This document shows positions 1-64,000 of a stretch of DNA of 64,000 nt, in pieces. Below the pieces are notes generated by a model, which had not been told where the DNA came from, made no database searches, and saw nothing but the letters and a program-made list of their open reading frames with translations. A program made the translations under genes and the position numbers. The stretch is taken from NCBI GenBank assembly GCA_017500935.1, contig JAFVXW010000087.1, positions 80,846 to 144,845 on the forward strand, in the 5' to 3' direction. Within the stretch, counting starts at the first letter, position 1; the number at the start of each line of letters is the position of its first letter. The DNA comes from Lachnospiraceae bacterium (GTDB lineage Bacteria; Bacillota; Clostridia; Lachnospirales; Lachnospiraceae).

Positions 1-2
1 GT

Positions 3-1592
3 TTTGTGTCCAGCCTCCTGAATGCAGGCGTGCTGTATCTGTTTAAGGTGGGCAGTCAGCCGGTACCCAACAGTTATTACTTTTTCTACTTTTTCCTGCT
101 TTTGATGCTGATCTTTACCAGCCGGTTTTCCTATCGGTTCTTAAGAAGCAAAAAGCATAAGCAGCAGAATAAAAACAACAGTACCTCTGTTATGATCATC
201 GGTGCCGGTGAAGCGGGAAACACCATGATCAAAGAGATCCTTTCCAGCAATTACAGCACCATGGTAATTCGCTGTATCATCGATGATGACAAGTCCAAAT
301 GGGGACAGTTTATTCAGGGAATCAAGGTGGTCGGCGGCAGAGACAAGATCATTGAATCCGTGGATCTTTACGGAATTGATGAGATCTTTCTGACAATGCC
401 CTCTGCATCAAGAACAACGATCCGTGAAATTCTGGAAATCTGCAAGGAAACCAACTGTAAGCTGCGTTCCCTTCCCGGACTTTACCAGCTGGCAAACGGC
501 GAAGTCAATGTCAGCAAGCTGCGCGATGTGGAAGTAGAAGACCTTCTGGGACGTGAGCCCATCCGCGTGGATCTGGATTCCATTCTTGGATATGTGCAGA
601 ATAAAGTCGTGCTGGTAACAGGCGGCGGCGGTTCCATCGGTAGTGAGCTGTGCAGACAGATCGCAACTCATAAGCCGTCAAAACTGATCATTCTGGATAT
701 CTATGAAAACAATGCCTATGACCTGCAGCAGGAGTTAAAGGAAAGATTTCCGGAGTTAAATCTGGTGGTTTTGATCGGCAGTGTCCGCAATACCAACAGG
801 ATCAATGCTGTATTTGAAATGCATAAGCCTGACATCGTATACCATGCGGCAGCACACAAACATGTGCCGCTGATGGAGGAAAGCCCCAACGAAGCGGTTA
901 AAAACAATGTATTTGGTACCTGGAAGACCGCGATGGCGGCAGCGCAGAACGGCACAAAGAAATTTGTCATGATCTCCACGGATAAAGCGGTAAATCCTAC
1001 TAATATTATGGGTGCCAGCAAGCGTATCTGTGAAATGATCGTGCAGACTTTTAACCGTCATTATGAGACAGAATTTGTGGCAGTGCGCTTTGGCAATGTA
1101 CTGGGCTCCAACGGCAGCGTAATTCCTTTGTTTAAAAAACAGATCGCGGCAGGCGGACCTGTGACGGTAACACATCCTGACATTATCCGGTATTTTATGA
1201 CGATTCCCGAAGCGGTATCTTTGGTGCTGCAGGCGGGTGCCTATGCCAAAGGCGGCGAGATCTTCGTTCTGGATATGGGGGAACCTGTGCGTATTCTGGA
1301 TCTGGCTAAAAACCTGATCCGTTTGTCCGGATACAAAGTGGATGAGGATATCAAGATTGTATTTACCGGTCTTCGTCCCGGCGAAAAGCTCTATGAAGAG
1401 CTTTTGATGGATGAAGAAGGCATGCAGGATACCGAAAATAAGCTGATCCATATCGGACGCCCCATCGAATTGGACGAAACACTGTTTTTCAAGCAGTTAA
1501 AGGGCCTGGAAGCAGCATCAAAGAGTGAGTGTGCGGATATCCGCCCTCTGATCAAAGAAATCGTACCGACTTATACTTATAAGGAGAATTGA
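3..1592 (+). CDS. Membrane-bound UDP-GlcNAc 4,6-dehydratase, CapD/PglF family (5' partial)
   Basis: Predicted to remove water from UDP-GlcNAc to give the 4-keto-6-deoxy sugar, the first step towards bacillosamine-type sugars. The frame is open to the window edge, so the start and most of the N-terminal membrane helices are missing; one hydrophobic segment remains at about residues 20-40. A first Rossmann-like domain follows with VMIIGAGEAG, then the catalytic SDR domain with TGGGGSIGSE near residue 205 and TDKAVNPTNIMGASKR near residue 325. In this family a Met replaces the usual SDR tyrosine, and that Met is seen here. The C-terminal LRPGEKLYEELL block is also typical. The stop overlaps the next gene's TTG start. 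The aminotransferase at 2170 and the sugar transferase at 3323 fit a PglF-PglE-PglC or EpsC-EpsN-EpsL type pathway. The family is certain; the exact product stereochemistry is inferred. Confidence 0.93.
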   Translation, partial: FVSSLLNAGVLYLFKVGSQPVPNSYYFFYFFLLLMLIFTSRFSYRFLRSKKHKQQNKNNSTSVMIIGAGEAGNTMIKEILSSNYSTMVIRCIIDDDKSKWGQFIQGIKVVGGRDKIIESVDLYGIDEIFLTMPSASRTTIREILEICKETNCKLRSLPGLYQLANGEVNVSKLRDVEVEDLLGREPIRVDLDSILGYVQNKVVLVTGGGGSIGSELCRQIATHKPSKLIILDIYENNAYDLQQELKERFPELNLVVLIGSVRNTNRINAVFEMHKPDIVYHAAAHKHVPLMEESPNEAVKNNVFGTWKTAMAAAQNGTKKFVMISTDKAVNPTNIMGASKRICEMIVQTFNRHYETEFVAVRFGNVLGSNGSVIPLFKKQIAAGGPVTVTHPDIIRYFMTIPEAVSLVLQAGAYAKGGEIFVLDMGEPVRILDLAKNLIRLSGYKVDEDIKIVFTGLRPGEKLYEELLMDEEGMQDTENKLIHIGRPIELDETLFFKQLKGLEAASKSECADIRPLIKEIVPTYTYKEN

Positions 1593-2149
1593 TACAATTG
1601 GAACTGGTACACGGAAGGCCTGCCGACTGTGCAGGCAGACTGAATAAGGAAATAAAGGTCTATGACCTTCTGGATAGGCTTGAAGTTAGTTTTAACAGAG
1701 TCGATCACGAGCAGGCTAATACCATGGAAGCCTGTCCTGCGGTTGATAAGATTCTGGAAACCGATATGTGTAAAAATCTGTTTTTATGTAACCGACAGAA
1801 AACACAGTTTTATCTTCTGATGATGCCCGGAGACAAGCCCTTTAAAACAAAGGATCTTTCCAAACAGATAAACAGTGCCCGTCTTTCCTTTGCAGAAGCG
1901 GAATTTATGGAAGAATATCTGGATATCACACCGGGAGCGGTTTCTGTTATGGGACTGATGAATGATTCTGAGAATCATGTACAGCTGCTGATCGATAAAG
2001 CGGTACTGGAGAGTGAATATCTGGGATGTCATCCCTGTGTGAATACTTCCAGCTTAAAGATAAAGACAGAAGAGTTGTTAGAAAAATTTTTGCCTGCAGT
2101 CCATCATGAAGCAATCATCGTGGATATGCCCTGGCCGGCAGAAGAATAA
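1589..2149 (+). CDS. Prolyl-tRNA editing protein, PrdX/YbaK-EbsC family
   Basis: Members of this family are free-standing editing domains that deacylate mischarged Ala-tRNA(Pro) in the cytoplasm. Diagnostic stretches are YDLLDRLEVSFNRVDHEQA, CKNLFLCNRQKTQFYLLMM, LSKQINSARLSFA, DITPGAVSVMGLMND and GCHPCVNTSSL, covering nearly the whole 186 residues, so the gene looks complete. The start is uncertain: TTG 1589 lies only two bases after the AAGGAG at 1581-1586, while TTG 1598 has an 11-base spacing. It overlaps the dehydratase stop and is followed 20 bases later by the aminotransferase, so it is probably co-transcribed. A translation-quality gene inside a sugar-nucleotide operon is out of place and may be a passenger. 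I see no sequence sign that it acts on a sugar or aminoacyl donor other than tRNA. Confidence 0.9.
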   Translation: MIQLELVHGRPADCAGRLNKEIKVYDLLDRLEVSFNRVDHEQANTMEACPAVDKILETDMCKNLFLCNRQKTQFYLLMMPGDKPFKTKDLSKQINSARLSFAEAEFMEEYLDITPGAVSVMGLMNDSENHVQLLIDKAVLESEYLGCHPCVNTSSLKIKTEELLEKFLPAVHHEAIIVDMPWPAEE

Positions 2150-2169
2150 CGGCGAAGGAGATTTGAAAA

Positions 2170-3300
2170 ATGAGCAAAAAAAGAATCTATCTTTCCTGCC
2201 CCACCATGCATGGCGAGGAGCAGCAGTTTGTGCAGGAAGCATTTGATACCAACTGGGTGGCGCCTCTGGGACCGAATGTAAATGAATTTGAAAAGGAAGT
2301 GGCTGCTTATACAGGCAGTAAAGCGGCAGCAGCATTAAGTGCAGGAACCGCAGCGGTTCATCTGGCACTGAAGCTGGCTGGCGTAAAGGAAGGTGATATC
2401 GTTTTTGTATCTGATCTGACCTTTTCTGCCACCTGTAATCCAATCTGCTATGAAAAAGCAATTCCGGTATTTATCGACAGCGAACCGGATACCTGGAATA
2501 TGGATCCGAAGGCTTTGGAAAAAGCATTTGAAAAATATCCCAATCCCAAGGCAGTTGTCTGTGTGCATCTTTACGGAACACCTGCAAAAATCGATGAACT
2601 GATGCAGATCTGTCAGAGGCATCATGTGCCTTTTATTGAAGATGCGGCGGAATCCTTAAGTGCTACTTACAAAGGAAAGCAGACAGGTACTTTCGGAAAG
2701 TTTGGTATTTTTTCGTTCAATGGAAACAAGATCATTACCACCTCCGGCGGCGGCATGCTGGTTTCTGATGACGAAGAGCTGATTGCGAAGGCACGTTTTC
2801 TTTCCACCCAGGCAAGGGATGCGGCAAGACATTACCAGCATTCCCAGATCGGTTACAACTATAGGATGTCCAATGTTGTGGCAGGGATCGGGCGCGGACA
2901 GATGCTGCATCTGGAAGAGCATAAAGCAATCAAAAAACGCATTTACGAGCAGTATAAAGCTGCCTTTGCAGATATAGAAGAGATTACCATGAATCCGCTG
3001 AATCCGGACGGTGAATCCAACTGCTGGCTGTCCTGCATTACCATTGCGGAAGGCTGTCCGGTCACGTATGAACAGCTGATGGATGCTATGGAGGAACATA
3101 ATATCGAAAGCAGACCTATCTGGAAACCGATGCATCTGCAGCCTGTATTTGCAGATTATGATTTTATTCAGGTAAAAGATGGTATCAGTGTGGGTGAGGA
3201 CATTTTCAACAGAGGCTTGTGTCTACCCAGCGATATTAAGAATACAGAAGAAGACATGCAGAACATCATAAATATTGTACGCGGATGCTTTGGACGGTAA
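2170..3300 (+). CDS. PLP-dependent sugar aminotransferase, DegT/DnrJ/EryC1/StrS family
   Basis: Predicted to aminate the 4-keto group of the dehydratase product, giving UDP-4-amino-4,6-dideoxy-GlcNAc (PglE/EpsN-like role). Visible family blocks: GPNVNEFEKEVAAYTGSK, ALSAGTAAVHLALKLAGV, FIEDAAESLSATYKGK and GTFGKFGIFSFNGNKIITT, with the PLP-binding lysine in the last block at about residue 187. Length (376 residues) is normal. The start is ATG with GAAGGAG at 2154-2160 and a nine-base spacer. The pathway's usual 4-N-acetyltransferase (PglD/EpsM) is not seen in the window; it may lie upstream, or the amine may be modified differently, for example by the formyltransferase at 11053. Amination at C4 rather than C3 is inferred from the neighbours. 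Confidence 0.92.
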   Translation: MSKKRIYLSCPTMHGEEQQFVQEAFDTNWVAPLGPNVNEFEKEVAAYTGSKAAAALSAGTAAVHLALKLAGVKEGDIVFVSDLTFSATCNPICYEKAIPVFIDSEPDTWNMDPKALEKAFEKYPNPKAVVCVHLYGTPAKIDELMQICQRHHVPFIEDAAESLSATYKGKQTGTFGKFGIFSFNGNKIITTSGGGMLVSDDEELIAKARFLSTQARDAARHYQHSQIGYNYRMSNVVAGIGRGQMLHLEEHKAIKKRIYEQYKAAFADIEEITMNPLNPDGESNCWLSCITIAEGCPVTYEQLMDAMEEHNIESRPIWKPMHLQPVFADYDFIQVKDGISVGEDIFNRGLCLPSDIKNTEEDMQNIINIVRGCFGR

Positions 3301-3322
3301 GACAGCCGAAGGAGAATGTCAG

Positions 3323-3949
3323 ATGTACAAAAAATATATCAAACGTTTGCTGGACATCCTGTTATCAGGATTTGCCCTGATCGTGCTGTCACCGGTACTG
3401 CTTGTGGTGGCGATACTAGTAAAAACCAGGCTGGGAAGTCCGGTGATCTTTCATCAAAAAAGGCCGGGTAAGGACGAAAAGATTTTTACCCTGTGCAAAT
3501 TCCGGACAATGACAGACGAGAGAGATGAAAATGGCGAACTTTTGCCGGATTCTGTGAGACTGACTGAATTTGGTAAGTTTTTGCGTGCCACAAGTCTGGA
3601 TGAACTGCCGGAATTGTGGAACATTTTCAAAGGAGACATGAGCATTATCGGTCCAAGACCTTTGCTGGTAGGTTACCTGCCTTACTATACAAAAAAAGAA
3701 CAGCTTCGCCACAGTGTAAGACCGGGGCTTACAGGACTTGCACAGGTAAGCGGCAGAAATTTTATTTCCTGGGATAACCGCCTGGCAAAGGATGTGGAAT
3801 ATGTGGAAAATCTGACCTTTGCGATGGATCTGCGTGTTTTATGGAAGACAGTGATGGTAGTGCTGAAAAAGGAAGATGTTGCGGTGGCAACAGATGCTGT
3901 GGAGTGTTATTTGTGGGAAGAAAGAGAAGCCAGAAAAGATGAAGAATAA
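3323..3949 (+). CDS. Undecaprenyl-phosphate phosphosugar transferase, PglC/EpsL-type small PGT
   Basis: Transfers a phosphosugar from a UDP-sugar to undecaprenyl phosphate and so starts repeat-unit assembly at the inner face of the membrane. The 208-residue size is that of the minimal monotopic PGT. It has one N-terminal hydrophobic re-entrant helix (about residues 8-30), FRTMTDERDENGELLPDS, the catalytic Asp-Glu pair in TSLDELPELWN (about D93/E94), GDMSIIGPRPLL and RPGLTGLAQVSGRN. ATG 3323 is chosen because GAAGGAG at 3308-3314 stands eight bases upstream; a longer reading frame from 3275 would overlap the aminotransferase. The 3' end overlaps the next gene by 11 bases, implying coupling. 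With the two preceding enzymes it makes a complete-looking initiation set apart from the acetyltransferase. Confidence 0.94.
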   Translation: MYKKYIKRLLDILLSGFALIVLSPVLLVVAILVKTRLGSPVIFHQKRPGKDEKIFTLCKFRTMTDERDENGELLPDSVRLTEFGKFLRATSLDELPELWNIFKGDMSIIGPRPLLVGYLPYYTKKEQLRHSVRPGLTGLAQVSGRNFISWDNRLAKDVEYVENLTFAMDLRVLWKTVMVVLKKEDVAVATDAVECYLWEEREARKDEE

Positions 3950-5117
3950 ACAACTGCGGACGCCCTGCTATATGATTCATAAAGATATGCTGGACGATGG
4001 CATCGCGCTTTTAAAAAATGGACTTGAACGTGACTGGAAGAATGCCTGTGTGGGATATTCATTCAAAACCAACTCTCTGCCGTGGGTGGTGGAATACATG
4101 AAGCAGAAAGGCTTCTATGCGGAGGTAGTTTCGGAAAATGAATATGACTTGGCATGCAAGCATGACTTTGCGCATATCATTTATAATGGTCCGGTGAAAG
4201 GTAAGCGGACTTTTTTCCATGCTTTGGAACACGGGGCGATCGTGAATCTGGATGCAAAGAGAGAACTGGACTGGCTGGAAGAAAGCGGCAAAAAAGATGT
4301 CACGGTCGGTCTTCGCGTGAATTTTAATCTGGAAGAAATGTGTCCGGGAGAAACGTCTGCAGGTGACGAAGGAAGCCGCTTTGGTTTTTCCTATGAAACA
4401 GGGGAGTTTGCATGGGCACTGAACCGGTTAAAGGAAATGGGCGTGAAAGTGTCAGGACTTCATCTTCATTTTGGCTCCAAGACCAGAAGCCTTGCGATTT
4501 ACCGGGCATTGGCGCAAAAAGCCTGTGAACTGAAAAATGAGTTTGGGTTGGAGCTGTCCTTTGTCGATCTTGGCGGCGGCTATTTTGGCGGTATGGAGAA
4601 CCGGCCCAAATTTCCGGATTATACAAAAGTGATCGCAGAGGAGCTTTCCAGAGCGTTTTCAGTGGAAGAGACTATGTTGATCATGGAGCCGGGGACTTCT
4701 CTGATCACACCGCCTATTGAGTATCTGACCACAGTGATCGATGTGAAAAAGACGTATGCCAATCATATCGTAGTCACGGACGGCGGCAGAATCGATATTG
4801 ATCCTCTTCATGCCAAGAAAGGCTATTTTCATACATTTTTATATCAGAATCCCGAAACAAAAAGGGAAATTCTGAAAAAACAGGTGATCTGCGGCTTTAC
4901 CTGTATGGAAAATGACCGCCTGTTTGTGGCGGAAAACACCAAAGCCCTGCAGGTGGGAGATCAGATTTCCTATCAGAAGGTGGGCGGTTATACCATGTGT
5001 CTGACTCCCCTGTTCATCCGTTATTTCCCCAATGTATATCTGGAAGAAAACGGGGAATACCGGCTGATAAGAGAGGCGTGGACACCGGAAGAATACAGCC
5101 AGAAGAGTATTTATTGA
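3939..5117 (+). CDS. Fold-type III PLP-dependent decarboxylase (Orn/DAP/carboxynorspermidine decarboxylase-like)
   Basis: Homologous to enzymes that decarboxylate basic amino acids. Visible residues: YSFKTNS with the Schiff-base lysine (about K43), HLHFGSK, the phosphate-binding FVDLGGGYFGG, EPGTSL, and GFTCMENDR, which matches the C-x-x-x-D catalytic segment (about C322 and D326). VGGYTMCLTPLFI near the end is also typical. About 392 residues from ATG 3939, normal for the family. A longer start at 3876 would lie deep in the preceding gene. The substrate cannot be told from sequence. The gene sits between a sugar transferase and an ATP-grasp ligase, so a role in making an amine that is then joined to the glycan is an inference, not a known pathway. 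Confidence 0.85.
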   Translation: MKNKQLRTPCYMIHKDMLDDGIALLKNGLERDWKNACVGYSFKTNSLPWVVEYMKQKGFYAEVVSENEYDLACKHDFAHIIYNGPVKGKRTFFHALEHGAIVNLDAKRELDWLEESGKKDVTVGLRVNFNLEEMCPGETSAGDEGSRFGFSYETGEFAWALNRLKEMGVKVSGLHLHFGSKTRSLAIYRALAQKACELKNEFGLELSFVDLGGGYFGGMENRPKFPDYTKVIAEELSRAFSVEETMLIMEPGTSLITPPIEYLTTVIDVKKTYANHIVVTDGGRIDIDPLHAKKGYFHTFLYQNPETKREILKKQVICGFTCMENDRLFVAENTKALQVGDQISYQKVGGYTMCLTPLFIRYFPNVYLEENGEYRLIREAWTPEEYSQKSIY

Positions 5118-5137
5118 TCGGAAAGGTGAGGTCAGTT

Positions 5138-6109
5138 ATGAATCTTTTGATTTTAAGCTGCGGCACAAGAGATAAAGTTGTTCAGTATTTCAAGGAAGCA
5201 TTCGGAGAGGAAGGCAGAGTCATTACCACAGACTGCAATCCCTATGCGCCGGCCCTTTATGAAGGGGACGCGCATTATGTAGTTCCGCGTATGACTGCCC
5301 CCGGATACATTGATGTTGTGTTTGATATCTGTAAAAAAGAGCAGATCACAGGCGTACTGTCCCTGATCGATCCGGAGCTGTCCCTGCTTGCAAAGCACAA
5401 AGAAGACTTTGAAGCTTTGGGCGTTATGGTGATCGGTTCTTCTTATGAACTGTGCGAGAGAACCTTAAATAAATGGGAGATGTACTGCTGGATGAAAGCG
5501 CACGGATACCCCTGTGCGAAATCCTACATTGATCTGGATGCTTTTTTTGCGGATGTAGATGCCGGTATCGTTACTTATCCTGTATTTGTAAAGCCCGCCA
5601 AAGGCAGCGCGAGTATGCAGATATCCAAGGCATATGATAAGGAAATGGTGGAATTTCTGTTTCACCATGGCGAGTTCATGATGATCCAGGAATATATGGA
5701 CGGTCAGGAGCTTGGTGTGGACTGCTATATTGACATGATCAGCAAGGAAGTGGTTTCCATTTTCTCAAAGAAAAAGCTGGTGATGCGTGCCGGAGAAACC
5801 GACAAGGCGCTTTCTTTTGCAGATGAAGAGCTGTTTGCACAGGTGGAAAAATTTGCCGTTGAAAATGGTTTTATCGGTCAGATTGATATCGATATCTTTG
5901 AAAAGGACGGTGTGTATTATTTCTCAGAAGTAAATCCCCGTTTCGGAGGCGGTTATCCGCATGCTTATGTCTGCGGTGCCGATCATATGACATTGATTAA
6001 GAATAATCTTTGTGGTAAGATAAATGAGAAAAAAATCGGCGGTTACGCAGTCAATAAAGTGATGATGAAGTATAATGAAATTATGCTCATGGACGCCGTG
6101 ACCAAATAG
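5138..6109 (+). CDS. ATP-grasp ligase, carbamoyl-phosphate-synthase-like
   Basis: ATP-grasp enzymes activate a carboxylate as an acyl phosphate and join it to an amine or other nucleophile. The 323-residue protein has an N-terminal Rossmann-like segment (MNLLILSCGTRDKVVQYF), a preATP-grasp part, the ATP-binding lysine region YPVFVKPAKGSAS and the metal-binding end SEVNPRFGGGYPHAY. ATG 5138 is preferred because GAAAGGTGAGG lies at 5121-5131; a longer frame from 4997 overlaps the decarboxylase. It begins 20 bases after the decarboxylase and ends eight bases before a GT4, so the two enzymes are probably made together. A two-step route (make an amine, then ligate it to a uronic acid or amino sugar) is plausible but inferred. 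Substrates are unknown. Confidence 0.85.
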   Translation: MNLLILSCGTRDKVVQYFKEAFGEEGRVITTDCNPYAPALYEGDAHYVVPRMTAPGYIDVVFDICKKEQITGVLSLIDPELSLLAKHKEDFEALGVMVIGSSYELCERTLNKWEMYCWMKAHGYPCAKSYIDLDAFFADVDAGIVTYPVFVKPAKGSASMQISKAYDKEMVEFLFHHGEFMMIQEYMDGQELGVDCYIDMISKEVVSIFSKKKLVMRAGETDKALSFADEELFAQVEKFAVENGFIGQIDIDIFEKDGVYYFSEVNPRFGGGYPHAYVCGADHMTLIKNNLCGKINEKKIGGYAVNKVMMKYNEIMLMDAVTK

Positions 6110-6117
6110 GAATATAT

Positions 6118-7209
6118 ATGAAAAAAAGAATTTTAATTCTTGCCAATAATGCCACCGGACTGTATGATTTCCGGAATGAGCTGCTTTTGCGGCTGTTAAA
6201 AGATTACGAAGTTCATGTCAGTCTGCCGGATGAAGAGGAAGTGCCTGAGATCGCGCAGGAAGGCTGTATGGTGCATCATACACAACTGGAACGCAGGGGA
6301 ATGAATCCGGTGAAGGATGCCGGACTGATGCTGCGTTATCTGAGACTGCTGCGGAAGGTAAAGCCGGATATTGTTTTAACTTATACCATCAAGCCCAATA
6401 TTTACGGCAGCCTTTGCTGCCGGATACTGCGGATTCCGTATCTTGTCAATATCACCGGGTTGGGTTCAGCTTTTGAACACGAAGGAATGCTCCGGAAACT
6501 GGTGGTGTTTTTATACAGAACCGCTTTGAAAAAAGCAAGCTGCGTTTTCTTTCAGAATGCAAAAAACAGGGATGTTTTTACAGGATTTGGCATCAAAGGT
6601 AAAAAAGACCGGCTGGTCTGCGGCTCCGGCGTGAATCTGGACAGGCATGTCTTTGAAGAATATCCGGAGGAACAGGAGCCGGTAAGGCTTTTGTTCGTCG
6701 GAAGGATCATGAAGGAAAAAGGCATTGATGAGCTTTTGTATGCGGCAGAAAAAATCCGTCAGGAATTCCCGGATGTAATTTTTGAATTGGTTGGCAGCTA
6801 TGAGGATGATTATAAAGAGCTGATAGAGGAAAAACAAAAAGCCGGTATTGTACAGTTTACCGGTTATCAGAAGATCATCCATCCTTATTATAAAAGAGCT
6901 GCGGCAGCCGTTATGCCCAGTTATCATGAGGGAATGTCCAATGTGATCTTAGAGGCAGCCGCAACCGGAAGACCGGTGCTTGCGTCTGCTATTCCGGGAT
7001 GTAAAGAAGGCTTTGATGACGGGATAACAGGAATTGGATTTATACCCAGGGATAAAGAAGCTTTTTATGAGGCAGTCAGACGTTTTCTGACACTTTCCCG
7101 TGAAGAGCGGAAAGAAATGGGTAAAAATGCCCGTAAAAAAATGGAAAAAGAGTTCGACCGCGGCTTTGTGGTGGAATCTTACATAGAAGAAATACAGAAA
7201 ATAATATAA
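6118..7209 (+). CDS. Glycosyltransferase family 4, PglA-like
   Basis: Predicted retaining GT-B glycosyltransferase that adds the second sugar to the lipid-linked primer. The N-terminal domain contains ILANNATGLYDFRNELL and VNITGLGSAFE, both characteristic of the PglA/WbnH-type group that acts after a PglC-type enzyme. The C-terminal nucleotide-sugar domain starts near VRLLFVGRIMKEKGIDELL and carries the E-x7-E motif HEGMSNVILEAA. 363 residues is the normal length. It follows the ATP-grasp gene by eight bases. GalNAc as donor is suggested by the PglA resemblance and by the nearby epimerase, but it is not proven by sequence. Confidence 0.9.
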   Translation: MKKRILILANNATGLYDFRNELLLRLLKDYEVHVSLPDEEEVPEIAQEGCMVHHTQLERRGMNPVKDAGLMLRYLRLLRKVKPDIVLTYTIKPNIYGSLCCRILRIPYLVNITGLGSAFEHEGMLRKLVVFLYRTALKKASCVFFQNAKNRDVFTGFGIKGKKDRLVCGSGVNLDRHVFEEYPEEQEPVRLLFVGRIMKEKGIDELLYAAEKIRQEFPDVIFELVGSYEDDYKELIEEKQKAGIVQFTGYQKIIHPYYKRAAAAVMPSYHEGMSNVILEAAATGRPVLASAIPGCKEGFDDGITGIGFIPRDKEAFYEAVRRFLTLSREERKEMGKNARKKMEKEFDRGFVVESYIEEIQKII

Positions 7210-7243
7210 AAGATGTCTAAGTCAGATATCAAGGAGGTTTATT

Positions 7244-8560
7244 ATGAGTTTATATGAAAAGATCGTAGCAGGAGAAGAGAAAATCTCTTTAGTTGGTCTG
7301 GGTTATGTTGGTATGCCTATTGCCGTTGCATTTGCAAGAAAGGTTAAGGTTGTAGGCTTTGACTTAAATGAAGCAAAGATCAATCTGTACAAATCCGGCA
7401 TTGATCCCACCAGAGAAGTGGGTGATGATGTGATCAAAACCACCACAGTGGAATTTACCGCTGACCCTGCAAGATTAAAAGAAGCAAAATTCCATATCGT
7501 TGCGGTCCCGACTCCCGTAAACGATGATCATACTCCTGACCTGACTCCTGTGGAAGGTGCCAGCAGACTGCTTGGTCAGAACCTGACCAAGGGCTCCATT
7601 ATTGTATTTGAATCCACCGTATATCCCGGTGTAACCGAAGATGTCTGTGTGCCGATTCTGGAAAAAGAGTCCGGATTAAAATGCGGCGTGGATTTCAAGA
7701 TCGGTTATTCTCCCGAGCGTATCAACCCCGGTGATAAAGTACACCGTCTGGAAACCATCACCAAGATCGTTTCCGGTATGGACGAAGAAACACTGGATGA
7801 AGTGGCAAAGGTTTATGAACTGGTAGTGGATGCTGGTGTATACCGTGCGGATTCCATCAAGGTTGCAGAAGCTGCAAAGGTTATCGAAAACAGCCAGCGC
7901 GACATCAATATCGCATTTATGAACGAGCTTTCCATTATCTTTAACAAGATGGGCATTGATACCAGAAGCGTGCTGGAAGCAGCAGGTACCAAGTGGAATT
8001 TCTTAAAGTTCTTCCCTGGTCTTGTAGGCGGTCACTGCATCGGTGTTGATCCTTATTATCTGACCTATAAGGCGGAACAGATGGGATATCATTCCCAGGT
8101 CATTCTTGCAGGCCGCCGTATCAACGATGATATGGGCAAATATGTTGCTGAAAATGTAGTGAAAAATCTGATCAAGGCTGATGTGGCAGTCAAGACTGCA
8201 AAGGTTGCGATCATGGGCTTTACTTTTAAGGAAAACTGCCCTGATACCAGAAATACCAAGGTTATTGATATTGTGAACGAACTGCGTGAATACGGCATCG
8301 ATCCCGTGATCGTGGATGAAACCGCAGACAGAGCAGAAGCAAAGCATCTTTACGGCATTGAACTGGCTGACCAGAGTGCGGTAAAGGATGTGGATGCACT
8401 GATCATTGCAGTTGCACACGATGAGTTTGGAAATCTGGACAAGGCTGCCATTGATGCATGCTTTAACACTTCCAACACCAAAAAGGTGCTGGTGGATGTA
8501 AAGGGCGTGCAGGACAGAAAGGCATATCTGGGTGAAGAATATATTTACTGGAGATTGTAA
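7244..8560 (+). CDS. UDP-N-acetyl-hexosamine 6-dehydrogenase, WbpO/TviB-like
   Basis: Oxidises C6 of a UDP-HexNAc to the uronic acid with two NAD+. Three domains are visible: N-terminal Rossmann (SLVGLGYVGMPIAVAFARK), central dimerisation helix with the catalytic cysteine in GGHCIGVDPYYLTYKAEQ (about C265), and C-terminal UDP-binding domain (MGFTFKENCPDTRN). The GHCIGVDPYYL-TYKAEQMGYHS-QVILAGRRINDDMG series is the WbpO/TviB/WbpA branch rather than UDP-glucose dehydrogenase. RBS AAGGAGG at 7231-7237 with a six-base spacer is the strongest in this part. Together with the epimerase at 9937 it should give UDP-GalNAcA, as in Vi antigen and P. aeruginosa O6 synthesis. The order of the two steps is unknown. 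Confidence 0.93.
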   Translation: MSLYEKIVAGEEKISLVGLGYVGMPIAVAFARKVKVVGFDLNEAKINLYKSGIDPTREVGDDVIKTTTVEFTADPARLKEAKFHIVAVPTPVNDDHTPDLTPVEGASRLLGQNLTKGSIIVFESTVYPGVTEDVCVPILEKESGLKCGVDFKIGYSPERINPGDKVHRLETITKIVSGMDEETLDEVAKVYELVVDAGVYRADSIKVAEAAKVIENSQRDINIAFMNELSIIFNKMGIDTRSVLEAAGTKWNFLKFFPGLVGGHCIGVDPYYLTYKAEQMGYHSQVILAGRRINDDMGKYVAENVVKNLIKADVAVKTAKVAIMGFTFKENCPDTRNTKVIDIVNELREYGIDPVIVDETADRAEAKHLYGIELADQSAVKDVDALIIAVAHDEFGNLDKAAIDACFNTSNTKKVLVDVKGVQDRKAYLGEEYIYWRL

Positions 8561-8644
8561 TAGCCTGTTTTTCTTTATACATCTCCCGGAATGTCAGTTT
8601 TGTGATAAATATCTGAAAAAATGATTAAGATTCCATGAAGTACA

Positions 8645-8673
8645 TTGTACAGAAAAAGAAAAAAAGATATACT
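8645..8673 (+). promoter_or_regulatory. Candidate sigma-A promoter before the SGNH lipoprotein gene
   Basis: TTGTAC at 8645-8650 and TATACT at 8668-8673 are separated by 17 bases in the 154-base gap after the dehydrogenase gene. The -10 box matches consensus at five of six positions; the -35 box matches only at TTG. It would start transcription about 35 bases before the start codon of the split lipoprotein gene. Confidence 0.35.
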
Positions 8674-8714
8674 CTTTTTGGGATAAATGAACTTTGTGAG
8701 AATTTGGAGGAGTA

Positions 8715-8927
8715 ATGAATATGAAAAACAGATCCGGACTGCTTGTCAGTATTTTGCTGACCGTTTCTGTACTTGCAGGAACCGTATTTGCGGGATGTGC
8801 GCAAGGTACTGATTATACAAAGGAAATTAAAGAATATCAGGAAAAGCTGGAGTCTTTACAGTCAGAAAATGCACAGTTAAAGCAGGAATTGGGAATTGTG
8901 GAGGAAAGCAGCGAGACAGCAGCTTAG
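8715..8927 (+). CDS. N-terminal part of an SGNH lipoprotein gene, cut by an in-frame TAG
   Basis: The 70-residue product has a positively charged start, a hydrophobic core and a lipobox-like end (TVFAGC), then a short coiled-coil region (EIKEYQEKLESLQSENAQLK). It stops at TAG 8925-8927. The same frame continues without a break through an acidic Pro/Glu/Ser-rich linker into the SGNH hydrolase at 8961, so this is the export and anchor part of one ancestral protein of about 388 residues. RBS GGAGG is at 8706-8710; ATG 8721 has a better spacing (ten bases) than ATG 8715 (four). A CAG-to-TAG or GAG-to-TAG change would explain the stop. Alone, this fragment would be only a small lipoprotein. Confidence 0.7.
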   Translation: MNMKNRSGLLVSILLTVSVLAGTVFAGCAQGTDYTKEIKEYQEKLESLQSENAQLKQELGIVEESSETAA

Positions 8928-8960
8928 CCGGAAGAAACCGAAAATGTTCCGGAGGAATCA

Positions 8961-9884
8961 GTGACGGAAGTAGGATCCTCTGCAGAAAAAGAAGGAACGG
9001 AAGCGGCAGAATCCGCAGAAAATGCGAATACTGCGGAATCCGAACAGACAACACAGCTCCAGGAACCTGAAAAAGTGTATCCTGAACCCAAAATACAGAG
9101 TCTCTCCGGTGTGCTTGAGGAAGGGGATGTGACCAATATTTTGGTGTTTGGTGACAGTATCTGGGCAAATGACCGGGATGCGAGCGGTATTGCAGCCAAG
9201 GTGGAAGACTATCTGTATAAGATGGGATATGAAGTAAAGATTTACAATGCTGCTGTGGGCGGAACCCGTGCTTCTATTGATTTTGATGACAATGAGTGGG
9301 AGTATGGTCCTCAAAGTGACAATACACTGGGGAAGATGCTGTCGATCTTAAGCGGCAACACAGATATCGAGCTGATCAACGACCAGCCGGCTTACAGTGT
9401 TATGCAGGAAGTGATGCCGATCACGGAAGAGATTGATGTGGTAATCCTTGCATATGGCATGAATGACTTTTTAAGTCAGGCGGAGAAAAACTGTTCCGAA
9501 AGACACTGGTGCGGTTACGGTACTGCGCTGAGAGAAGGCATTACCGCTTCCAACAGATTATGTCCCAATGCGGATGTCATGCTGATCGCGCCGACCTTTG
9601 CTTCCTATTTCCCGATCGGGGTGCAGAATATGGGTGATAAGGCATTGTTTAACTATGTCAGGGTTGCCAATGATGTTGCAAGAGAATATCATGTGCTGAG
9701 TGCAGACCCCTACAACAACATGGGCGTGGATGTTTACAATGCGGATGATTATATTCTGGACGGGATTCATCTGAATGAATTGGGCAGAGATCTGTATGCC
9801 AGAATGGTGGCCGGTGTGCTCATTTATGGTAAAAAAGGCGAAATCTCCGGCAATGCCCTTCCCTGGGAAGCATTTGAAGAATGA
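8961..9884 (+). CDS. SGNH/GDSL-type hydrolase domain, separated from its signal peptide by a stop codon
   Basis: Esterase-fold domain of the kind that removes or transfers O-acyl groups on glycans. SGNH blocks seen: LVFGDSIWAND (block I serine), GGTRAS (block II glycine), AYGMNDF (block III, G-x-N-D) and DGIHLNELG (block V, D-x-x-H). The first 45 residues are an acidic, low-complexity linker. The GTG at 8961 has a GGAGG at 8951-8955 five bases upstream, so separate translation is possible, but the product would have no signal peptide and would stay in the cytoplasm. Reading through TAG 8925 restores a normal secreted lipoprotein. It may therefore be a recent pseudogene, or its expression may depend on suppression or re-initiation. 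Confidence 0.8.
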   Translation: MTEVGSSAEKEGTEAAESAENANTAESEQTTQLQEPEKVYPEPKIQSLSGVLEEGDVTNILVFGDSIWANDRDASGIAAKVEDYLYKMGYEVKIYNAAVGGTRASIDFDDNEWEYGPQSDNTLGKMLSILSGNTDIELINDQPAYSVMQEVMPITEEIDVVILAYGMNDFLSQAEKNCSERHWCGYGTALREGITASNRLCPNADVMLIAPTFASYFPIGVQNMGDKALFNYVRVANDVAREYHVLSADPYNNMGVDVYNADDYILDGIHLNELGRDLYARMVAGVLIYGKKGEISGNALPWEAFEE

Positions 9885-9936
9885 CCGTGAAGGTACAAAA
9901 AGGTTACGAATTTGACAAGAAAGGAACGGCATCAGA

Positions 9937-10926
9937 TTGCCGGAACAGACAATGGGATATAAAAATCTTGTATTTGACAAAGACAGTGTATTTTTGGTAA
10001 CAGGCGGTGCCGGCTTTATCGGCTCCAACCTGTGTGAGGCAATTTTAGAGCTGGGATACAAAGTCCGCTGCTTAGATGACCTTTCCACCGGCAATATCAA
10101 GCATGTGGAGATGTTTGCGGACAACCCCAACTATACCTTTATCAAGGGAGATATCAAGGATTTTGATACCTGTATGAAAGCCTGCGAAGGTGTTGATTAT
10201 GTGCTGAATCAGGCAGCATGGGGGTCTGTTCCCAGAAGTATCGAGATGCCCATCTTTTATGCACAGAACAATATCGTGGGTACACTGAATATGATGGAAG
10301 CGGCAAGACAGAACGGCGTTAAAAAGTTTGTTTACGCGTCCAGCTCTTCTGTATACGGCGATCACCCTGCACTTCCCAAAAAGGAAGGAGTTGAAGGCAA
10401 CGTGCTTTCTCCTTATGCGCTGACCAAAAAAGTAGATGAAGAATACGGCAGACTTTACAAAAAACTGTATGGACTGGATACCTACGGCATGCGTTATTTC
10501 AACGTATTCGGACGCAGGCAGAATCCCGAGGGCATGTATGCAGCGGTTATTCCGAAGTTTTTAAAACTTCTGTTAAACGGCGAAGTGCCTACCATCAACG
10601 GTGACGGAAAACAGTCCAGAGACTTTACTTATGTGGACAATGTCATTGAGGCAAACTTAAAAGCTTGTCTGGCTCCCAGTGAAGCTGCCGGTGAAGCATA
10701 CAATATCGGTTCCGGCGGCAGAGTTTTCCTGATCGATCTGTACTATGGCATGTGCGATGCCCTGGGCATTAAGGTTGAGCCTGTATTCGGACCTTCCAGA
10801 GCCGGTGATATCCGTGATTCCAATGCGGATATTTCCAAGGCAAGAGAACTGCTGGGATATGATCCTGACTATGATTTTGAAAAGGGAATCAAGCTGGCGA
10901 TTGACTGGTATAAGAATAATCTGTAA
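9937..10926 (+). CDS. UDP-N-acetylglucosamine 4-epimerase, WbpP/TviC-like (extended SDR)
   Basis: Interconverts UDP-GlcNAc and UDP-GalNAc or the matching uronic acids. It has the NAD-binding TGGAGFIGSN, the SPYALTKK segment with the Y-x3-K catalytic pair, and RYFNVFGRRQNPEGMYAAVIPK, a signature of the WbpP group, plus the QAAWGSVPRSIE block near residue 85. Length 325-330 residues is usual. TTG 9937 has an AAGGAA ten bases upstream; ATG 9952 is the alternative. A strong terminator follows the stop. Pairing with the dehydrogenase at 7244 predicts UDP-GalNAcA synthesis. Confidence 0.93.
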   Translation: MPEQTMGYKNLVFDKDSVFLVTGGAGFIGSNLCEAILELGYKVRCLDDLSTGNIKHVEMFADNPNYTFIKGDIKDFDTCMKACEGVDYVLNQAAWGSVPRSIEMPIFYAQNNIVGTLNMMEAARQNGVKKFVYASSSSVYGDHPALPKKEGVEGNVLSPYALTKKVDEEYGRLYKKLYGLDTYGMRYFNVFGRRQNPEGMYAAVIPKFLKLLLNGEVPTINGDGKQSRDFTYVDNVIEANLKACLAPSEAAGEAYNIGSGGRVFLIDLYYGMCDALGIKVEPVFGPSRAGDIRDSNADISKARELLGYDPDYDFEKGIKLAIDWYKNNL

Positions 10927-10931
10927 AATAG

Positions 10932-10973
10932 AGTCGGAGACTGATACTTACATATCGGTTTCCGGCTATTTTT
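10932..10973 (+). terminator. Rho-independent terminator after the epimerase gene
   Basis: Arms at 10932-10945 and 10954-10967 pair over 14 positions with three G-U wobbles and an eight-base loop, followed by T5 at 10969-10973. It begins six bases after the epimerase stop, so the first transcription block probably ends here at least in part. Confidence 0.8.
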
Positions 10974-11052
10974 ATGCGCGCCCGGCGTGATCGGGATTTT
11001 GCCGCTGATACGGCCGCCCCCCCGGCGTGCTCTATATATGGAGGAAATAAGC

Positions 11053-12024
11053 ATGCGTTATGATGTTGTGATTTTCGGCGTGAAAGATATGACTGCCGAT
11101 ATTGTGGAATATATTATGGACAATCAGATCGCCAAAGTGGATCTGGTGGTGACCATCCATCCGGATGTGACGAAGAAAAATCAGGTTTCCGGTTATCAGG
11201 GACTTTCCTGGCTGACTGATAAATACGGGATTGAAGTGTATGAGACCCGTTCCTATGCGTTAAATGATGAGGATACCAAACGCTTTTTTGAAGAAAACGA
11301 ATTTGGTCTGGGTATTTCCATGAGCTGGCAGCGTCTGATCCCGGCAGCAGTGCTGGACAGATTTGAGCACGGTGTATTTGGACTGCACGGCGGACCGGGA
11401 TATCTGCCCTCCGGCAGAGGCCGTTCTCCCTTAAACTGGGCAGTGGTGCGCGGTGATACCCGTTTTATTCTGAATATGTTCCAGTATGATGAAAAGGCAG
11501 ACAGCCCCAATGTGTTTGCAAATGAGATGTTTGCGATCAATCCCCATGATACGATTCGTACTCTGCAGTATAAAAATGTGCTGGTGAGCCGCCGCCTGAT
11601 CACAAAGCTTCTGGAAGCGCATAAGGAAGGAACGATCCGTGTCAGAAGAGATTCCAAAGATTTTGACAGCTGGAACGGCAAACGTACCGCGGCTGACGGT
11701 CTGATGGATTTTCATGCAAGAACCAGAGAACTGTACAATCTGGTGCGCGCGGTGACCAAACCCTTCCCCGGCGCATTCTGCTATGCCGGAAGTCAAAAGG
11801 TGACAGTCTGGAGTGCGCATCCCTTCGATGAAATGCTTGACTTTTCCATGTATGCACCCGGTGAGATCATTGCTGTTATGGACGGAAAGCTGATCGTGCG
11901 TACCCTGGACGGCTCTTTGCTGATCGAAGAGTTTGAGTGCGGAAGTGCGCTTGCCCCCGGTATGATCTTAAGCGGCGAATGTGCTGATGCAGACGGCGGA
12001 CAGGCAGCTGGCAGGGAGGCTTGA
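11053..12024 (+). CDS. Formyltransferase-fold enzyme, probable sugar N-formyltransferase
   Basis: Belongs to the methionyl-tRNA formyltransferase / sugar N-formyltransferase superfamily, which moves a formyl group from N10-formyl-tetrahydrofolate to an amine. The core motif is LHGGPGYLPSGRGRSPLNW: the catalytic His is present (about H112) and a matching Asp lies 38 residues later in EKADSPNV (about D150), but the usual Asn two residues before His is Gly (G110). A C-terminal Fmt-like beta domain begins near residue 235. ATG 11053 is preserved by GGAGG at 11040-11044 with an eight-base spacer; a longer frame from 10987 would run through a GC-rich spacer. A deacetylase follows with almost no gap, so removal of an acetyl group and re-acylation with formyl on the same amino sugar is a reasonable inference. 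Confidence 0.82.
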   Translation: MRYDVVIFGVKDMTADIVEYIMDNQIAKVDLVVTIHPDVTKKNQVSGYQGLSWLTDKYGIEVYETRSYALNDEDTKRFFEENEFGLGISMSWQRLIPAAVLDRFEHGVFGLHGGPGYLPSGRGRSPLNWAVVRGDTRFILNMFQYDEKADSPNVFANEMFAINPHDTIRTLQYKNVLVSRRLITKLLEAHKEGTIRVRRDSKDFDSWNGKRTAADGLMDFHARTRELYNLVRAVTKPFPGAFCYAGSQKVTVWSAHPFDEMLDFSMYAPGEIIAVMDGKLIVRTLDGSLLIEEFECGSALAPGMILSGECADADGGQAAGREA

Positions 12025-12029
12025 TCAGG

Positions 12030-12779
12030 ATGAAGATCACCGTAAGAATGGACGATATCACGCCGGATATGGACTGGAAAAGCTTTGATGCCTTCGTGGA
12101 AATGTTCTGCAAATATGGAATCAAACCGCTTTTGGGGATCGTGCCCTGTAACCGTGATCCCAAACTTGCCCTCGATGCACCTGATCCGACTTTTTATGAA
12201 AAAATGAAGGCATTGCAGAAAGATGGGTATTGCCTTGCCATGCATGGCTGTTATCATGTTTACGAAACCAAAAAAGGCGGCTGTTTTCCCTTAAATCCCA
12301 AGTCTGAGTTTGCTGGAAGAAGTTATGAAAAGCAGCGGGAGCTTTTGCAGACCGGAAAAGCATATCTGGAAGAAAACGGTATTTACACAGATATTTTCAT
12401 GGCACCCGGTCACACGCTGGACAAAAATACGGTAAAAGTGCTCAAAGAGCTTGGATTTTGCTATATTACAGACGGCTACGGAAAAGCACCTTACAAACGC
12501 CGGGGGATGACCTGGCTGCCCATTTCGTTTCTGCAGCGTTTTCTGTTTTCAGAGAGGGAAGGAACGGCGACGCTGGTACTCCATGTCAACAACAGTACCC
12601 AAAAAGAGCTGGAAGACTATGATAAAATGTTTGCGCAGTATCAGGGAAACTTTATTCCCTATTCTGCGTTGTTAGAGATGGAAGCAAAGCAGCAGAATCC
12701 GGCTGCGAGGCTGGCAGAGTATGGCATGGCTTTAGGGAAACAGTGGGCTGCAAGGCTTTTGCGGGCGTTGAGACACTGA
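12030..12779 (+). CDS. Polysaccharide deacetylase-like protein, DUF2334/NodB fold
   Basis: Probable metal-dependent N-deacetylase acting on an amino sugar in the cytoplasm; no signal peptide or membrane helix is visible. Motifs: VRMDDITPDMDW (catalytic and metal Asp), AMHGCYHVY (H-G-x2-H metal ligand pair) and IFMAPGHTLD. About 249 residues. ATG 12030 is ten bases after GGGAGG at 12014-12019; TTG 12021 would overlap the formyltransferase stop and sits too close to the ribosome binding site. Directly behind a sugar formyltransferase, it could expose the amine that is then formylated. It could also act on a nucleotide sugar or a lipid-linked intermediate; sequence does not decide this. Confidence 0.8.
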   Translation: MKITVRMDDITPDMDWKSFDAFVEMFCKYGIKPLLGIVPCNRDPKLALDAPDPTFYEKMKALQKDGYCLAMHGCYHVYETKKGGCFPLNPKSEFAGRSYEKQRELLQTGKAYLEENGIYTDIFMAPGHTLDKNTVKVLKELGFCYITDGYGKAPYKRRGMTWLPISFLQRFLFSEREGTATLVLHVNNSTQKELEDYDKMFAQYQGNFIPYSALLEMEAKQQNPAARLAEYGMALGKQWAARLLRALRH

Positions 12780-12828
12780 CTGCCGTATCAATTGCCGTAT
12801 CCATGCAAAATGATGAGGAGTATAGCAT

Positions 12829-13965
12829 ATGAAAGAACCAATCCGTGTACTGCATGTTCTGGGCGGTACCAATCTGGGCGGTGCAGAAAGCAGAGTGATG
12901 GATCTGTACCGTCATATTGACAGGGAACGCATCCAGTTTGATTTTGCGGTGCACACACAGGAAAAAGGCTTTTTTGACGAAGAGATCAAGAAGCTGGGCG
13001 GCAGAATTTATCCGCTGCCCAGATTTAAAGTATATAACTGGCTTTCCTACCAAAAAGCGTGGAAGCAGTTTTTGAAAGAACATCCGGGTTATGCAGCGGT
13101 GCATGGACATATGACCAGCACGGCATCGATTTATCTGCCGACAGCCAAAAAAAGCGGCGTGCCGATCACGGTTGCCCATGCCAGAAGCGCGGGGACCGAT
13201 GCCGGCATCAAAGGGCTTCTGACCCGTCTGATCCGGAAAAATCTGTGGAAACAGACGGATTACTGTTTTGCCTGCTCTGCTTTGGCGGGAGAAGCGGTAT
13301 ATGGAAAAACGGCGTGTGCGCAGGAGCTGGTGCATGTGATCCCCAATGCCATCACATTGGAAAAATATGCCTATGATCCCAACATGCGGGAGCAGATGCG
13401 TCAGGAATGGCAGCTGCAGGACAAGCTGGTGATCGGTCATGTGGGACGTTTCCATGCGGCAAAAAATCACGGATTTTTACTGGAAGTGTTTGCGGAAATA
13501 AAAAAACTGCGGCAGGATGCCGTTTTGTTTTTGGTGGGCGAAGGCGAAGGCATGGAAGCGGCAAAACAGAAGGCATCGGAGCTTGGAATTATGCAGGATG
13601 TGGTTTTTGCCGGTAAAAAAACCAATGTATCGGACTATTATCAGATGTTTGACGTGCTTTTATTCCCCTCTTTGTATGAAGGAATGCCGGGAACCGTTCT
13701 GGAAGCGCAGGCGGCAGGTCTGTCCTGCCTGATCTCTGATACCATCACGCCGGAGGCCGGTGTGACAGAGCTGGTGGAATATAAGAATCTGCAGGATGGT
13801 GCGCAGAAATGGGCAGAGAGTCTGCTGACACTTCTGCAAAAAAATACAGCAGAACGCACCGGACGTCTGCAGGCACTCAGAGCAGCAGGCTTTGATGTGA
13901 GCGATCAGGCTGTGAAGATGATGAATTTTTATGAAAAAGGTGACGAAAGCTTGTTTTCGTCGTAA
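12829..13965 (+). CDS. Glycosyltransferase family 4, EpsF-like
   Basis: GT-B retaining glycosyltransferase. N-terminal VLHVLGGTNLGGAESRVMDLYR is the EpsF-type acceptor-domain start; the donor domain begins near LVIGHVGRFHAAKNHGFLL and ends with the E-x7-E motif YEGMPGTVLEAQ. 378 residues, normal. ATG 12829 follows GAGGAG at 12815-12820. A nine-base direct repeat (TGCCGTATC) lies just upstream in the 49-base gap. The next GT4 starts 11 bases after its stop. Donor and acceptor sugars are unknown. Confidence 0.9.
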   Translation: MKEPIRVLHVLGGTNLGGAESRVMDLYRHIDRERIQFDFAVHTQEKGFFDEEIKKLGGRIYPLPRFKVYNWLSYQKAWKQFLKEHPGYAAVHGHMTSTASIYLPTAKKSGVPITVAHARSAGTDAGIKGLLTRLIRKNLWKQTDYCFACSALAGEAVYGKTACAQELVHVIPNAITLEKYAYDPNMREQMRQEWQLQDKLVIGHVGRFHAAKNHGFLLEVFAEIKKLRQDAVLFLVGEGEGMEAAKQKASELGIMQDVVFAGKKTNVSDYYQMFDVLLFPSLYEGMPGTVLEAQAAGLSCLISDTITPEAGVTELVEYKNLQDGAQKWAESLLTLLQKNTAERTGRLQALRAAGFDVSDQAVKMMNFYEKGDESLFSS

Positions 13966-13976
13966 GGAGAAGCTGT

Positions 13977-15137
13977 ATGAGCAAAAAGAAGCTGCTTTTG
14001 GTGGTGCCCATGCTGCATCAGGGCGGATTTGAGCGTGTGTGTGTACGGACGGCCCGGATCATGGAACCCTGGTTTGAGGTGACCATTGCCATGTTTTCCG
14101 ATGCGGATATTGCATATGATATCACGGGACTTTCCGTGATTAATCTGGATGTTCCTGCCAAAGACGGAAAAATCAATAAGCTTTTGAATGTGGCAAAGCG
14201 GATCGTGCGGCTGGCAGCCTTAAAAAGAAGGATAAAGCCGGATATTACTTACAGCTTTGGCCCCACTGCCAATCTGATCAATGTACTGACTCCGGTGGGC
14301 GGACAGATCTGGACAGGCGTGCGCAGCTGGATGGATATGGATATGCCCGGAATGCTGAAGCTTTTCTGCAAAGGTTCCGATAAAGTGATCTGCTGCTCCG
14401 AAGTGATCGCGGCAGAGATGAAAAAGTTATTCGGCGCGCAGAACACAGAGGTGCTTTATAACCCCTATGACTGCCGTGCAATGGAAGAAATGGCGCAGCA
14501 GCCTGTGGCGGATATGCCTGATTTTTCCGGACAGAAGATGATGATCAGCGTGGGACGCGAGGATGATGTGAAGGAGTTCTGGCATCTGATCAAATGTCTG
14601 TATCTGATGAAGGATGCGGTTCCGGAAGCTTCTCTTTGTATTGTGGGCGAAGGTACCTTTGAAGAATATAAAAAGCTGGCAGGAGAGCTTGGAATTGCTG
14701 ACAGAATATGCTTTGCGGGCCTGCAGAAAAATCCCTTTGCCTGGATGAAAAAAGCGCAGCTTTGTGTAGGTACCTCTGCGATGGAAGGTTTTCCGAATGC
14801 ATTGGTTGAGTGTATGGCCTGCGGTGTCGGTGCCGTGTTTGCCAACTGTATGAGCGGCCCGGCAGAAATTTTGTCTGACCGGTTTGCAGAAGTGGTTGGA
14901 AAGCAGGAAGTGCTGGAAGAAGCCTACGGGATTCTGATTCCTGTTATGGATGATAAGAAAAATCTGGATCCGGCGGTGTTTACGGAGGAAGAGAAAAAAC
15001 TGGCGGAACTGCTGACAGCACTTTTGACAGACAGTGTGCATCTTAAGAAGCTTGCGCAGGCGGCAAAGGTTCGCGCTGCTCACTTTTCTGATGAAGCCTA
15101 TGCGCAGACGATTCTGCGGATTGCGGACGGAAAGTGA
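13977..15137 (+). CDS. Glycosyltransferase family 4
   Basis: GT-B glycosyltransferase with the N-terminal glycine-rich start VVPMLHQGGFERVCVRTARI, donor-domain start near MMISVGREDDVKEFWHLI and MEGFPNALVECMACG as the E-x7-E motif. 386 residues. AAGGAGAAG lies just before ATG 13977. It follows another GT4 by 11 bases, and a perfect 7-bp hairpin sits six bases after the stop. The acceptor-domain sequence differs clearly from that of the neighbour at 12829, so the two should act on different sugars, but specificity cannot be read from sequence. Confidence 0.88.
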   Translation: MSKKKLLLVVPMLHQGGFERVCVRTARIMEPWFEVTIAMFSDADIAYDITGLSVINLDVPAKDGKINKLLNVAKRIVRLAALKRRIKPDITYSFGPTANLINVLTPVGGQIWTGVRSWMDMDMPGMLKLFCKGSDKVICCSEVIAAEMKKLFGAQNTEVLYNPYDCRAMEEMAQQPVADMPDFSGQKMMISVGREDDVKEFWHLIKCLYLMKDAVPEASLCIVGEGTFEEYKKLAGELGIADRICFAGLQKNPFAWMKKAQLCVGTSAMEGFPNALVECMACGVGAVFANCMSGPAEILSDRFAEVVGKQEVLEEAYGILIPVMDDKKNLDPAVFTEEEKKLAELLTALLTDSVHLKKLAQAAKVRAAHFSDEAYAQTILRIADGK

Positions 15138-15142
15138 TTTAC

Positions 15143-15160
15143 AGTCCGGAATGCCGGACT
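15143..15160 (+). terminator. Short perfect hairpin after a GT4 gene
   Basis: Seven-base arms AGTCCGG and CCGGACT flank the loop AATG directly after the stop at 15137. No T tract follows, so it is a weak terminator at best, or an mRNA 3'-end or processing structure. Confidence 0.4.
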
Positions 15161-15188
15161 TGCCACAAAATTGCCAATATGTTAAAGT
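15160..15188 (+). promoter_or_regulatory. Candidate promoter for the 15256 operon
   Basis: TTGCCA (15160-15165) and TAAAGT (15183-15188) are 17 bases apart. The -35 matches five of six positions and the -10 four of six. It lies in a 118-base gap directly behind the hairpin at 15143-15160, so one transcript could end and another begin here. Confidence 0.35.
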
Positions 15189-15255
15189 AATATGTAAACA
15201 TTCGCGGCAGCACAGTTTCTGCCTGTGATGTTAAGAAATACACCTGGAGTAAAAT

Positions 15256-16362
15256 ATGCGAAAAATAGCATTTCATTTAAATTGCCTGGAGCAGGGCGGC
15301 GCAGAGCGCGTGGTGACCAATCTGGCGCATCAGTTTGCACAGGAAGGCTACGAAGTCATTGTTGCCACCGAATGGAAAGCAGAAAATGAATTTGTGCTGG
15401 ATGAGAGGGTACGCCGCGAGATCGTCGGTCCTAAGGAAAGTGATGAAAACAAGTCCAGAATTGCGAAGATTATTCTGCGGTTTGCGTATCTGCGGGAATT
15501 TATCAAAAAAGAAAAGCCGGATGTGCTGATCGCTTTTGGACAGAAAGCCAATTACAGGGCGCTGATTTCCTCTCTTTTTACCAGACAAAAGACCATTGTC
15601 TGTGTGCGAACGGACCCGGTGGGACATTATGACGGACTGGCGGACAAAATCCAGATTCCGCTTTTGTTTCCCACAGCCGACGGCTTTGTGTTTCAGACGG
15701 AAGGACAAAGGGATTTCTTCCCGGCCTGTGCCAGAAAGCACAGCAGGATCATTTTGAACCCGATTCATGAAAAATACATCAAAGCAGAGAAAAAGCCCCC
15801 TGTGCGCAGGGAGGTTGTGCAGAGCGGAAGACTTGTCGATTTTAAGAATCAGCCCATGCTGATCCGGGCATTTCTGCGGGTACATGAAAAGCATCCGGAT
15901 TATGTGCTTAAAATTTACGGACCGGATTCTTTTGACGGAACAAAAGAGATTCTGGAGAATCTGATTCAGGAAAGAAACGCGCAGGACTGCGTCTTTTTAT
16001 GCGGCGGCAGCGACAAACTGGAGCAGGAGATGCCCGGTGCGGCATTATATGCGTTTTCCTCTGACTGGGAAGGGCTTCCCAATGCGCTTTTGGAAGCGAT
16101 GGCTTTGGGAATGCCGGTGGTGGCAACGGACTGTCCCTGCGGCGGACCTAAGACTGTGATCGAACATGAAAAGAACGGGCTTTTGGTGCCGATCAAGGAT
16201 GAGGATGCCATGGCAGCAGGCATTCAGCGTCTGATCGAGGACAGGGAACTTGCCTGCAGACTGGGAGAAGAAGCTGCTAAGATCGGAGAGATTGCCAACG
16301 GACAGGCAATCTTTGAACAGTGGCGTGAATATATCGAAGACGTGATCGCAGGAAGAGGCTGA
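15256..16362 (+). CDS. Glycosyltransferase family 4
   Basis: GT-B glycosyltransferase. IAFHLNCLEQGGAERVVTNLA is the glycine-rich acceptor-domain start typical of WbpH/EpsD-like GT4s; REVVQSGRLVDFKNQPMLI opens the donor domain, and WEGLPNALLEAMALGMPVV holds the E-x7-E motif, followed by TDCPCGGPKTVIE. The same TDCPCGGPK block occurs in the GT4 at 19117, which suggests paralogues. 368 residues, complete. CTGGAG at 15244-15249 serves as ribosome binding site. Confidence 0.9.
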   Translation: MRKIAFHLNCLEQGGAERVVTNLAHQFAQEGYEVIVATEWKAENEFVLDERVRREIVGPKESDENKSRIAKIILRFAYLREFIKKEKPDVLIAFGQKANYRALISSLFTRQKTIVCVRTDPVGHYDGLADKIQIPLLFPTADGFVFQTEGQRDFFPACARKHSRIILNPIHEKYIKAEKKPPVRREVVQSGRLVDFKNQPMLIRAFLRVHEKHPDYVLKIYGPDSFDGTKEILENLIQERNAQDCVFLCGGSDKLEQEMPGAALYAFSSDWEGLPNALLEAMALGMPVVATDCPCGGPKTVIEHEKNGLLVPIKDEDAMAAGIQRLIEDRELACRLGEEAAKIGEIANGQAIFEQWREYIEDVIAGRG

Positions 16363-16387
16363 CAGCCGGCCTGCAGATCCTATTACT

Positions 16388-17176
16388 ATGGAGAAACAAA
16401 CAATGTTTTCATTTGACGATTACAGAGAAATTATAAAAATTATCAAAGAAAGCGGCAATGCCTGCCATTATGAGGAGGCGCTGCACAGAGAGAAATTTGT
16501 CATCATGCGCCATGACGTGGAATACAGCGTGGACAGAGCCTATGAACTGTCCAAAGTGGAAAGTGAGATGGATTTTACTTCCAACTGGTTTTTCCAGTGG
16601 ACCAACAATTCTTACAATATCCTTTCCCGCCGCAGTCAGGCCATGATCAATGATATGCATGAGCGCGGTCATGTGATCGGTCTGCATTTTGCCTTAAACG
16701 GCCTGACCGACATGAAGCAGGTGCGCCGTCAGATCGTAAAGGAAATGCGCATTCTTTCCAATATGTTTGATTTTGAGATCACCCAGTTTTCCGTGCACAG
16801 ACCCTCTGCGGCGGTGCTGGCTGAAAATATCAAGCTTCCCAACGTGATCAATGCCTATCAGGATGAATTTTTTACCTTTGCACCGGAAATCACAGAGGAA
16901 ACCAAGCTGAAGGTAAAATATCTGTCCGATGCAAACCATATCTGGCGCTACGGCTATCCTGACAGAGAAAACATTTTAAACCATGACAAGGTGCAGATTC
17001 TGACCCATCCTTTTGCATGGTGTGAAAAGGGCTATGACAACAGGGACAACTATGCTTCCCTGATCAAGGAAAAATATGCGGAAATGATCGAAAGCATTGA
17101 CGGCGAGTGCAAGGACTTTGGCGTATACAGACAGGAGTTTATGGGCGCAAAGCTGATCGATGAAAAGGAGAAGTAA
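16388..17176 (+). CDS. NodB-fold polysaccharide deacetylase-like protein
   Basis: Cytoplasmic protein with deacetylase-fold landmarks: FVIMRHDVEYSVDRAYEL near residue 40 (H-D pair), HVIGLHFALNG (metal-ligand type His) near residue 97, SVHRPSA, and ILTHPFAW near residue 205. 262 residues, no signal peptide. It differs from the DUF2334 protein at 12030 and is not its copy. It is three bases away from the AsnB-like gene that follows, a coupling that would fit successive modification of one sugar (N-deacetylation and C6 amidation). The catalytic base arrangement is only partly canonical, so an inactive or altered role cannot be excluded. Confidence 0.75.
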   Translation: MEKQTMFSFDDYREIIKIIKESGNACHYEEALHREKFVIMRHDVEYSVDRAYELSKVESEMDFTSNWFFQWTNNSYNILSRRSQAMINDMHERGHVIGLHFALNGLTDMKQVRRQIVKEMRILSNMFDFEITQFSVHRPSAAVLAENIKLPNVINAYQDEFFTFAPEITEETKLKVKYLSDANHIWRYGYPDRENILNHDKVQILTHPFAWCEKGYDNRDNYASLIKEKYAEMIESIDGECKDFGVYRQEFMGAKLIDEKEK

Positions 17177-17179
17177 TTT

Positions 17180-19063
17180 ATGTGCGGTATCTGCGGTTTT
17201 ATCTCCAAAAGAGAAATCTCGCATGAACAACTGAAGATCATGAATGACACCATGTATCACAGAGGCCCCGATGACCACGGAGAGGAAATCTTTGCGTGGC
17301 AGGATGGTTATGCTCTGGGACTGGCGCAGCGCAGACTCTCCATTCAGGATCTGTCACCGCTGGGACATCAGCCCATGCATGCAGCCGGCGGCCGCGTCAG
17401 CGTGGTGTTTAACGGTGAGATCTACAACTTTCTGGAACTGCGCAAAGAGCTTTCCGACTATCCTTTCAAGTCGGGCAGTGATACGGAGGTTATTCTTGCG
17501 GCCTATTTAAAATGGGGCATTTCCTGTGTGGAACGGTTCCGCGGTATGTTTGCCATTGCACTGGCCGACAGAGAAAGCGGCAAGGTCTATCTGGTGCGTG
17601 ACCGCATCGGCAAAAAGCCGCTGTATTACTGGGCAGAAAATGGTCATCTTGTGTTTGCATCCGAATTAAAGCCGATTCTTACCTGTCCCGGTTTTGAAAA
17701 ACAGATCCGTCAGGACGTGATTTCCCGCTATCTGTATCAGCTGTGCATCAATGCGCCTGATACGATCTTTAAGAATGTTTACAAGCTGGAGCCCGGTGCG
17801 GTGCTGACCTGGGAGCAGGGACAGATCACCACAAAAAAATACTGGGATATCAAGGAGATTTATCATAAAATGAGTGCGGACCCTGTAAAGGATTACGGCC
17901 AGGCGAAGCACGAACTCAAAGAGCTTCTGAAAAAATCCGTGGCAGAGCGTATGATCGCGGATGTGCCGCTGGGTACTTTTTTAAGCGGCGGCTATGATTC
18001 CTCGCTGGTTACTGCGATTGCGCAGGAGCATGCCAGTGAGCCGGTGAAGACTTTTTCCATCGGTTTTCATGAAGAACGCTATAATGAGGCAAAATATGCC
18101 AGACAGGTATCCGAATATCTGGGAACCTGTCATACAGAGCATTATATTGATGAAAATGATATGTTTGCGCTGGTGGAAAGCATTCCTCATTATTATGACG
18201 AACCTTTTGCAGACAGCTCCCAGATTCCTTCCATGCTGGTGGCAGCACTGGCCAAAAAGGATGTGACGGTGGTGCTTTCCGGTGACGGCGGCGATGAATT
18301 TTTCTGCGGCTATAATATTTATAAGGATGTGGCATTGGCACAGCTTCTGGATATCCCCGGCGCACTGGTGCATGGAATCTGCAGTCTGCCGGGCTTAAAA
18401 CAGGCGGATCTTCTGAATAAACTGCCCTTTAAAGTCAGACTGATCGCACAAAACAGAGATATAAATACCAAAACACAGTTCGGTGCGGATAATTATGTGA
18501 TCCGGGCGCAGAAAATGGTGATCGGAACGGATCATGATTTAAGCTGTCATTATCCGGTTGAACAGAAATATGAAGTGGACAACTGGCAGGTGCGCCGTAT
18601 GCTTCTGGATATGGACAACTATCTGCCGGCAGATATTCTCTGCAAGGTGGACCGCGCAACCATGAAATACTCACTGGAAGCAAGATGTCCGATCCTTGAC
18701 CGGGATGTGATGGAATATTCCTTCCGCCTTCCCCATGAATTCAAATATTACAAAGGTGATAAAAAGCATATCCTCAAGGATATCGCCTATGATTACATCC
18801 CCAGGGAACTGCTTGACAGACCAAAAGTCGGTTTTGGCGTACCGCTGGATAAGTGGATGCGAGGCCCGCTCAAAGAACAGCTGATGGACTACAGTAATGT
18901 GGATTTTCTGAAAAAACAGGGGATTTTTGATGCGGACTATGTACACGACATGCTGACGGAGTACCTAAGGACCGGCGACGGCGGACCGGCAACGGGGGCC
19001 AATTATTCCAAGCTGGCATGGCCTTTCTATGTGTTCCAGCAGTGGTATCAGTATTACATGTGA
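17180..19063 (+). CDS. AsnB-like glutamine-dependent amidotransferase (first copy)
   Basis: Family of glutamine-hydrolysing asparagine synthetases; in glycan loci WbpS-type members are thought to convert a uronic acid to its carboxamide. The N-terminal Cys is in place (MCGICGF), followed by YHRGPDDHGEE, VFNGEIYNFLEL and SGSDTEVILAAY of the glutaminase domain (about residues 1-190). The synthetase domain has the ATP loop FLSGGYDSSLV near residue 268, LSGDGGDEFFCGYN and EARCPILDRDVMEYSF. 627 residues. AAGGAG at 17165-17170 gives a nine-base spacer. The GalNAcA-forming pair at 7244 and 9937 supplies a fitting substrate. A true asparagine synthetase cannot be excluded, but a second paralogue at 23285 and the context argue for glycan modification. 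Confidence 0.88.
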   Translation: MCGICGFISKREISHEQLKIMNDTMYHRGPDDHGEEIFAWQDGYALGLAQRRLSIQDLSPLGHQPMHAAGGRVSVVFNGEIYNFLELRKELSDYPFKSGSDTEVILAAYLKWGISCVERFRGMFAIALADRESGKVYLVRDRIGKKPLYYWAENGHLVFASELKPILTCPGFEKQIRQDVISRYLYQLCINAPDTIFKNVYKLEPGAVLTWEQGQITTKKYWDIKEIYHKMSADPVKDYGQAKHELKELLKKSVAERMIADVPLGTFLSGGYDSSLVTAIAQEHASEPVKTFSIGFHEERYNEAKYARQVSEYLGTCHTEHYIDENDMFALVESIPHYYDEPFADSSQIPSMLVAALAKKDVTVVLSGDGGDEFFCGYNIYKDVALAQLLDIPGALVHGICSLPGLKQADLLNKLPFKVRLIAQNRDINTKTQFGADNYVIRAQKMVIGTDHDLSCHYPVEQKYEVDNWQVRRMLLDMDNYLPADILCKVDRATMKYSLEARCPILDRDVMEYSFRLPHEFKYYKGDKKHILKDIAYDYIPRELLDRPKVGFGVPLDKWMRGPLKEQLMDYSNVDFLKKQGIFDADYVHDMLTEYLRTGDGGPATGANYSKLAWPFYVFQQWYQYYM

Positions 19064-19116
19064 TACCAGGGGCGAAAGCAGGATTAGCATCTTTGATTAT
19101 ATGAGCTAAGGTAAAG

Positions 19117-20232
19117 ATGATGAACAATCAATCAAAACATGTAGCCTTTTACATCGGCTCCCTCACAAAAGGCGGAGCCGAGCGTGTTTTTGTCAATCTG
19201 GCAGAATATTTTGCAAAAAAAGGCTATCAGGTCACCATGGTGACCCAGTATCAAAAAGAAGAAGAATATGAACTTCCGGCGGGAGTCAACAGAGTGATCT
19301 CGGATCTTACCCCGCAGGAGGAGGGCGGCCGTATTGCCAATTTTGTCAACCGGTACAGAAAGCTGCGCCGCATTTTTAAGGAAATCAAGGCGGATGTGGT
19401 ACTTTCTACGATCGGGAAGAACAATTTCATGGCGATCGCTGCCAATCTTGGATTTAAAACCAGAGTGGTGGTATCCGTTGTGGCAGAGCCGACACTGGAA
19501 TATCCGGGAAAGATCATGACCCTGCTGGCGAAGACTTTGTTTTATCTGGCAGACGGTATTGTGATGCAGACTACGGATGCCTGCAAGTTTTTCCAGAAGA
19601 GTCTGCAGAAAAAATGCGTAATTTTGAAAAACTCCATGAATCCCGTTTTTGTACGTCCCAGATATGAGGGTGAAAGAGCACAGGATATCGTTGCGGTGGG
19701 ACGCATGGATGAAAATAAGAATCACCGCATGGTGATCGATGCATTTTCAAGGATTGCCGGGCAGTTTCCGGACAGCCGCCTGATCTTTTACGGCAAGGGC
19801 GAACTGATGCACGAATTGAAGGAACAGGCCAAAAATACCGGTTTTGGAGAACGGATCCTGTTTCCGGGAGCGGTGACGGATGTGGCAGACCGCATTGAAA
19901 AAGCCTATGCCTTTGTGCTGGCTTCCTATACAGAAGGTATGCCCAATACCCTGATCGAGGCAATGTCTCTGGGACTTGCCTGTGTTTCCACAGATTGTCC
20001 CTGCGGCGGTCCCAAGGATCTGATCACAGACGGTGAAAACGGATTTCTGATCCCGGTTGGAGATACCGGTGCGCTGGCTGACAGGCTGGCCAGACTTCTG
20101 GCTGACGCTGATTTGGCGTGTCGTATGGGGCGTAATGCCGCTTTTTTGCAGGATGGCTATCGGCCTGACAGAGTAAACTCTGAATGGGAAGCTTATCTGG
20201 TGCATGGCATTGCACCCGGAAGCAAAATGTGA
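19117..20232 (+). CDS. Glycosyltransferase family 4
   Basis: GT-B glycosyltransferase beginning HVAFYIGSLTKGGAERVFVNLA, with donor-domain start DIVAVGRMDENKNHRMVI, the E-x7-E motif TEGMPNTLIEAMSLG and TDCPCGGPKDLITDGENG. 371 residues. It shares the layout and the TDCPCGGPK block with the enzyme at 15256 and resembles the one at 48244, so this is a paralogous set. Starts at ATG 19117 or 19120 behind TAAGG. A candidate promoter for the acyl carrier protein lies inside its 3' end. Confidence 0.9.
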   Translation: MMNNQSKHVAFYIGSLTKGGAERVFVNLAEYFAKKGYQVTMVTQYQKEEEYELPAGVNRVISDLTPQEEGGRIANFVNRYRKLRRIFKEIKADVVLSTIGKNNFMAIAANLGFKTRVVVSVVAEPTLEYPGKIMTLLAKTLFYLADGIVMQTTDACKFFQKSLQKKCVILKNSMNPVFVRPRYEGERAQDIVAVGRMDENKNHRMVIDAFSRIAGQFPDSRLIFYGKGELMHELKEQAKNTGFGERILFPGAVTDVADRIEKAYAFVLASYTEGMPNTLIEAMSLGLACVSTDCPCGGPKDLITDGENGFLIPVGDTGALADRLARLLADADLACRMGRNAAFLQDGYRPDRVNSEWEAYLVHGIAPGSKM

Positions 20233-20238
20233 TATACT
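20210..20238 (+). promoter_or_regulatory. Candidate promoter for the ACP/MBOAT genes
   Basis: TTGCAC (20210-20215) and TATACT (20233-20238) are 17 bases apart; the -10 matches five of six positions, the -35 mainly at TTG. It overlaps the 3' end of the preceding GT4 and would give a leader of about 50 bases before the ACP start at 20297. Confidence 0.35.
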
Positions 20239-20296
20239 GAAAAGAAAACTGAAAGTATGCTGTTTTTTGACAGCAATACGAAAGGATAATAAAAAG

Positions 20297-20539
20297 ATGA
20301 GCAGAGAAGAAGTATTTGCAAAATTAAACGCCGTTTTCTGCGACGTTTTTGATGACGAGGATATTGTGATCGGTGAAGCTACCACCGCAGAGGACATTGA
20401 GGACTGGGATTCTCTGGAACATATTACACTGGTGGCTGCTGTGGAAGCAGAGTTTGGTGTGAAGTTCTCCATGGGCCAGGTGGTTACCCTGAAAAATGTG
20501 GGTGAAATGGTGGACCTGATCTTATCCAAGATTGCTTAA
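20297..20539 (+). CDS. Acyl carrier protein
   Basis: An 80-residue acidic carrier protein with the phosphopantetheine site in EDWDSLEHITLV (serine at about residue 39, D-S-L motif). It would carry an acyl group as a thioester on a 4'-phosphopantetheine arm. ATG 20297 follows AAAGGATAA at 20281-20289; a longer frame from 20204 would overlap the GT4. The MBOAT gene starts 24 bases later and the SGNH-like gene follows, the same arrangement as DltC with DltB and DltD, but no DltA-like ligase is present. It is short and diverged from fatty-acid ACPs. Its cargo (amino acid, hydroxyacid or fatty acyl) is unknown. Confidence 0.9.
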   Translation: MSREEVFAKLNAVFCDVFDDEDIVIGEATTAEDIEDWDSLEHITLVAAVEAEFGVKFSMGQVVTLKNVGEMVDLILSKIA

Positions 20540-20563
20540 AAAGACTAGGAAGGAACTAAAGCA

Positions 20564-22051
20564 GTGGCTATTACTTCGTTCTGGTTCCTGTGCTTTTTCG
20601 GGATCGCACTGATCCTGTATTATGTGATTCCCAGAAAGCTGCAGTGGGTTTTATTGCTGCTTCTGGGCAGCGCTTACTTTCTGACTTCCACGGAGGTGGC
20701 AGACAGCGGCGCGTGGTATGTATGTTTTTATCCGCTTGTATCGGTAGGCGCGGTCTGGCTGGCGGCGAGAGTGATTGACAGGGCAAAAGAGCAGAAGAAA
20801 AAGAAAGCTGCTCTTATTTGTGCTGTCGTTTTCTGCGTTTTGCTGTTATGTTCATTAAAGTTCTGGAAGCTGCCTTTGTATGCGCCGATGGGGATCGCGT
20901 TTTATACGCTGACCCTTTTGGGGTATTTGTTTGATGTCTATTATGAGATTGGTCCGGTGCAGAACAATTATGCAAAGCTTTTATTGTTTGGCTGTTATTT
21001 CCCGACCCTGATCTCCGGACCTATCACTAAATACAGAGAATTAAAGGATTCTTTGTACGGACAGCACAGATTTGACTACCGACAGATCGCGTTTGGCATG
21101 CAGCGTATGCTCTGGGGCTTTTTTAAAAAGCTTGTGATCGCAGAGCGCATGGCGCTGATCGCCAATGAAGTGTTTGACAACTATACGCAGTACAGCGGTT
21201 TTGCTGTCTGGATGGGCGCGATCGCCTTTACCTTCCAGCTTTACACAGACTTTGACGGCTGTATGGATATCGTGCTGGGTATTTCACAGTGTTTTGGAAT
21301 TAAACTGCCGGAGAATTTCAATGCGCCTTTTTTGGCAAAAAGCATACAGGAATTCTGGCAGAGATGGCATATGACGCTGGGAACCTGGCTGAGAGAATAT
21401 CTGTTTTATCCGCTGCTGCGCACGAAGTTTTTCATGGCGCTTCCCAAGCGGTTAAAAGAAAAATGCGGCAAGAAAAAGGCAAAGCAGATCACCACATTTT
21501 CCGCCATGTTTATTCTGTGGGCGGTGGTCGGTTACTGGCACGGCGGCGGCATGACCTTTGTGATCGGTTCCGGTCTTTTACACTGGTTTTACATTGTTTC
21601 CGGTGAACTTTTGGAGCCTGTTTTCAAAAAAATGCGCACAGCACTGCATATCAAAGCAGAGCAGAAATTGTTTATCTGTTTTCAGCAGTTCAGAACTTTC
21701 CTGCTGGTGACGCTTGGTTTTGTGTTTTTCAGAAGTCCCTCCGTTGCAGATGCCTTTCAGTATCTGGGACGGGGACTGCGCGGTTACAGCCTGAGCTTCT
21801 TTACAAAAGGGGAACTGTTTGGGTTGGGACTTGACTGGATCGAACTGGGTGTGGCTGTGGTGTCGCTGATCATTTTCTTTGCAGTGACCAATCTGACGCA
21901 GAAGGGCAGTATGTATGAATGGCTGGAAAAGCGGCCTGTTTTGGTTCGCTGGGCGATTTTGTATGCGCTGCTGTTTTATGTGATTTTACTTGGCAAATAC
22001 GGACCGGATTTTTCCGCTTCCGAGTTTATTTATCAGAATTTTAAGGTTTAA
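20564..22051 (+). CDS. MBOAT-family membrane O-acyltransferase, DltB/AlgI-like (first copy)
   Basis: Polytopic membrane protein (about eleven hydrophobic segments) that moves an acyl group across or along the membrane to a glycan. The diagnostic block is FLAKSIQEFWQRWHMTLGTWLREYLFYPL, and the essential histidine is in VVGYWHGGGMTFV (about H326). 495 residues, full length. Start is GTG 20564 with AGGAAGGA upstream. Directly behind the acyl carrier protein and ahead of a membrane-anchored SGNH-like protein, it should accept the acyl group from the carrier. A short hairpin with T4 follows its stop. Confidence 0.92.
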   Translation: MAITSFWFLCFFGIALILYYVIPRKLQWVLLLLLGSAYFLTSTEVADSGAWYVCFYPLVSVGAVWLAARVIDRAKEQKKKKAALICAVVFCVLLLCSLKFWKLPLYAPMGIAFYTLTLLGYLFDVYYEIGPVQNNYAKLLLFGCYFPTLISGPITKYRELKDSLYGQHRFDYRQIAFGMQRMLWGFFKKLVIAERMALIANEVFDNYTQYSGFAVWMGAIAFTFQLYTDFDGCMDIVLGISQCFGIKLPENFNAPFLAKSIQEFWQRWHMTLGTWLREYLFYPLLRTKFFMALPKRLKEKCGKKKAKQITTFSAMFILWAVVGYWHGGGMTFVIGSGLLHWFYIVSGELLEPVFKKMRTALHIKAEQKLFICFQQFRTFLLVTLGFVFFRSPSVADAFQYLGRGLRGYSLSFFTKGELFGLGLDWIELGVAVVSLIIFFAVTNLTQKGSMYEWLEKRPVLVRWAILYALLFYVILLGKYGPDFSASEFIYQNFKV

Positions 22052-22052
22052 G

Positions 22053-22076
22053 AAGCCGACAGGCTGTCGGACTTTT
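22053..22076 (+). terminator. Weak intra-operon terminator-like hairpin
   Basis: CCGACA (22056-22061) and TGTCGG (22065-22070) pair around a GGC loop, with AAG/CTT extending the stem over a bulged A and a T4 run at 22073-22076. The next gene starts only 14 bases later, so it may reduce rather than stop readthrough. Confidence 0.45.
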
Positions 22077-22089
22077 GATGTGAGGAACT

Positions 22090-23163
22090 ATGTCAAAAAA
22101 ACAGGCGTTGAGAGCGATTCTCTTTTTGGCAGGATTTTTATTCCTTTTGCGCAGCGTAACGTATGTCGTGCGCACCAGCGGGGACACCAAGGATCGCATT
22201 TCCGGATTTTACGCAGAAAAAGACAATACCATAGATGTGATCATGGCAGGCTCAAGCCCGGTTTATCCTTATTACAGCGCACCGAAGCTGTATGGGGAGC
22301 AGGGAATTGTGCTGTATCCGCTTTCTACCAACAATCAGCGTCCCAAGGCGATTAAGTATCTGTTGGAAGAGGCGCAGAAAACACAGGATCCCTCTCTTTT
22401 TGTGATCGAGATGCGCATGCTTTCCATGCCGGATGAGGAATGGGAGGATACCATGGCATTTACCCGCGGTGTGACGGATAATCTGAAATATTCTGTCAAC
22501 CGCATCAAAGCCATCAATGCGCTGGTAAGCGATAAGAGCCAGAGACATACTTATTATTTTGATATTTTCAAATATCATTCCAACTGGAAGATGCTGTTTT
22601 TGCCCAGTCAGTTAAGACACTGGCGTTATGAGGCAAAGTCACCGCTTAAAGGGCTGGAGATCAAGACCGGTGTGGGGCCCGTTGAATATGAGGATGTGAC
22701 AGGTGAGACCGGTATCGGGCAGATGCAGGACAAGCAGTATGCTGTACTTCTGGATCTTTTGGCATACCTGGATGAAACAGGCATTGATGCGCTGTTTGTG
22801 CTTTCACCCTATCAGATGGACCGGGAAGCAAAACAGATTTATAACTTTATGATTCCCATTATTGAAGAAGCCGGTTATCCGGTGCTGGATCTCAATGATC
22901 ACATTGCAGAGATCGGAATCGACTACAAAACAGACTTTTACGACTACGGCAGCCATGTAAATGCGCTGGGGCAGGAAAAATGTACGGCGTATCTGGGGCA
23001 GTATCTGAAAGAGCATTATGAACTGCCTGACAGAAGAGGGCAGAAAGAGTATGACAGCTGGGACAGCGCCTGGGAGCTGTATCAGGAGAAACAGGCGGAA
23101 GCTGTTGGCAGCTGTCTTTGGGATATTGAAAACGAGAAATGGGCACCGGAAGTGATCGAGTAA
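22090..23163 (+). CDS. Membrane-anchored SGNH-like acyl-transfer partner (DltD/AlgX-like)
   Basis: The N-terminus has one hydrophobic helix (about residues 9-26), then an extracytoplasmic domain. The stretch VIMAGSSPVYPYYSAPKLYG resembles block I of DltD-type SGNH proteins (G-S-S), and YDYGSHVNALGQEKC near the C-terminus resembles the D-x-x-H-type end with its conserved HVNALG. 357 residues. It follows the MBOAT gene by 38 bases, the usual place for the extracellular partner of an MBOAT enzyme. The assignment rests on neighbours plus these weak motifs, so its catalytic function is inferred. Confidence 0.75.
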   Translation: MSKKQALRAILFLAGFLFLLRSVTYVVRTSGDTKDRISGFYAEKDNTIDVIMAGSSPVYPYYSAPKLYGEQGIVLYPLSTNNQRPKAIKYLLEEAQKTQDPSLFVIEMRMLSMPDEEWEDTMAFTRGVTDNLKYSVNRIKAINALVSDKSQRHTYYFDIFKYHSNWKMLFLPSQLRHWRYEAKSPLKGLEIKTGVGPVEYEDVTGETGIGQMQDKQYAVLLDLLAYLDETGIDALFVLSPYQMDREAKQIYNFMIPIIEEAGYPVLDLNDHIAEIGIDYKTDFYDYGSHVNALGQEKCTAYLGQYLKEHYELPDRRGQKEYDSWDSAWELYQEKQAEAVGSCLWDIENEKWAPEVIE

Positions 23164-23284
23164 GCTGGGACGATGGGCGCAAAAGTGCGCAGGTGCGGTG
23201 GCAGCACGGTAAGCTGATGGCAGCAGGCGGCAGTGATCAGGCGATGCGTGCCGGGAGTGACAGAAAGAAAGGAGGCGGATGCAG

Positions 23285-25162
23285 ATGTGCGGAATTGCAG
23301 GATTTTGTAACAGGCAAAAGACCTGGCAGACAGATATTGAGATCATGAAAGAGCGTATCCGCCACAGAGGACCGGATGCGGGCGGAACCTGGGCAGCAGA
23401 AAATGCGTCAGTTGTTCTGGGACACAGAAGGCTTTCCATTCTGGATCTTTCTGAGAGCGGTACGCAGCCTATGAACTCTCACAGCGGCCGTTATGTGATC
23501 GCGTTTAACGGTGAGATTTACAATCACAGACAGGTAGAGGAAAAGCTGCGTTCAGACGGATATCTGACCTATAAAAACAGCAGCTGCGACACCGAAATTC
23601 TGCTGGAGGCACTGGAGGCCTACGGCGCAAAAGAGGGAATCAAACTTTGCAAGGGCATGTTTGCCTTTGTACTTTACGATAAAAAGAACGGCGAGCTTAC
23701 CCTTGGCCGGGACAGAGTGGGAGAAAAACCGCTTTATTACGGATTTGTGGGAGAAAGCTTTGTGTTTGCATCAGAGATCGGATGCATTGCAGCACTGCCG
23801 GATTTTCACAATCCCATCGACCGTTCCGTGCTGGATATCTACATGGTCAACGGCTATATCCCGGCACCTTACTCCATTTACGAAGGAATTTCCAAGCTGG
23901 AACCCGGAAAACTGCTTAAAATTGCGCCTCCTTATCGGGAAGCCAGGATCATAACCTACTGGTCCATGGCAGAAACTGCCAAAAAAGGACAGGAAAACCT
24001 CTTTGCAGGCAGCAGACAGGAGGCTTCGGAAGAACTGGAGCGTCTGCTGAAAGCTTCCATCAAAGACCAGATGGTGGCGGATGTGCCGCTGGGCGCATTT
24101 TTGTCGGCCGGCATCGATTCCACGACAGTGGTATCTTTAATGCAGGCACAGAGCAGCAAAAAGGTGCGTACCTTTACCATCGGCATGGCGGAACAGAGCT
24201 TCAATGAAGCCATCGCTGCAAAAGAAATCGCAGGATATCTGGGAACCGAACATACAGAATTATACATCAGTGAGCAGGATGCAAAGGAAGTGATCCCGCT
24301 GATCCCGGATATGTTCGGGGAGCCCTTTGCGGATTCTTCGCAGATTCCGACCTATCTGGTGAGCCGCATGACCAAAGAGCATGTGACCGTTTCCTTAAGC
24401 GGTGACGGAGGTGATGAGCTGTTCTGCGGCTATTCCACCTATGCTTCCGTCAAAAAAAGCTGGGAACAGATGAATAAACTTCCCAAACCTCTGCGCAGTG
24501 CGGCATCCGCACTTTTGCAGTCGGCACTTTTGAATAAAAACCCCGACAATGCCATTCGCGCACAGCTGCTGGCAGCCAGATCACCGGAGCATCTGTACAA
24601 GCTGTCCAATCAGCAGGAGCCGTTTTTAGAGCACATGGCGCTGCCCGGTGTGAAAGCCCCCAGTCTTTTTGAAACCTATGAAAGCGGCTTTTTACCCGGC
24701 TTGCAGAACAATTTGATGCTGATGGATCTTTTGATGTATCATCCGGATGATATTCTGGTGAAGGTGGACAGGACTGCCATGGCAGTGTCTTTGGAAACCC
24801 GTGTGCCGATGCTTGACAGGGATGTGGTGGAGTTTGCCTGGAGCCTTCCGATTGGCTATAAGTGGGAAAACGGAACCGGCAAACAGGTGCTGCGGGATGT
24901 TTTATACCGCTATGTACCCAGAGAAATGATGGACCGGCCCAAGACCGGTTTTGGCATACCGCTGCATAAATGGATGCAGGAGGAACAGTTAAAACGCTGG
25001 ATGCTGGATCTGATCAATACCGATAAGATCCGCAAAGAAGGCTATTTTGATCCGGAAAAAACAGACCGGTTATTGCAGGACTATCTGCAGAGGGGCATCT
25101 GGCGCAAGCAGATCTGGCATCTTCTGCAGTTTGAGGCATGGCTGGAACATAATAAGAGGTGA
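23285..25162 (+). CDS. AsnB-like glutamine-dependent amidotransferase (second copy)
   Basis: Second member of the asparagine-synthetase family in the window. The start is set at ATG 23285 because the catalytic N-terminal Cys must be residue 2 (MCGIAGF) and GGAGG at 23271-23275 lies nine bases upstream. Glutaminase blocks: IRHRGPDAGGTW, VIAFNGEIYNHRQVE, SSCDTEILLEAL. The synthetase ATP loop reads FLSAGIDSTTV near residue 273: the usual SGG is SAG, in contrast to the first copy. SLSGDGGDELFCGYS and ETRVPMLDRDVVEFAW follow. It is clearly not a recent duplicate of the copy at 17180. Probable role is amidation of a uronic acid in this glycan. Confidence 0.88.
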   Translation: MCGIAGFCNRQKTWQTDIEIMKERIRHRGPDAGGTWAAENASVVLGHRRLSILDLSESGTQPMNSHSGRYVIAFNGEIYNHRQVEEKLRSDGYLTYKNSSCDTEILLEALEAYGAKEGIKLCKGMFAFVLYDKKNGELTLGRDRVGEKPLYYGFVGESFVFASEIGCIAALPDFHNPIDRSVLDIYMVNGYIPAPYSIYEGISKLEPGKLLKIAPPYREARIITYWSMAETAKKGQENLFAGSRQEASEELERLLKASIKDQMVADVPLGAFLSAGIDSTTVVSLMQAQSSKKVRTFTIGMAEQSFNEAIAAKEIAGYLGTEHTELYISEQDAKEVIPLIPDMFGEPFADSSQIPTYLVSRMTKEHVTVSLSGDGGDELFCGYSTYASVKKSWEQMNKLPKPLRSAASALLQSALLNKNPDNAIRAQLLAARSPEHLYKLSNQQEPFLEHMALPGVKAPSLFETYESGFLPGLQNNLMLMDLLMYHPDDILVKVDRTAMAVSLETRVPMLDRDVVEFAWSLPIGYKWENGTGKQVLRDVLYRYVPREMMDRPKTGFGIPLHKWMQEEQLKRWMLDLINTDKIRKEGYFDPEKTDRLLQDYLQRGIWRKQIWHLLQFEAWLEHNKR

Positions 25163-25167
25163 ACAGT

Positions 25168-26247
25168 TTGCAGATCATTGAACCCTGGAAGGCAAAATGC
25201 ATAGAGAAAGAGCAGCAGACGGCGCTGATTACGGTTGTAGTGACGGTGTTTAATGTGGAGCAGTATCTGGAACGTGCCATTGAGTCCGTATTGAATCAGA
25301 CATATCAGAATCTGGAGATCATTCTGGTGGATGACGGTTCCACAGACAAAAGCAGGGAAATCTGCGAAAAATATGTGGAACAAGACATGCGTGTGCAGGC
25401 TGTCTATCAGGATAATCTGGGCCCCGGACCTGCCCGCAATGCGGGAATTGAGCTGGCAGCGGGAGAGTATATTGCTTTTCTGGATGGGGATGATTGGGTG
25501 GAGGAACAGATGTATGAACATCTGCTGTCTGCCTTATATGAGCAGAATGCTGATATGGCAATCTGCCGTTACCGTCAGGTATTCAAAGATCATACAGAAG
25601 ACTTAAGCAGCGACCGGATCACGGTTTTTGAAGGACATCAGCTGTTAAAACAATATCTTTTGGAGGAAGATACCTGTCTGATCCAGCATGCATCCTGGAA
25701 TAAACTCTATAAGCGCAGTCTGATTGGAGAGCTGCGGTTTCCGCAAGGGTATTATGAAGATATGATCTATACCATGCGTCTGTTGGAGAAACCGGCACGC
25801 AGTGTTTATCTGGATCATGCCTATTATAATTATGTGCGGGATCGAAACGGCAGTATCATGAATAAGGGATTGAATGAACGAATTTATACCGATCTGATCC
25901 CCAATTTATATGCCAACAGTGCGTTTCTGCGCCAGACAGCAGAAGAAGAACTTGTACTTTTGCATGACTATGCAATGTGCAAAAGACTGCTGCTGTTTTA
26001 TACGCAGGTATTACGCAGCAGTGATGGCAATAAGCAGGAGCATTTGGCATTTCTGGAAGGAAAAATAAAACAGCATAAAGAGGAATGGAAAAAAATCTTC
26101 TCCATACCGCAGGCAAAGAAAAGTGAGTACAGAAATATGCAGGTATTTTTGAAAAGCGTACATCTTTATACGATCAAGATGCGGCTGGATGATTCTATTG
26201 TGATTCCTTTAAAGGTAATGCTTTATAAACTAATAAAAGGTGAGTAG
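25168..26247 (+). CDS. Glycosyltransferase family 2
   Basis: GT-A inverting glycosyltransferase. ITVVVTVFNVEQYLERAIESV begins the domain, followed by ILVDDGSTDKS (UDP binding) and IAFLDGDDWVEEQMYE with the metal-binding D-x-D. The C-terminal half (about residues 200-360) is helical and variable as in capsule GT2s. TTG 25168 is favoured because AAGAGG at 25154-25159 gives an eight-base spacer; GTG 25159 overlaps the ribosome binding site and the previous stop. It begins a block of transferases reaching to about 39.8 kb. Confidence 0.9.
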   Translation: MQIIEPWKAKCIEKEQQTALITVVVTVFNVEQYLERAIESVLNQTYQNLEIILVDDGSTDKSREICEKYVEQDMRVQAVYQDNLGPGPARNAGIELAAGEYIAFLDGDDWVEEQMYEHLLSALYEQNADMAICRYRQVFKDHTEDLSSDRITVFEGHQLLKQYLLEEDTCLIQHASWNKLYKRSLIGELRFPQGYYEDMIYTMRLLEKPARSVYLDHAYYNYVRDRNGSIMNKGLNERIYTDLIPNLYANSAFLRQTAEEELVLLHDYAMCKRLLLFYTQVLRSSDGNKQEHLAFLEGKIKQHKEEWKKIFSIPQAKKSEYRNMQVFLKSVHLYTIKMRLDDSIVIPLKVMLYKLIKGE

Positions 26248-26275
26248 CTGTAAGTTAGTTACAATGGAGGAAAAA

Positions 26276-27028
26276 ATGGTTGCAGTACAGATGTCCGGCG
26301 GATTGGGCAATCAAATGTTTCAATATGCGCTTTATCTGAAACTGAAATCTTTGGGTAAAGAAGTAAAAATGGATGATTTTACCTGTTATGGTCCGGGAGA
26401 ACGTAAAAAAATGCTGGATATTTTCGGCGTTTCCTATGACCGGATGACTCAGGAGGAATATATCCGGATGACCGATTCTGATCTTAGACTTTCACACAGA
26501 ATACGCAGAAAGCTGACCGGCAGAAAGAACCTGTCCTATCGGGAAAAATGGTTTAATTTTGATCCGGAGATTCTGGTCAGAGAACCGGCATTATTTGAAG
26601 GTTATTTTCAGACGGAAAAATATTTTGCGGATATCAAAGAGCAGGTAAGGGAAGCATTTGTTTTCCGGAATCTGGAGCTGAGTGAGAATATGAAAGAGTG
26701 GGAACGGCGGATTACATCCGGCACCGCAATTTCTGTGCATATCCGCAGAGGGGATTATCTTCTTCCAAAGAACAGTTATCTGTTTGAGGGAATCTGTGAT
26801 GATGCCTATTATGAAAAAGCGATTGCGTTTATGAAAGAAAAATATCCGGATGCTGTTTTCTTTTTCTTTTCCAACGATCCTGCGTGGGTAAAAGAACATT
26901 ATCAGGATGAAACGTATTTTGTGGTAGAAGGAAATGATGAAGACGCCGGATATGTGGATATGTATCTGATGAGTCAATGCCGCCATCATATTCTGGCAAA
27001 CAGCTCATTTTCCTGGTGGGGGGCATGA
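26276..27028 (+). CDS. GT11 alpha-1,2-fucosyltransferase-like, C-terminus lost to a nonsense TGA
   Basis: Starts MVAVQMSGGLGNQMFQYALY, the donor-domain signature of GT11, then HIRRGDYLLPKNSY and MYLMSQCRHHILANSSFSW. In GT11 the SWWGA motif is followed by a Trp-Leu pair; here the Trp codon is TGA (27026-27028). The frame then continues with normal GT11 C-terminal sequence for 32 codons to a TGA at 27125-27127, so TGG-to-TGA is the simplest explanation. The encoded product has 250 residues and lacks about 33. It is likely inactive or impaired. ATG 26276 has GGAGG at 26266-26270. No GDP-fucose synthesis genes (gmd, fcl) are in the window, so donor supply must be elsewhere. Confidence 0.85.
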   Translation: MVAVQMSGGLGNQMFQYALYLKLKSLGKEVKMDDFTCYGPGERKKMLDIFGVSYDRMTQEEYIRMTDSDLRLSHRIRRKLTGRKNLSYREKWFNFDPEILVREPALFEGYFQTEKYFADIKEQVREAFVFRNLELSENMKEWERRITSGTAISVHIRRGDYLLPKNSYLFEGICDDAYYEKAIAFMKEKYPDAVFFFFSNDPAWVKEHYQDETYFVVEGNDEDAGYVDMYLMSQCRHHILANSSFSWWGA

Positions 27029-27164
27029 TTAAACCCGCATGAAGATAAAACAATAGCAGCGCCGAAGGGATGGCTGAATGGGAAGGACTGCAGTGACATC
27101 TATACAAAAGAGATGATCATATTCTGACAGAGGCAAAACTGTCAGCAGACGGAAAGGATAGCAT

Positions 27165-28925
27165 ATGCTGAGTATATTTAAGAAACTGATGCACATTTTG
27201 AATAAAGAACAGCGGGTAAAAGTTGTCGGGATTGGCGTGATCATTTTTATCGGTGCTTTATTGGAAATGCTGGGTGTCGGACTGATCATGCCTGTTGTGG
27301 AAGGTGTTATGGAGCCGGAAGCATTGTTGGATAAGGGGTACATTAAATTTCTGGAAAGATTTGTGCAGTTTGAAACACCAAATCAATGGCTGCTGTTTAT
27401 CATTGGCGCGATTATTCTGGTATATTTTGTGAAAAACGGATACCTGCTTTTTCAGACCTATGTACAGTCAAAATTTGTCAATAAAAATCAGTCAGATACG
27501 GTCAGCTACATGCTGGAGGAGTACTTAAACCGTCCTTATGAATTTTATCTGAATGCGGATTACGCCACATTATTCAGAACGATTGACGGTGATGTGCCAA
27601 AGGTATTTTCTGTATTAATGGAATATATTCTGCTGTTCACCGAATTGATGGTTTCAGCGGTGCTTGGTCTGTATCTGCTGTTTACCAATCCGGGTATGAC
27701 GATCATGGTTATGGTGATCATGGTCGGTATGACAGGTTTAATCATCGTGATTTTAAAACCTACGCTCAATCGCCTGGGATATAAATCCTTGAGATTACAG
27801 GCGCAGCTTGGTAAGTGGAGACTGCAGTCTGTCTATGGTATTAAGGATGTAAAAATCCTGAATAAAGAACATTATTTTGCATCCAGTTTTGCAAAATATT
27901 CTGCAATGAATGCAAAAGTAAGTACAAAATATACGGTTTTAAACAATATGCCCCGATTGTTTATTGAGACCTTCAGTATCTGTGCGATCCTGATCTATCT
28001 GGCAGTCTGCATTGCGGTAAGCGCAGATTTGACCTCTCTGGTTCCCCAGATCGGTGCGTTTGCGGTGGCTGCGATGCGTCTTCTGCCCTCTGTGACCCGT
28101 ATCAATACCCATATGAACAACATTGCGTTTTATGAACCCAATGTAAATTATGTGTATGAAAATGTGGATTTTACCTCCTATCAGATACACGGTAAGTACC
28201 AGAAGCTGGAAAAGAAAGATGCAGCGCCGATCAAGCTGGAAAAAGAAATCTGCATGAAGAATGTGACCTATCTGTATCCGGAATCTGACAAACTGATTCT
28301 GGAAAATGCGGACATGGTTGTGCCCGTGGGCAAAGCGGTAGGTATCATGGGACCTTCCGGTGCGGGCAAAAGTACCGCTGTGGATGTTTTGCTGGGATTG
28401 TTAAAGGTAAGAAGCGGACATATTTACTGTGACGGCAGGGATATTTTTGATAATTATGAATCCTGGCTGTCCCATATCGGATATATTCCGCAGAACATTT
28501 ATCTGACCGACAATTCCATCCGGGAAAATATTGCATTTGGTGTGGCACCGGAAGAAATTGATGATAAACGTGTATGGCAGGTGCTGGAAGAAGCCCAGAT
28601 GAAGGATTTCATTATGGAACAGCCTGAAAAGCTGGAGATGACTGTAGGTGAACGCGGCACACGTCTGTCCGGCGGTCAGAGACAGCGTATCGGTATTGCG
28701 AGAGCGCTGTATCACAATCCGGAAATCCTGGTATTTGATGAAGCAACCAGCGCACTGGATACTGACACAGAAACGGCAATTATGGAAGCAATCGAACGTT
28801 TCCATGGAAAAAAGACTTTGATCATTATTGCGCACAGACTGCGTACCATTGAAAATTGTGACATTATTTACAAGGTGGAGAAGGGTAAGATTACCCCTAC
28901 CACACTGGAGGCGGAAAATCACTGA
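27165..28925 (+). CDS. ABC exporter of lipid-linked oligosaccharide, PglK/MsbA-type (first copy)
   Basis: Half-transporter: N-terminal six-helix membrane domain (about residues 1-310) and C-terminal ATPase. ATP-binding motifs: GPSGAGKST (Walker A), LSGGQRQR (signature) and ILVFDEATS (Walker B), with a switch His in IIAHRLR. 586 residues. The membrane domain begins IFIGALLEMLGVGLIMPVVEG, the PglK-type opening seen in many Gram-positive glycan loci. Predicted to flip undecaprenyl-diphosphate-linked oligosaccharides to the outer face. A related copy lies at 46489 and a Wzx flippase at 61479, so the locus may export more than one glycan. Confidence 0.93.
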   Translation: MLSIFKKLMHILNKEQRVKVVGIGVIIFIGALLEMLGVGLIMPVVEGVMEPEALLDKGYIKFLERFVQFETPNQWLLFIIGAIILVYFVKNGYLLFQTYVQSKFVNKNQSDTVSYMLEEYLNRPYEFYLNADYATLFRTIDGDVPKVFSVLMEYILLFTELMVSAVLGLYLLFTNPGMTIMVMVIMVGMTGLIIVILKPTLNRLGYKSLRLQAQLGKWRLQSVYGIKDVKILNKEHYFASSFAKYSAMNAKVSTKYTVLNNMPRLFIETFSICAILIYLAVCIAVSADLTSLVPQIGAFAVAAMRLLPSVTRINTHMNNIAFYEPNVNYVYENVDFTSYQIHGKYQKLEKKDAAPIKLEKEICMKNVTYLYPESDKLILENADMVVPVGKAVGIMGPSGAGKSTAVDVLLGLLKVRSGHIYCDGRDIFDNYESWLSHIGYIPQNIYLTDNSIRENIAFGVAPEEIDDKRVWQVLEEAQMKDFIMEQPEKLEMTVGERGTRLSGGQRQRIGIARALYHNPEILVFDEATSALDTDTETAIMEAIERFHGKKTLIIIAHRLRTIENCDIIYKVEKGKITPTTLEAENH

Positions 28926-28958
28926 TTGCCGCAGGAAATAGAAAAAGAGGATATTTTT

Positions 28959-29999
28959 ATGTTAGGAACAGAGTTATTAAAAGGACAGGGACTGGGAAAC
29001 CAGCTGTTTTGTTATGTGACAGCCAGATGTATTGCCAAAAAGCGTGGAATGGATTTTGCAATTCTGGGCGGTGAAACGCTGGCCAACAATATCCACAGCC
29101 AGTGCGGATTATATTTTATGGATTTGGATCTGGGAAAAGAAGCGACCAAAGACGATTTTATCAATGGAACTTATTGGGAACATGAAGACCGTCTGTATAT
29201 TGGCAATTCTAAGCACGATATGACACACGGATGTTACGTGACCGGTACAGACTGGAAGATGTATGAAACGAAAGATAATACTCTTTTAATGGGAAATATG
29301 CAGGCGGAGGATTATTTTAGGGAATATAAAGATGAGATCAAGGAATGGCTGAAAGTAAAACCGGAATATGACTGCTACGAATATTCCAGAGATCACCTTT
29401 GTATTTTGCATCTGAGATGTTCGGATTATCTGGATTGTCCGGAGCTGTTTTTACGCAGAAAATACTGGCTGGATGGTATGAAGCATATGAAAACCATTGA
29501 TCCGCAGATGGAATTTATGATCATTACCAACGATGTCAAGGAAGCGTCCAAGATTTTGCCCGGTATTCCGGCCTACAATTTTGATCTGGCAAAAGACTAT
29601 ACTATTATCAAAAATGCAAAATATCTGTTGCTGGCAAACTCTTCCTTTACCTGTTTTCCGGCATTTTGTTCAGAAACTGTGCAGTATATTCTGGCTCCCA
29701 AATACTGGGCGCGTCATAATGTGTCCAATGGTTATTGGGCATCTGAGCAGAATATCTATGACGGATGGCATTATATGGACCGTCATGCAAAGGTATTTAC
29801 ATCTGATGAATGCCGTGCAGAGCTGGAAGCATTTAAGAAAAATTCCAAAGAATATGCACGTTTGAATCAGAGACCGGAAGGTGCTGAAAAACGCAGGGAA
29901 GAGTTTAAGAGTAAGCTCTTTTTGAAAAAATACCGTATCATCAGATTCTGGCGCAGTGTAAAGAGAAAACTTCGTATTGCACTGAAAATGGAAGGCTGA
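28959..29999 (+). CDS. GT11-like fucosyltransferase with altered acceptor-site motif
   Basis: The N-terminal LLKGQGLGNQLFCYVTARCIAK is the GT11 start, and YLLLANSSFTCFPAFC corresponds to the usual ANSSFSWW block but carries Thr-Cys-Phe instead of Trp-Trp. The basic GDP-binding motif HxRRGDY reads HLRCSDYLD: the second Arg and the Gly are replaced by Cys and Ser. The remainder is lysine- and arginine-rich at the C-terminus. 346 residues from ATG 28959 (AAAGAGG at 28944-28950, eight-base spacer). It may use another donor or be less active. The motif changes are read directly; their effect is inferred. Confidence 0.75.
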   Translation: MLGTELLKGQGLGNQLFCYVTARCIAKKRGMDFAILGGETLANNIHSQCGLYFMDLDLGKEATKDDFINGTYWEHEDRLYIGNSKHDMTHGCYVTGTDWKMYETKDNTLLMGNMQAEDYFREYKDEIKEWLKVKPEYDCYEYSRDHLCILHLRCSDYLDCPELFLRRKYWLDGMKHMKTIDPQMEFMIITNDVKEASKILPGIPAYNFDLAKDYTIIKNAKYLLLANSSFTCFPAFCSETVQYILAPKYWARHNVSNGYWASEQNIYDGWHYMDRHAKVFTSDECRAELEAFKKNSKEYARLNQRPEGAEKRREEFKSKLFLKKYRIIRFWRSVKRKLRIALKMEG

Positions 30000-30021
30000 C
30001 CGCAGCAGAGGAGTTTGGAAC

Positions 30022-30771
30022 ATGGAATGGAAAAACGGGAGATTACAGCTTCCCAATGTGACACTAATGTGCATGACCAGTGTCAATGTCATGGAAAGCG
30101 TAAAGGCTATGAAATACAGTATGCGTCAGATTGATTTTGGCGATGCAGTGTTTATATCCCATAAAAAACCGATTTATTTACCGAAAGAAATCCGATTTTC
30201 CTATACATCGGAGCTGACAGATATTGATTGTTTTAATTATAAGATGATCTATGAACTGACAGAACATATTCATACAGATTATGTAATGATCGTTCACTAT
30301 GACGGATTTATTGTAAATCCCCAGATGTGGCGCGATGAGTTTCTGGATTATGATTATATCGGTTCTCCCTGGCCGATGCCGCAGAATGAAATCGATTACC
30401 GGGATGCATACGGCAATATCTGCCGGGTGGGCAACAGTGTGGGTATCCGCAGTAAGAAACTGCTGGATTTTCCCAATGCAGCAAAGCTTCCCTTTGAGGC
30501 AAGTGCGGCAGGTGATTATAACGAAGATACTTTTCTGTGCTGTAAAAACAAGCATCTTGTGGAAGCTGCCGGTATGAAGATTGCGCCGCTTGAAGTGGCC
30601 AAATATTTTTCTCACGAAAATATGATCCCGGAAGTGGAAGGCATTACTCCTTTTGCGTTTCATAAGTGGAAAGGAACCAATGCAGTTTACCCTAAATTTA
30701 AGGGAAAACCCTATCTTTTAGTCCGGATTGAACGGAAACTCAAACGTATGATGAGGGAATGGAAAAAATGA
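30022..30771 (+). CDS. DUF5672 family protein, probable glycosyltransferase
   Basis: Typical DUF5672 landmarks are the start LQLPNVTLMCMTSVN, YELTEHIHTDYVMIVHYDGF, and YDYIGSPWPMP near residue 110. The family is thought to be GT-A-like and is common in capsule clusters; activity has not been worked out in my knowledge. 249 residues, cytoplasmic, with a strongly basic C-terminus (IERKLKRMMREWKK). RBS AGAGGAG upstream of ATG 30022. The stop overlaps the GT17 start. Function is inferred only from neighbourhood. Confidence 0.75.
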   Translation: MEWKNGRLQLPNVTLMCMTSVNVMESVKAMKYSMRQIDFGDAVFISHKKPIYLPKEIRFSYTSELTDIDCFNYKMIYELTEHIHTDYVMIVHYDGFIVNPQMWRDEFLDYDYIGSPWPMPQNEIDYRDAYGNICRVGNSVGIRSKKLLDFPNAAKLPFEASAAGDYNEDTFLCCKNKHLVEAAGMKIAPLEVAKYFSHENMIPEVEGITPFAFHKWKGTNAVYPKFKGKPYLLVRIERKLKRMMREWKK

Positions 30772-31646
30772 TGGTATACGATTGCTTTCAATTTTTTAAT
30801 GAGCTGGATATTCTGATGCTGCATCTGCAGGTGATGAATGATGTGGTGGACAAATTCGTGATCAGTGAATCCACAGTTACCTTTTCCGGTAAGAAAAAGC
30901 CGCTTTATTTTCTGGAAAATCAGGAAATGTTTGCGCAGTTTAAAGATAAGATCATTCATCAGGTGGTGGAAGATACGCCGATGGGAGAAGGTACCAACGC
31001 GTTTATGCGCGACACTCATCAGAAGAATGCTGTCAAACGGGCACTTCAAAATGCGGCTCCGGACGACATGATCATTTTTTCTGATGTGGATGAAATTCCT
31101 AATCCGGAAGCAGTCAAATGGGTGAAGGAAAATATCGAAGACGGAAAAATCTACGCATTGGCGCAGCGCATGTTTTACTGTTATCTGGATCTGGAAGAAA
31201 AATCCGGCAATCTTTTGTCTGCAACCGGCGAATTTGACGGCTTTGAAGGCAAGGACAGACAGTGGCTGGGAACCAAGATCTGTAAGAGGAGTGTTCTGGA
31301 CCAGTACACGATGGAAAACCTTCGCGAAAAAGAGCAGAAACCGTTGATGGTGCGTGTGGCAGATGGCGGCTGGCATTTTTCCTATATGGGCGGCGGCAAA
31401 GGAAAATCTGTCAAGCAGCGTGTAAAACATAAAATCAAGAGTGCAGCGCATCAGGAATACAATAACCGCTCCACACTTTCCAAAATCGGAAAAAATATCA
31501 AGAACAAACAGGATATTCTGGGACGGGAAGCCGATTTTCAGGTGGTTCCCATTGACGAATCATATCCTGCTTACTTAAGAGAACATGTAGAACAATATCG
31601 TTATCTGATGTATCCGCAGAAAAAATGGTGGCAGATTTGGAAGTAA
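30768..31646 (+). CDS. Glycosyltransferase family 17
   Basis: GT17 homologue, related to beta-1,4-N-acetylglucosaminyltransferases. MMVYDCFQFFNELDILMLHL and VDKFVISESTVTFSGKKKPLYF mark the family, with the acidic DMIIFSDVDEIPNPEA as the presumed metal/donor site near residue 105. 292 residues, complete. ATG 30768 is preferred because the GAGGG at 30753-30757 gives a ten-base spacer, while ATG 30759 stands too close; it overlaps the previous stop by four bases. Bacterial members occur sporadically in polysaccharide loci. The acceptor is unknown. Confidence 0.85.
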   Translation: MMVYDCFQFFNELDILMLHLQVMNDVVDKFVISESTVTFSGKKKPLYFLENQEMFAQFKDKIIHQVVEDTPMGEGTNAFMRDTHQKNAVKRALQNAAPDDMIIFSDVDEIPNPEAVKWVKENIEDGKIYALAQRMFYCYLDLEEKSGNLLSATGEFDGFEGKDRQWLGTKICKRSVLDQYTMENLREKEQKPLMVRVADGGWHFSYMGGGKGKSVKQRVKHKIKSAAHQEYNNRSTLSKIGKNIKNKQDILGREADFQVVPIDESYPAYLREHVEQYRYLMYPQKKWWQIWK

Positions 31647-32821
31647 ATTTGAAATTGGATAAAATAGGAAAAATTCTGTTTTATGCAGGGCTTTTACTGG
31701 AAGTTCTGATCATGCTGCTGGATAAGAGTGCATGGATCAATCCTTATGAGGGACTGATGTTTCGGGTAAGCTTCCTTATGTTTGCCTTAAAGCTGTGCAT
31801 GACAAAGTATTCGGTAAAAGAGTGGGGCGCAATCATCGGTGCAGGACTGATCGCAGGAATCTGTTATCTGATCTCGGAAAAAGATGAAGCAGTCCGCGTT
31901 GTGGTCTTTGTGGCTTCTATGAAGGGAATTGACGGAAAGTACGCTTTAAAGACAGTGTTCTGGACGACTCTGACAGGACTTTCTGTGCTGGCAGTATTAT
32001 CTGTTTTTGGAATCTTAGGTACGGTTTATGATCTGAGTGCCGGATATGGGTTCAAAGAAGGGGCACTCAGAATCTGTCTGGGACAGGGAAATACCAATGC
32101 GTTTTCCATCATGATCTGGGCGCTGATGACGCTGGGAATCTATCTGTACCACGAGAAAATGAAGCTGTGGCATTATGGGCTGCTGGTGGTGCTTGCCGGG
32201 GTGACTTATTTGGCGACGGTGACGAGAACCTCTCTTTTGATGATGGTGTTTTCCATAGGACTTGCGGCTTTAATGCAGTATGTTCCCAAACTGCGTCATG
32301 CGAAATGGGTATATGGCAGTGGGATTGCGTCTGTACTTGCATGTCTTGGCTTTTCTGTATGGGCGGCCAAAGTGTCAAAATGGTATGATTTTCAGGAAGA
32401 ATGGATTATTAAGATTGACAGGATCATTACAGGAAGAATTACCAGTATTTATGCCTTTGAAAACGGCGGCGGTGTTCTTAGAAACTGGAAGCTGTTTTCT
32501 GACCCTGATTATGTGGAATATTTTGACATGGGGTATGTACGGCTGTTTTTCTGGTACGGGATTATCCCCGGAATCTGTGTCATGGCAGTGTTATGTCTTT
32601 TGATATGGCATTTTGTGAAGAATCAGGATTACATGGGATTTGTACTGACTTTATCCTTCGCAGTATTTACTGTGATTGAAGCACATGCGATTTCTGTGTA
32701 TATTGCACGTAATTATGTGCTGTTTTTGCTTGGAATGTATTGGACAGGGATGCTTGGAAAAAAGGCAAAAGAAGCATATTGGTGGAAAGGTCTGACTTTG
32801 TTTGAACGAAAATCCCTGTAA
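31625..32821 (+). CDS. Wzy-like O-antigen/capsule polymerase (first copy)
   Basis: Polytopic membrane protein with about ten hydrophobic segments and a large loop around residues 235-310 (KVSKWYDFQEEWIIKIDRI...LFSDPDYVEYFDMG), the usual pattern of O-antigen ligase/polymerase proteins; these are recognised by topology more than by sequence. 398 residues. The start is ambiguous: ATG 31625 overlaps the previous gene by 22 bases, and TTG 31649 has TGGAAG at 31638-31643 five bases upstream. Predicted to join flipped repeat units outside the membrane. A second, unrelated-looking candidate is at 41745. Confidence 0.8.
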   Translation: MVADLEVNLKLDKIGKILFYAGLLLEVLIMLLDKSAWINPYEGLMFRVSFLMFALKLCMTKYSVKEWGAIIGAGLIAGICYLISEKDEAVRVVVFVASMKGIDGKYALKTVFWTTLTGLSVLAVLSVFGILGTVYDLSAGYGFKEGALRICLGQGNTNAFSIMIWALMTLGIYLYHEKMKLWHYGLLVVLAGVTYLATVTRTSLLMMVFSIGLAALMQYVPKLRHAKWVYGSGIASVLACLGFSVWAAKVSKWYDFQEEWIIKIDRIITGRITSIYAFENGGGVLRNWKLFSDPDYVEYFDMGYVRLFFWYGIIPGICVMAVLCLLIWHFVKNQDYMGFVLTLSFAVFTVIEAHAISVYIARNYVLFLLGMYWTGMLGKKAKEAYWWKGLTLFERKSL

Positions 32822-32833
32822 AGGAAGTTGAAT

Positions 32834-33874
32834 ATGAAAGTCTTAATGATCGGCCCTGCGCGAAGCGTACACGGCGGTATTTCCGGTGTGGTAAATAACT
32901 ATTATGATGCCGGACTGGATAAAAAGATTGACCTGACCTATATCGGTACGATGGTAGACGGCAGTAAGGTTAGAAAACTTTTGCAGGCAGGAATTGCGCT
33001 TGTAAAGTATGTATGTTGTCTGCCAGGCACGGAGATTGTACATGTCAATGTGGCATCGGATGCAAGCTTTATGCGGAAATCTGTTTTTATACGTCTGGCG
33101 CATCTGGCAGGAAAAAAACTGGTGCTTCATCATCATGGCGGCGATTTTGTAAACTATTATGAAAAAGGAAGCGCAAAACGCAGGGCTTATGTGAAGAGAA
33201 TATTTGGCATGGCTGATACGGTTCTGGTGCTGTCTGATTCCTGGAAACAGTTTTGGGAAAAGGTGCTGCCGGAACAGGAAATCATTTTGCTGCCCAATGC
33301 CGTGCAGATTCCGCAGCAGAACAAAAAGCAGTACGGACAGCATAAAATACTCTTTCTGGGCAGACTTTGTAAAGACAAGGGAATTGCCGAATTATTAAGC
33401 TGTATTCCAAAGCTGGCAGCAAAATACCCGGATCTGATGCTGTATCTTGGCGGAATCTGGGAGGACAGTCAGCTTCAGAAAGAAGCAGAAAAATATCCGG
33501 AGCATGTAAAATGGCTGGGATGGATTAATGGGGAAGACAAGGCCCGTTATCTGCAGGAATGTGATATTTTCGTATTGCCGACTTATTTTGAGGGTCTTCC
33601 GGTATCTTTATTGGAAGCAATGGCATCCTCCTGTGCGGTGGCCGCAACAAGAGTGGGCGGCATTCCCATGGTAGTAACCGAAGAACAGGATGGTATTTTG
33701 ACAGAGCCTAAAGATGCAGAAGCGTTATTTGAAATGCTGGACAGACTTCTTGGTGATAAACTGTTGTGTGAAAAGCTTGGAAATGCAGCCAGACAGAAGA
33801 TACAGCAGAAGTATTCATTGAGTGAGAATATAAACCGGCTTGTTGGAATTTACAGAAAACTTGCTGAAAAATAA
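32834..33874 (+). CDS. Glycosyltransferase family 4
   Basis: GT-B glycosyltransferase with start KVLMIGPARSVHGGISGVVNNYY, followed by LVLHHHGGDFVNYYEKG. The donor domain begins HKILFLGRLCKDKGIAELL, and the E-x7-E motif is FEGLPVSLLEAMASS. 346 residues, complete. ATG 32834 is chosen: AAGGAAG (32821-32827) lies six bases upstream, whereas TTG 32828 sits inside that site. It follows the polymerase by 12 bases. Confidence 0.9.
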   Translation: MKVLMIGPARSVHGGISGVVNNYYDAGLDKKIDLTYIGTMVDGSKVRKLLQAGIALVKYVCCLPGTEIVHVNVASDASFMRKSVFIRLAHLAGKKLVLHHHGGDFVNYYEKGSAKRRAYVKRIFGMADTVLVLSDSWKQFWEKVLPEQEIILLPNAVQIPQQNKKQYGQHKILFLGRLCKDKGIAELLSCIPKLAAKYPDLMLYLGGIWEDSQLQKEAEKYPEHVKWLGWINGEDKARYLQECDIFVLPTYFEGLPVSLLEAMASSCAVAATRVGGIPMVVTEEQDGILTEPKDAEALFEMLDRLLGDKLLCEKLGNAARQKIQQKYSLSENINRLVGIYRKLAEK

Positions 33875-33928
33875 AGAGATGAGTAACAAAGGTGTGTTTG
33901 TGAAGTGAATGCACTGACAAGGAGAAGC

Positions 33929-34954
33929 ATGGAACAATACAAGGTCAGTATCATTGTACCGGTCTATAATGTGGAAAAATATCTGGAAGAGGCAATTTTA
34001 AGTCTTATGAACCAGACCTATCAGAATCTGGAGATTGTATTGGTGGATGATGGTTCTCCGGACAGAAGCGGACAAATCTGTGACGAACTGGCTGCAAAGG
34101 ATAAACGGGTGAAAGCGATTCACAAACCAAACGGCGGTGTGATAAGTGCCTGGAGCAGAGGGGTTTTGGAATCGACAGGCGATTATCTTGCATTTATGGA
34201 CAGTGATGACTGGGTAGACTTAAATATGGTGGAAGAAATGGCCACATACCTTACTGGTAAGCAGGAAATTATTTCCAGTGATTATGTTCTGGAGAGGGAT
34301 GACGGCAGCAGAGAGTTTGTCTACCAGCGTATGCAGCCCGGCGAATATGATAAAGAAGCTCTCATTGAAAAGTTATATCCCTGTTTGTTTGGGGAAGAAA
34401 TCAGATTGATTTCCTTTTCAAAATGTATGAAGCTGATCGCCAGAAAGCTGGTGACTGATAATCTGCACTTTTGTGATGAGCGTGTAGGCATGGGGGACGA
34501 TACTCTGATTGTAGCACCGGCACTTCTGGATTGTGAGCGTCTGGTGGTGATGGAGAAAAAGCCTTATTATCATTATCGCTTCCTTCGTTCTTCCCTTGTG
34601 CATCGTTATGACAAAAAGCTGTTTCAGAATATGGACTGGCTGAAAGCAGCGATTGAAAAAATCGTAAAGGAAAAATATCCTTCGGAACAGACACAGCAGA
34701 TGCTTGCCCGTTCTGACATGGAATATATTCAGATGCTTCTGCTGGTGCTTAAAAATGAGGTTCGCGGCAACAGAGATTATATCAATAGTATTCGGAGAAT
34801 CTGTCTGAATCCTGAAATCAGAAATATTGTGCAGACAAGACCAGTGCAGATGACACAGACCTCTAATAAATTATTGTATGCAGTCTTAAAACACCCTAAT
34901 AGATGTCTGATACTGCTTCTGCGTCTGGCGATGCGTGTTTATGACGCACGCTGA
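33929..34954 (+). CDS. Glycosyltransferase family 2
   Basis: GT-A inverting glycosyltransferase: VSIIVPVYNVEKYLEEAILSL, IVLVDDGSPDRSGQICDELA and YLAFMDSDDWVDLNM with the D-x-D metal site. The C-terminal helical half is typical of capsule GT2s such as EpsJ/CpsJ-like enzymes. 341 residues. ATG 33929 follows AAGGAG at 33919-33924; an alternative GTG at 33905 has no good site. The nucleotide-binding stretch is close to that of the enzyme at 25168 (QNLEI-VLVDDGS), suggesting related ancestry. Confidence 0.9.
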   Translation: MEQYKVSIIVPVYNVEKYLEEAILSLMNQTYQNLEIVLVDDGSPDRSGQICDELAAKDKRVKAIHKPNGGVISAWSRGVLESTGDYLAFMDSDDWVDLNMVEEMATYLTGKQEIISSDYVLERDDGSREFVYQRMQPGEYDKEALIEKLYPCLFGEEIRLISFSKCMKLIARKLVTDNLHFCDERVGMGDDTLIVAPALLDCERLVVMEKKPYYHYRFLRSSLVHRYDKKLFQNMDWLKAAIEKIVKEKYPSEQTQQMLARSDMEYIQMLLLVLKNEVRGNRDYINSIRRICLNPEIRNIVQTRPVQMTQTSNKLLYAVLKHPNRCLILLLRLAMRVYDAR

Positions 34955-34987
34955 CGGAGACAGATTCAGAAAAAGTGAGTAAACAGA

Positions 34988-36157
34988 ATGAAAAACGATA
35001 AAATTGTTCTTTATATGCATGCGGGAAGCGATAATCATGGCAGTGAAGCAATTGCAAATTGTTTATGCAAACTGCTGCCGAAACCGGCAATTCTGACAAC
35101 CTGCCGCGCAGACCAGGATGCACTGTATTCACTGCCTGCCCTTTGCAGTGAAATTATTGAAGAAAAAAATGTGGACAGAAATTTTTGGACCCATTGTTTC
35201 TTTTATTTTCGTAAAAAGTTTTTAAAGGACCCTGAAAGCTATATGCGTTATGCATACAGCGGGGTGATCGGCAAAAATCTTCGGAAGCTGAATATTTCCA
35301 TCGGCGGGGATAATTACTGCTATGAAAATATGCTGGAGCGTCTGATCATGAGCAACCGGATGTTTCATCGGGCAGGAGCAAAGACCATGCTTTATGGCTG
35401 TTCAATTGAGCCGGAGCTTTTGAATCGCCCTGAGATCGCAGCTGATATGAAATTGTATGATGCCATTGTGGCAAGAGAAAGCATCACATATGCGGCGCTT
35501 TGTCAGCTGGGCATCAAAGAAAAGGTATTTTTATGTCCGGATCCGGCGTTTTTACTGGAAACGGAATGTTTACCGCTGCCTGATGGCTGGCAGGAAGGAA
35601 AGATGGTGGGCATTAACATCAGTCCCATGATCGTGGAAAATGAAAATAAATCCGGAATCACATTGGAGAATTACAGTGAACTGATTCGATATATTATTGA
35701 AAATACAGACTTGCATGTGGCACTGATCCCGCATGTGGTATGGAAAGGCGGTGATGACCGTACAACCATCGCCAAGCTTTATGAAAAATTTGCGGATACC
35801 GGTCGTGTCCTGCAGATAGCGGATGCGTCAGCATCACAGTTAAAAGGCTATATCAGCCGCTGCAGGATGTTTATCGGTGCCAGAACACATGCGACGATCG
35901 CAGCATATTCAAGCTGCGTACCGACACTGGTGGTGGGATATTCCGTAAAAGCAAGAGGAATTGCGAAGGATTTGTTTGGTACAGATGAAAACTATGTGCT
36001 TCCGGTGCAGAAGCTTGCATCCAGAGAAGAACTGATCAACGCCTTTGAGTGGTTGTTGGCAAATGAAGATCGTATGCGAAAACATCTGCAGAGGATCATG
36101 CCTGATTACCGTAAAAATGCTGGAGAAGGAAAAAAGGTTATTGAGAATCTGCTCTGA
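34988..36157 (+). CDS. Polysaccharide pyruvyl transferase family protein
   Basis: Member of the CsaB/EpsO/WcaK pyruvyltransferase superfamily, which adds a pyruvate ketal from phosphoenolpyruvate to a sugar. Visible features: VLYMHAGSDNHGSEAIANCL at the N-terminus, LNISIGGDNYCYEN in the middle and the C-terminal MFIGARTHATIAAYSSCVPTLVVGYS, with the usual His-containing R-T-H-A-x-I block. 389 residues. Predicted cytoplasmic enzyme acting on the lipid-linked repeat. The name is secure at family level; some members have other ligand chemistry. Confidence 0.85.
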   Translation: MKNDKIVLYMHAGSDNHGSEAIANCLCKLLPKPAILTTCRADQDALYSLPALCSEIIEEKNVDRNFWTHCFFYFRKKFLKDPESYMRYAYSGVIGKNLRKLNISIGGDNYCYENMLERLIMSNRMFHRAGAKTMLYGCSIEPELLNRPEIAADMKLYDAIVARESITYAALCQLGIKEKVFLCPDPAFLLETECLPLPDGWQEGKMVGINISPMIVENENKSGITLENYSELIRYIIENTDLHVALIPHVVWKGGDDRTTIAKLYEKFADTGRVLQIADASASQLKGYISRCRMFIGARTHATIAAYSSCVPTLVVGYSVKARGIAKDLFGTDENYVLPVQKLASREELINAFEWLLANEDRMRKHLQRIMPDYRKNAGEGKKVIENLL

Positions 36158-36217
36158 ACACAGCTTATGCAGATTTTTACGTCCGGTATGCCAGACAGCA
36201 GAAAAGGAATGGATTTT

Positions 36218-37219
36218 ATGGAAAAAATCAGTGTGATAGTACCGGTAAAAAACGGAGCCGCTTGGATCAAGGAGTGCTTAAACAGTATACAAAATCAGAC
36301 CTGGCGCAATATTGAGATTCTGGTGGTCAATAATGGTTCCACTGACGATACGGAAACCATTGTAAAAGAACTGGCACAGCAGGATGACAGGATTCAACTG
36401 TTTAATCAGAAGGATCAGGGGGTGTCTGCCGGAAGAAATCTGGGAATTGAGCAGTCTTGCGGAGAATTGATCACCTTTGTGGATGCAGATGATAAAATTG
36501 ATGTGCATATGCTGGAAGAACTGGTTCAATGTCTGAAAAATGAAAACAGTGACTTGGCAGTGTGCGATTATATCCGCTGGGATGGAAAAAATACCTGCCA
36601 ACAAGAAGGGGATATATCGGAAGTGCGACAGTCTGGCAAAGAAAGTGCAAAAAGTCAGACAACAGTGACGAAAGAGGTGTACGTGTCAGATTATCTTCTG
36701 CGCGGTTATACCCGCTGCTGGAGTGTCCTGTATCGCCGCAGTGTGATTGGAGATGTCCGCTTTCGCAGGGAACTGGCAATCGGAGAAGATATGATGTTTC
36801 TGGTAGATTTGCTTGACCGGCTGCAGCGTGTCACAATCAGCTCCTATAAAGGATATTTTTACAGAATTAACCCTCAGGGAGCGATGTTAAGACCGTTTAC
36901 CAGAGCATATATGGACGAAATCAAGGCCTGGAGACTGGCGGCAGATCGTATATGCAGCGAGTATCCGGAACAGAAAGCAAGGATTTCTTCCATACAGGCA
37001 GTGTCAGCCATACTGGTGGCAGGCAAACTGGCCGTGATGGCTGCCAACGAGCGGCTTCGGTATCAGGATTGCATCTTGGAATGCCGTCTGGCTGTGAAGG
37101 AGGCACTGAAAGTTCCCGGAGCCAGAAAAGAATTGCCTGCCGGGTATGGAATTAAAACAGTACTGTTTCGTGTCTGCCCGCAGGGGTATATCTGGTTATA
37201 TCATATTTGGAAGAAATAA
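36218..37219 (+). CDS. Glycosyltransferase family 2
   Basis: GT-A glycosyltransferase beginning ISVIVPVKNGAAWIKECLNSI, then ILVVNNGSTDDTETI (the donor-binding D is replaced by N in the VNNGS form) and ELITFVDADDKIDVHM as the D-x-D motif. Middle section is Gln/Lys/Thr-rich (KESAKSQTTVTKEV, about residues 150-165), and the C-terminal part is helical. 333 residues. ATG 36218 has AAAAGGAA at 36202-36209 eight bases before it. Alternative starts at 36167 and 36209 lack suitable spacing. Confidence 0.88.
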   Translation: MEKISVIVPVKNGAAWIKECLNSIQNQTWRNIEILVVNNGSTDDTETIVKELAQQDDRIQLFNQKDQGVSAGRNLGIEQSCGELITFVDADDKIDVHMLEELVQCLKNENSDLAVCDYIRWDGKNTCQQEGDISEVRQSGKESAKSQTTVTKEVYVSDYLLRGYTRCWSVLYRRSVIGDVRFRRELAIGEDMMFLVDLLDRLQRVTISSYKGYFYRINPQGAMLRPFTRAYMDEIKAWRLAADRICSEYPEQKARISSIQAVSAILVAGKLAVMAANERLRYQDCILECRLAVKEALKVPGARKELPAGYGIKTVLFRVCPQGYIWLYHIWKK

Positions 37220-37287
37220 GGTAATAGCGTAGTTGCGTTACCGTTACGTGTTAAGTACAAAAGATCAAAAAGTTGGGGTTATCGATT

Positions 37288-38811
37288 ATGAGCATGGAAA
37301 CAATCAAAAAACTTGCTGAAAATGCAGCTGTACAGCTTGAAACCTATCCTGTTATCAGTGGAAAAGAAAAGGTAAAACGCATTATTAAGAAGAATCTTTT
37401 GGGACAAAAAATCGCTCCCATTGACAGATATTCATGGCCCAATGCACTGCTTGGAGAAGGACTTTTGGAAGCATTTGAAGTGACTTTTGAAAAAAGTTAT
37501 CTGGATGCTGTAATCAAGCATCTGGAACAGTGGAAAAAGGACGGACTGCAGATCCATTATGTGGACAATCTGATGAATGGCAGCCTTGCTTTGTGTATTG
37601 AAGAACTGATAAACGGAAAAGCAGCAGAGTTTTATTCCGAATCAGAAAAACAGCGGACAGTTATGCTTTGCCAGCAGATCACAGAAAAGTGTGCTGACTG
37701 GGTGCGTAAAGCCAAAAAGACACCGGATGGCGTGCTTGCATACAGAACACAGCATGCAAGCTGGCTTTTTGCAGATACGGTGGGAATGGTGTGTCCTTTC
37801 CTTTGCCGTTATGGTATACAGAAAAACGACGAACAGTTGCTGCAGCTGGGAATTTTGCAGATCCAGAATTATTTGAAGTACGGAATGGACAGACGGACCG
37901 GACTTCCTTATCATGGATATGATGAAACGAACCAGATCAAATACGGTATCATTGGTTGGGGAAGAGCCTGCGGATGGGTCATGAAAGGTATGGCGGAAAG
38001 CATTCTCTGGATCCCCTCAAAAATGAGAGAAAAAAGACAGTTAAAACAGGCTTTTTGGAATATGAAGGACAGTGTATCCAAATATCAGAGACGTGACGGC
38101 GGTTTCTCTTGGCAAGTGCAGGCTGCAGAGGGACCGGTGGATGTGTCTGCCGGCGCTATGATCGGAAATGCACTCTGGGCAGTCAGCCAGAAAGGTGAAA
38201 CCAAGCAGGCAACCCTGACAACTCTGGAACAGCTTTCAGATTCTTTCCTGATTTCTGTTACTGGCGGCGAGGTGCACAATTGTTCCGGTGAATGTCATGG
38301 TTTTGCACAATATCCGCAGGTATATGGTTCTTACCCCTGGGGAACCGGCAGCGTACTTCGTTATCTGGCACTGAAAGAAAGACTGGAAGCTGATATGCGG
38401 ATGTCTGTTTCTACTGCAGCGTTGAACAATTCTGCGAAGGCAGTAAGTGCGCTTTCTGCAGCTGAAGAAGATGCAGCAGACGTACCGAAGGAAAAGAATC
38501 AGAATAAGCAGGGGAAAAATAAACAGAAAAAAGAAAGAGTTCCGGTGGAATTGCGGGAAAATGAGAAGGCAGAGTCTTCTATGACGGATAACGATGTGAA
38601 TGATGGTGAAAAGCAGGACAAAAAGCGCAAAGTCACAGAGAAGTCGGAAAAGTCTGAAAACAAGGAAAATATTCAGACTGCGAATGGGGGCGGGAACGAA
38701 ATATCTGATAAACCAAAGAAAAAGCCGCACCATAGAAAAAAGAGAAAACCTGCAAATAAAGAGGCAGCTTCTGTTAACAACGCTTCGGAAACAATGGAAG
38801 GGAATGTATAA
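37288..38811 (+). CDS. GH88/GH105-like (alpha/alpha)6 barrel protein with a charged low-complexity tail
   Basis: Residues about 1-370 resemble unsaturated glucuronyl / rhamnogalacturonyl hydrolases: SWPNALLGEGLLEAFE, THASWLFADTVGM-type segments, WGRACGWVMKGMAESI and YPWGTGSVLRYLAL. The last 125 residues are unlike that fold: a Lys/Glu/Asn-rich region ending in a polybasic run (KKPHHRKKRKP). There is no signal peptide. Total 507 residues from ATG 37288, with a TTGGGG at 37273-37278 as ribosome binding site. A degradative fold in a synthesis locus may process or sense the product in the cytoplasm, or have lost catalysis; the tail may bind acidic glycan or nucleic acid. Both are guesses. Other (alpha/alpha)6 enzymes are an alternative. 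Confidence 0.65.
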   Translation: MSMETIKKLAENAAVQLETYPVISGKEKVKRIIKKNLLGQKIAPIDRYSWPNALLGEGLLEAFEVTFEKSYLDAVIKHLEQWKKDGLQIHYVDNLMNGSLALCIEELINGKAAEFYSESEKQRTVMLCQQITEKCADWVRKAKKTPDGVLAYRTQHASWLFADTVGMVCPFLCRYGIQKNDEQLLQLGILQIQNYLKYGMDRRTGLPYHGYDETNQIKYGIIGWGRACGWVMKGMAESILWIPSKMREKRQLKQAFWNMKDSVSKYQRRDGGFSWQVQAAEGPVDVSAGAMIGNALWAVSQKGETKQATLTTLEQLSDSFLISVTGGEVHNCSGECHGFAQYPQVYGSYPWGTGSVLRYLALKERLEADMRMSVSTAALNNSAKAVSALSAAEEDAADVPKEKNQNKQGKNKQKKERVPVELRENEKAESSMTDNDVNDGEKQDKKRKVTEKSEKSENKENIQTANGGGNEISDKPKKKPHHRKKRKPANKEAASVNNASETMEGNV

Positions 38812-38813
38812 CC

Positions 38814-39803
38814 ATGATCATCATTGAAGTGATGGGTGGTCTGGGAAACCAGATGCAGCAATATGCACTTTATCAGAAAATGAAACATCTTGGAAAAGAT
38901 GTGAAACTGGATATTTCCTGGTTTGTTGACGAGCAGCGTCAGGAAGGTGTTCTGGCACGAAGAAAACTGGAGCTGGAATACTTCACGGATCTTCCTATAG
39001 ATATCTGCACAAAAGAGGAAAAAGAAAGACTGGTCGGCAAGGATACGCTGTTTGGAAAGCTGATGCGCAAAATATTACCCGGTCAGATCAGACGTTTCAC
39101 AGAAAGTGATATCTATCATCCGGAAATATTTGAATTTGAGGATATGTACTTAAGCGGATACTGGGCATGTGAGAAGTATTATGCGGATATTTTGCCGGAG
39201 TTAAGATGTTTGTTTAAATTCCCTGAATTTGGAGAAATGCCTGTGAAAAAGGCAGGAAATAATCAGGAGTGCGAATGCTCTGACAATAAAGTAAACAAAC
39301 AGAATTGCGTGTCGAATGTTGATGTGGATAAAAATTGTCAGACAATCAGCAGAATGCAGTTCGATATATCTGTCAGCGTTCATGTGCGCCGGGGAGATTA
39401 TCTGGATCCGGCAAATCAGGCAATGTTTGGCGGTATCTGTACAGAAGCTTATTATGATGCTGCAATCCAGTATGTACTGGAAAGATATCCGGATGCGCAT
39501 TTTTATGTGTTTTCCGACGATACTGCTTATGTCAGAGAAAAATACTGCGGACCGCAGTATACAATCGTAGATTGGAACACAGGAGAAAACAGCTTTTTTG
39601 ACATTAAGCTTATGAGCTGCTGCAAACACAATATCTGTGCGAATTCCACGTTCAGCTTCTGGGGCGCCAGATTGAATTCGAATGAGGATAAAATCATGGT
39701 AAGACCTGCGAAGCATAAGAACAGTCAGCAGATAATTCCCAAGATGCTGCATGAATTGTGGGGCAATTGGGTGATTGTGGATGGAGATGGCGGAATTGTG
39801 TGA
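38814..39803 (+). CDS. GT11 alpha-1,2-fucosyltransferase-like with a Cys-rich insert
   Basis: IIIEVMGGLGNQMQQYALYQKMK opens the GT11 domain, HVRRGDYLDPANQAMFGGIC carries the GDP-binding basic motif, and KLMSCCKHNICANSTFSFWGARL the C-terminal block, both present in full form. Between them, about residues 145-180 (QECECSDNKVNKQNC...) form a polar insert with four cysteines that is not seen in the two other GT11 proteins here. 329 residues. Starts ATG 38814 after a GAAGGGAA. Probably the only intact fucosyltransferase-type gene with canonical motifs in the window. Donor assumed GDP-fucose. Confidence 0.85.
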   Translation: MIIIEVMGGLGNQMQQYALYQKMKHLGKDVKLDISWFVDEQRQEGVLARRKLELEYFTDLPIDICTKEEKERLVGKDTLFGKLMRKILPGQIRRFTESDIYHPEIFEFEDMYLSGYWACEKYYADILPELRCLFKFPEFGEMPVKKAGNNQECECSDNKVNKQNCVSNVDVDKNCQTISRMQFDISVSVHVRRGDYLDPANQAMFGGICTEAYYDAAIQYVLERYPDAHFYVFSDDTAYVREKYCGPQYTIVDWNTGENSFFDIKLMSCCKHNICANSTFSFWGARLNSNEDKIMVRPAKHKNSQQIIPKMLHELWGNWVIVDGDGGIV

Positions 39804-39824
39804 TAAAATTATAAGCAGTAAAAT
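39796..39824 (+). promoter_or_regulatory. Candidate promoter before the GT26-GT4 fusion gene
   Basis: TTGTGT (39796-39801) and TAAAAT (39819-39824) are 17 bases apart; the -10 matches five of six positions. It lies at the point where the sequence becomes more AT-rich and ahead of the second block of genes. Confidence 0.3.
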
Positions 39825-39852
39825 GAAAAATTTCGAAGTTGTGATAGGATAA

Positions 39853-41748
39853 ATGATAGATATGAAAAAGATGCTTGGTGTGGAAATTTTAAAGACAAAT
39901 ATAAATGTATTGTCTATGCAGACAACATTGGAATTCTTTGAAAAGTATTTGGACGAAATACGTGGAGAATATGTTTGTGTATCAAATGTGCATACCACAG
40001 TTATGTCCTATCGGGATGAAGAATATAGAAAGATTCAAAATGAGAGTATTTTGAATTTGCCGGATGGAAAACCATTGTCAATCGTACAGAGAATGCGCGG
40101 ATATTCAGAGGCAGAGCGCGTGCCTGGACCTGATTTAATGCCGGAAATTTTTGCAATGTCAGAAAAAAAAGGTTATACACATTATTTTTATGGAAGCAAG
40201 CCGGAAACTTTGGAAGCTTTGGAAAAGAATTTAAAGGCGTGTTATCCTGATTTAAAGATTGCAGGAATGTATTCACCTCCCTTCCGGAGTTTGACTGAGG
40301 AAGAGGATAAAGAAATAGTTGAAAACATTAACAGAGCCAATCCGGACTTTATATGGGTAGGGCTTGGAGCTCCGAAGCAGGAAAAATGGATGGCAGCACA
40401 TAGAGGATGTTTTCAAGGAGTTATGCTTGGGGTAGGGGCTGGATTTGATTTTCATGCCGGCACTATTAAGAGAGCACCTCATTGGGTTCAGGAAATCTGT
40501 ATGGAATGGCTGTTCCGCATTTTTCAGGATCCAAAGCGACTGTTAAAGAGATATCTGGATACAAACTTCTCATTTTTATGGTATTTGTTGAAGGAACGTA
40601 AACAGAAAAATGGCAGATTAAAGATTGCTATGATTGGACACAAAAGAATCCCGTCAAGAGAAGGGGGAGTCGAAATTGTAGTTGATGAATTATCTACCAG
40701 AATGGTCAGGATGGGGCATAAGGTTGATGCATATAATCGCTCTGGATACCATGTTTCCGGCAAAGAATTTGATGAAAACAGAGAAAAAACATACGAGGGG
40801 ATTAAAATTATTACAATTCCTACGTTTAAAAACAGCAGTCTGAATGCGATGGTTTATTCGATATTAGCATCAATTGTCATTACTTTTCGGCGTTATGATG
40901 TTGTGCATTATCATGCAGAAGGACCATGCACAATGCTGTGGCTGCCTAAATTGCTGGGAAAACGAGTGGTGGCAACCATTCACGGTCTGGACTGGCAGCG
41001 TTCAAAATGGGGAGGATTCGCAACAAAAGTATTGCTTTTTGGCGAAAAAATGGCAGCAAAATATGCGGATGAAGTGATTGTGCTGTCTGAAAATGTACAG
41101 CAGTATTTCCGTGAACAATACGGAAGAGAAACATTATTTGTTGCCAATGGAGTGAACAGACCAAAAAAAGAAGAAGTAAATCTTATTAAAGAAAAATATG
41201 GACTTGATAAAGAAGACTATATACTGTTTTTGGCACGTATTGTACCGGAGAAAGGTGTTCATTATTTAATTGAGGCTTTCTCTGAGATTAAGACAGATAA
41301 AAAGCTTGTCACAGCCGGTGGCATCAGTCATTCACTGGAATACATGGATAAGATCCGGCAAATGGCAGCAAAAGATGAGCGCATTATTATGACGGATTTT
41401 GTGCAGGGAAAAGTTCTGGCAGAACTTTGTTCCAATGCTTATGTTTTTGTGCTGCCCAGTGATGTGGAAGGTATGGCAATCAGTCTTTTGGAAGCAATGA
41501 GTTATGGAAACTGTTGTCTGGTCAGTGATATCAGGGAAAATACGGAAGTTGTTGTTGACTATGCGGTATCATTCAAGAAATCAGATGTGGATGATTTGAA
41601 GAGGCAATTGGAATATCTGCTTGAACATCCGGAAGTTGTTGCTGCTTATCAGGAAAATAGTGCTGATTATATTTGTGAGAGATATAATTGGGATTATGTG
41701 GTGGAGCAGACATTGGAGATTTATCAGAAAGGCGAGAAGTCAAAATGA
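39853..41748 (+). CDS. Fusion of a WecG/TagA/CpsF-type GT26 and a GT4 glycosyltransferase
   Basis: Two transferases are joined in one 631-residue frame. Residues about 1-250 form a GT26 domain: VCVSNVHTTVMS, ILNLPDGKPLSIVQRMRG with the catalytic Asp region, FIWVGLGAPKQEKWMAAH and GVGAGFDFHAGTIKRAPHWVQ. A GT4 domain starts at about residue 256 (KIAMIGHKRIPSREGGVEIVV, a DUF1972-like start) and ends with EKGVHYLIEAF and VEGMAISLLEAMSYG. No stop or frameshift separates them. The linker is short and basic. The fusion would place two successive sugar additions on one polypeptide. The start may be ATG 39853 or 39862. Confidence 0.9.
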   Translation: MIDMKKMLGVEILKTNINVLSMQTTLEFFEKYLDEIRGEYVCVSNVHTTVMSYRDEEYRKIQNESILNLPDGKPLSIVQRMRGYSEAERVPGPDLMPEIFAMSEKKGYTHYFYGSKPETLEALEKNLKACYPDLKIAGMYSPPFRSLTEEEDKEIVENINRANPDFIWVGLGAPKQEKWMAAHRGCFQGVMLGVGAGFDFHAGTIKRAPHWVQEICMEWLFRIFQDPKRLLKRYLDTNFSFLWYLLKERKQKNGRLKIAMIGHKRIPSREGGVEIVVDELSTRMVRMGHKVDAYNRSGYHVSGKEFDENREKTYEGIKIITIPTFKNSSLNAMVYSILASIVITFRRYDVVHYHAEGPCTMLWLPKLLGKRVVATIHGLDWQRSKWGGFATKVLLFGEKMAAKYADEVIVLSENVQQYFREQYGRETLFVANGVNRPKKEEVNLIKEKYGLDKEDYILFLARIVPEKGVHYLIEAFSEIKTDKKLVTAGGISHSLEYMDKIRQMAAKDERIIMTDFVQGKVLAELCSNAYVFVLPSDVEGMAISLLEAMSYGNCCLVSDIRENTEVVVDYAVSFKKSDVDDLKRQLEYLLEHPEVVAAYQENSADYICERYNWDYVVEQTLEIYQKGEKSK

Positions 41749-43352
41749 ATAGTGCGCTAGAGGAGACTAAACTATCTGTTCACTTGTCAGAACTGTTTTA
41801 TTATATGTTTTTCGGGATACTATTCGCAGCCAAAGGGATAGGTCTTGAATACGGACAAAAGATGTTTTATTTATGCATGTTGGCAGCATTAGTGTGCCTG
41901 TGCGGAAAAGTGTTGCTGACAGCTTATTCCTGTATAGAGTGGTTAATCATGTTCGCTCTTGTTATGTTGGGAATATTGATTCATAAAAATTCTGGAGAAA
42001 TTGCAGCTCTAGCGGCAGTATTAGTAATCATAGGTATGAAAAATATTCCGATAAAAAGATTAATGGGAGTATGCCTTGGAATCTGGAGTATTATGTTTGC
42101 ATTGTCATATATATTAGGCTATTTCCATATCAAAGACGGTGCAGTTGTGGTACATGAAAAATTAGGCTTAGGGCCAATTATACGTTGGTCTTTAGGGTAT
42201 ACTCATCCGAATGTGCTTCATGTCTCATATTTTATTCTGGTGACATTGTTGATTTATACTTTTGCATGGCAGGGAAAGAAACTCTGGATGGCATCAGGAA
42301 TTTTGTTTATTGGTAATATTTTTGTTTTTTTATATTCTATCAGTTATACAGGTGTTCTGATTGTTACAGGATACTTGATTCTTAATTTATATATGCAGAT
42401 GCGAAGAAAAATAAGTTTAGTGGAAAAAATATTACTTCAGACAGTTTTTCCAGTATGTGTGATATTTCCGATAGCAGGTCCTTTCTTGTTAAAAGGTAAA
42501 GCATTTGCTTTTTTTAATAAACTATTATCAACCAGATTTGAATTGGTATATAATATTTTTCATGAGTTTTCGCCTTCGCTTTTGGGGACAAGAGTATATT
42601 TTGAGAATACCATGGCTAAGTTGACATTAGACAGTTCTTTTGCGTATTTATTAATGTATTATGGAATAATTGCTTTTATTCTTTTTGTTACAGCTTATTT
42701 TTTTCTGATTCGTTATCTTGTGAAAAAAGATATGAGATGGGAATTGGCAATTGTTTTGGCAGTTGTTGTTGCAGGAGTCACGGAGCAGTTTCTGTTTAAT
42801 CTTTCCTTTAAGAACATTACTTTTTTTCTTGTGGGCAGTTATTTGTATATTGTTTTGGGTTATGGGAAAAAAGATAAATATTGGAATCAGGAATTTTGTG
42901 TTTTGCGTAAATGGAAAAATTTAAAGATTGTGTGTTATGCGCCATGGAAACAGTGGAAGGCTGAATTTTCCGGTTTATTTACAAAAAGGAAAGTAATATT
43001 TGGTGCTGTTTTAGCAATATGTACTGCTTGCTGTGTTTTGGGGTTGGTTTGGTCGGACATTCCGCAAAGTGTATATGTTAATAAGTGGCTAACAGATTAC
43101 AGAAATGAAAAAGAAGAGATATATCTTGATACACAAGCTGTTTCAGATGTGTTTGACAGCATAGTTCTTGGATATAATGGACCGGATGTTGGAATGTATT
43201 GCTTTACTGGAAATATCATTAAGATTGAAAGAATCCGTGTTATAATAGGTGCATTTGTGCTTGGCGGAATATTCGTATTAATGATGGCAGTTGGATTTGG
43301 GATTTTGAGAAAAATTCGATTGTCTTTTAAAATAGATGGATGGGGTAAATAA
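41745..43352 (+). CDS. Wzy-like polysaccharide polymerase (second copy)
   Basis: Large polytopic membrane protein with about eleven to twelve hydrophobic segments and the loop topology of O-antigen polymerases; ends in a C-terminal extension with two further hydrophobic segments and a loop near residues 445-510 (PQSVYVNKWLTDYRNEKEE). 535 residues, longer than the first polymerase at 31625 and not obviously related to it. ATG 41745 overlaps the preceding stop in ATGA form, indicating translational coupling. No recognisable catalytic motif, as is usual for this class, so the assignment rests on topology and context. Confidence 0.75.
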   Translation: MNSALEETKLSVHLSELFYYMFFGILFAAKGIGLEYGQKMFYLCMLAALVCLCGKVLLTAYSCIEWLIMFALVMLGILIHKNSGEIAALAAVLVIIGMKNIPIKRLMGVCLGIWSIMFALSYILGYFHIKDGAVVVHEKLGLGPIIRWSLGYTHPNVLHVSYFILVTLLIYTFAWQGKKLWMASGILFIGNIFVFLYSISYTGVLIVTGYLILNLYMQMRRKISLVEKILLQTVFPVCVIFPIAGPFLLKGKAFAFFNKLLSTRFELVYNIFHEFSPSLLGTRVYFENTMAKLTLDSSFAYLLMYYGIIAFILFVTAYFFLIRYLVKKDMRWELAIVLAVVVAGVTEQFLFNLSFKNITFFLVGSYLYIVLGYGKKDKYWNQEFCVLRKWKNLKIVCYAPWKQWKAEFSGLFTKRKVIFGAVLAICTACCVLGLVWSDIPQSVYVNKWLTDYRNEKEEIYLDTQAVSDVFDSIVLGYNGPDVGMYCFTGNIIKIERIRVIIGAFVLGGIFVLMMAVGFGILRKIRLSFKIDGWGK

Positions 43353-43353
43353 A

Positions 43354-44556
43354 GTGAAAATATTAATTGTCAACAAATTCCTTTATCCCAATGGCGGGTC
43401 AGAAACCTATATTTTTGAAATCGGAAAAAAACTGCAGGAGATGGGACATGAAGTGCAGTTTTTTGGAATGGAGCATGAGAGACGCTGTGTGGGTAACCGA
43501 GTGGAAAGTTATACCTCCAATATGGATTTTCATACAGGGAAACTGGCGAAGGTGATGTATCCGTTCAAAATCATTTATTCTGCGGAGGCAAGGGGAAAAA
43601 TCCGGAAAGTACTGGATGACTTTTCACCGGATGTGGTACATTTGAATAATTTTAATTTTCAGTTGACACCCTCTATTATTTATGAAATCCGAAAGTTCGA
43701 AAAAGTCTGCGGACATAAGATAAATATTGTTTTTACTGCTCATGATTATCAGTTGGTGTGTCCGAATCATCTGATGATGCAGCCAAATAAAAGTTTATGT
43801 TCGGAATGTCTGAACGGCGGTTATTTGTCCTGCGTAAAAAATGGATGTATCCATGGTTCAAAAGTAAAAAGTATTTTAGGAGCATTGGAAGGCTGGATTT
43901 ATCGGACGCTTCATACTTATAAAGAAATAGACAGAGTGATTTGTCCAAGCAGATTTATCGAAGAAAAGCTTGCTCATAATCCTGATTTAATAGGGAAAAC
44001 TGTAGTGATGCATAATTTTGTGGATCGCTGGAATCAAACAATAGCAGAAAAGCAGGATTATGTATTATATTTTGGACGTTTTTGTGAGGAAAAAGGAACA
44101 GCCACATTGTTGGAGGTTTGTCGCATGCTTCCTGAGATTCCTTTTGTGTTTGCCGGCGGTGGTCCTATGGCAGAAGAAGTAAGCAAGCTTCCTAACATAG
44201 AAAATAGGGGATTTTTGAGTGGAGAAGAACTGATCCGCACGATCAGCCAGGCAAGATTTTCTGTTTTTACATCTGAATGGTATGAAAATTGTCCGTTTAC
44301 AATCATGGAAACGCAGATGTATGGAACTCCGGTCATTGCATCAGACCTTGGAGGGACCCCTGAACTTTTAAAAGATAAAGTGACCGGAGAATTGTTTGAG
44401 GGTGGAAATAAAGAGGAGCTTGCCTGGAAAATTCAGCAGCTTTGGAATGACAGACAGCTTTTGGACAATTATACAAATGCATGTCAGGATGTTCATTTTG
44501 ATTCAACGGAACAATATTGTGAAAAGTTGTTAAATGTATATACAGGTATATTGTAA
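43354..44556 (+). CDS. Glycosyltransferase family 4
   Basis: GT-B enzyme: KILIVNKFLYPNGGSETYIFEIGKKL is the acceptor-domain start, HDYQLVCPNHLMMQ and a run of cysteines (LCSECLNGGYLSCVKNGC) follow, and YENCPFTIMETQMYGTPVI is the E-x7-E region. 400 residues from GTG 43354. Ribosome binding site GGATGGGG at 43338-43345 supports GTG 43354; the ATG at 43336 would lie inside the polymerase gene. The cysteine-rich segment suggests a structural metal site as found in several rhamnosyl-type GT4s; this is an inference from spacing. Confidence 0.88.
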   Translation: MKILIVNKFLYPNGGSETYIFEIGKKLQEMGHEVQFFGMEHERRCVGNRVESYTSNMDFHTGKLAKVMYPFKIIYSAEARGKIRKVLDDFSPDVVHLNNFNFQLTPSIIYEIRKFEKVCGHKINIVFTAHDYQLVCPNHLMMQPNKSLCSECLNGGYLSCVKNGCIHGSKVKSILGALEGWIYRTLHTYKEIDRVICPSRFIEEKLAHNPDLIGKTVVMHNFVDRWNQTIAEKQDYVLYFGRFCEEKGTATLLEVCRMLPEIPFVFAGGGPMAEEVSKLPNIENRGFLSGEELIRTISQARFSVFTSEWYENCPFTIMETQMYGTPVIASDLGGTPELLKDKVTGELFEGGNKEELAWKIQQLWNDRQLLDNYTNACQDVHFDSTEQYCEKLLNVYTGIL

Positions 44557-44577
44557 TATACGGAAATGAGGAAAGAT

Positions 44578-45591
44578 ATGACAAAAAGAACACTATACGG
44601 AACAGTGATCGTAACATATCGCTGTAATGCACGATGTAATATGTGTGATTGTTTTAAGGACCCGACCAGACCGGAACAGGAAATTACATTAGATGATATT
44701 AAAAAACTGCCGGAGATGGCGTTTACCAATATTACCGGTGGAGAACCGTTTATCAGAAAAGATATTCCGGATATTGTCCGTGAATTGTATAAAAAGTCTG
44801 ATCGTATTGTGATTTCCACTAACGGTTATTTTACAGACAGAATTATTGCTCTTTGCAAAGAATTTCCGAAAGTGGGAATCCGTATCAGTATCGAAGGGCT
44901 TCAGGAAACGAATGATAAAATACGAGGAATTCCCAACGGATTTACCAGAGGTTACGAGACTTTGAAGACTTTGGTTGAAATGGGACATCCGGATGTGGGA
45001 TTTGGTATGACTGTACAGGACATGAATTGTGAGGATCTTGTACCGCTTTATAATATTGCAAATGATATGGGTATGGAATTTGCGACTGCAACCCTGCACA
45101 ATTCCTTTTATTTCCGCAAGACAGATAATAAGATTGATGATAAACTGAAAGTGGCACAGAATTTTGAAAAACTGATCAATGAGTTGCTTAAGAGTAATTC
45201 TCCCAAAAAGTGGTTCAGAGCCTATTTCAATCACGGCCTTATCAATTATATTTATGGTAATAAGCGTTTGTTGCCCTGCGACATGTCCAAGAATGCCTTT
45301 TTTATCGATCCGTTTTGTGATGTAATTCCATGTAACGGTATGGCACAAAAAGCCGTTATGGGAAATCTGAAGGAGCAAAGCTGGGAAGAATTGTGGAATT
45401 CTGAGCAGGCTCAGAAAGTACGTGAATGTACCAGAAAATGCGACCGGAATTGCTGGATGATCGGAAGCGCATCTCCTGCTATGCATAAATATATCTGGGT
45501 GCCCGGATGGTGGGTAATCAAGCATAAGTTCTTTAAGGGCGGTAAGTATAGCCTGAAGGAAAATAAGTTTATTAAAGAATTACAGAAGTAA
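44578..45591 (+). CDS. Radical SAM protein with C-terminal cysteine cluster
   Basis: The radical SAM signature C-x3-C-x2-C is CNARCNMC at about C16, C20 and C23, ligating the first [4Fe-4S] cluster and SAM. FTNITGGEPFIRKDI is the GGEP (SAM-binding) motif, and VISTNGYFTDR and RISIEGLQETND are core strands. A SPASM-like C-terminal part has further cysteines: CDVIPCNG and CTRKCDRNC. 337 residues. It ends LPAMHK...WWVIKHKFF without a membrane helix. In a glycan locus it may epimerise, deoxygenate or otherwise alter a sugar, or act on a peptide; no substrate can be read. ATG 44578 is taken over ATG 44566 because of the TGAGGA site between them. Confidence 0.85.
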   Translation: MTKRTLYGTVIVTYRCNARCNMCDCFKDPTRPEQEITLDDIKKLPEMAFTNITGGEPFIRKDIPDIVRELYKKSDRIVISTNGYFTDRIIALCKEFPKVGIRISIEGLQETNDKIRGIPNGFTRGYETLKTLVEMGHPDVGFGMTVQDMNCEDLVPLYNIANDMGMEFATATLHNSFYFRKTDNKIDDKLKVAQNFEKLINELLKSNSPKKWFRAYFNHGLINYIYGNKRLLPCDMSKNAFFIDPFCDVIPCNGMAQKAVMGNLKEQSWEELWNSEQAQKVRECTRKCDRNCWMIGSASPAMHKYIWVPGWWVIKHKFFKGGKYSLKENKFIKELQK

Positions 45592-45601
45592 AGGATATTT
45601 G

Positions 45602-46471
45602 ATGAAAAAAAAGATCAAAGCCATACTGGCTGACATTATGTATTGGGTTTATCAGAAGAGAATATGCCGGACTGATATAGAGGTAATGTCTATTGATGAA
45701 ACACTGAACGAATTATTAAGTACGGATAAAAGCCTTGTGCGGTTCGGAGACGGCGAAATCATAATGATCCGGGGGAAAAGTCTGCATTTTCAGCATGAGT
45801 CGGAAGAGATTGCACGACGGTTGGCAGAGATTCTTCAGTATAAAGAAGAAGGACTGATGGTTGCAATTCCTGATATTTTCAGAGGGTTGGATCAGTATCG
45901 CAAGAGTGGCCAGGCTTTCTGGAAGGACCATCTGTTTTTTTTCAGAGGGGTATATCATCAGTATTGTACATCTGACAGAAAATACGGAAACGCATATGTA
46001 TCCAGATGCTACTATAACTATGCGGATAAATCTGCTTCCGCAGCATGGTTTGGAAAAATCAGACAGATATGGAAGGCAAAGGATATTATTGTTGTAGAAG
46101 GCGAGGCTACTCATAATGGAGTTGGCAATGATCTTCTTTCAGAAGCTGCATCTGTAAAGAGAATTTTATGCCCGGCCAACAATGCGGGAGACTTTCAGGA
46201 AGATATTTTACGGACATGCCTTGTAATGCCGGAAAATAGTTTGTTTTTGCTGTCATTAGGACCTGCAGCAAAACTTCTGGCACAGGATTTGTTCAGGGCT
46301 GGAAGGCGTGTGATTGATATTGGTAATCTTGATATGGAATATGAATGGTATTTAGCGCAAGCAATGGAAAAACAAAAGATATTCAAACATACAGTGATTG
46401 GAATTGAAGCAAATCAAAAAGCAGGTTATTTTGAATATTTGAATCAGATTGAGACAAGAATTGGAGTATAA
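45602..46471 (+). CDS. GT-D fold glycosyltransferase, SP_1767/DUF1792 family
   Basis: Carries LVRFGDGEIIMIRGKSLHFQ, the opening of the DUF1792 / GT-D fold family known from glycosylation of streptococcal serine-rich repeat adhesins, and DIIVVEGEATHNGVGNDLL and FLLSLGPAAKLLAQDL of the same fold. The second-domain aspartate-rich segment RVIDIGNLDMEYEWY is also typical. 290 residues, complete. ATG 45602 follows AAGGA (45591-45595). It is 11 bases behind the radical SAM gene, so the two may work on the same sugar or carrier. The sugar donor is unknown; UDP-glucose is used by characterised members. Confidence 0.85.
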   Translation: MKKKIKAILADIMYWVYQKRICRTDIEVMSIDETLNELLSTDKSLVRFGDGEIIMIRGKSLHFQHESEEIARRLAEILQYKEEGLMVAIPDIFRGLDQYRKSGQAFWKDHLFFFRGVYHQYCTSDRKYGNAYVSRCYYNYADKSASAAWFGKIRQIWKAKDIIVVEGEATHNGVGNDLLSEAASVKRILCPANNAGDFQEDILRTCLVMPENSLFLLSLGPAAKLLAQDLFRAGRRVIDIGNLDMEYEWYLAQAMEKQKIFKHTVIGIEANQKAGYFEYLNQIETRIGV

Positions 46472-46488
46472 ACAGAGAGGATTGCAAA

Positions 46489-48237
46489 ATGCTGAATAAA
46501 TTACGATATATCTTTAACAGAAAAGACAAAATGAAAATTGTTTTCCTGATGGTTGCTGTAATTATTGGAAGCTTTTTAGAGTTATTGGGAGTTGCTATTT
46601 TCACACCGTTCATTAACGTGATCATGGATCCTGAGATTATTCAGGAATCAAAAATGTTACATACAGTTTATGTGTTATTTGGATTTACCAGTTCCAAAAA
46701 TTTTCTTGCGGCAATAGCTTGGGGAATTATTGCAATCTATATTTTCAAAAATATTTTTATAGCATTGGAGAAAAATTGGATTTATAAGTTTTCTTACAGT
46801 ATTCAAAAGAAAATTTCTGTTAGACTTTTGACGGCGTATATTAAGGAACCTTATACATTTCACTTAAACAAGAATATCGCAGTTTTGCAGAGAAGTTTGC
46901 AGGAAGACACGGATTTGTTTACAAAAGGGATTATACATGCAATGGAACTGGTCGCAGAGATTGCAGTATGTGGCGTTATGGGATTATATCTCTTTAATGA
47001 AAGTCAATCTATTACCATAATTGTTTTGGTCATGTTAGTGGTTTGTGTGGGAATATTTACTACTATTTCAAAGCACTATTCAAAAAATCTTGGCGCGCAG
47101 AGTCAGATGTATAAAGGTAAAATTTATCAGTGGGTGAATCAGTCGCTGGGTGGTATCAAAGAATTAAAAATCTTAAACAGAGAAGATTATTTTATTAATT
47201 CTTATGATGATTATTTCGGAAAATATGTGCATGGATTGAGAATTAATCGATTGATTGCAGTTTTACCCAGATATTTTGTGGAAGCAGTCAGTATGTCCAG
47301 CTTACTTCTGGCAATTTTAGTGAAAATGTTTTGGGGACAAGGGGATGATATAACCAAGTATATTCCGCAGTTGGCAGTGTTTGCCGTTGCGGCATTTCGT
47401 CTGATGCCTGCAGTAGGAAAAATTAATGAGCATGTTGCCAATATTTTATACACAGCACCTTCGGTTGATCTTATTTATCATGATCTGAAGCAGATTGAAG
47501 AAGAACCGCTGGTGAAAATCAAGGAAGAGATGGAGTGGCAGTTTAAGTCTGAAATATCAGTAAATAATGTCAGCTACCATTATCCTGACAGTGAAGAGTT
47601 TGTACTGGAACATGTCAGCTTTAGGATTCCAAGAGGTAAAACGGCAGCGTTTATCGGACCTTCAGGAGCTGGAAAAACCACGATGGTAGATCTGATTCTG
47701 GGGCTGTTAAGTCCACAGTTTGGAAAAATATATGCAGATGACTTAAATGTACATAAGCATCAGTATGTATGGCAGAAACAGATTGGATATATTCCACAGG
47801 TTATTTATCTTTCTGATGATACGATCAGAAATAATATTGCATTTGGTATAGATTCCGATAAGATTGATGACGATGCAGTCATAGCAGCGGTTAAGAAAGC
47901 ACAGCTTTTTGAATTTGTTGAAAGCCTTCCGGAAGGGTTAGATACCGTTGTAGGTGATAGAGGAATCAGACTTTCTGGTGGGCAGCGTCAGAGAATCGGT
48001 ATTGCAAGAGCACTATACCATAATCCAGAGGTGCTTGTACTGGATGAAGCAACATCAGCGTTAGATAATGATACAGAAGCGGCTGTTATGGGGGCAATTG
48101 ATAATCTGCAGGGACAGAAAACAATTTTAATCATTGCTCATAGACTCACCACGATTAGAAATGTGGATATTATTTATGAAGTAGCTGGCGGAAATGTTAC
48201 AGAAAAATCAAAAGAAGAAGTGTTTGGAGAAGAATAA
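46489..48237 (+). CDS. ABC exporter of lipid-linked oligosaccharide, PglK/MsbA-type (second copy)
   Basis: Half-transporter of 582 residues paralogous to the gene at 27165. Six-helix domain, beginning VIIGSFLELLGVAIFTPFIN, then ATPase with GPSGAGKTT, LSGGQRQRIGIARALYHNPEVLVLDEATS and IIAHRLTT. Segments such as FAVAAFRLMPAVGKINEHV align by eye with the first copy (FAVAAMRLLPSVTRINTHM). Divergence is large, so it is not a recent duplication. RBS AGAGAGGA upstream. It would flip the product of the 39.8-50 kb gene block. Confidence 0.93.
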   Translation: MLNKLRYIFNRKDKMKIVFLMVAVIIGSFLELLGVAIFTPFINVIMDPEIIQESKMLHTVYVLFGFTSSKNFLAAIAWGIIAIYIFKNIFIALEKNWIYKFSYSIQKKISVRLLTAYIKEPYTFHLNKNIAVLQRSLQEDTDLFTKGIIHAMELVAEIAVCGVMGLYLFNESQSITIIVLVMLVVCVGIFTTISKHYSKNLGAQSQMYKGKIYQWVNQSLGGIKELKILNREDYFINSYDDYFGKYVHGLRINRLIAVLPRYFVEAVSMSSLLLAILVKMFWGQGDDITKYIPQLAVFAVAAFRLMPAVGKINEHVANILYTAPSVDLIYHDLKQIEEEPLVKIKEEMEWQFKSEISVNNVSYHYPDSEEFVLEHVSFRIPRGKTAAFIGPSGAGKTTMVDLILGLLSPQFGKIYADDLNVHKHQYVWQKQIGYIPQVIYLSDDTIRNNIAFGIDSDKIDDDAVIAAVKKAQLFEFVESLPEGLDTVVGDRGIRLSGGQRQRIGIARALYHNPEVLVLDEATSALDNDTEAAVMGAIDNLQGQKTILIIAHRLTTIRNVDIIYEVAGGNVTEKSKEEVFGEE

Positions 48238-48243
48238 GAAACA

Positions 48244-49299
48244 ATGAATAAGATTGTTTTTGTGGTACCGGACATGGCAGGCGGCGGAACGGAGAGAGTG
48301 ATTTCCCTGTTGGCAAATGAATATGTACAACGGGGAATTCCGACAGCCATTTTATCATTTGCCGGAAATCAGCAGGCGTATAAATTAGATGATCGTGTGG
48401 AAACCGTGAGTGCTGGGGCTGCATCAGGGGGAAATCCTTTAGTTCGATTGAAACGAATTGCATTCATGCGAAAGTATTTTAAAGAGAATAAAAACTGCAA
48501 TATATTTTCGTTCAGCACAATCGGAACCGGATTTATAGTTATATCAACATTGTTCATGAAACGCAAGATGCTGGTTTCAGAACGTACAGATCCCAAAAGC
48601 TGCGATCATAAATTGTACAGAGATTTTTTTTATACATTTGCGGATGCACTGGTATGTCAAACAAAAGATTCTGTGGAATGTTTTCCGAAGATACTACAGA
48701 AAAAAGCCTGCGTCATTGGAAATCCGGTTGATCCTACGATTCCTCAGGTGTATTGCGGAGAGCGAAAGCATAAGATTGTAACCGCGGGACGTTTGGAACC
48801 GGTCAAGAATCATGCAATGCTGATAGAAGCCTTTGGAGAATTTGTGAAGGAATTTCCGGACTATACGCTTGATATTTACGGAAAGGGAAGTCTGGAAGAA
48901 AATATGCAAATACAGATTGCAGAGAAGGAGTTGGAAGGCAAAGTAATTCTTCATGGATTTTCTGCTAATGTCAAAGAAGAAATATATGACAGCAGTATGT
49001 TTGTATTGTCTTCGAATTATGAAGGAATTTCCAATTCTATGATTGAAGCGCTTGCAATGGGAATACCGGTCATTGCAACAGACTGTCCAATTGGGGGAAG
49101 CAGAACATATATCGAAAATGAAGTGAATGGTTTACTGGTTCCCACAGGTGATGATCAGGCAATGACTGCAGCAATGAAAAAAATTGCGGCAGATTCTGAA
49201 TTGTCGGAAAAAATGTCAAAAAAGGCATCTGAAATCAGAGAAATGAGTTCTGTTGAGAAAATTGCGGATCAAATGTTGGTTGCAGCAGGAATGAGGTAA
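48244..49299 (+). CDS. Glycosyltransferase family 4
   Basis: GT-B glycosyltransferase: IVFVVPDMAGGGTERVISLLANEY, KIVTAGRLEPVKNHAMLIEAF, and the E-x7-E motif YEGISNSMIEALAMGIPVI followed by TDCPIGGSRTYIE. 351 residues. Follows the ABC gene by six bases with a weak ribosome binding site (GAAGAATAAGAA). It belongs to the same subgroup as the enzymes at 15256 and 19117, differing in TDCPIGG for TDCPCGG, so these may have arisen by ancient duplication. Confidence 0.9.
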   Translation: MNKIVFVVPDMAGGGTERVISLLANEYVQRGIPTAILSFAGNQQAYKLDDRVETVSAGAASGGNPLVRLKRIAFMRKYFKENKNCNIFSFSTIGTGFIVISTLFMKRKMLVSERTDPKSCDHKLYRDFFYTFADALVCQTKDSVECFPKILQKKACVIGNPVDPTIPQVYCGERKHKIVTAGRLEPVKNHAMLIEAFGEFVKEFPDYTLDIYGKGSLEENMQIQIAEKELEGKVILHGFSANVKEEIYDSSMFVLSSNYEGISNSMIEALAMGIPVIATDCPIGGSRTYIENEVNGLLVPTGDDQAMTAAMKKIAADSELSEKMSKKASEIREMSSVEKIADQMLVAAGMR

Positions 49300-49301
49300 A
49301 T

Positions 49302-50450
49302 ATGAAAGTTTTATACATGTCTCATCGTTATCATACGAATCAGAATACTATTATGAAGGGCTGGAAAGAAAACGGACATGAAATCTGTTTCATCAGCCAA
49401 TTCGCAGGTAAAATAGAAGATTATACCTATGTGAAGCCGATCGTGTTGGGATATGGCGCAGTATTTCGTGCAATTGACTGGTTTTATATCAATGTTTTGT
49501 TCCGCAAAAAAGCAAATGCTATTGATATGAAATTAAAATGCGGATGGCCGCCGATTAAAAAAATGGCTGATATTATCAGAAACTTTAAACCGGATGTAGC
49601 GATTATCCGTGAGAGATCCATATATTCGATTTGTATGACTGCCATCTGCAAATATTATAAAATACCAATGATTTTATATAACTTAAGTCCTGTATGGGAT
49701 TATAAGTTTAAGGATGACCTGGCTCACAGAATTGTGTGGAAATTAACTCCTCAGTACAGAATGACACCGGTTGATGTGGTTGGAACAAAATACGAAGGAA
49801 AGAAAAAGGATAAAAACGGTTATTGGGCACCGTTTTTAATGGAACCGCAAATGGCTCCTGATGAGAAAAAATACTTTCAGAATGACAGAATCAATTTATT
49901 CTGTATCGGTAAATATCAGGACAGAAAAAATCTGTGGATGATGGTATATGCACTGGAAAAACTGTGTAAAAAATATCCTCTGCATCTTACCATAACCGGT
50001 GAGCTTTCCAATCAGTTTCATCAGGATTATTATGATAAGATTACAGCATATGTTCGGGAACACGGTCTGAAAGACAAAGTGACTTTCTATAGTAACCTTA
50101 ATAAAAAGAGAGTTATGGAAGAATATGCAAAATCAGATCTTTATGTAATTCCCAGTACAGGTGAACCGGCATCCATTACGGTAATTGAAGGTATGGCATT
50201 CTCTATTCCGGTTATCAGTGGAAGCGATAATGGCAGTGCAAACTATATTGTGGAAGGAGAAACTGGTTACGTTTTTGAAGACTGTAACCAGGCGGATTTG
50301 GAAGAGAAGATTGAAAAAATCATTTGTGATAAGGAAAATATGCTGAAAATGGGTAAAGCAGCATATCAGCATGTGAAAGACAATTTCCAGTTTGGCAGAT
50401 ATTATGGTGTAGTGATGCAGATTCTGGAAGAACAGAAGAAGCAAGTATAA
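49302..50450 (+). CDS. Glycosyltransferase family 4-like
   Basis: GT-B-type protein. N-terminal KVLYMSHRYHTNQNTIMKGW, the middle WDYKFKDDLAHRIVWKLTPQ, and the donor-domain region INLFCIGKYQDRKNLWMMV with PSTGEPASITVIEGMAFSIPVI, where the E-x7-E motif is EPASITVIE. 382 residues. Starts two bases after the previous stop. It is followed by a hairpin and a convergent gene, so this ends the 39.8-50.4 kb block. Confidence 0.87.
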   Translation: MKVLYMSHRYHTNQNTIMKGWKENGHEICFISQFAGKIEDYTYVKPIVLGYGAVFRAIDWFYINVLFRKKANAIDMKLKCGWPPIKKMADIIRNFKPDVAIIRERSIYSICMTAICKYYKIPMILYNLSPVWDYKFKDDLAHRIVWKLTPQYRMTPVDVVGTKYEGKKKDKNGYWAPFLMEPQMAPDEKKYFQNDRINLFCIGKYQDRKNLWMMVYALEKLCKKYPLHLTITGELSNQFHQDYYDKITAYVREHGLKDKVTFYSNLNKKRVMEEYAKSDLYVIPSTGEPASITVIEGMAFSIPVISGSDNGSANYIVEGETGYVFEDCNQADLEEKIEKIICDKENMLKMGKAAYQHVKDNFQFGRYYGVVMQILEEQKKQV

Positions 50451-50462
50451 TGCAGATAAAGA

Positions 50463-50507
50463 AACAGCTCATGACTTGTGCTTTTATTGACTCAAGCATG
50501 GGCTGTT
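50463..50507. terminator. Shared terminator between convergent genes
   Basis: Arms at 50463-50478 and 50493-50507 pair over about 15 positions with one bulged base, with a 14-base loop. A T-rich run follows the stem on the minus strand, so it terminates the acyltransferase-3 gene at 50531 best; on the plus strand the tail is poorer in T. It lies between convergent stops at 50450 and 50531. Confidence 0.7.
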
Positions 50508-50530
50508 ATCTTGTTCTGGCGATGTAACTA

Positions 50531-51580
50531 TTATTTTAGAAGACTATAGAATGGTTCTTTTTTGTGTGTGAACACAAAATAACAAATGGAAAGGCAAAGA
50601 AAGGACAGGATAATAAATTGTGTAATTCCGGATAACTCAATATCAAAAAAACTAATGATATATCTGATGATTGTCAGAAGGGGTCGATGAATAAAGTAAA
50701 TTCCAGTACTCATATTTCGCAGCAGAATCGTTTGTGCAGTATTTAAATACTTTGTCTTTTTGTTCAGAAGTAAAATTAAAAGAGCTGGAATCAAAATTAA
50801 CTGAGATACAAATAACGAATGATCATCAGCAACATACTTGTTTTGTATAAAACAAACCTCAATAAAAAGAGTCACTGCTGAAAATAGAAAACAGATTGCT
50901 GTGAAGAAAAGATTTTTCTTTTCAAACAGTTTCTGTTCAATCTTTGCAAGACATATTCCGATACCCAGAAGAGGTAAGCCTACAAAGAGACCATTTCTTG
51001 CAGAAGTTGTAATTTTTAAATAAATATCTACAAAGTGCTGAAAAAGCGTCCCTTCGATAAGAAAATAGTAGCTGTTGCATAAAAGTGCAAAAACATAGCC
51101 AAGAATACCTAAAAACATAGCAAGTTTCAACTTGTTTATTTTGATAAACCAACAGAGAAGAATGCATCCAATGATGCTGGCCCAAACATACCAAAGGGCT
51201 CCATAGGGATAAAATAAAGCCGCCCTTGCAAGGCGAAGAAGAGTCCATTTTATGGATTCGCCATTGATCAGAAGATCCCTTGCGGCAAAAATACTGTTAA
51301 TTAATGTAAACACAATGTATGGGTAGAGAAGTCTTTTAACATAACCTGATGCAATTTGAGGTAAATTACGGATGTCCGCGTTCCATATCTTTCGACCGAG
51401 AAAGAAACCTGATGTTACAAAAAAGAAAGGAACGGCCAAGCAGAAAAGCATGTGTTGGAAATACCAACTGGCAGGGATTTCGTGGTAAGCTCCGGTATGG
51501 CGAAAAAGAATACAAATGCAAAAGAAAAATTTGGCGAGATCAACGGTATGGTAATCTATCTTTTGAACGGAAGAGTTCAT
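50531..51580 (-). CDS. Acyltransferase-3 family membrane protein (OatA/WecH-type)
   Basis: Membrane enzyme of about ten hydrophobic segments that transfers acetyl or other acyl groups to sugars. The first residues MNSSVQKIDYHTVDLAKFFFCICILFRHTG contain the AT3 start with the conserved R-H pair (FRHTG), and FFFVTSGFFLGRKIW is the next family block. About 349 residues from ATG 51580. This start is supported by a GAGG nine bases upstream and by the promoter at 51621-51649, which leaves no room for the longer frame starting at 51649. It is the only minus-strand gene in the window and is transcribed from its own near-consensus promoter. Its target may be the glycan made by neighbouring genes. Confidence 0.88.
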   Translation of the reverse strand: MNSSVQKIDYHTVDLAKFFFCICILFRHTGAYHEIPASWYFQHMLFCLAVPFFFVTSGFFLGRKIWNADIRNLPQIASGYVKRLLYPYIVFTLINSIFAARDLLINGESIKWTLLRLARAALFYPYGALWYVWASIIGCILLCWFIKINKLKLAMFLGILGYVFALLCNSYYFLIEGTLFQHFVDIYLKITTSARNGLFVGLPLLGIGICLAKIEQKLFEKKNLFFTAICFLFSAVTLFIEVCFIQNKYVADDHSLFVSQLILIPALLILLLNKKTKYLNTAQTILLRNMSTGIYFIHRPLLTIIRYIISFFDIELSGITQFIILSFLCLSICYFVFTHKKEPFYSLLK

Positions 51581-51620
51581 ATGTGTAAGTACCTCAAAAA
51601 TTATTATGATTGTTAAAATG

Positions 51621-51649
51621 ATTATAGTGTTAAGCAAGAATTTAGTCAA
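51621..51649 (-). promoter_or_regulatory. Near-consensus sigma-A promoter for the acyltransferase-3 gene
   Basis: On the minus strand, TTGACT and TATAAT are separated by exactly 17 bases (plus-strand positions 51644-51649 and 51621-51626). The -10 is perfect and the -35 matches five of six. It is the strongest promoter match I found in the window and lies 41 bases upstream of the ATG at 51580. Confidence 0.8.
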
Positions 51650-51696
51650 ACGGTATCAGGAATTTTTAACTTGATAATGAAGAAAAAACAGAGTTA

Positions 51697-51705
51697 TGTT
51701 ATACT
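51697..51705 (+). promoter_or_regulatory. Candidate extended -10 promoter for the second MBOAT gene
   Basis: TGTTATACT (TG-n-TATACT) at 51697-51705 is an extended -10 element, 32 bases before the ATG at 51738. No good -35 is present (the nearest TTGATA lies 23 bases upstream of the -10). The divergent promoter at 51621 lies in the same intergenic region. Confidence 0.4.
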
Positions 51706-51737
51706 TAGAAAAAATGAGATATAGGGACGGATTATAT

Positions 51738-53225
51738 ATGCTTTTTAATTCATTTCAATTCTTGATTTTTTTCCCTATTGTAACATTGGTGTTTTTTGTC
51801 GTACCGAAAAAAATCAGATATATTTGGCTTTTGCTTGCAAGCTATTATTTTTATATGTGTTGGAACGCCAAGTATGCGTTGCTTTTATTTTTTTCAACGG
51901 CAATTACCTGGCTGTCAGCAGTGATTATGGAATGGTTAGGGCAGTCTGCGTATACAGAAGAAAAGATTCGATTCGGGAAAAAATGTTGTGTCGCAGCAAG
52001 CTTTATACTGAACTTATTCGTGTTGTTTTTCTTTAAATATTTTGATTTTGCGGTAGATAATCTGAATCGGATATTGGAACACCTGCAGTTAAGAATTCTT
52101 TCTCCGGGAATGAATATTATTTTGCCTGTGGGTATTTCGTTCTATATTTTCCAGGCTTTGGGATATACGGTTGACGTTTATCGTGGAGAGATTCAAGTTG
52201 AAAAAAATCCGGCAAGATATGCTTTGTTTGTATCTTTTTTTCCACAGCTTGTAGCAGGTCCAATCGAACGTTCCCAAAATCTTCTTTTACAGATGAGAAA
52301 GATTGAACAGATTAAGGTCTGGAATTATGAACGGATTAAGAATGGTTTGTTGCTTATGATATGGGGATTTTTCCAGAAGCTGGTCATTGCGGACAGAATT
52401 GCGATTCTGACAGATAATATTTTTGATTATTATGCAGAGTATGGAATGGTTGAATTGTTAACTGCGGCGATGTTGTTCTCGTTCCAGATTTATTGTGATT
52501 TTGGTGGATACAGTCTTATTGCCAAAGGATGTGCTCAGATCATGGGTTTTGAACTGATGGACAATTTCCGACAGCCTTATCTGGCTATGGATATTAAAGA
52601 CTTTTGGAGAAGATGGCACATTTCTCTGACTACCTGGTTTACGGATTATGTATATATTCCTTTAGGCGGTAACAGAAAGGGCAGAAAAGTACAGTGCAGA
52701 AACATATTAATTGTCTTTTTGAGCAGTGGTTTGTGGCATGGAGCCAATTGGACTTATGTAATATGGGGATTTTTACATGGCCTTACTCAGGTGATTGATA
52801 ATATATGGAAATGGCTTGGACTGCAGAGACAAATCTTGCACAGAAGATATCTACAGGTGCTTGTTCGAATCCTGAAAACAGGAATTACCTTTGGAGTGGT
52901 AACTATTTACTGGATTTTTTTCAGAGCAGATTCACTGACAGATGCGCTTGCTTATTTGAAACAGTGTACGAAAGTACTAAGACGGCATACTTTTGTAGAT
53001 ATGGGATTAAGCAAAGGAAACTGGATTGTTTTATTGCTGGCATTGCTGATTTTGTTTGCTGTGGATATTATACATGAAAGAAAAATTCACATTCGTGCAT
53101 TAATTGAAAAACAGAATCTAGTTATAAAAGGTTTTATTTATTTAGCGGCAGTTTGGATTGTTATTCTGTTTGGTGTTTACGGATTCCAATATGATGCAAG
53201 CCAGTTTATTTATTTTCAGTTTTGA
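51738..53225 (+). CDS. MBOAT-family membrane O-acyltransferase, AlgI-like (second copy)
   Basis: Polytopic membrane acyltransferase with LFNSFQFLIFFPIVTLVFFVV start, QPYLAMDIKDFWRRWHISL and GLWHGANWTYVIWGFLHGL, the latter holding the essential His (about H334). 495 residues from ATG 51738, with AGGGACGG at 51723-51730. This copy is closer to the AlgI/PatA-type O-acetylation proteins than the one at 20564, and no acyl carrier protein gene accompanies it. Its partner is the SGNH-like gene at 53233, which begins seven bases after its stop. The two would O-acylate an exported glycan. Confidence 0.93.
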   Translation: MLFNSFQFLIFFPIVTLVFFVVPKKIRYIWLLLASYYFYMCWNAKYALLLFFSTAITWLSAVIMEWLGQSAYTEEKIRFGKKCCVAASFILNLFVLFFFKYFDFAVDNLNRILEHLQLRILSPGMNIILPVGISFYIFQALGYTVDVYRGEIQVEKNPARYALFVSFFPQLVAGPIERSQNLLLQMRKIEQIKVWNYERIKNGLLLMIWGFFQKLVIADRIAILTDNIFDYYAEYGMVELLTAAMLFSFQIYCDFGGYSLIAKGCAQIMGFELMDNFRQPYLAMDIKDFWRRWHISLTTWFTDYVYIPLGGNRKGRKVQCRNILIVFLSSGLWHGANWTYVIWGFLHGLTQVIDNIWKWLGLQRQILHRRYLQVLVRILKTGITFGVVTIYWIFFRADSLTDALAYLKQCTKVLRRHTFVDMGLSKGNWIVLLLALLILFAVDIIHERKIHIRALIEKQNLVIKGFIYLAAVWIVILFGVYGFQYDASQFIYFQF

Positions 53226-53232
53226 GGTAATT

Positions 53233-54558
53233 ATGCATAAATATATAAAAAGGATCGCGGCATTATTGCTGTTTATAGTTTGTTTTTTTTTGATAAACCA
53301 TGTGTTTTGCTTTTTGCTGATAGATGATAGGGAATCTTATACCAGAATCATGATGCATGAAATGTATGAGCAGGAAAACATAGATGTATTGTTTTTGGGA
53401 TCTTCTCATTGTTACAGATCGATTGTCCCGGAAATTATGGATCGGGAAATGAACGTTCTTACATTTAATGGAGGGACATCTTCCCAGCAACCGGTGGCAA
53501 GTTATTACCTGCTGAAAGAAGCGGCTAAAGAACATAAGATAGACAGGGTATATATGGAACTATACTATGATTTGCTCAGAGATAATAAAGATTATCAGTC
53601 TCCTACGGCGGTTTATATCATTTCTGATTATATGAAGGCATCATGGAACAAGCTGCAGTTTTTATGGGATACTGGTGGGAAAGACTATCTTGCTCATGGT
53701 TTATTTTATGGAAGACGTGAGTGGAGTAAGTTGTTTGAACCTTCCAGTATAATGAAAAATATACGAATCAAAAACAGTGATACATATTGGAATTACGCAT
53801 ATGTAACGGCTGAAAATGAAGCATATACAGGAAAAGGTTTTGTGTATAACTATGAATTTATAAAAAAAGGCGAATTTGCTTCGAAGACCGTATTTCCCCC
53901 GATTGAAGAAAATGCGATTTCTGATGTTAATAAGATGTGGCTGGATAAAATGATTTTATTTTGTAAAAAGAATGATATAGAATTAGTCTTTTATACAGCT
54001 CCTGTACCGGATTTTCGACTTGCCGGATGCGGTAATTATGATGAATTTGGGCGACAGGTAAAACATTTTTTGGAAGGCAAGGATGTTCCGTATTATGACT
54101 TTAATCTTTGTAAAGCTGATTTTATGAAGATGGAAGACGAGTATTTTAAAGATGACAATCATTTGAATGGGAATGGTGCGGAAATTTTCAGTTTGGCATT
54201 TGCTCATTTTTTTACGGATAATCTAAGCTCGGAGGAAGTTTTTTGGGAAAGTTATGAGCAGAAATTGGAGAATTCTGAAGAAAGAGTTTTTGGAGTTATC
54301 TGTGAAATGCAGAGAACTGAAGATGGTACAATGGAGGCTGTGATTGAACCTGTAACAAATATGGAAGATCCTCCTTATTTAGCTGTGTATAAGAGACGAG
54401 AAACAGAGGAGAACTATCAATTATACAGAGAATATTCGATTGAGAAGACGTTTAAACTGCCTGCAAATGAATATGGATATATTCATATTTATGTTTCTGG
54501 GGATCCGGAAAGCAAATCTTTTTCCAACGATGCTACATTTTATTACGGAAGTGAATGA
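53233..54558 (+). CDS. Membrane-anchored SGNH/DHHW-like acyl-transfer partner
   Basis: One N-terminal helix (about residues 7-27), then an extracytoplasmic domain. LFLGSSHCYRSIVPEIM is an SGNH block I (G-S-S-H), and DDNHLNGNGAEIFSLAF is the C-terminal D-x-x-H-type block. The last 100 residues form a separate beta-rich-looking domain (about residues 345-442). 442 residues. ATG 53233 follows GAGGTAA; a longer start at 53158 would lie within the MBOAT gene. Its position directly after an MBOAT gene matches AlgI-AlgJ/AlgX pairs. Family level is confident; target is unknown. Confidence 0.82.
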   Translation: MHKYIKRIAALLLFIVCFFLINHVFCFLLIDDRESYTRIMMHEMYEQENIDVLFLGSSHCYRSIVPEIMDREMNVLTFNGGTSSQQPVASYYLLKEAAKEHKIDRVYMELYYDLLRDNKDYQSPTAVYIISDYMKASWNKLQFLWDTGGKDYLAHGLFYGRREWSKLFEPSSIMKNIRIKNSDTYWNYAYVTAENEAYTGKGFVYNYEFIKKGEFASKTVFPPIEENAISDVNKMWLDKMILFCKKNDIELVFYTAPVPDFRLAGCGNYDEFGRQVKHFLEGKDVPYYDFNLCKADFMKMEDEYFKDDNHLNGNGAEIFSLAFAHFFTDNLSSEEVFWESYEQKLENSEERVFGVICEMQRTEDGTMEAVIEPVTNMEDPPYLAVYKRRETEENYQLYREYSIEKTFKLPANEYGYIHIYVSGDPESKSFSNDATFYYGSE

Positions 54559-55457
54559 AAAGAGAAGATATGACTAAATTGACAATTTTAACCCCCACAT
54601 ATAATCGAAAGACAAATCTGGAAAAATTGTACGAAAGTCTGAAGAAACAGACAAATCAGGATTTTGAATGGTTTCTGATTGATGATGGCAGCAGTGATGA
54701 TACAGAAAGTCAGGCACTTGAATGGCTGAAAGAAGAAAAGATTTCCATGCGTTTTCAGAAAAAAGAAAATGGTGGAAAACACACAGCATTAAATCTGGGA
54801 ATAGGGCAGATTAAGACTGAATTGACCTTTATTGTAGACAGTGACGACTGGCTGCCTGAGGATGCAGTGGAAAAGATTTTGTGTTATCATGAAAAATATT
54901 GCGATAACAAAGAACTGTGTGGCTACAGTTTCCTCAGATTTTATCCCGATGGTACTGTCAATGAAGCTTTTTTTCCAGATGATGAAAAAATTGATACTTA
55001 TGTAGGGGCTCGAATAAACGGCGGAATCGCAGGAGACAAAGCAGAAGTATTTCTGACGGAAGTTTTGAAGCAATATTCTTTTCCTGTTTTTGAAAAGGAG
55101 CGTTTTTTGCCAGAAGATTTAGTGTGGGTTAAAATGTCCGGTCCTTGGAAGATGGTGCACATCAATAAGTGTATTTATATCAGTGATTATCTGGAAGGCG
55201 GTCTGACTAAGTCTGGACGAAAAATGAAACTGAAATCCCCCAGGGGTATGATGGCCAGATCGTGGGTGTATCTGGAAGACTCTTCTGTTTGTTTAAAAAT
55301 AAAGATCAAGATGGCTCTTTTGTATCAAATATATAGACAGGCTGTGAATGCCGATGTATTAACTGAAAATGAAATGTCAAGAAAGCATATTTTATTAACT
55401 TTATGCCGAATACCCGGTAAGATGATTTATGCTATTTGGAAAGCGAAGGAGAAATGA
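54555..55457 (+). CDS. Glycosyltransferase family 2
   Basis: GT-A glycosyltransferase: LTILTPTYNRKTNLEKLYESL, FLIDDGSSDDTESQAL and LTFIVDSDDWLPEDAVE (D-x-D). 300 residues. ATG 54555 overlaps the previous stop in ATGA form with GGAAG five bases upstream; ATG 54570 (MTKLTIL) is an alternative. The C-terminal half is basic and helical. It is followed after six bases by a GT-C-like membrane protein. Confidence 0.88.
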   Translation: MKREDMTKLTILTPTYNRKTNLEKLYESLKKQTNQDFEWFLIDDGSSDDTESQALEWLKEEKISMRFQKKENGGKHTALNLGIGQIKTELTFIVDSDDWLPEDAVEKILCYHEKYCDNKELCGYSFLRFYPDGTVNEAFFPDDEKIDTYVGARINGGIAGDKAEVFLTEVLKQYSFPVFEKERFLPEDLVWVKMSGPWKMVHINKCIYISDYLEGGLTKSGRKMKLKSPRGMMARSWVYLEDSSVCLKIKIKMALLYQIYRQAVNADVLTENEMSRKHILLTLCRIPGKMIYAIWKAKEK

Positions 55458-55463
55458 ATCAGC

Positions 55464-57776
55464 ATGAAAAGAAGCCGCATTTTAATTATACTTTTAATTG
55501 AAGTAATCATTTTGTGTATATGTTTCTTTATGCCTCGCAAAACTGTTTCTTTGCTATGGACACAGGATCAATTAAAGTATGTTGATGCGAATGGGGAGAC
55601 AACATCTGGTTTTTACTTGAATTTAACGTCCGATGGCGGAAATAATGAATATGTAAAAACGAATGAGTTTCAATTGCCGATTGGGAGATATACTATTCTG
55701 ATTCGCTACGAAAGTCGCGGTGGAGGAAAGATTAGAGCAATTTATTCCGATGGCAGATATATTAGTGATATAACGGGATTCATGATGCTGTCAGAAGGAG
55801 AACAGGAGATGGTATTTCCGTTACATATCACTAATCTGAGAAGACTGGCAGTTATACAGGCATATCAGCGTGAAAGCAGAAATGATGATGATTATCTTCT
55901 GATAAGGGAGATTGAAGTGCGGACGGCTGAAAATGTGGAAATTTTGCAAACAATAAAACTATTCTTTCTGTTTATGGTTATAAATGTGCTTGTTTTCTTT
56001 CGGGAAAAAATGAAAAACGGGATTAGGCAGAATAGTATATTGATCAGCGTATTTTCAGTTGCTGTCTTTTTTACAAGTTTACCTTTGTTTGTTGATTATT
56101 TACCCGGAAATACGTTGGATCTTTCTTTTCACCTGACCAGAATCGAAGGATTACGTCAGGGGTTAATAACAGGTGAGTTTCCTGTGCGTGTTCAGCCTGG
56201 GTGGTTAAATAATCATGGATATGCTGTTTCCGTGTTTTATGGTGATGCACTGTTGTATTTTCCTGCCATTCTTTGCATATTAGGTCTTCCGCTTCAGACC
56301 GCATATCAAATTTTTGTATTAGCTGTAAATATTGCGACAATATGGACTTCATGGTATGCATGTAAGAAAATAACGCAAGACGATCAAATAGCAATGTTTG
56401 GAGCGATTATTTATACAGGGAATTTATATCGAATCATTGCAATCTATATGAGAGCAGCGGTTGGGGCATACAGTGCAATGATTTTTTTCCCGTTAATTAT
56501 GTTAGGATTATGGGAAATTTTTGCGTTAGAGGTATCGGATAGAAGAATGAACAGAGGTATGTTGCCTCTTATAATTGGTTTTTCAGGTGTTCTGTTAACA
56601 CATATCATCAGTTTTGAAATGATTGTATGCTTCGCCGCATTGCTTTGTATGTTACTTTGGAGAAAAACGTTTCAAAAAGAACGTTTTCTGTTATTGTGTA
56701 AGTCAGTTGGAGCTACGGTGTTGCTTAATTTATGGTTTTTAGTTCCTTTTTTGGATTATTTACGTGATGAATTTCGGATCAACAGTCCAGATGCTTATGT
56801 AGGTGATCATTATAAGATGCAGGAAAGAGGACTGTTTTTGCCGCAGATGTTTTTGACTGATTATGAAGTGATAAGTGTTTCAATGGGACATTCCGTTGGA
56901 ATTCGTGGAGAAATGCCGATAACTCTTGGGGTGGCATTAACGATGGTTTTGGTATTCGGCTTAGTGATAGCAGCAATAAAGTTTCAAAAGCAAGAAAAGA
57001 ATCGAGAACTTATATTGTGTTTAGGACTGACAGTTATTTCGCTTGTTTTGACGCTGCATAGTTTTCCGTATATTTTGCTAGGAAGAACTATGCCATTTTT
57101 GCAGATGGTATTTAAAAGTATTCAATATAATTGGAGATTCCTTACAATTTCAACAGTGCTGTTGTTATGGCTGTTTTGCATTATTGGGAAGGAAATGATG
57201 CAGAAACAGAAAAAAGTTTTTCTTGGTTTGGCCATGGGAATCAGCATATTAGGTGTTTTACAGGCAGTGGATTTTTCGTCTGAAGTATTGAATGAAATGT
57301 CTGCCTACAGAGTGCAAAATGGTTTTAATCTGGTAATGGATCAAATTGGCGGAGGCGAATATGTGCCGGTTGAAACTAATGTTGAGTTACTGACAGATAA
57401 ACTGGAATCAACAGAAAATATCATTGTTCACGGTTGGAAGCGGGATGGTATTGATCTTTCATGTGATCTGCAGAATCTGAGTGAGGAAGAGCAGCGTATT
57501 GAATTGCCGTTACTTGGGTATCGCTATTTAGAGGCGGAAGATAATGAATTTGAATTGGATTTTAAAGTTTTAAAATCAGAAAATGGTTTGGTAGAGATAA
57601 TAATTCCAGGCAAATACCAAGGAAATATAGTGGTTCATTATCGGGAGCCAATAGGATGGAGAGTGGCAGAAATAATATCCGTGATAGTCTTTTTTAGAAT
57701 CTGTATATGGGTATTGGTAGAAAATCGCAAATATGGCACTTGCAAGGTTAAAGAACCTGAGAGTGAGAGGGGATAA
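55464..57776 (+). CDS. Large GT-C-like membrane protein, PTPS-related/YfhO-like
   Basis: A 770-residue protein with an N-terminal signal-anchor (about residues 7-23), an extracytoplasmic beta-rich part (to about residue 165), a second hydrophobic segment, about ten further membrane helices (about 190-600) and a C-terminal soluble part ending in another helix. NTLDLSFHLTRIEGLRQGLITGEFPVR and GYAVSVFYGDALLYFPAIL match the opening of the membrane proteins grouped as '6-pyruvoyl-tetrahydropterin synthase related', which share the GT-C layout. Probably transfers a sugar from a polyprenyl-phosphate donor outside the membrane. A DPM1-like donor synthase lies downstream at 60398. Catalytic acidic residues are suggested by DLSFH but not proven. 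Confidence 0.75.
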   Translation: MKRSRILIILLIEVIILCICFFMPRKTVSLLWTQDQLKYVDANGETTSGFYLNLTSDGGNNEYVKTNEFQLPIGRYTILIRYESRGGGKIRAIYSDGRYISDITGFMMLSEGEQEMVFPLHITNLRRLAVIQAYQRESRNDDDYLLIREIEVRTAENVEILQTIKLFFLFMVINVLVFFREKMKNGIRQNSILISVFSVAVFFTSLPLFVDYLPGNTLDLSFHLTRIEGLRQGLITGEFPVRVQPGWLNNHGYAVSVFYGDALLYFPAILCILGLPLQTAYQIFVLAVNIATIWTSWYACKKITQDDQIAMFGAIIYTGNLYRIIAIYMRAAVGAYSAMIFFPLIMLGLWEIFALEVSDRRMNRGMLPLIIGFSGVLLTHIISFEMIVCFAALLCMLLWRKTFQKERFLLLCKSVGATVLLNLWFLVPFLDYLRDEFRINSPDAYVGDHYKMQERGLFLPQMFLTDYEVISVSMGHSVGIRGEMPITLGVALTMVLVFGLVIAAIKFQKQEKNRELILCLGLTVISLVLTLHSFPYILLGRTMPFLQMVFKSIQYNWRFLTISTVLLLWLFCIIGKEMMQKQKKVFLGLAMGISILGVLQAVDFSSEVLNEMSAYRVQNGFNLVMDQIGGGEYVPVETNVELLTDKLESTENIIVHGWKRDGIDLSCDLQNLSEEEQRIELPLLGYRYLEAEDNEFELDFKVLKSENGLVEIIIPGKYQGNIVVHYREPIGWRVAEIISVIVFFRICIWVLVENRKYGTCKVKEPESERG

Positions 57777-58138
57777 TGTCTCGATTTTCTGTTGACTTTT
57801 GGACAAAATCTGTCAATAATTATATAAATATTATCTTAGGATGAAATTCGTTTTAATGACAAATGGAGAATATCAGGGGAAAACGTGGAATACTCTATGA
57901 GCGAGAATATTTATTAATATGAAAAAAGATTTTTTTATTACGATAGTTCAGTTATTGTTGGAGAATCCCACTTTACAAAAGATAAGAGTAATATTCGTTC
58001 TTTTTGATCAGATTGTTCTTAACTGTATATTTTTGAAAAAGATAGATGGATTTGGAAAACATTAGAAGAATCCTAAGAAGTTATAATATGTAAAAACGAA
58101 AAGATTTTAGCCTTTTCATTTTGAGAAAGGATAAAGAA
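57777..58138 (+). other. 362-base gap: likely promoter and leader, with a small unassigned ORF
   Basis: This is the largest non-coding gap in the window and it is markedly AT-rich. It holds the promoter candidate at 57792-57820, a consensus TATAAT at 58082-58087 lacking a -35, and an AT-rich hairpin (GAAAAG at 58098-58103 with CTTTTC at 58112-58117, followed by ATTTT) ahead of the next ribosome binding site. A 48-codon ORF at 57919-58065 (MKKDFFITIVQLLLENP...) has no ribosome binding site and no recognised homology; it could be a gene remnant or chance. I see no tRNA or riboswitch core. Confidence 0.5.
57792..57820 (+). promoter_or_regulatory. Candidate sigma-A promoter for the last gene block
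   Basis: TTGACT (57792-57797) and AATAAT (57815-57820) are 17 bases apart, matching five of six positions each. It would produce a leader of about 310 bases before the GT2 start at 58139. Confidence 0.45.
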
Positions 58139-59137
58139 ATGAAAGAACCTAAAGTATCAGTAATTATTCCAGTATATAATGGAAGTTTATATATAAAAAG
58201 AGTGTTGGATTCTCTAAAAAAACAGCGTTTTGTAGAGATGGAGATTATTCTGGTAAATGATGGTTCGACAGATGATTCTGTACAGGTAATTCAAGATTCT
58301 ATTGAGGAGTTTATAGAGATTGGGATTATACTTGTCTTGATTAATAAGCAGAATGAGGGGATTGCAGTAGCAAGAAATACAGGTCTGAGTGTGGCTAATG
58401 GAAAATATATTTTGTTCATTGATCAAGATGATTGGGTAGATGAAGATTATATACAAACATTATATACTGTAGCAGAAACAGAGGATGTTGATATGGTTAT
58501 CGGTGGATTCAAAAAAATAGATAATCATGGGAGAATATTGGAAGAGTGGAAATTGGATTGTTTATCTCCTTATAGTAAATATAGAATAACAGCACCTTGG
58601 GGAAGAATTTTCAGAAAAGCTGTTTTGGAACAACATAATATAATGTTTATGAATACCAAGATAAGCGAGGATTTCTATTTTAATTTGATATTTATGAGTA
58701 ATACGCCAAATATCAAAGTAATAGATTATGTGGGATATAATTGGTTTTATTCTGAAAAATCGGAGTCTCATACCAATTGGAGTATTATGTCAACGGAAAG
58801 AGATCCGGTAGCGGTTCTTGAGCGATTACAGTGTGATATGGGAAAAGCAGGGGGATTGACCAAAGATGAATTGACTTACCACTTTACAAAATATATTGTC
58901 TGGTATCTTTGGTATAGCATGAAAGGAGCATCACGGGAACTTGCGGACAGGATGTATGAACGGGTTTTTCAATGGATGGACAGTTATTATCCTGATTATA
59001 AAAAATGGTCTGTATATGGAGGAAAGAATGAATACAGAGAAAAATTCAGTGTGCGAATAAGTGTTTTATTCAGTATATTTGCTAAAAAAATTGGGATATT
59101 AAAAATTCTGTTAAAGATTTATCGGGTATTAAGGTGA
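58139..59137 (+). CDS. Glycosyltransferase family 2
   Basis: GT-A glycosyltransferase: VSVIIPVYNGSLYIKRVLDSL, IILVNDGSTDDSVQVI and ILFIDQDDWVDEDYI (D-x-D). 333 residues. ATG 58139 has GAGAAAGGA at 58123-58131; the frame could extend to TTG 58121 but that start lies inside the binding site. It opens the last, most AT-rich block of the window. Confidence 0.9.
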   Translation: MKEPKVSVIIPVYNGSLYIKRVLDSLKKQRFVEMEIILVNDGSTDDSVQVIQDSIEEFIEIGIILVLINKQNEGIAVARNTGLSVANGKYILFIDQDDWVDEDYIQTLYTVAETEDVDMVIGGFKKIDNHGRILEEWKLDCLSPYSKYRITAPWGRIFRKAVLEQHNIMFMNTKISEDFYFNLIFMSNTPNIKVIDYVGYNWFYSEKSESHTNWSIMSTERDPVAVLERLQCDMGKAGGLTKDELTYHFTKYIVWYLWYSMKGASRELADRMYERVFQWMDSYYPDYKKWSVYGGKNEYREKFSVRISVLFSIFAKKIGILKILLKIYRVLR

Positions 59138-59169
59138 AAATTATATTTAAGTAAGAATAGGATGTGTTT

Positions 59170-60318
59170 ATGAAAAAATTATTATTCTTAACTACATGGG
59201 ATTTTTCTGATGGTCCCTCTGTAGGGATAACAAAAAAAATACAAGCGCAGATAAAAACTTTTGAAAATGCAGGGTTTGAGGTTGACTATACATTTATTAG
59301 TAATGGATGTATGTACTTACATGAAAAAAATACAGACTTGAATCTTGGGCGTGTTGGAAAAACGCGAAAAATATATGGACATATGTTACTATGTAAAGCG
59401 ATGAAAGTTAGAGAATATCCATTTGTATATAGTCGATATGGATTAATGGATACTTTTTACTTTTGCTTATTAAAGTTACTTTACAGAAAAGGGAGTAAAA
59501 TTATTGTAGAAATTCCAACATATCCTTATGATCAGGAATGCCCGAAAGGAATTGTGTGGTGGGGATTGTATGCATGGGATAAAGTGGGTAGAACGAAGCT
59601 CTACAGGGTAGTGGATCGAATTCTGACATATTCTGAGGACGACGTGATTTGGGGGATTCCCACAATACGTACGATAAATGGCGTTGATTTTGAGGCAGTG
59701 CGTTTACGGGAAATTAATAAAAAAAATGATGATGTTGAAATGATTGCAGTTGCTGGTTTGGCAATGTGGCATGGATATGATCGAATGATTAAAGGCTTGG
59801 GAAAATATTATCAAAATAGTCCTAAAAGAATTGTCAAATTTCACATCGTTGGAGATGGCCCTCCGCTGGAAGGATATCGGCGTTTGATAGGTGAACTTCA
59901 TTTGGAGGAATATGTAAAGCTTTATGGTGTGAAATTTGGTGCACAATTAAATGAAATTTATAGCTATTGTGACTTGGCAGTGGATTCATTGGGGGCACAC
60001 AGAAAAGGTCTTTATAGGTGCAGTACATTAAAGGCGCGAGAATACGCAGCAAAGGGATTGCCTATTATTTCGTCTTTACAGTCAGATATTTTTAAAGAAG
60101 ATGATTATATCTGGAATGTCGCACCAGACGATTCTGATATTGATATAGACGAGATTCTTGCTTTTTATGATCATATGTATGCGAATACAACAAAGGAAAT
60201 GTTGGCTGCTGAAATTAGAAGAAAAGCACAGCCAGTATGTGATATGAAGTATACAATGCGTCCAGCTATTGTTTTTTTTGAAAAAACAGTCAATGACAAG
60301 AGATATTCATTTAGATGA
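59170..60318 (+). CDS. Glycosyltransferase family 4-like
   Basis: GT-B protein. The N-terminal KLLFLTTWDFSDGPSVGITKKIQAQ is followed by a donor domain with EMIAVAGLAMWHGYDRMIKGL, FHIVGDGPPLEGY and GAHRKGLYRCSTLKAREYAAKGLPII, where Lys and Glu replace parts of the usual E-x7-E motif as in some GT4 subgroups. 382 residues. ATG 59170 follows AGGA at 59159-59162; GTG 59164 is the alternative. Specificity cannot be read. Confidence 0.85.
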   Translation: MKKLLFLTTWDFSDGPSVGITKKIQAQIKTFENAGFEVDYTFISNGCMYLHEKNTDLNLGRVGKTRKIYGHMLLCKAMKVREYPFVYSRYGLMDTFYFCLLKLLYRKGSKIIVEIPTYPYDQECPKGIVWWGLYAWDKVGRTKLYRVVDRILTYSEDDVIWGIPTIRTINGVDFEAVRLREINKKNDDVEMIAVAGLAMWHGYDRMIKGLGKYYQNSPKRIVKFHIVGDGPPLEGYRRLIGELHLEEYVKLYGVKFGAQLNEIYSYCDLAVDSLGAHRKGLYRCSTLKAREYAAKGLPIISSLQSDIFKEDDYIWNVAPDDSDIDIDEILAFYDHMYANTTKEMLAAEIRRKAQPVCDMKYTMRPAIVFFEKTVNDKRYSFR

Positions 60319-60397
60319 AATCATTGATAATATCAATAAATCAATTATTATATGTTTAAGATAGAGTTCATTATATATGATAATAATAGGTTGAAAA

Positions 60398-61102
60398 ATG
60401 AAAAAAGTACTTATAATGATTCCTGCTTATAATGAGGCAGCAAATCTGGAAAAATTAATTGAAGAATTAGATACGAAAGTACCCGAATATGATTATATAA
60501 TTATCAATGACGGATCAAGAGATAATACAGAGAATGTTTGTGCTCAAAATAAATATAATGTTATTCACTTGCCTATTAATTTAGGTATTGGAGGCGGGGT
60601 ACAGACAGGATACAAATATGCAAAGAAATATGATTATGATATTGCAGTTCAAATCGATGGGGACGGCCAGCATGATGTGGCGTATTTGAAAGATGTGATT
60701 CGACCAATTATAGATGAGGAGGCTGATATAGTTATTGGCTCCCGCTTTTTGAAGAAAGAAGGATTTCAATCATCCATATCCAGAAGGGTTGGAATCAACT
60801 GGCTGAGTGGGCTGATTTTAATCTGTACCGGAAAAAAGATCAAGGATGTAACCAGTGGTTTTAGGGCTGTAAATAAAAAGTTCATTGCAGTTTATGCAGA
60901 AGATTATCCGACAGATTATCCTGAACCGGAAGCTATTATTACAGCGGTAATGCACAAAGGAAAGATAGAAGAAGTTCCTGTTGTGATGCGAGAAAGAGTG
61001 AGTGGTACCAGTTCTATTAATTTCAAAAAAGCAGTTTATTATATGATAAAAGTAACCTTGGCAATCCTGATCAGAAGGATTTGTTATGGTATGTGGAGGT
61101 AG
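60398..61102 (+). CDS. Polyprenyl-phosphate glycosyltransferase, DPM1-like GT2
   Basis: Makes a polyprenyl-phosphate-linked monosaccharide at the inner membrane. VLIMIPAYNEAANLEKLIEEL, YIIINDGSRDNTENV, IAVQIDGDGQHDVAYL (D-x-D) and SRFLKKEGFQSSISRRVGINW are the DPM1/GtrB-type blocks. 234 residues, lacking the C-terminal membrane helices of larger GtrB proteins. It is followed five bases later by a DUF2304 membrane protein, a common partner of this GT2 type, which may substitute for the missing anchor. Probable donor source for the GT-C-like protein at 55464. Confidence 0.9.
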   Translation: MKKVLIMIPAYNEAANLEKLIEELDTKVPEYDYIIINDGSRDNTENVCAQNKYNVIHLPINLGIGGGVQTGYKYAKKYDYDIAVQIDGDGQHDVAYLKDVIRPIIDEEADIVIGSRFLKKEGFQSSISRRVGINWLSGLILICTGKKIKDVTSGFRAVNKKFIAVYAEDYPTDYPEPEAIITAVMHKGKIEEVPVVMRERVSGTSSINFKKAVYYMIKVTLAILIRRICYGMWR

Positions 61103-61107
61103 AATGT

Positions 61108-61476
61108 ATGTTACCACTAAAGTTGCGTGTCATGTTAGGGATTGCATTGGTAATCTATTTTTCATTAATTGTAGTTTTGTTAAAACGGAAGGCAATTGAA
61201 TTAAAGTATACTTTATTATGGATTTTGGCGGGCGGAGGTATGATTATCCTTGTTGTATTTCCCGCTATTTTACCATTTATATTAAGCCTGTTAGGGATCG
61301 TGGAAAATATGAATGGGCTGTTTGTTATAATGATCACCTTTTTGATGATGTTGTGTATGTCATTGACATCTATTGTTTCCGAACAGGCTGGAAAGATTAG
61401 AAGTTTAACGCAGAGTATAGGAATTATAGAAAATGAATTAAGAAACGTAAAAAAGAAATTGGACGATAAGGATTAA
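61108..61476 (+). CDS. DUF2304 membrane protein
   Basis: A 122-residue protein with three hydrophobic segments (about residues 6-24, 33-54 and 62-84) and a charged, coiled-coil-like C-terminus (LTQSIGIIENELRNVKKKLDDKD). DUF2304 proteins regularly sit beside a DPM1-like GT2 and a flippase. ATG 61108 has GGAGGT at 61095-61100 with a seven-base spacer; a longer frame starts inside the GT2. Likely the membrane subunit or anchor of the neighbouring GT2. Confidence 0.85.
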   Translation: MLPLKLRVMLGIALVIYFSLIVVLLKRKAIELKYTLLWILAGGGMIILVVFPAILPFILSLLGIVENMNGLFVIMITFLMMLCMSLTSIVSEQAGKIRSLTQSIGIIENELRNVKKKLDDKD

Positions 61477-61478
61477 GT

Positions 61479-62942
61479 ATGAAAGTCATCAGAAATAAGT
61501 TGGTCTTGCTAAAATTGAATTATAGCCAGATGCCGAAAGAAGTGAAAGCATCAGCATGGTATTTGGCTTGTAATTTGGTGCAGAATGCCGTTTCTTTTGT
61601 GACAATTCCGATTTATGTCAAATCATTAACTGCAGCCGAATACGGAAAATATTCTGTTTTTTTGTCCTGGAAAGATATTTTGTTGATTTTTGCAACTCTG
61701 AATTTGTATTATGGTTTTTATACAAAGGCCATGGTGGATCACCCGGATAAAAAAGATTTATATACTTCCTGTATGCAAGGATTAAGTACTATTGTCACGT
61801 TGGTTTGTATAGGAGGATATTTTCTTTTTAAGAATCTGGCTGATAAGATTTTGAAATTAGATAGCAAGACTATTTGTTTGCTATTTGCATATTTTCTGTT
61901 TTTTCCAGCTTTTTCGTTTTGGCAGGCCAGACAAAAAGTAGAATATCGATATAAGGCTTTTTTTCTGATTTCTACAATAGTAAATCTGATATATCCGGTA
62001 ATTAGTATCATTTTATTGCAGTACACCCCTTTGAGAGAAAGAGCTGTGATATGGGGATATTTAGGAACGCATATTATTGTAGGAATGTTTTTTTATTTCT
62101 ATCAAATGATAAAAGGACGGAGTTTCTTTCATATAAATTATTGGAGATATGCTTTGCAGTTTAACCTCCCGTTGGTTCCACATTATTTGTCGGTGATTGT
62201 CTTAGGACAAGTAGACAGGATTATGATACAGCGCTATTGTGGTGATGCGAAAGCGGGAATATATAGTCTGGCATATCAAATTGCTGGGATAATTAATATA
62301 TTCATTATGGCAATTAATGCTTCATTAGTACCTTGGATTTATACTAAATTGAAGGAAAAGAAATATTCTGAAATTGCAGGATATACACAAAAATTTTGTA
62401 TGTTAGTTGGTGGAGTTGCATTACCTGCAATATTGATTTCGCCGGAGCTTATTTTGATTATTGGGAATGTGGAATACCTTGAGGCAATATGGATTATCCC
62501 ATCTGTTACATTAGGAACTTATTTTGTTTTTTGTTACGGATTATTCAGTGCAGTAGAGTTTTATTTTGGATATACAAAGTTTGTGTCAATTGCTTCTATA
62601 GCGGGAGCAATATTAAATGTTGTTTTGAACGGACTGTTAATTCCTTTTTTGGGGTATATTATGGCAGGATATACAACCTTGTTGTGTTATTTGTTTTTTG
62701 CAATAGTTCATTATTTATTTATGAAACAAATTTGTAGAAAAGAGCATATTTTGTGTGAACTGTATAATATTCGATTTATGGGAATTTTTTCAATTTTGAT
62801 ATGTGTGTTGGCATTTGGGGAGATGTTGTTATACGAGTGGACCTACTTGCGATATATATTTATTACATTTTGCTGTTTCATAGTATGGAAGAAAAGACAT
62901 AAGTTGATTGGGTTAGTAATGAGTGAAAAAGAGAATAATTGA
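61479..62942 (+). CDS. Wzx-type oligosaccharide flippase (MOP superfamily)
   Basis: Flips undecaprenyl-diphosphate-linked repeat units across the membrane. 487 residues with about twelve to fourteen hydrophobic segments, beginning SAWYLACNLVQNAVSFVTIPIYVKSLTAAEYGKYS, typical of Wzx/RfbX proteins. The central loop segment NLPLVPHYLSVIVLGQVDRIMI (P-H-x-L and D-R) is conserved in the family. AAGGA at 61467-61471 precedes ATG 61479. It is the third exporter of the locus, beside the two PglK-type ABC proteins at 27165 and 46489. Confidence 0.92.
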   Translation: MKVIRNKLVLLKLNYSQMPKEVKASAWYLACNLVQNAVSFVTIPIYVKSLTAAEYGKYSVFLSWKDILLIFATLNLYYGFYTKAMVDHPDKKDLYTSCMQGLSTIVTLVCIGGYFLFKNLADKILKLDSKTICLLFAYFLFFPAFSFWQARQKVEYRYKAFFLISTIVNLIYPVISIILLQYTPLRERAVIWGYLGTHIIVGMFFYFYQMIKGRSFFHINYWRYALQFNLPLVPHYLSVIVLGQVDRIMIQRYCGDAKAGIYSLAYQIAGIINIFIMAINASLVPWIYTKLKEKKYSEIAGYTQKFCMLVGGVALPAILISPELILIIGNVEYLEAIWIIPSVTLGTYFVFCYGLFSAVEFYFGYTKFVSIASIAGAILNVVLNGLLIPFLGYIMAGYTTLLCYLFFAIVHYLFMKQICRKEHILCELYNIRFMGIFSILICVLAFGEMLLYEWTYLRYIFITFCCFIVWKKRHKLIGLVMSEKENN

Positions 62943-63045
62943 AGAATATAATGAGAATGGAAAAAAGATAAAGTGTGTACAAATTATAAGTATCATTTAT
63001 AGGTAAACAAAACTTAGTGTCAAAAGAAAAAGTAGAGGAAAGAAG

Positions 63046-63777
63046 ATGTTAATAGTTTCGCTGATTGTAACCACATTTAATTCTCGGGAGAATTTTTGTA
63101 AAACATATCAGAGTATATGTACTCAGACTTATCCGTACATAGAAATTGTGGTGGTAGATGGTGAGTCAATAGATGGAACACGTGAAGAAATTGAACGGTG
63201 TGCTAAAACGGACAGGCGTATTCGTTGGATTTCTGAAAAGGATACTGGAATATATAATGCCCTGAATAAAGGAATTAAAATGAGTACAGGAGATGTACTG
63301 GCAATTTGCAATGATGAATTTACCAGTAAATATGCTGTGGAAAAGTATGTTTTGGTATTGGAAAAGAGCAGAGCGGATGGGGTACATTCAGATTTAGTGT
63401 ATAAAGGCGAGAAGGGACAGATTGTCAGAACCTGGCGAATGGGAAAAGGAACTATTCGAAATGGATGGATGCCGGGGCATCCTACATTATATCTTCGTAG
63501 AGAAGTGTATGAGAAATTTGGTCTGTACAAGGAGAATTACAGGTGTGCGGCGGATTATGAATTTATGGTGAGAGTACTGAAAGATAATTCTGTGAATCTA
63601 ACTTATTTGCCGGAGACATTGATTTCCATGTTTTATGGGGGAACCAGCAGTAACGGGGTGAAGGCATATTGGATTTCCTTTAAAGAAGGATGGAGAGCAC
63701 TTAGAGAAAATAAAGTAAAATGGGCGTTTGTTATTACTTGTTTGCGAACGATAAGAGTATTGAAACAGTTTGTATAA
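63046..63777 (+). CDS. Glycosyltransferase family 2, WcaA-like
   Basis: GT-A glycosyltransferase of the WcaA/colanic type: VSLIVTTFNSRENFCKTYQSI, EIVVVDGESIDGTREEIE, SEKDTGIYNALNKGIKMSTGDVL and PGHPTLYLRREVYEKFGLY. The acidic site reads AICNDEFTS rather than the usual N-x-D-D, so metal binding may differ. 243 residues, complete. AGAGGAAAG precedes ATG 63046. It is the last recognised gene, ending 223 bases before the window edge. Confidence 0.9.
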   Translation: MLIVSLIVTTFNSRENFCKTYQSICTQTYPYIEIVVVDGESIDGTREEIERCAKTDRRIRWISEKDTGIYNALNKGIKMSTGDVLAICNDEFTSKYAVEKYVLVLEKSRADGVHSDLVYKGEKGQIVRTWRMGKGTIRNGWMPGHPTLYLRREVYEKFGLYKENYRCAADYEFMVRVLKDNSVNLTYLPETLISMFYGGTSSNGVKAYWISFKEGWRALRENKVKWAFVITCLRTIRVLKQFV

Positions 63778-64000
63778 AAGCATTTAATATATTTTAATGC
63801 ATAGCTATTGTGACCCTTCCCCCGTCGCTTGGACACGCCAAACGAAAGGCATTCTCTTTTTTTCATCGTTTTGCTTGATTTTACTGACTTTTTCTCCGAT
63901 AGAGAGCCTTATGGACGTCCTTTTATCTGTTAAAGGCTCCCTTTAGAGAATTTATGACAAAGCGTTATGCAGCTTTCATCCGGTTATCATGTGCCTGATA
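63778..64000. other. Terminal non-coding stretch with inverted repeats
   Basis: No supported gene. An AT-rich palindrome lies at 63780-63800 directly after the last stop, and GAGCCTT (63904-63910) pairs with AAGGCTC (63933-63939). A minus-strand reading frame over this stretch runs back across the end of the GT2 and lacks a credible ribosome binding site. The boundary character and the inverted repeats could belong to the edge of a mobile element that continues beyond the window, but no terminal repeat or transposase motif is visible. Confidence 0.3.

Follow-up and report, generated by a model that had tools for sequence, protein, structure and literature searches.

Little is known about the chemistry of surface glycans in gut Lachnospiraceae, and this locus raises the question of which sugar residue is made where genes for a uronic acid route lie together with those for a formyltransferase-like protein, two deacetylase-like proteins and two amidotransferases. 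The window, the whole 64-kb stretch of DNA that was analyzed, is a glycan locus in which a first-pass annotation had read six genes (at 7244, 9937, 11053, 12030, 16388 and 17180, all confirmed at these positions) as a set for N-formylated, C6-amidated galactosaminuronic acid. The module is best explained as the sugar modification part of an undecaprenyl-linked surface-glycan locus. The genes considered are the following.

6..1592, + strand: g1, PglF-like UDP-GlcNAc 4,6-dehydratase, first-sugar module
2170..3300, + strand: g3, DegT-family sugar aminotransferase, first-sugar module
3275..3949, + strand: g4, PglC-like phosphoglycosyl transferase, which would start the glycan on lipid
4997..6109, + strand: g6, PylC-like ATP-grasp ligase, a candidate N-acylating enzyme for the first sugar, with PglB2 as precedent for this role (PMC11130364)
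7244..8560, + strand: g8, TviB/WbpO-type UDP-HexNAc 6-dehydrogenase, from its domains and catalytic Cys motif
9937..10926 (first ATG at 9952), + strand: g10, TviC/WbpP-type C4-epimerase, from family models and YxxxK
11053..12024, + strand: g11, formyltransferase-like protein (FT) with the catalytic Asn changed to Gly and the His and Asp kept
12030..12779, + strand: g12, DUF2334 deacetylase-like protein (PF10096; motifs RMDD, HGCYH and MAPGH)
12829..16362, + strand: g13 to g15, three GT4 glycosyltransferases separating g12 from g16
16388..17176, + strand: g16, CE4/NodB-fold deacetylase-like protein, from fold, motifs and co-occurrence with FT
17180..19063, + strand: g17 (AsnB1), glutamine-dependent amidotransferase, in its own clade among family members
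23279..25162, + strand: g21 (AsnB2), second amidotransferase, WbpS-like

With the genes, their folds or domains, their landmark residues and the coupling of FT to g16 as observations, we put forward a pathway in which acetyl-to-formyl exchange and amidation give a GalNFmA(N)-type residue in the surface glycan, a reading whose chances we place just short of even. Specifically, g8 would oxidize UDP-GlcNAc and g10 would epimerize the product to UDP-GalNAcA, g16 would strip the N-acetyl group to free the amine, FT would add a formyl group to that amine, and AsnB1 and/or AsnB2 would convert the uronic carboxylates to primary amides. This would yield GalNFmA, which is 2-formamido-galacturonic acid, or its amide, GalNFmAN; in this scheme we infer which substrates are used, how the steps are ordered, on which carrier they act (nucleotide-, lipid- or glycan-linked sugar) and that the formyl group persists. 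The pathway gives a concrete predicted structure for a glycan whose genes recur in 11 of the 299 genera in the sample, and it offers a possible route to 2-N-formyl uronic acids, which are known from Pseudomonas O antigens. Eisenbergiella tayi DSM 26961, which is in culture, has these genes too (FT at locus L010). The two amidotransferases and the deacetylase/formyltransferase pair would set surface charge, which may bear on recognition by phage, antibodies and host lectins.

The uronic acid route would begin with g8, which contains three UDPG_MGDP_dh domains and the catalytic Cys motif GGHCIGVDPYYL and gave no PDB match at E 1e-60. Its best NCBIfam model is TviB, at 465.9 bits under the equivalog cut-off of 592, so that its substrate is assigned only provisionally, with UDP-GlcNAc to UDP-GlcNAcA as the probable reaction. 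The g10 protein belongs to the epimerase fold family, with YxxxK at residue 160 and the WbpP/WbgU group as its nearest solved structures; its best NCBIfam model is TviC (294 bits, under the equivalog cut-off of 760), and it would convert UDP-GlcNAcA to UDP-GalNAcA. Of the first-pass claim that the two enzymes give UDP-GalNAcA, the UDP-HexNAc dehydrogenase/epimerase pair stands and the product is a prediction. In G087, an FT-positive genome, the epimerase search at E 1e-60 found nothing, so GalNAcA would not be the substrate in every case.

The strict partner of FT is g16 and not the DUF2334 protein g12, because g16 co-occurs with FT and both are missing together in three relatives. Across 299 Lachnospiraceae genomes, one per genus, a g16 orthologue is present in 10 of the 11 FT-positive genomes and in none of the 288 FT-negative ones (Fisher p=8e-18, relatedness ignored): FT and g16 are both present in 10 genomes, FT alone in one, g16 alone in none, and neither in 288. 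The sole FT-alone genome, G137, is 81% complete, with a 9.9-kb contig. Within the 33 genomes of this sample that carry an epimerase orthologue the co-occurrence gives p=2.6e-7 (Fisher). When relatedness is considered, there are only two well-supported independent FT changes, in both of which g16 shifts alike, and a sign test on them gives p=0.5, a value that with n=2 cannot reach significance. These counts leave out 16 formyltransferase matches that were weaker (E 1e-20 to 1e-34), three g16 matches at 29-32% identity in FT-negative genomes (G184, G273 and G280), and a weak FT-like match in the FT-negative locus L123 (27% over 88 residues, E 0.002); a g16 match with one internal TAA (G003) and an epimerase fragment at a contig end (G259) were counted as present. 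The three relatives, the FT-negative loci L122, L124 and L125, keep the order dehydrogenase-epimerase-DUF2334-three GT4-AsnB1, with FT and g16 both missing. In the window the two genes are 4.4 kb apart, and among 16 loci g16 adjoins AsnB1 in 11, adjoins FT in two, and in one each lies one gene from FT, on another contig or before a GT4 gene, a varied placement indicating that the pairing is more than mere adjacency.

The first-pass annotation listed two deacetylases with the formyltransferase; the one at 16388 is its partner and the one at 12030 is not. Among epimerase carriers, DUF2334 is similarly frequent in FT-positive (8/10) and FT-negative (15/23) genomes (p=0.68), and g12 was rejected as the FT partner; it goes with the WbpP/TviC-like epimerase instead. 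In L124, about 1.4 kb more than in the window separates the DUF2334 gene from the next GT4 gene.

Both amidotransferases have the glutaminase Cys after the initiator Met (in AsnB2, MCG at residue 3 of the ORF as called), the PPi loop and the Asn_synthase domain. TIGR03108 is the best model for each (AsnB1 509.3, AsnB2 459.4, both under the cut-off of 816.9), and each passes the cut-off of TIGR01536 (asparagine synthase). AsnB1 follows the epimerase, which is present in 17 of 18 AsnB1 carriers and in 9 of 9 among FT-negative genomes. The gene at 17180 and its link to the epimerase are as the first-pass annotation had them, but the closer WbpS relative is AsnB2 at 23279, which it had missed. AsnB1 was set aside as the WbpS counterpart, since AsnB2 has the higher identity to the AsnB of L147, a P. 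aeruginosa plasmid cluster of the wbp type (43.7% vs 36.7%), and groups with it and three others (99/97), apart from the Priestia and Subdoligranulum AsnB, in a tree where AsnB1 is the sister clade (97/91) and the outgroup branches are long. L027-L029, L082 and L083, being repeats of L013, L003 and the window, were excluded from the trees; among the tree rows, L005 and L008 lack a dehydrogenase and L090 lacks an epimerase. A housekeeping asparagine synthetase role for AsnB1 is disfavored by its link to the epimerase and by an AsnA encoded elsewhere in the genome, which covers asparagine, although TIGR01536 is still passed; the genome has only two full-length AsnB-like proteins, both inside the window. 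One genome with FT and g16, G290, lacks an AsnB1 orthologue and has the AsnB2 type only, and in L018 no AsnB1 adjoins g16.

The alternative that survives best, and one we consider unlikely, is that FT and g16 modify a different amino sugar of the same glycan (such as a 4-amino-trideoxy sugar from PglF and DegT, or a HexNAc) and that the uronamide is a separate residue. Indeed, DegT and PglF are members of the same gene cluster, in Francisella it is Qui4N that is formylated and GalNAcA that is amidated (PMC10924466), and G041, G087, G190 and G233 have no ATP-grasp match near FT, so that the 4-amine there may be free. However, an ATP-grasp protein that could take the amine is present in 17 of the 21 FT-positive loci that cover the region upstream of the dehydrogenase, the FT-negative relatives L122 and L124 keep both DegT and ATP-grasp, and a 4-amine made by transamination requires no deacetylase, yet FT is accompanied by one.

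The assignment of g16 as an N-deacetylase also has to be weighed against deformylation. In the Arn pathway of lipid A, formylation is transient and the Ara4N product is unformylated, and ArnA/ArnD are, as in the window, a formyltransferase and CE4-fold pair, serving an Ara4N pathway unlike the uronic acid route proposed here. By analogy, FT would formylate an amino sugar before lipid transfer and an ArnD-like g16 would deformylate it, leaving a free amine in the glycan, which we regard as improbable, and more so than the use of another amino sugar. Fold comparison gives g16 a CE4-type fold in which ArnD ranks level with many CE4 deacetylases; the top Foldseek match is a CE4 pseudoenzyme, and TM-scores are modest, at 0.3-0.44 against the query for the best 22 matches. 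A g16 profile search at E 1 found no ArnD by sequence, and a PDB sequence search for g16 relatives gave nothing useful. Distant g16 relatives lie on nine plasmid records, and in two of the three inspected they adjoin N-acyl-modifying genes, with an FT match in none of the three. In addition, where an ATP-grasp is present, FT-positive loci have no evident free amine other than one that deacetylation might expose. The CE4 metal site is Asp-His-His with HxxxH; g16 keeps RHDVE and GLH and conserves H137 and H207, and the plain HxxxH is missing (H100, then N104).

In the preferred acetyl-to-formyl exchange, the formyl group would be donated through FT, which passes the cut-offs of both Formyl_trans_N (38.6 bits, cut-off 26.1) and Formyl_trans_C (59.7 bits, cut-off 21.1). 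Asn-His-Asp is the catalytic triad of sugar N-formyltransferases of the ArnA-FT, WbtJ and VioF kind. Alignment to ArnA shows Gly-His-Asp instead in 28/28 members of FT's clade, so formyl transfer by FT is not assured, and the first-pass gene set is borne out in part: the dehydrogenase and epimerase, the amidotransferases and an FT-coupled deacetylase fold are present, and the canonical triad is not. The comparison covered 69 sequences, namely the 28 of the clade and 41 best FT matches from two samples, which is not a random choice; L073, whose reading frame seemed faulty, was excluded, and no FT match was found in L045 when loci were scanned. The nearest solved relatives of FT are ArnA domains, and its predicted structure is mediocre (pLDDT 69), the Asn-to-Gly change being argued from sequence. 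That the protein is no formyltransferase, catalyzing another folate-dependent or acyl-transfer reaction or acting as a non-catalytic partner, is the least probable of the alternatives, for even though Asn is replaced by Gly in 40/69 sequences, which all fall to the same side of one split (SH-aLRT 92), the catalytic loop is two residues longer by insertion in the window's clade and a PDB search found no close relative of the Gly-His-Asp clade, the His and Asp are invariant, the C-terminal domain is retained, and the Gly form also occurs in 12 other Bacillota sequences, which makes mere decay unlikely.

A bolder version of our proposal, which we hold as doubtful, is that a family-restricted cassette, made up of a CE4-fold N-deacetylase and a formyltransferase of an uncharacterized Gly-His-Asp subfamily that works without the canonical Asn, carries out this exchange on GalNAcA-type residues, so that formylated uronamides would arise in a way that differs from every characterized route. 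It poses an enzymological question, that of a formyltransferase subfamily minus the Asn thought to be catalytic. The chemistry has bacterial precedents, and the gene combination and the unusual FT look new; the papers listed in literature searches included none that describes a formylated uronamide from a Gram-positive, and no chemical data on the glycan of this locus came to light.

Among the precedents are the Bordetella wbm O-antigen loci, whose backbone sugars are different ones. The dehydrogenase, epimerase and WbpS-like amidotransferase are common to P. aeruginosa wbp and the window, and the O6 repeat is reported to contain GalNAcA and GalNFmA (PMC4773840). The comparison with O6-type wbp genes that the first-pass annotation suggested was made through L147, the one P. 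aeruginosa wbp-type cluster covered, and extends only to the dehydrogenase (53%), the epimerase (51%) and AsnB2 (44%); within its 13.8 kb there is no relative of FT, g16 or DUF2334 at E up to 0.1. The N-glycan of Helicobacter pullorum shares with the window a Pgl-type start, WbpO and WbpS, the latter amidating HexNAcA to give HexNAcAN, and the main text of that report mentions no formylation (PMC6025236). The Francisella wbt O-antigen combines a formyl sugar with GalNAcAN, and its formyl group is on Qui4N from an aminotransferase product, with no deacetylase step in the part of the account that concerns it (PMC10924466). A further precedent is the Wbp/Vim pathway of Porphyromonas and Tannerella, where VimE (a putative CE4) deacetylates C2, VimA re-acylates and WbpS amidates the uronic acid (PMC7468200), in the same succession of deacetylation, re-acylation and amidation as we propose for the window; the new acyl group there is serine or glycine on a 2,3-diamino uronic acid, whereas the window has a protein resembling formyltransferases and a route of the WbpO/WbpP type.

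The genome that contains the window (3.56 Mb, 95% complete, 5.7% contaminated) carries it on contig 76, and glycan genes account for the majority of the ORFs scanned. The six genes that the first-pass annotation assigned to an N-formylated, C6-amidated galactosaminuronic acid are indeed all present, together with an amidotransferase gene absent from its list:

7244, TviB/WbpO-type dehydrogenase
9937, TviC/WbpP-type epimerase
11053, formyltransferase-like protein (FT)
12030, DUF2334 protein
16388, CE4-fold deacetylase-like protein (g16)
17180, amidotransferase AsnB1
23279-25162, second amidotransferase, AsnB2

The first part of the conserved cluster runs PglF, DegT, PglC, ATP-grasp, GT4 (glycosyltransferase), dehydrogenase, epimerase, FT, DUF2334, GT4 and GT4, and the second part GT4, g16, AsnB1 and GT4 plus AsnB2; the cluster as a whole varies among genomes. 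Near FT in the 19 loci (61-87% identity) found in a scan of named genomes lie the epimerase (18/19), DUF2334 (17/19) and the dehydrogenase (15/19). In loci without the dehydrogenase or epimerase the gap falls at contig ends; one sequence (L016) stops just past FT, and another (L018) has 8 kb downstream of FT without DUF2334. Within stretches spanning at most 8 kb from FT, six of the 19 loci show g16 and five show AsnB1; in two of the others, L003 (genome G003) and L013 (G107), both genes are present farther along.

Among 299 family genomes, one per genus, 11 carry FT (E<1e-130), 10 g16 (at least 56% identity), 33 the epimerase (E 1e-90), 18 AsnB1 (E 1e-150) and 24 DUF2334 (E 1e-15). FT and g16 occur together in 10 genomes, FT alone in one, g16 alone in none and neither in 288 (Fisher p=8e-18); the Fisher values take genera as independent and are therefore too small. 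The sole FT genome without g16, G137, is 81% complete and has FT on a 9.9-kb contig. Within the 33 epimerase carriers, g16 is found in 9/10 genomes with FT versus 0/23 without, AsnB1 in 8/10 versus 9/23 (p=0.057) and DUF2334 in 8/10 versus 15/23 (p=0.68). Thus, of the two deacetylases that had been linked to formylation, g16 tracks FT (10/11 genomes) but DUF2334 does not, and the earlier interpretation holds in part, its core being better defined as FT plus g16. Since the epimerase accompanies AsnB1 in 17/18 genomes and DUF2334 in 23/24, the gene sets are nested, with the FT-g16 pair inside amidation plus DUF2334, and these inside the uronic acid genes. Across 398 genomes of the phylum, no FT orthologue beyond the window's own was found, the next match being at E 9e-34.

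Three relatives (G264, G196 and G207; loci L122, L124 and L125) provide a natural experiment, in that the gene order is kept and FT and g16 are absent together, with no match to either even at E 1. The vacant slots lie between the epimerase and DUF2334 for FT and ahead of AsnB1 for g16. Although g16 adjoins AsnB1 in 11/16 loci, elsewhere it adjoins FT (G290, G087), lies one gene from FT (G190), is on another contig (G041) or precedes a GT4 gene (L018), and the FT-g16 pairing therefore outlives rearrangement. On a 45-row tree of dehydrogenase plus epimerase, FT changes six times (4-6 in bootstraps), with only two changes forced by well-supported branches; g16 changes alongside in both, a number too small to reach significance (sign test p=0.5), and DUF2334 and AsnB1 mostly show no change alongside FT.

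By sequence, the locus encodes a pair predicted to form the uronic acid, two amidotransferases, an FT-like protein and, present only with FT in our sample, a CE4-fold protein. We propose that g16 would remove the N-acetyl group, the putative formyltransferase would then add formyl, and AsnB1 and/or AsnB2 would amidate. In one genome (G087, locus L090) FT, g16 and AsnB1 are present and the epimerase has no match at E 1e-60, so that a GlcNAcA version may exist. Formyl transfer by FT is not assured, judging from its alignment with ArnA, whose catalytic residues we take to be Asn-His-Asp and where FT has Gly-His-Asp; no close solved structure was found for FT. We compared 69 sequences, 28 of them from the FT clade and 41 the best matches in two samples: this site is Gly in 40 and Asn in 29, a single split (SH-aLRT 92) separates the two forms, and the 28 of the window's clade share a two-residue loop insertion. 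The strict conservation of the Gly form speaks for function. Gly also occurs in 12 other Bacillota formyltransferase-like proteins (L038-L040, L055, L056, L058, L060, L061, L064, L066, L067, L078), which by sequence are a wider subfamily.

One of the two main rivals is that formylation targets the first, 4-amino sugar; Francisella WbtJ, in a passage of PMC10924466, acts on Qui4N. Against this, DegT and ATP-grasp persist in relatives without FT (L122, L124), and ATP-grasp is present in 17 of the 21 FT loci covering that place (all but G041, G087, G190 and G233); it recalls Neisseria PglB2, which makes a glyceramido sugar according to a passage of PMC11130364. The other main rival, an ArnA/ArnD-like cycle with g16 taking the formyl group off again, is compatible with the data, though less probable to us than the reading proposed here. 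Re-acylation after deacetylation, as we propose, fits the contexts of distant g16 relatives (23-30%), which occur in nine plasmid records. Of three loci examined, that of Sphingomonas places the relative beside N-acyltransferase and acetamidino genes, that of Azospirillum beside ATP-grasp and WbqC-type genes and that of Haloprofundus in a less clear context, all three having no FT match at E 1.

AsnB1 and AsnB2 are the only full-length AsnB-like proteins in the genome, AsnA being encoded elsewhere, and would suggest two amidated uronic residues. In the ten other FT genomes, one or more AsnB-like matches (E 1e-30) turned up in nine, the exception being G137. The proposed WbpS-class assignment better suits the unlisted AsnB2, which clusters with AsnB of a wbp-type cluster on the P. 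aeruginosa plasmid pPALO11 (support 99/97), than the listed AsnB1, a separate clade; neither reaches the TIGR03108 cut-off. Like the window, the plasmid cluster has tviB, tviC and asnB (with a flippase, an SDR and others); unlike it, its 13.8 kb hold no relatives of FT, g16 or DUF2334. This apparent O-antigen cluster also contains an IS1595-like element. Passages of the literature place GalNFmA in P. aeruginosa O6 (PMC4773840), describe WbpS as well as deacetylation followed by acylation through VimE/VimA (PMC7468200) and record WbpO/WbpS in H. pullorum (PMC6025236), and a figure legend shows formyltransferase and asparagine synthase genes together in a Bordetella wbm locus (PMC12243275). A title in the reference list of PMC7555982 names 2-formamido-galacturonic acid and how far it is amidated in P. 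aeruginosa O4 and related strains, so the predicted sugar is already known to chemists.

A YbaK-type aminoacyl-tRNA editing domain protein (PF04073; 1589-2149) lies within the glycan cluster, and near PglC a diaminopimelate-decarboxylase-like PLP enzyme, also present in relatives L130 and L139, adjoins a PylC-like ATP-grasp ligase (3876-6109), a pair that may make an unusual acyl group and attach it to the first sugar. At 20564-23163 and 51696-54558, an MBOAT acyltransferase gene precedes one that matches no Pfam family; these are perhaps O-acylation pairs. A GH88-family unsaturated uronyl hydrolase-like gene (37273-38811; relatives of about 30% identity in L086, L108 and L115) lies within the biosynthetic locus, a 631-aa protein (39853-41748) joins a WecG/TagA-type domain to a GT4 glycosyltransferase, and a Radical SAM/SPASM protein (44566-45591) sits amid glycosyltransferases. 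GC falls from 0.40-0.49 to 0.33-0.40 beyond about 40 kb (about 40000-64000), which suggests a mosaic locus.
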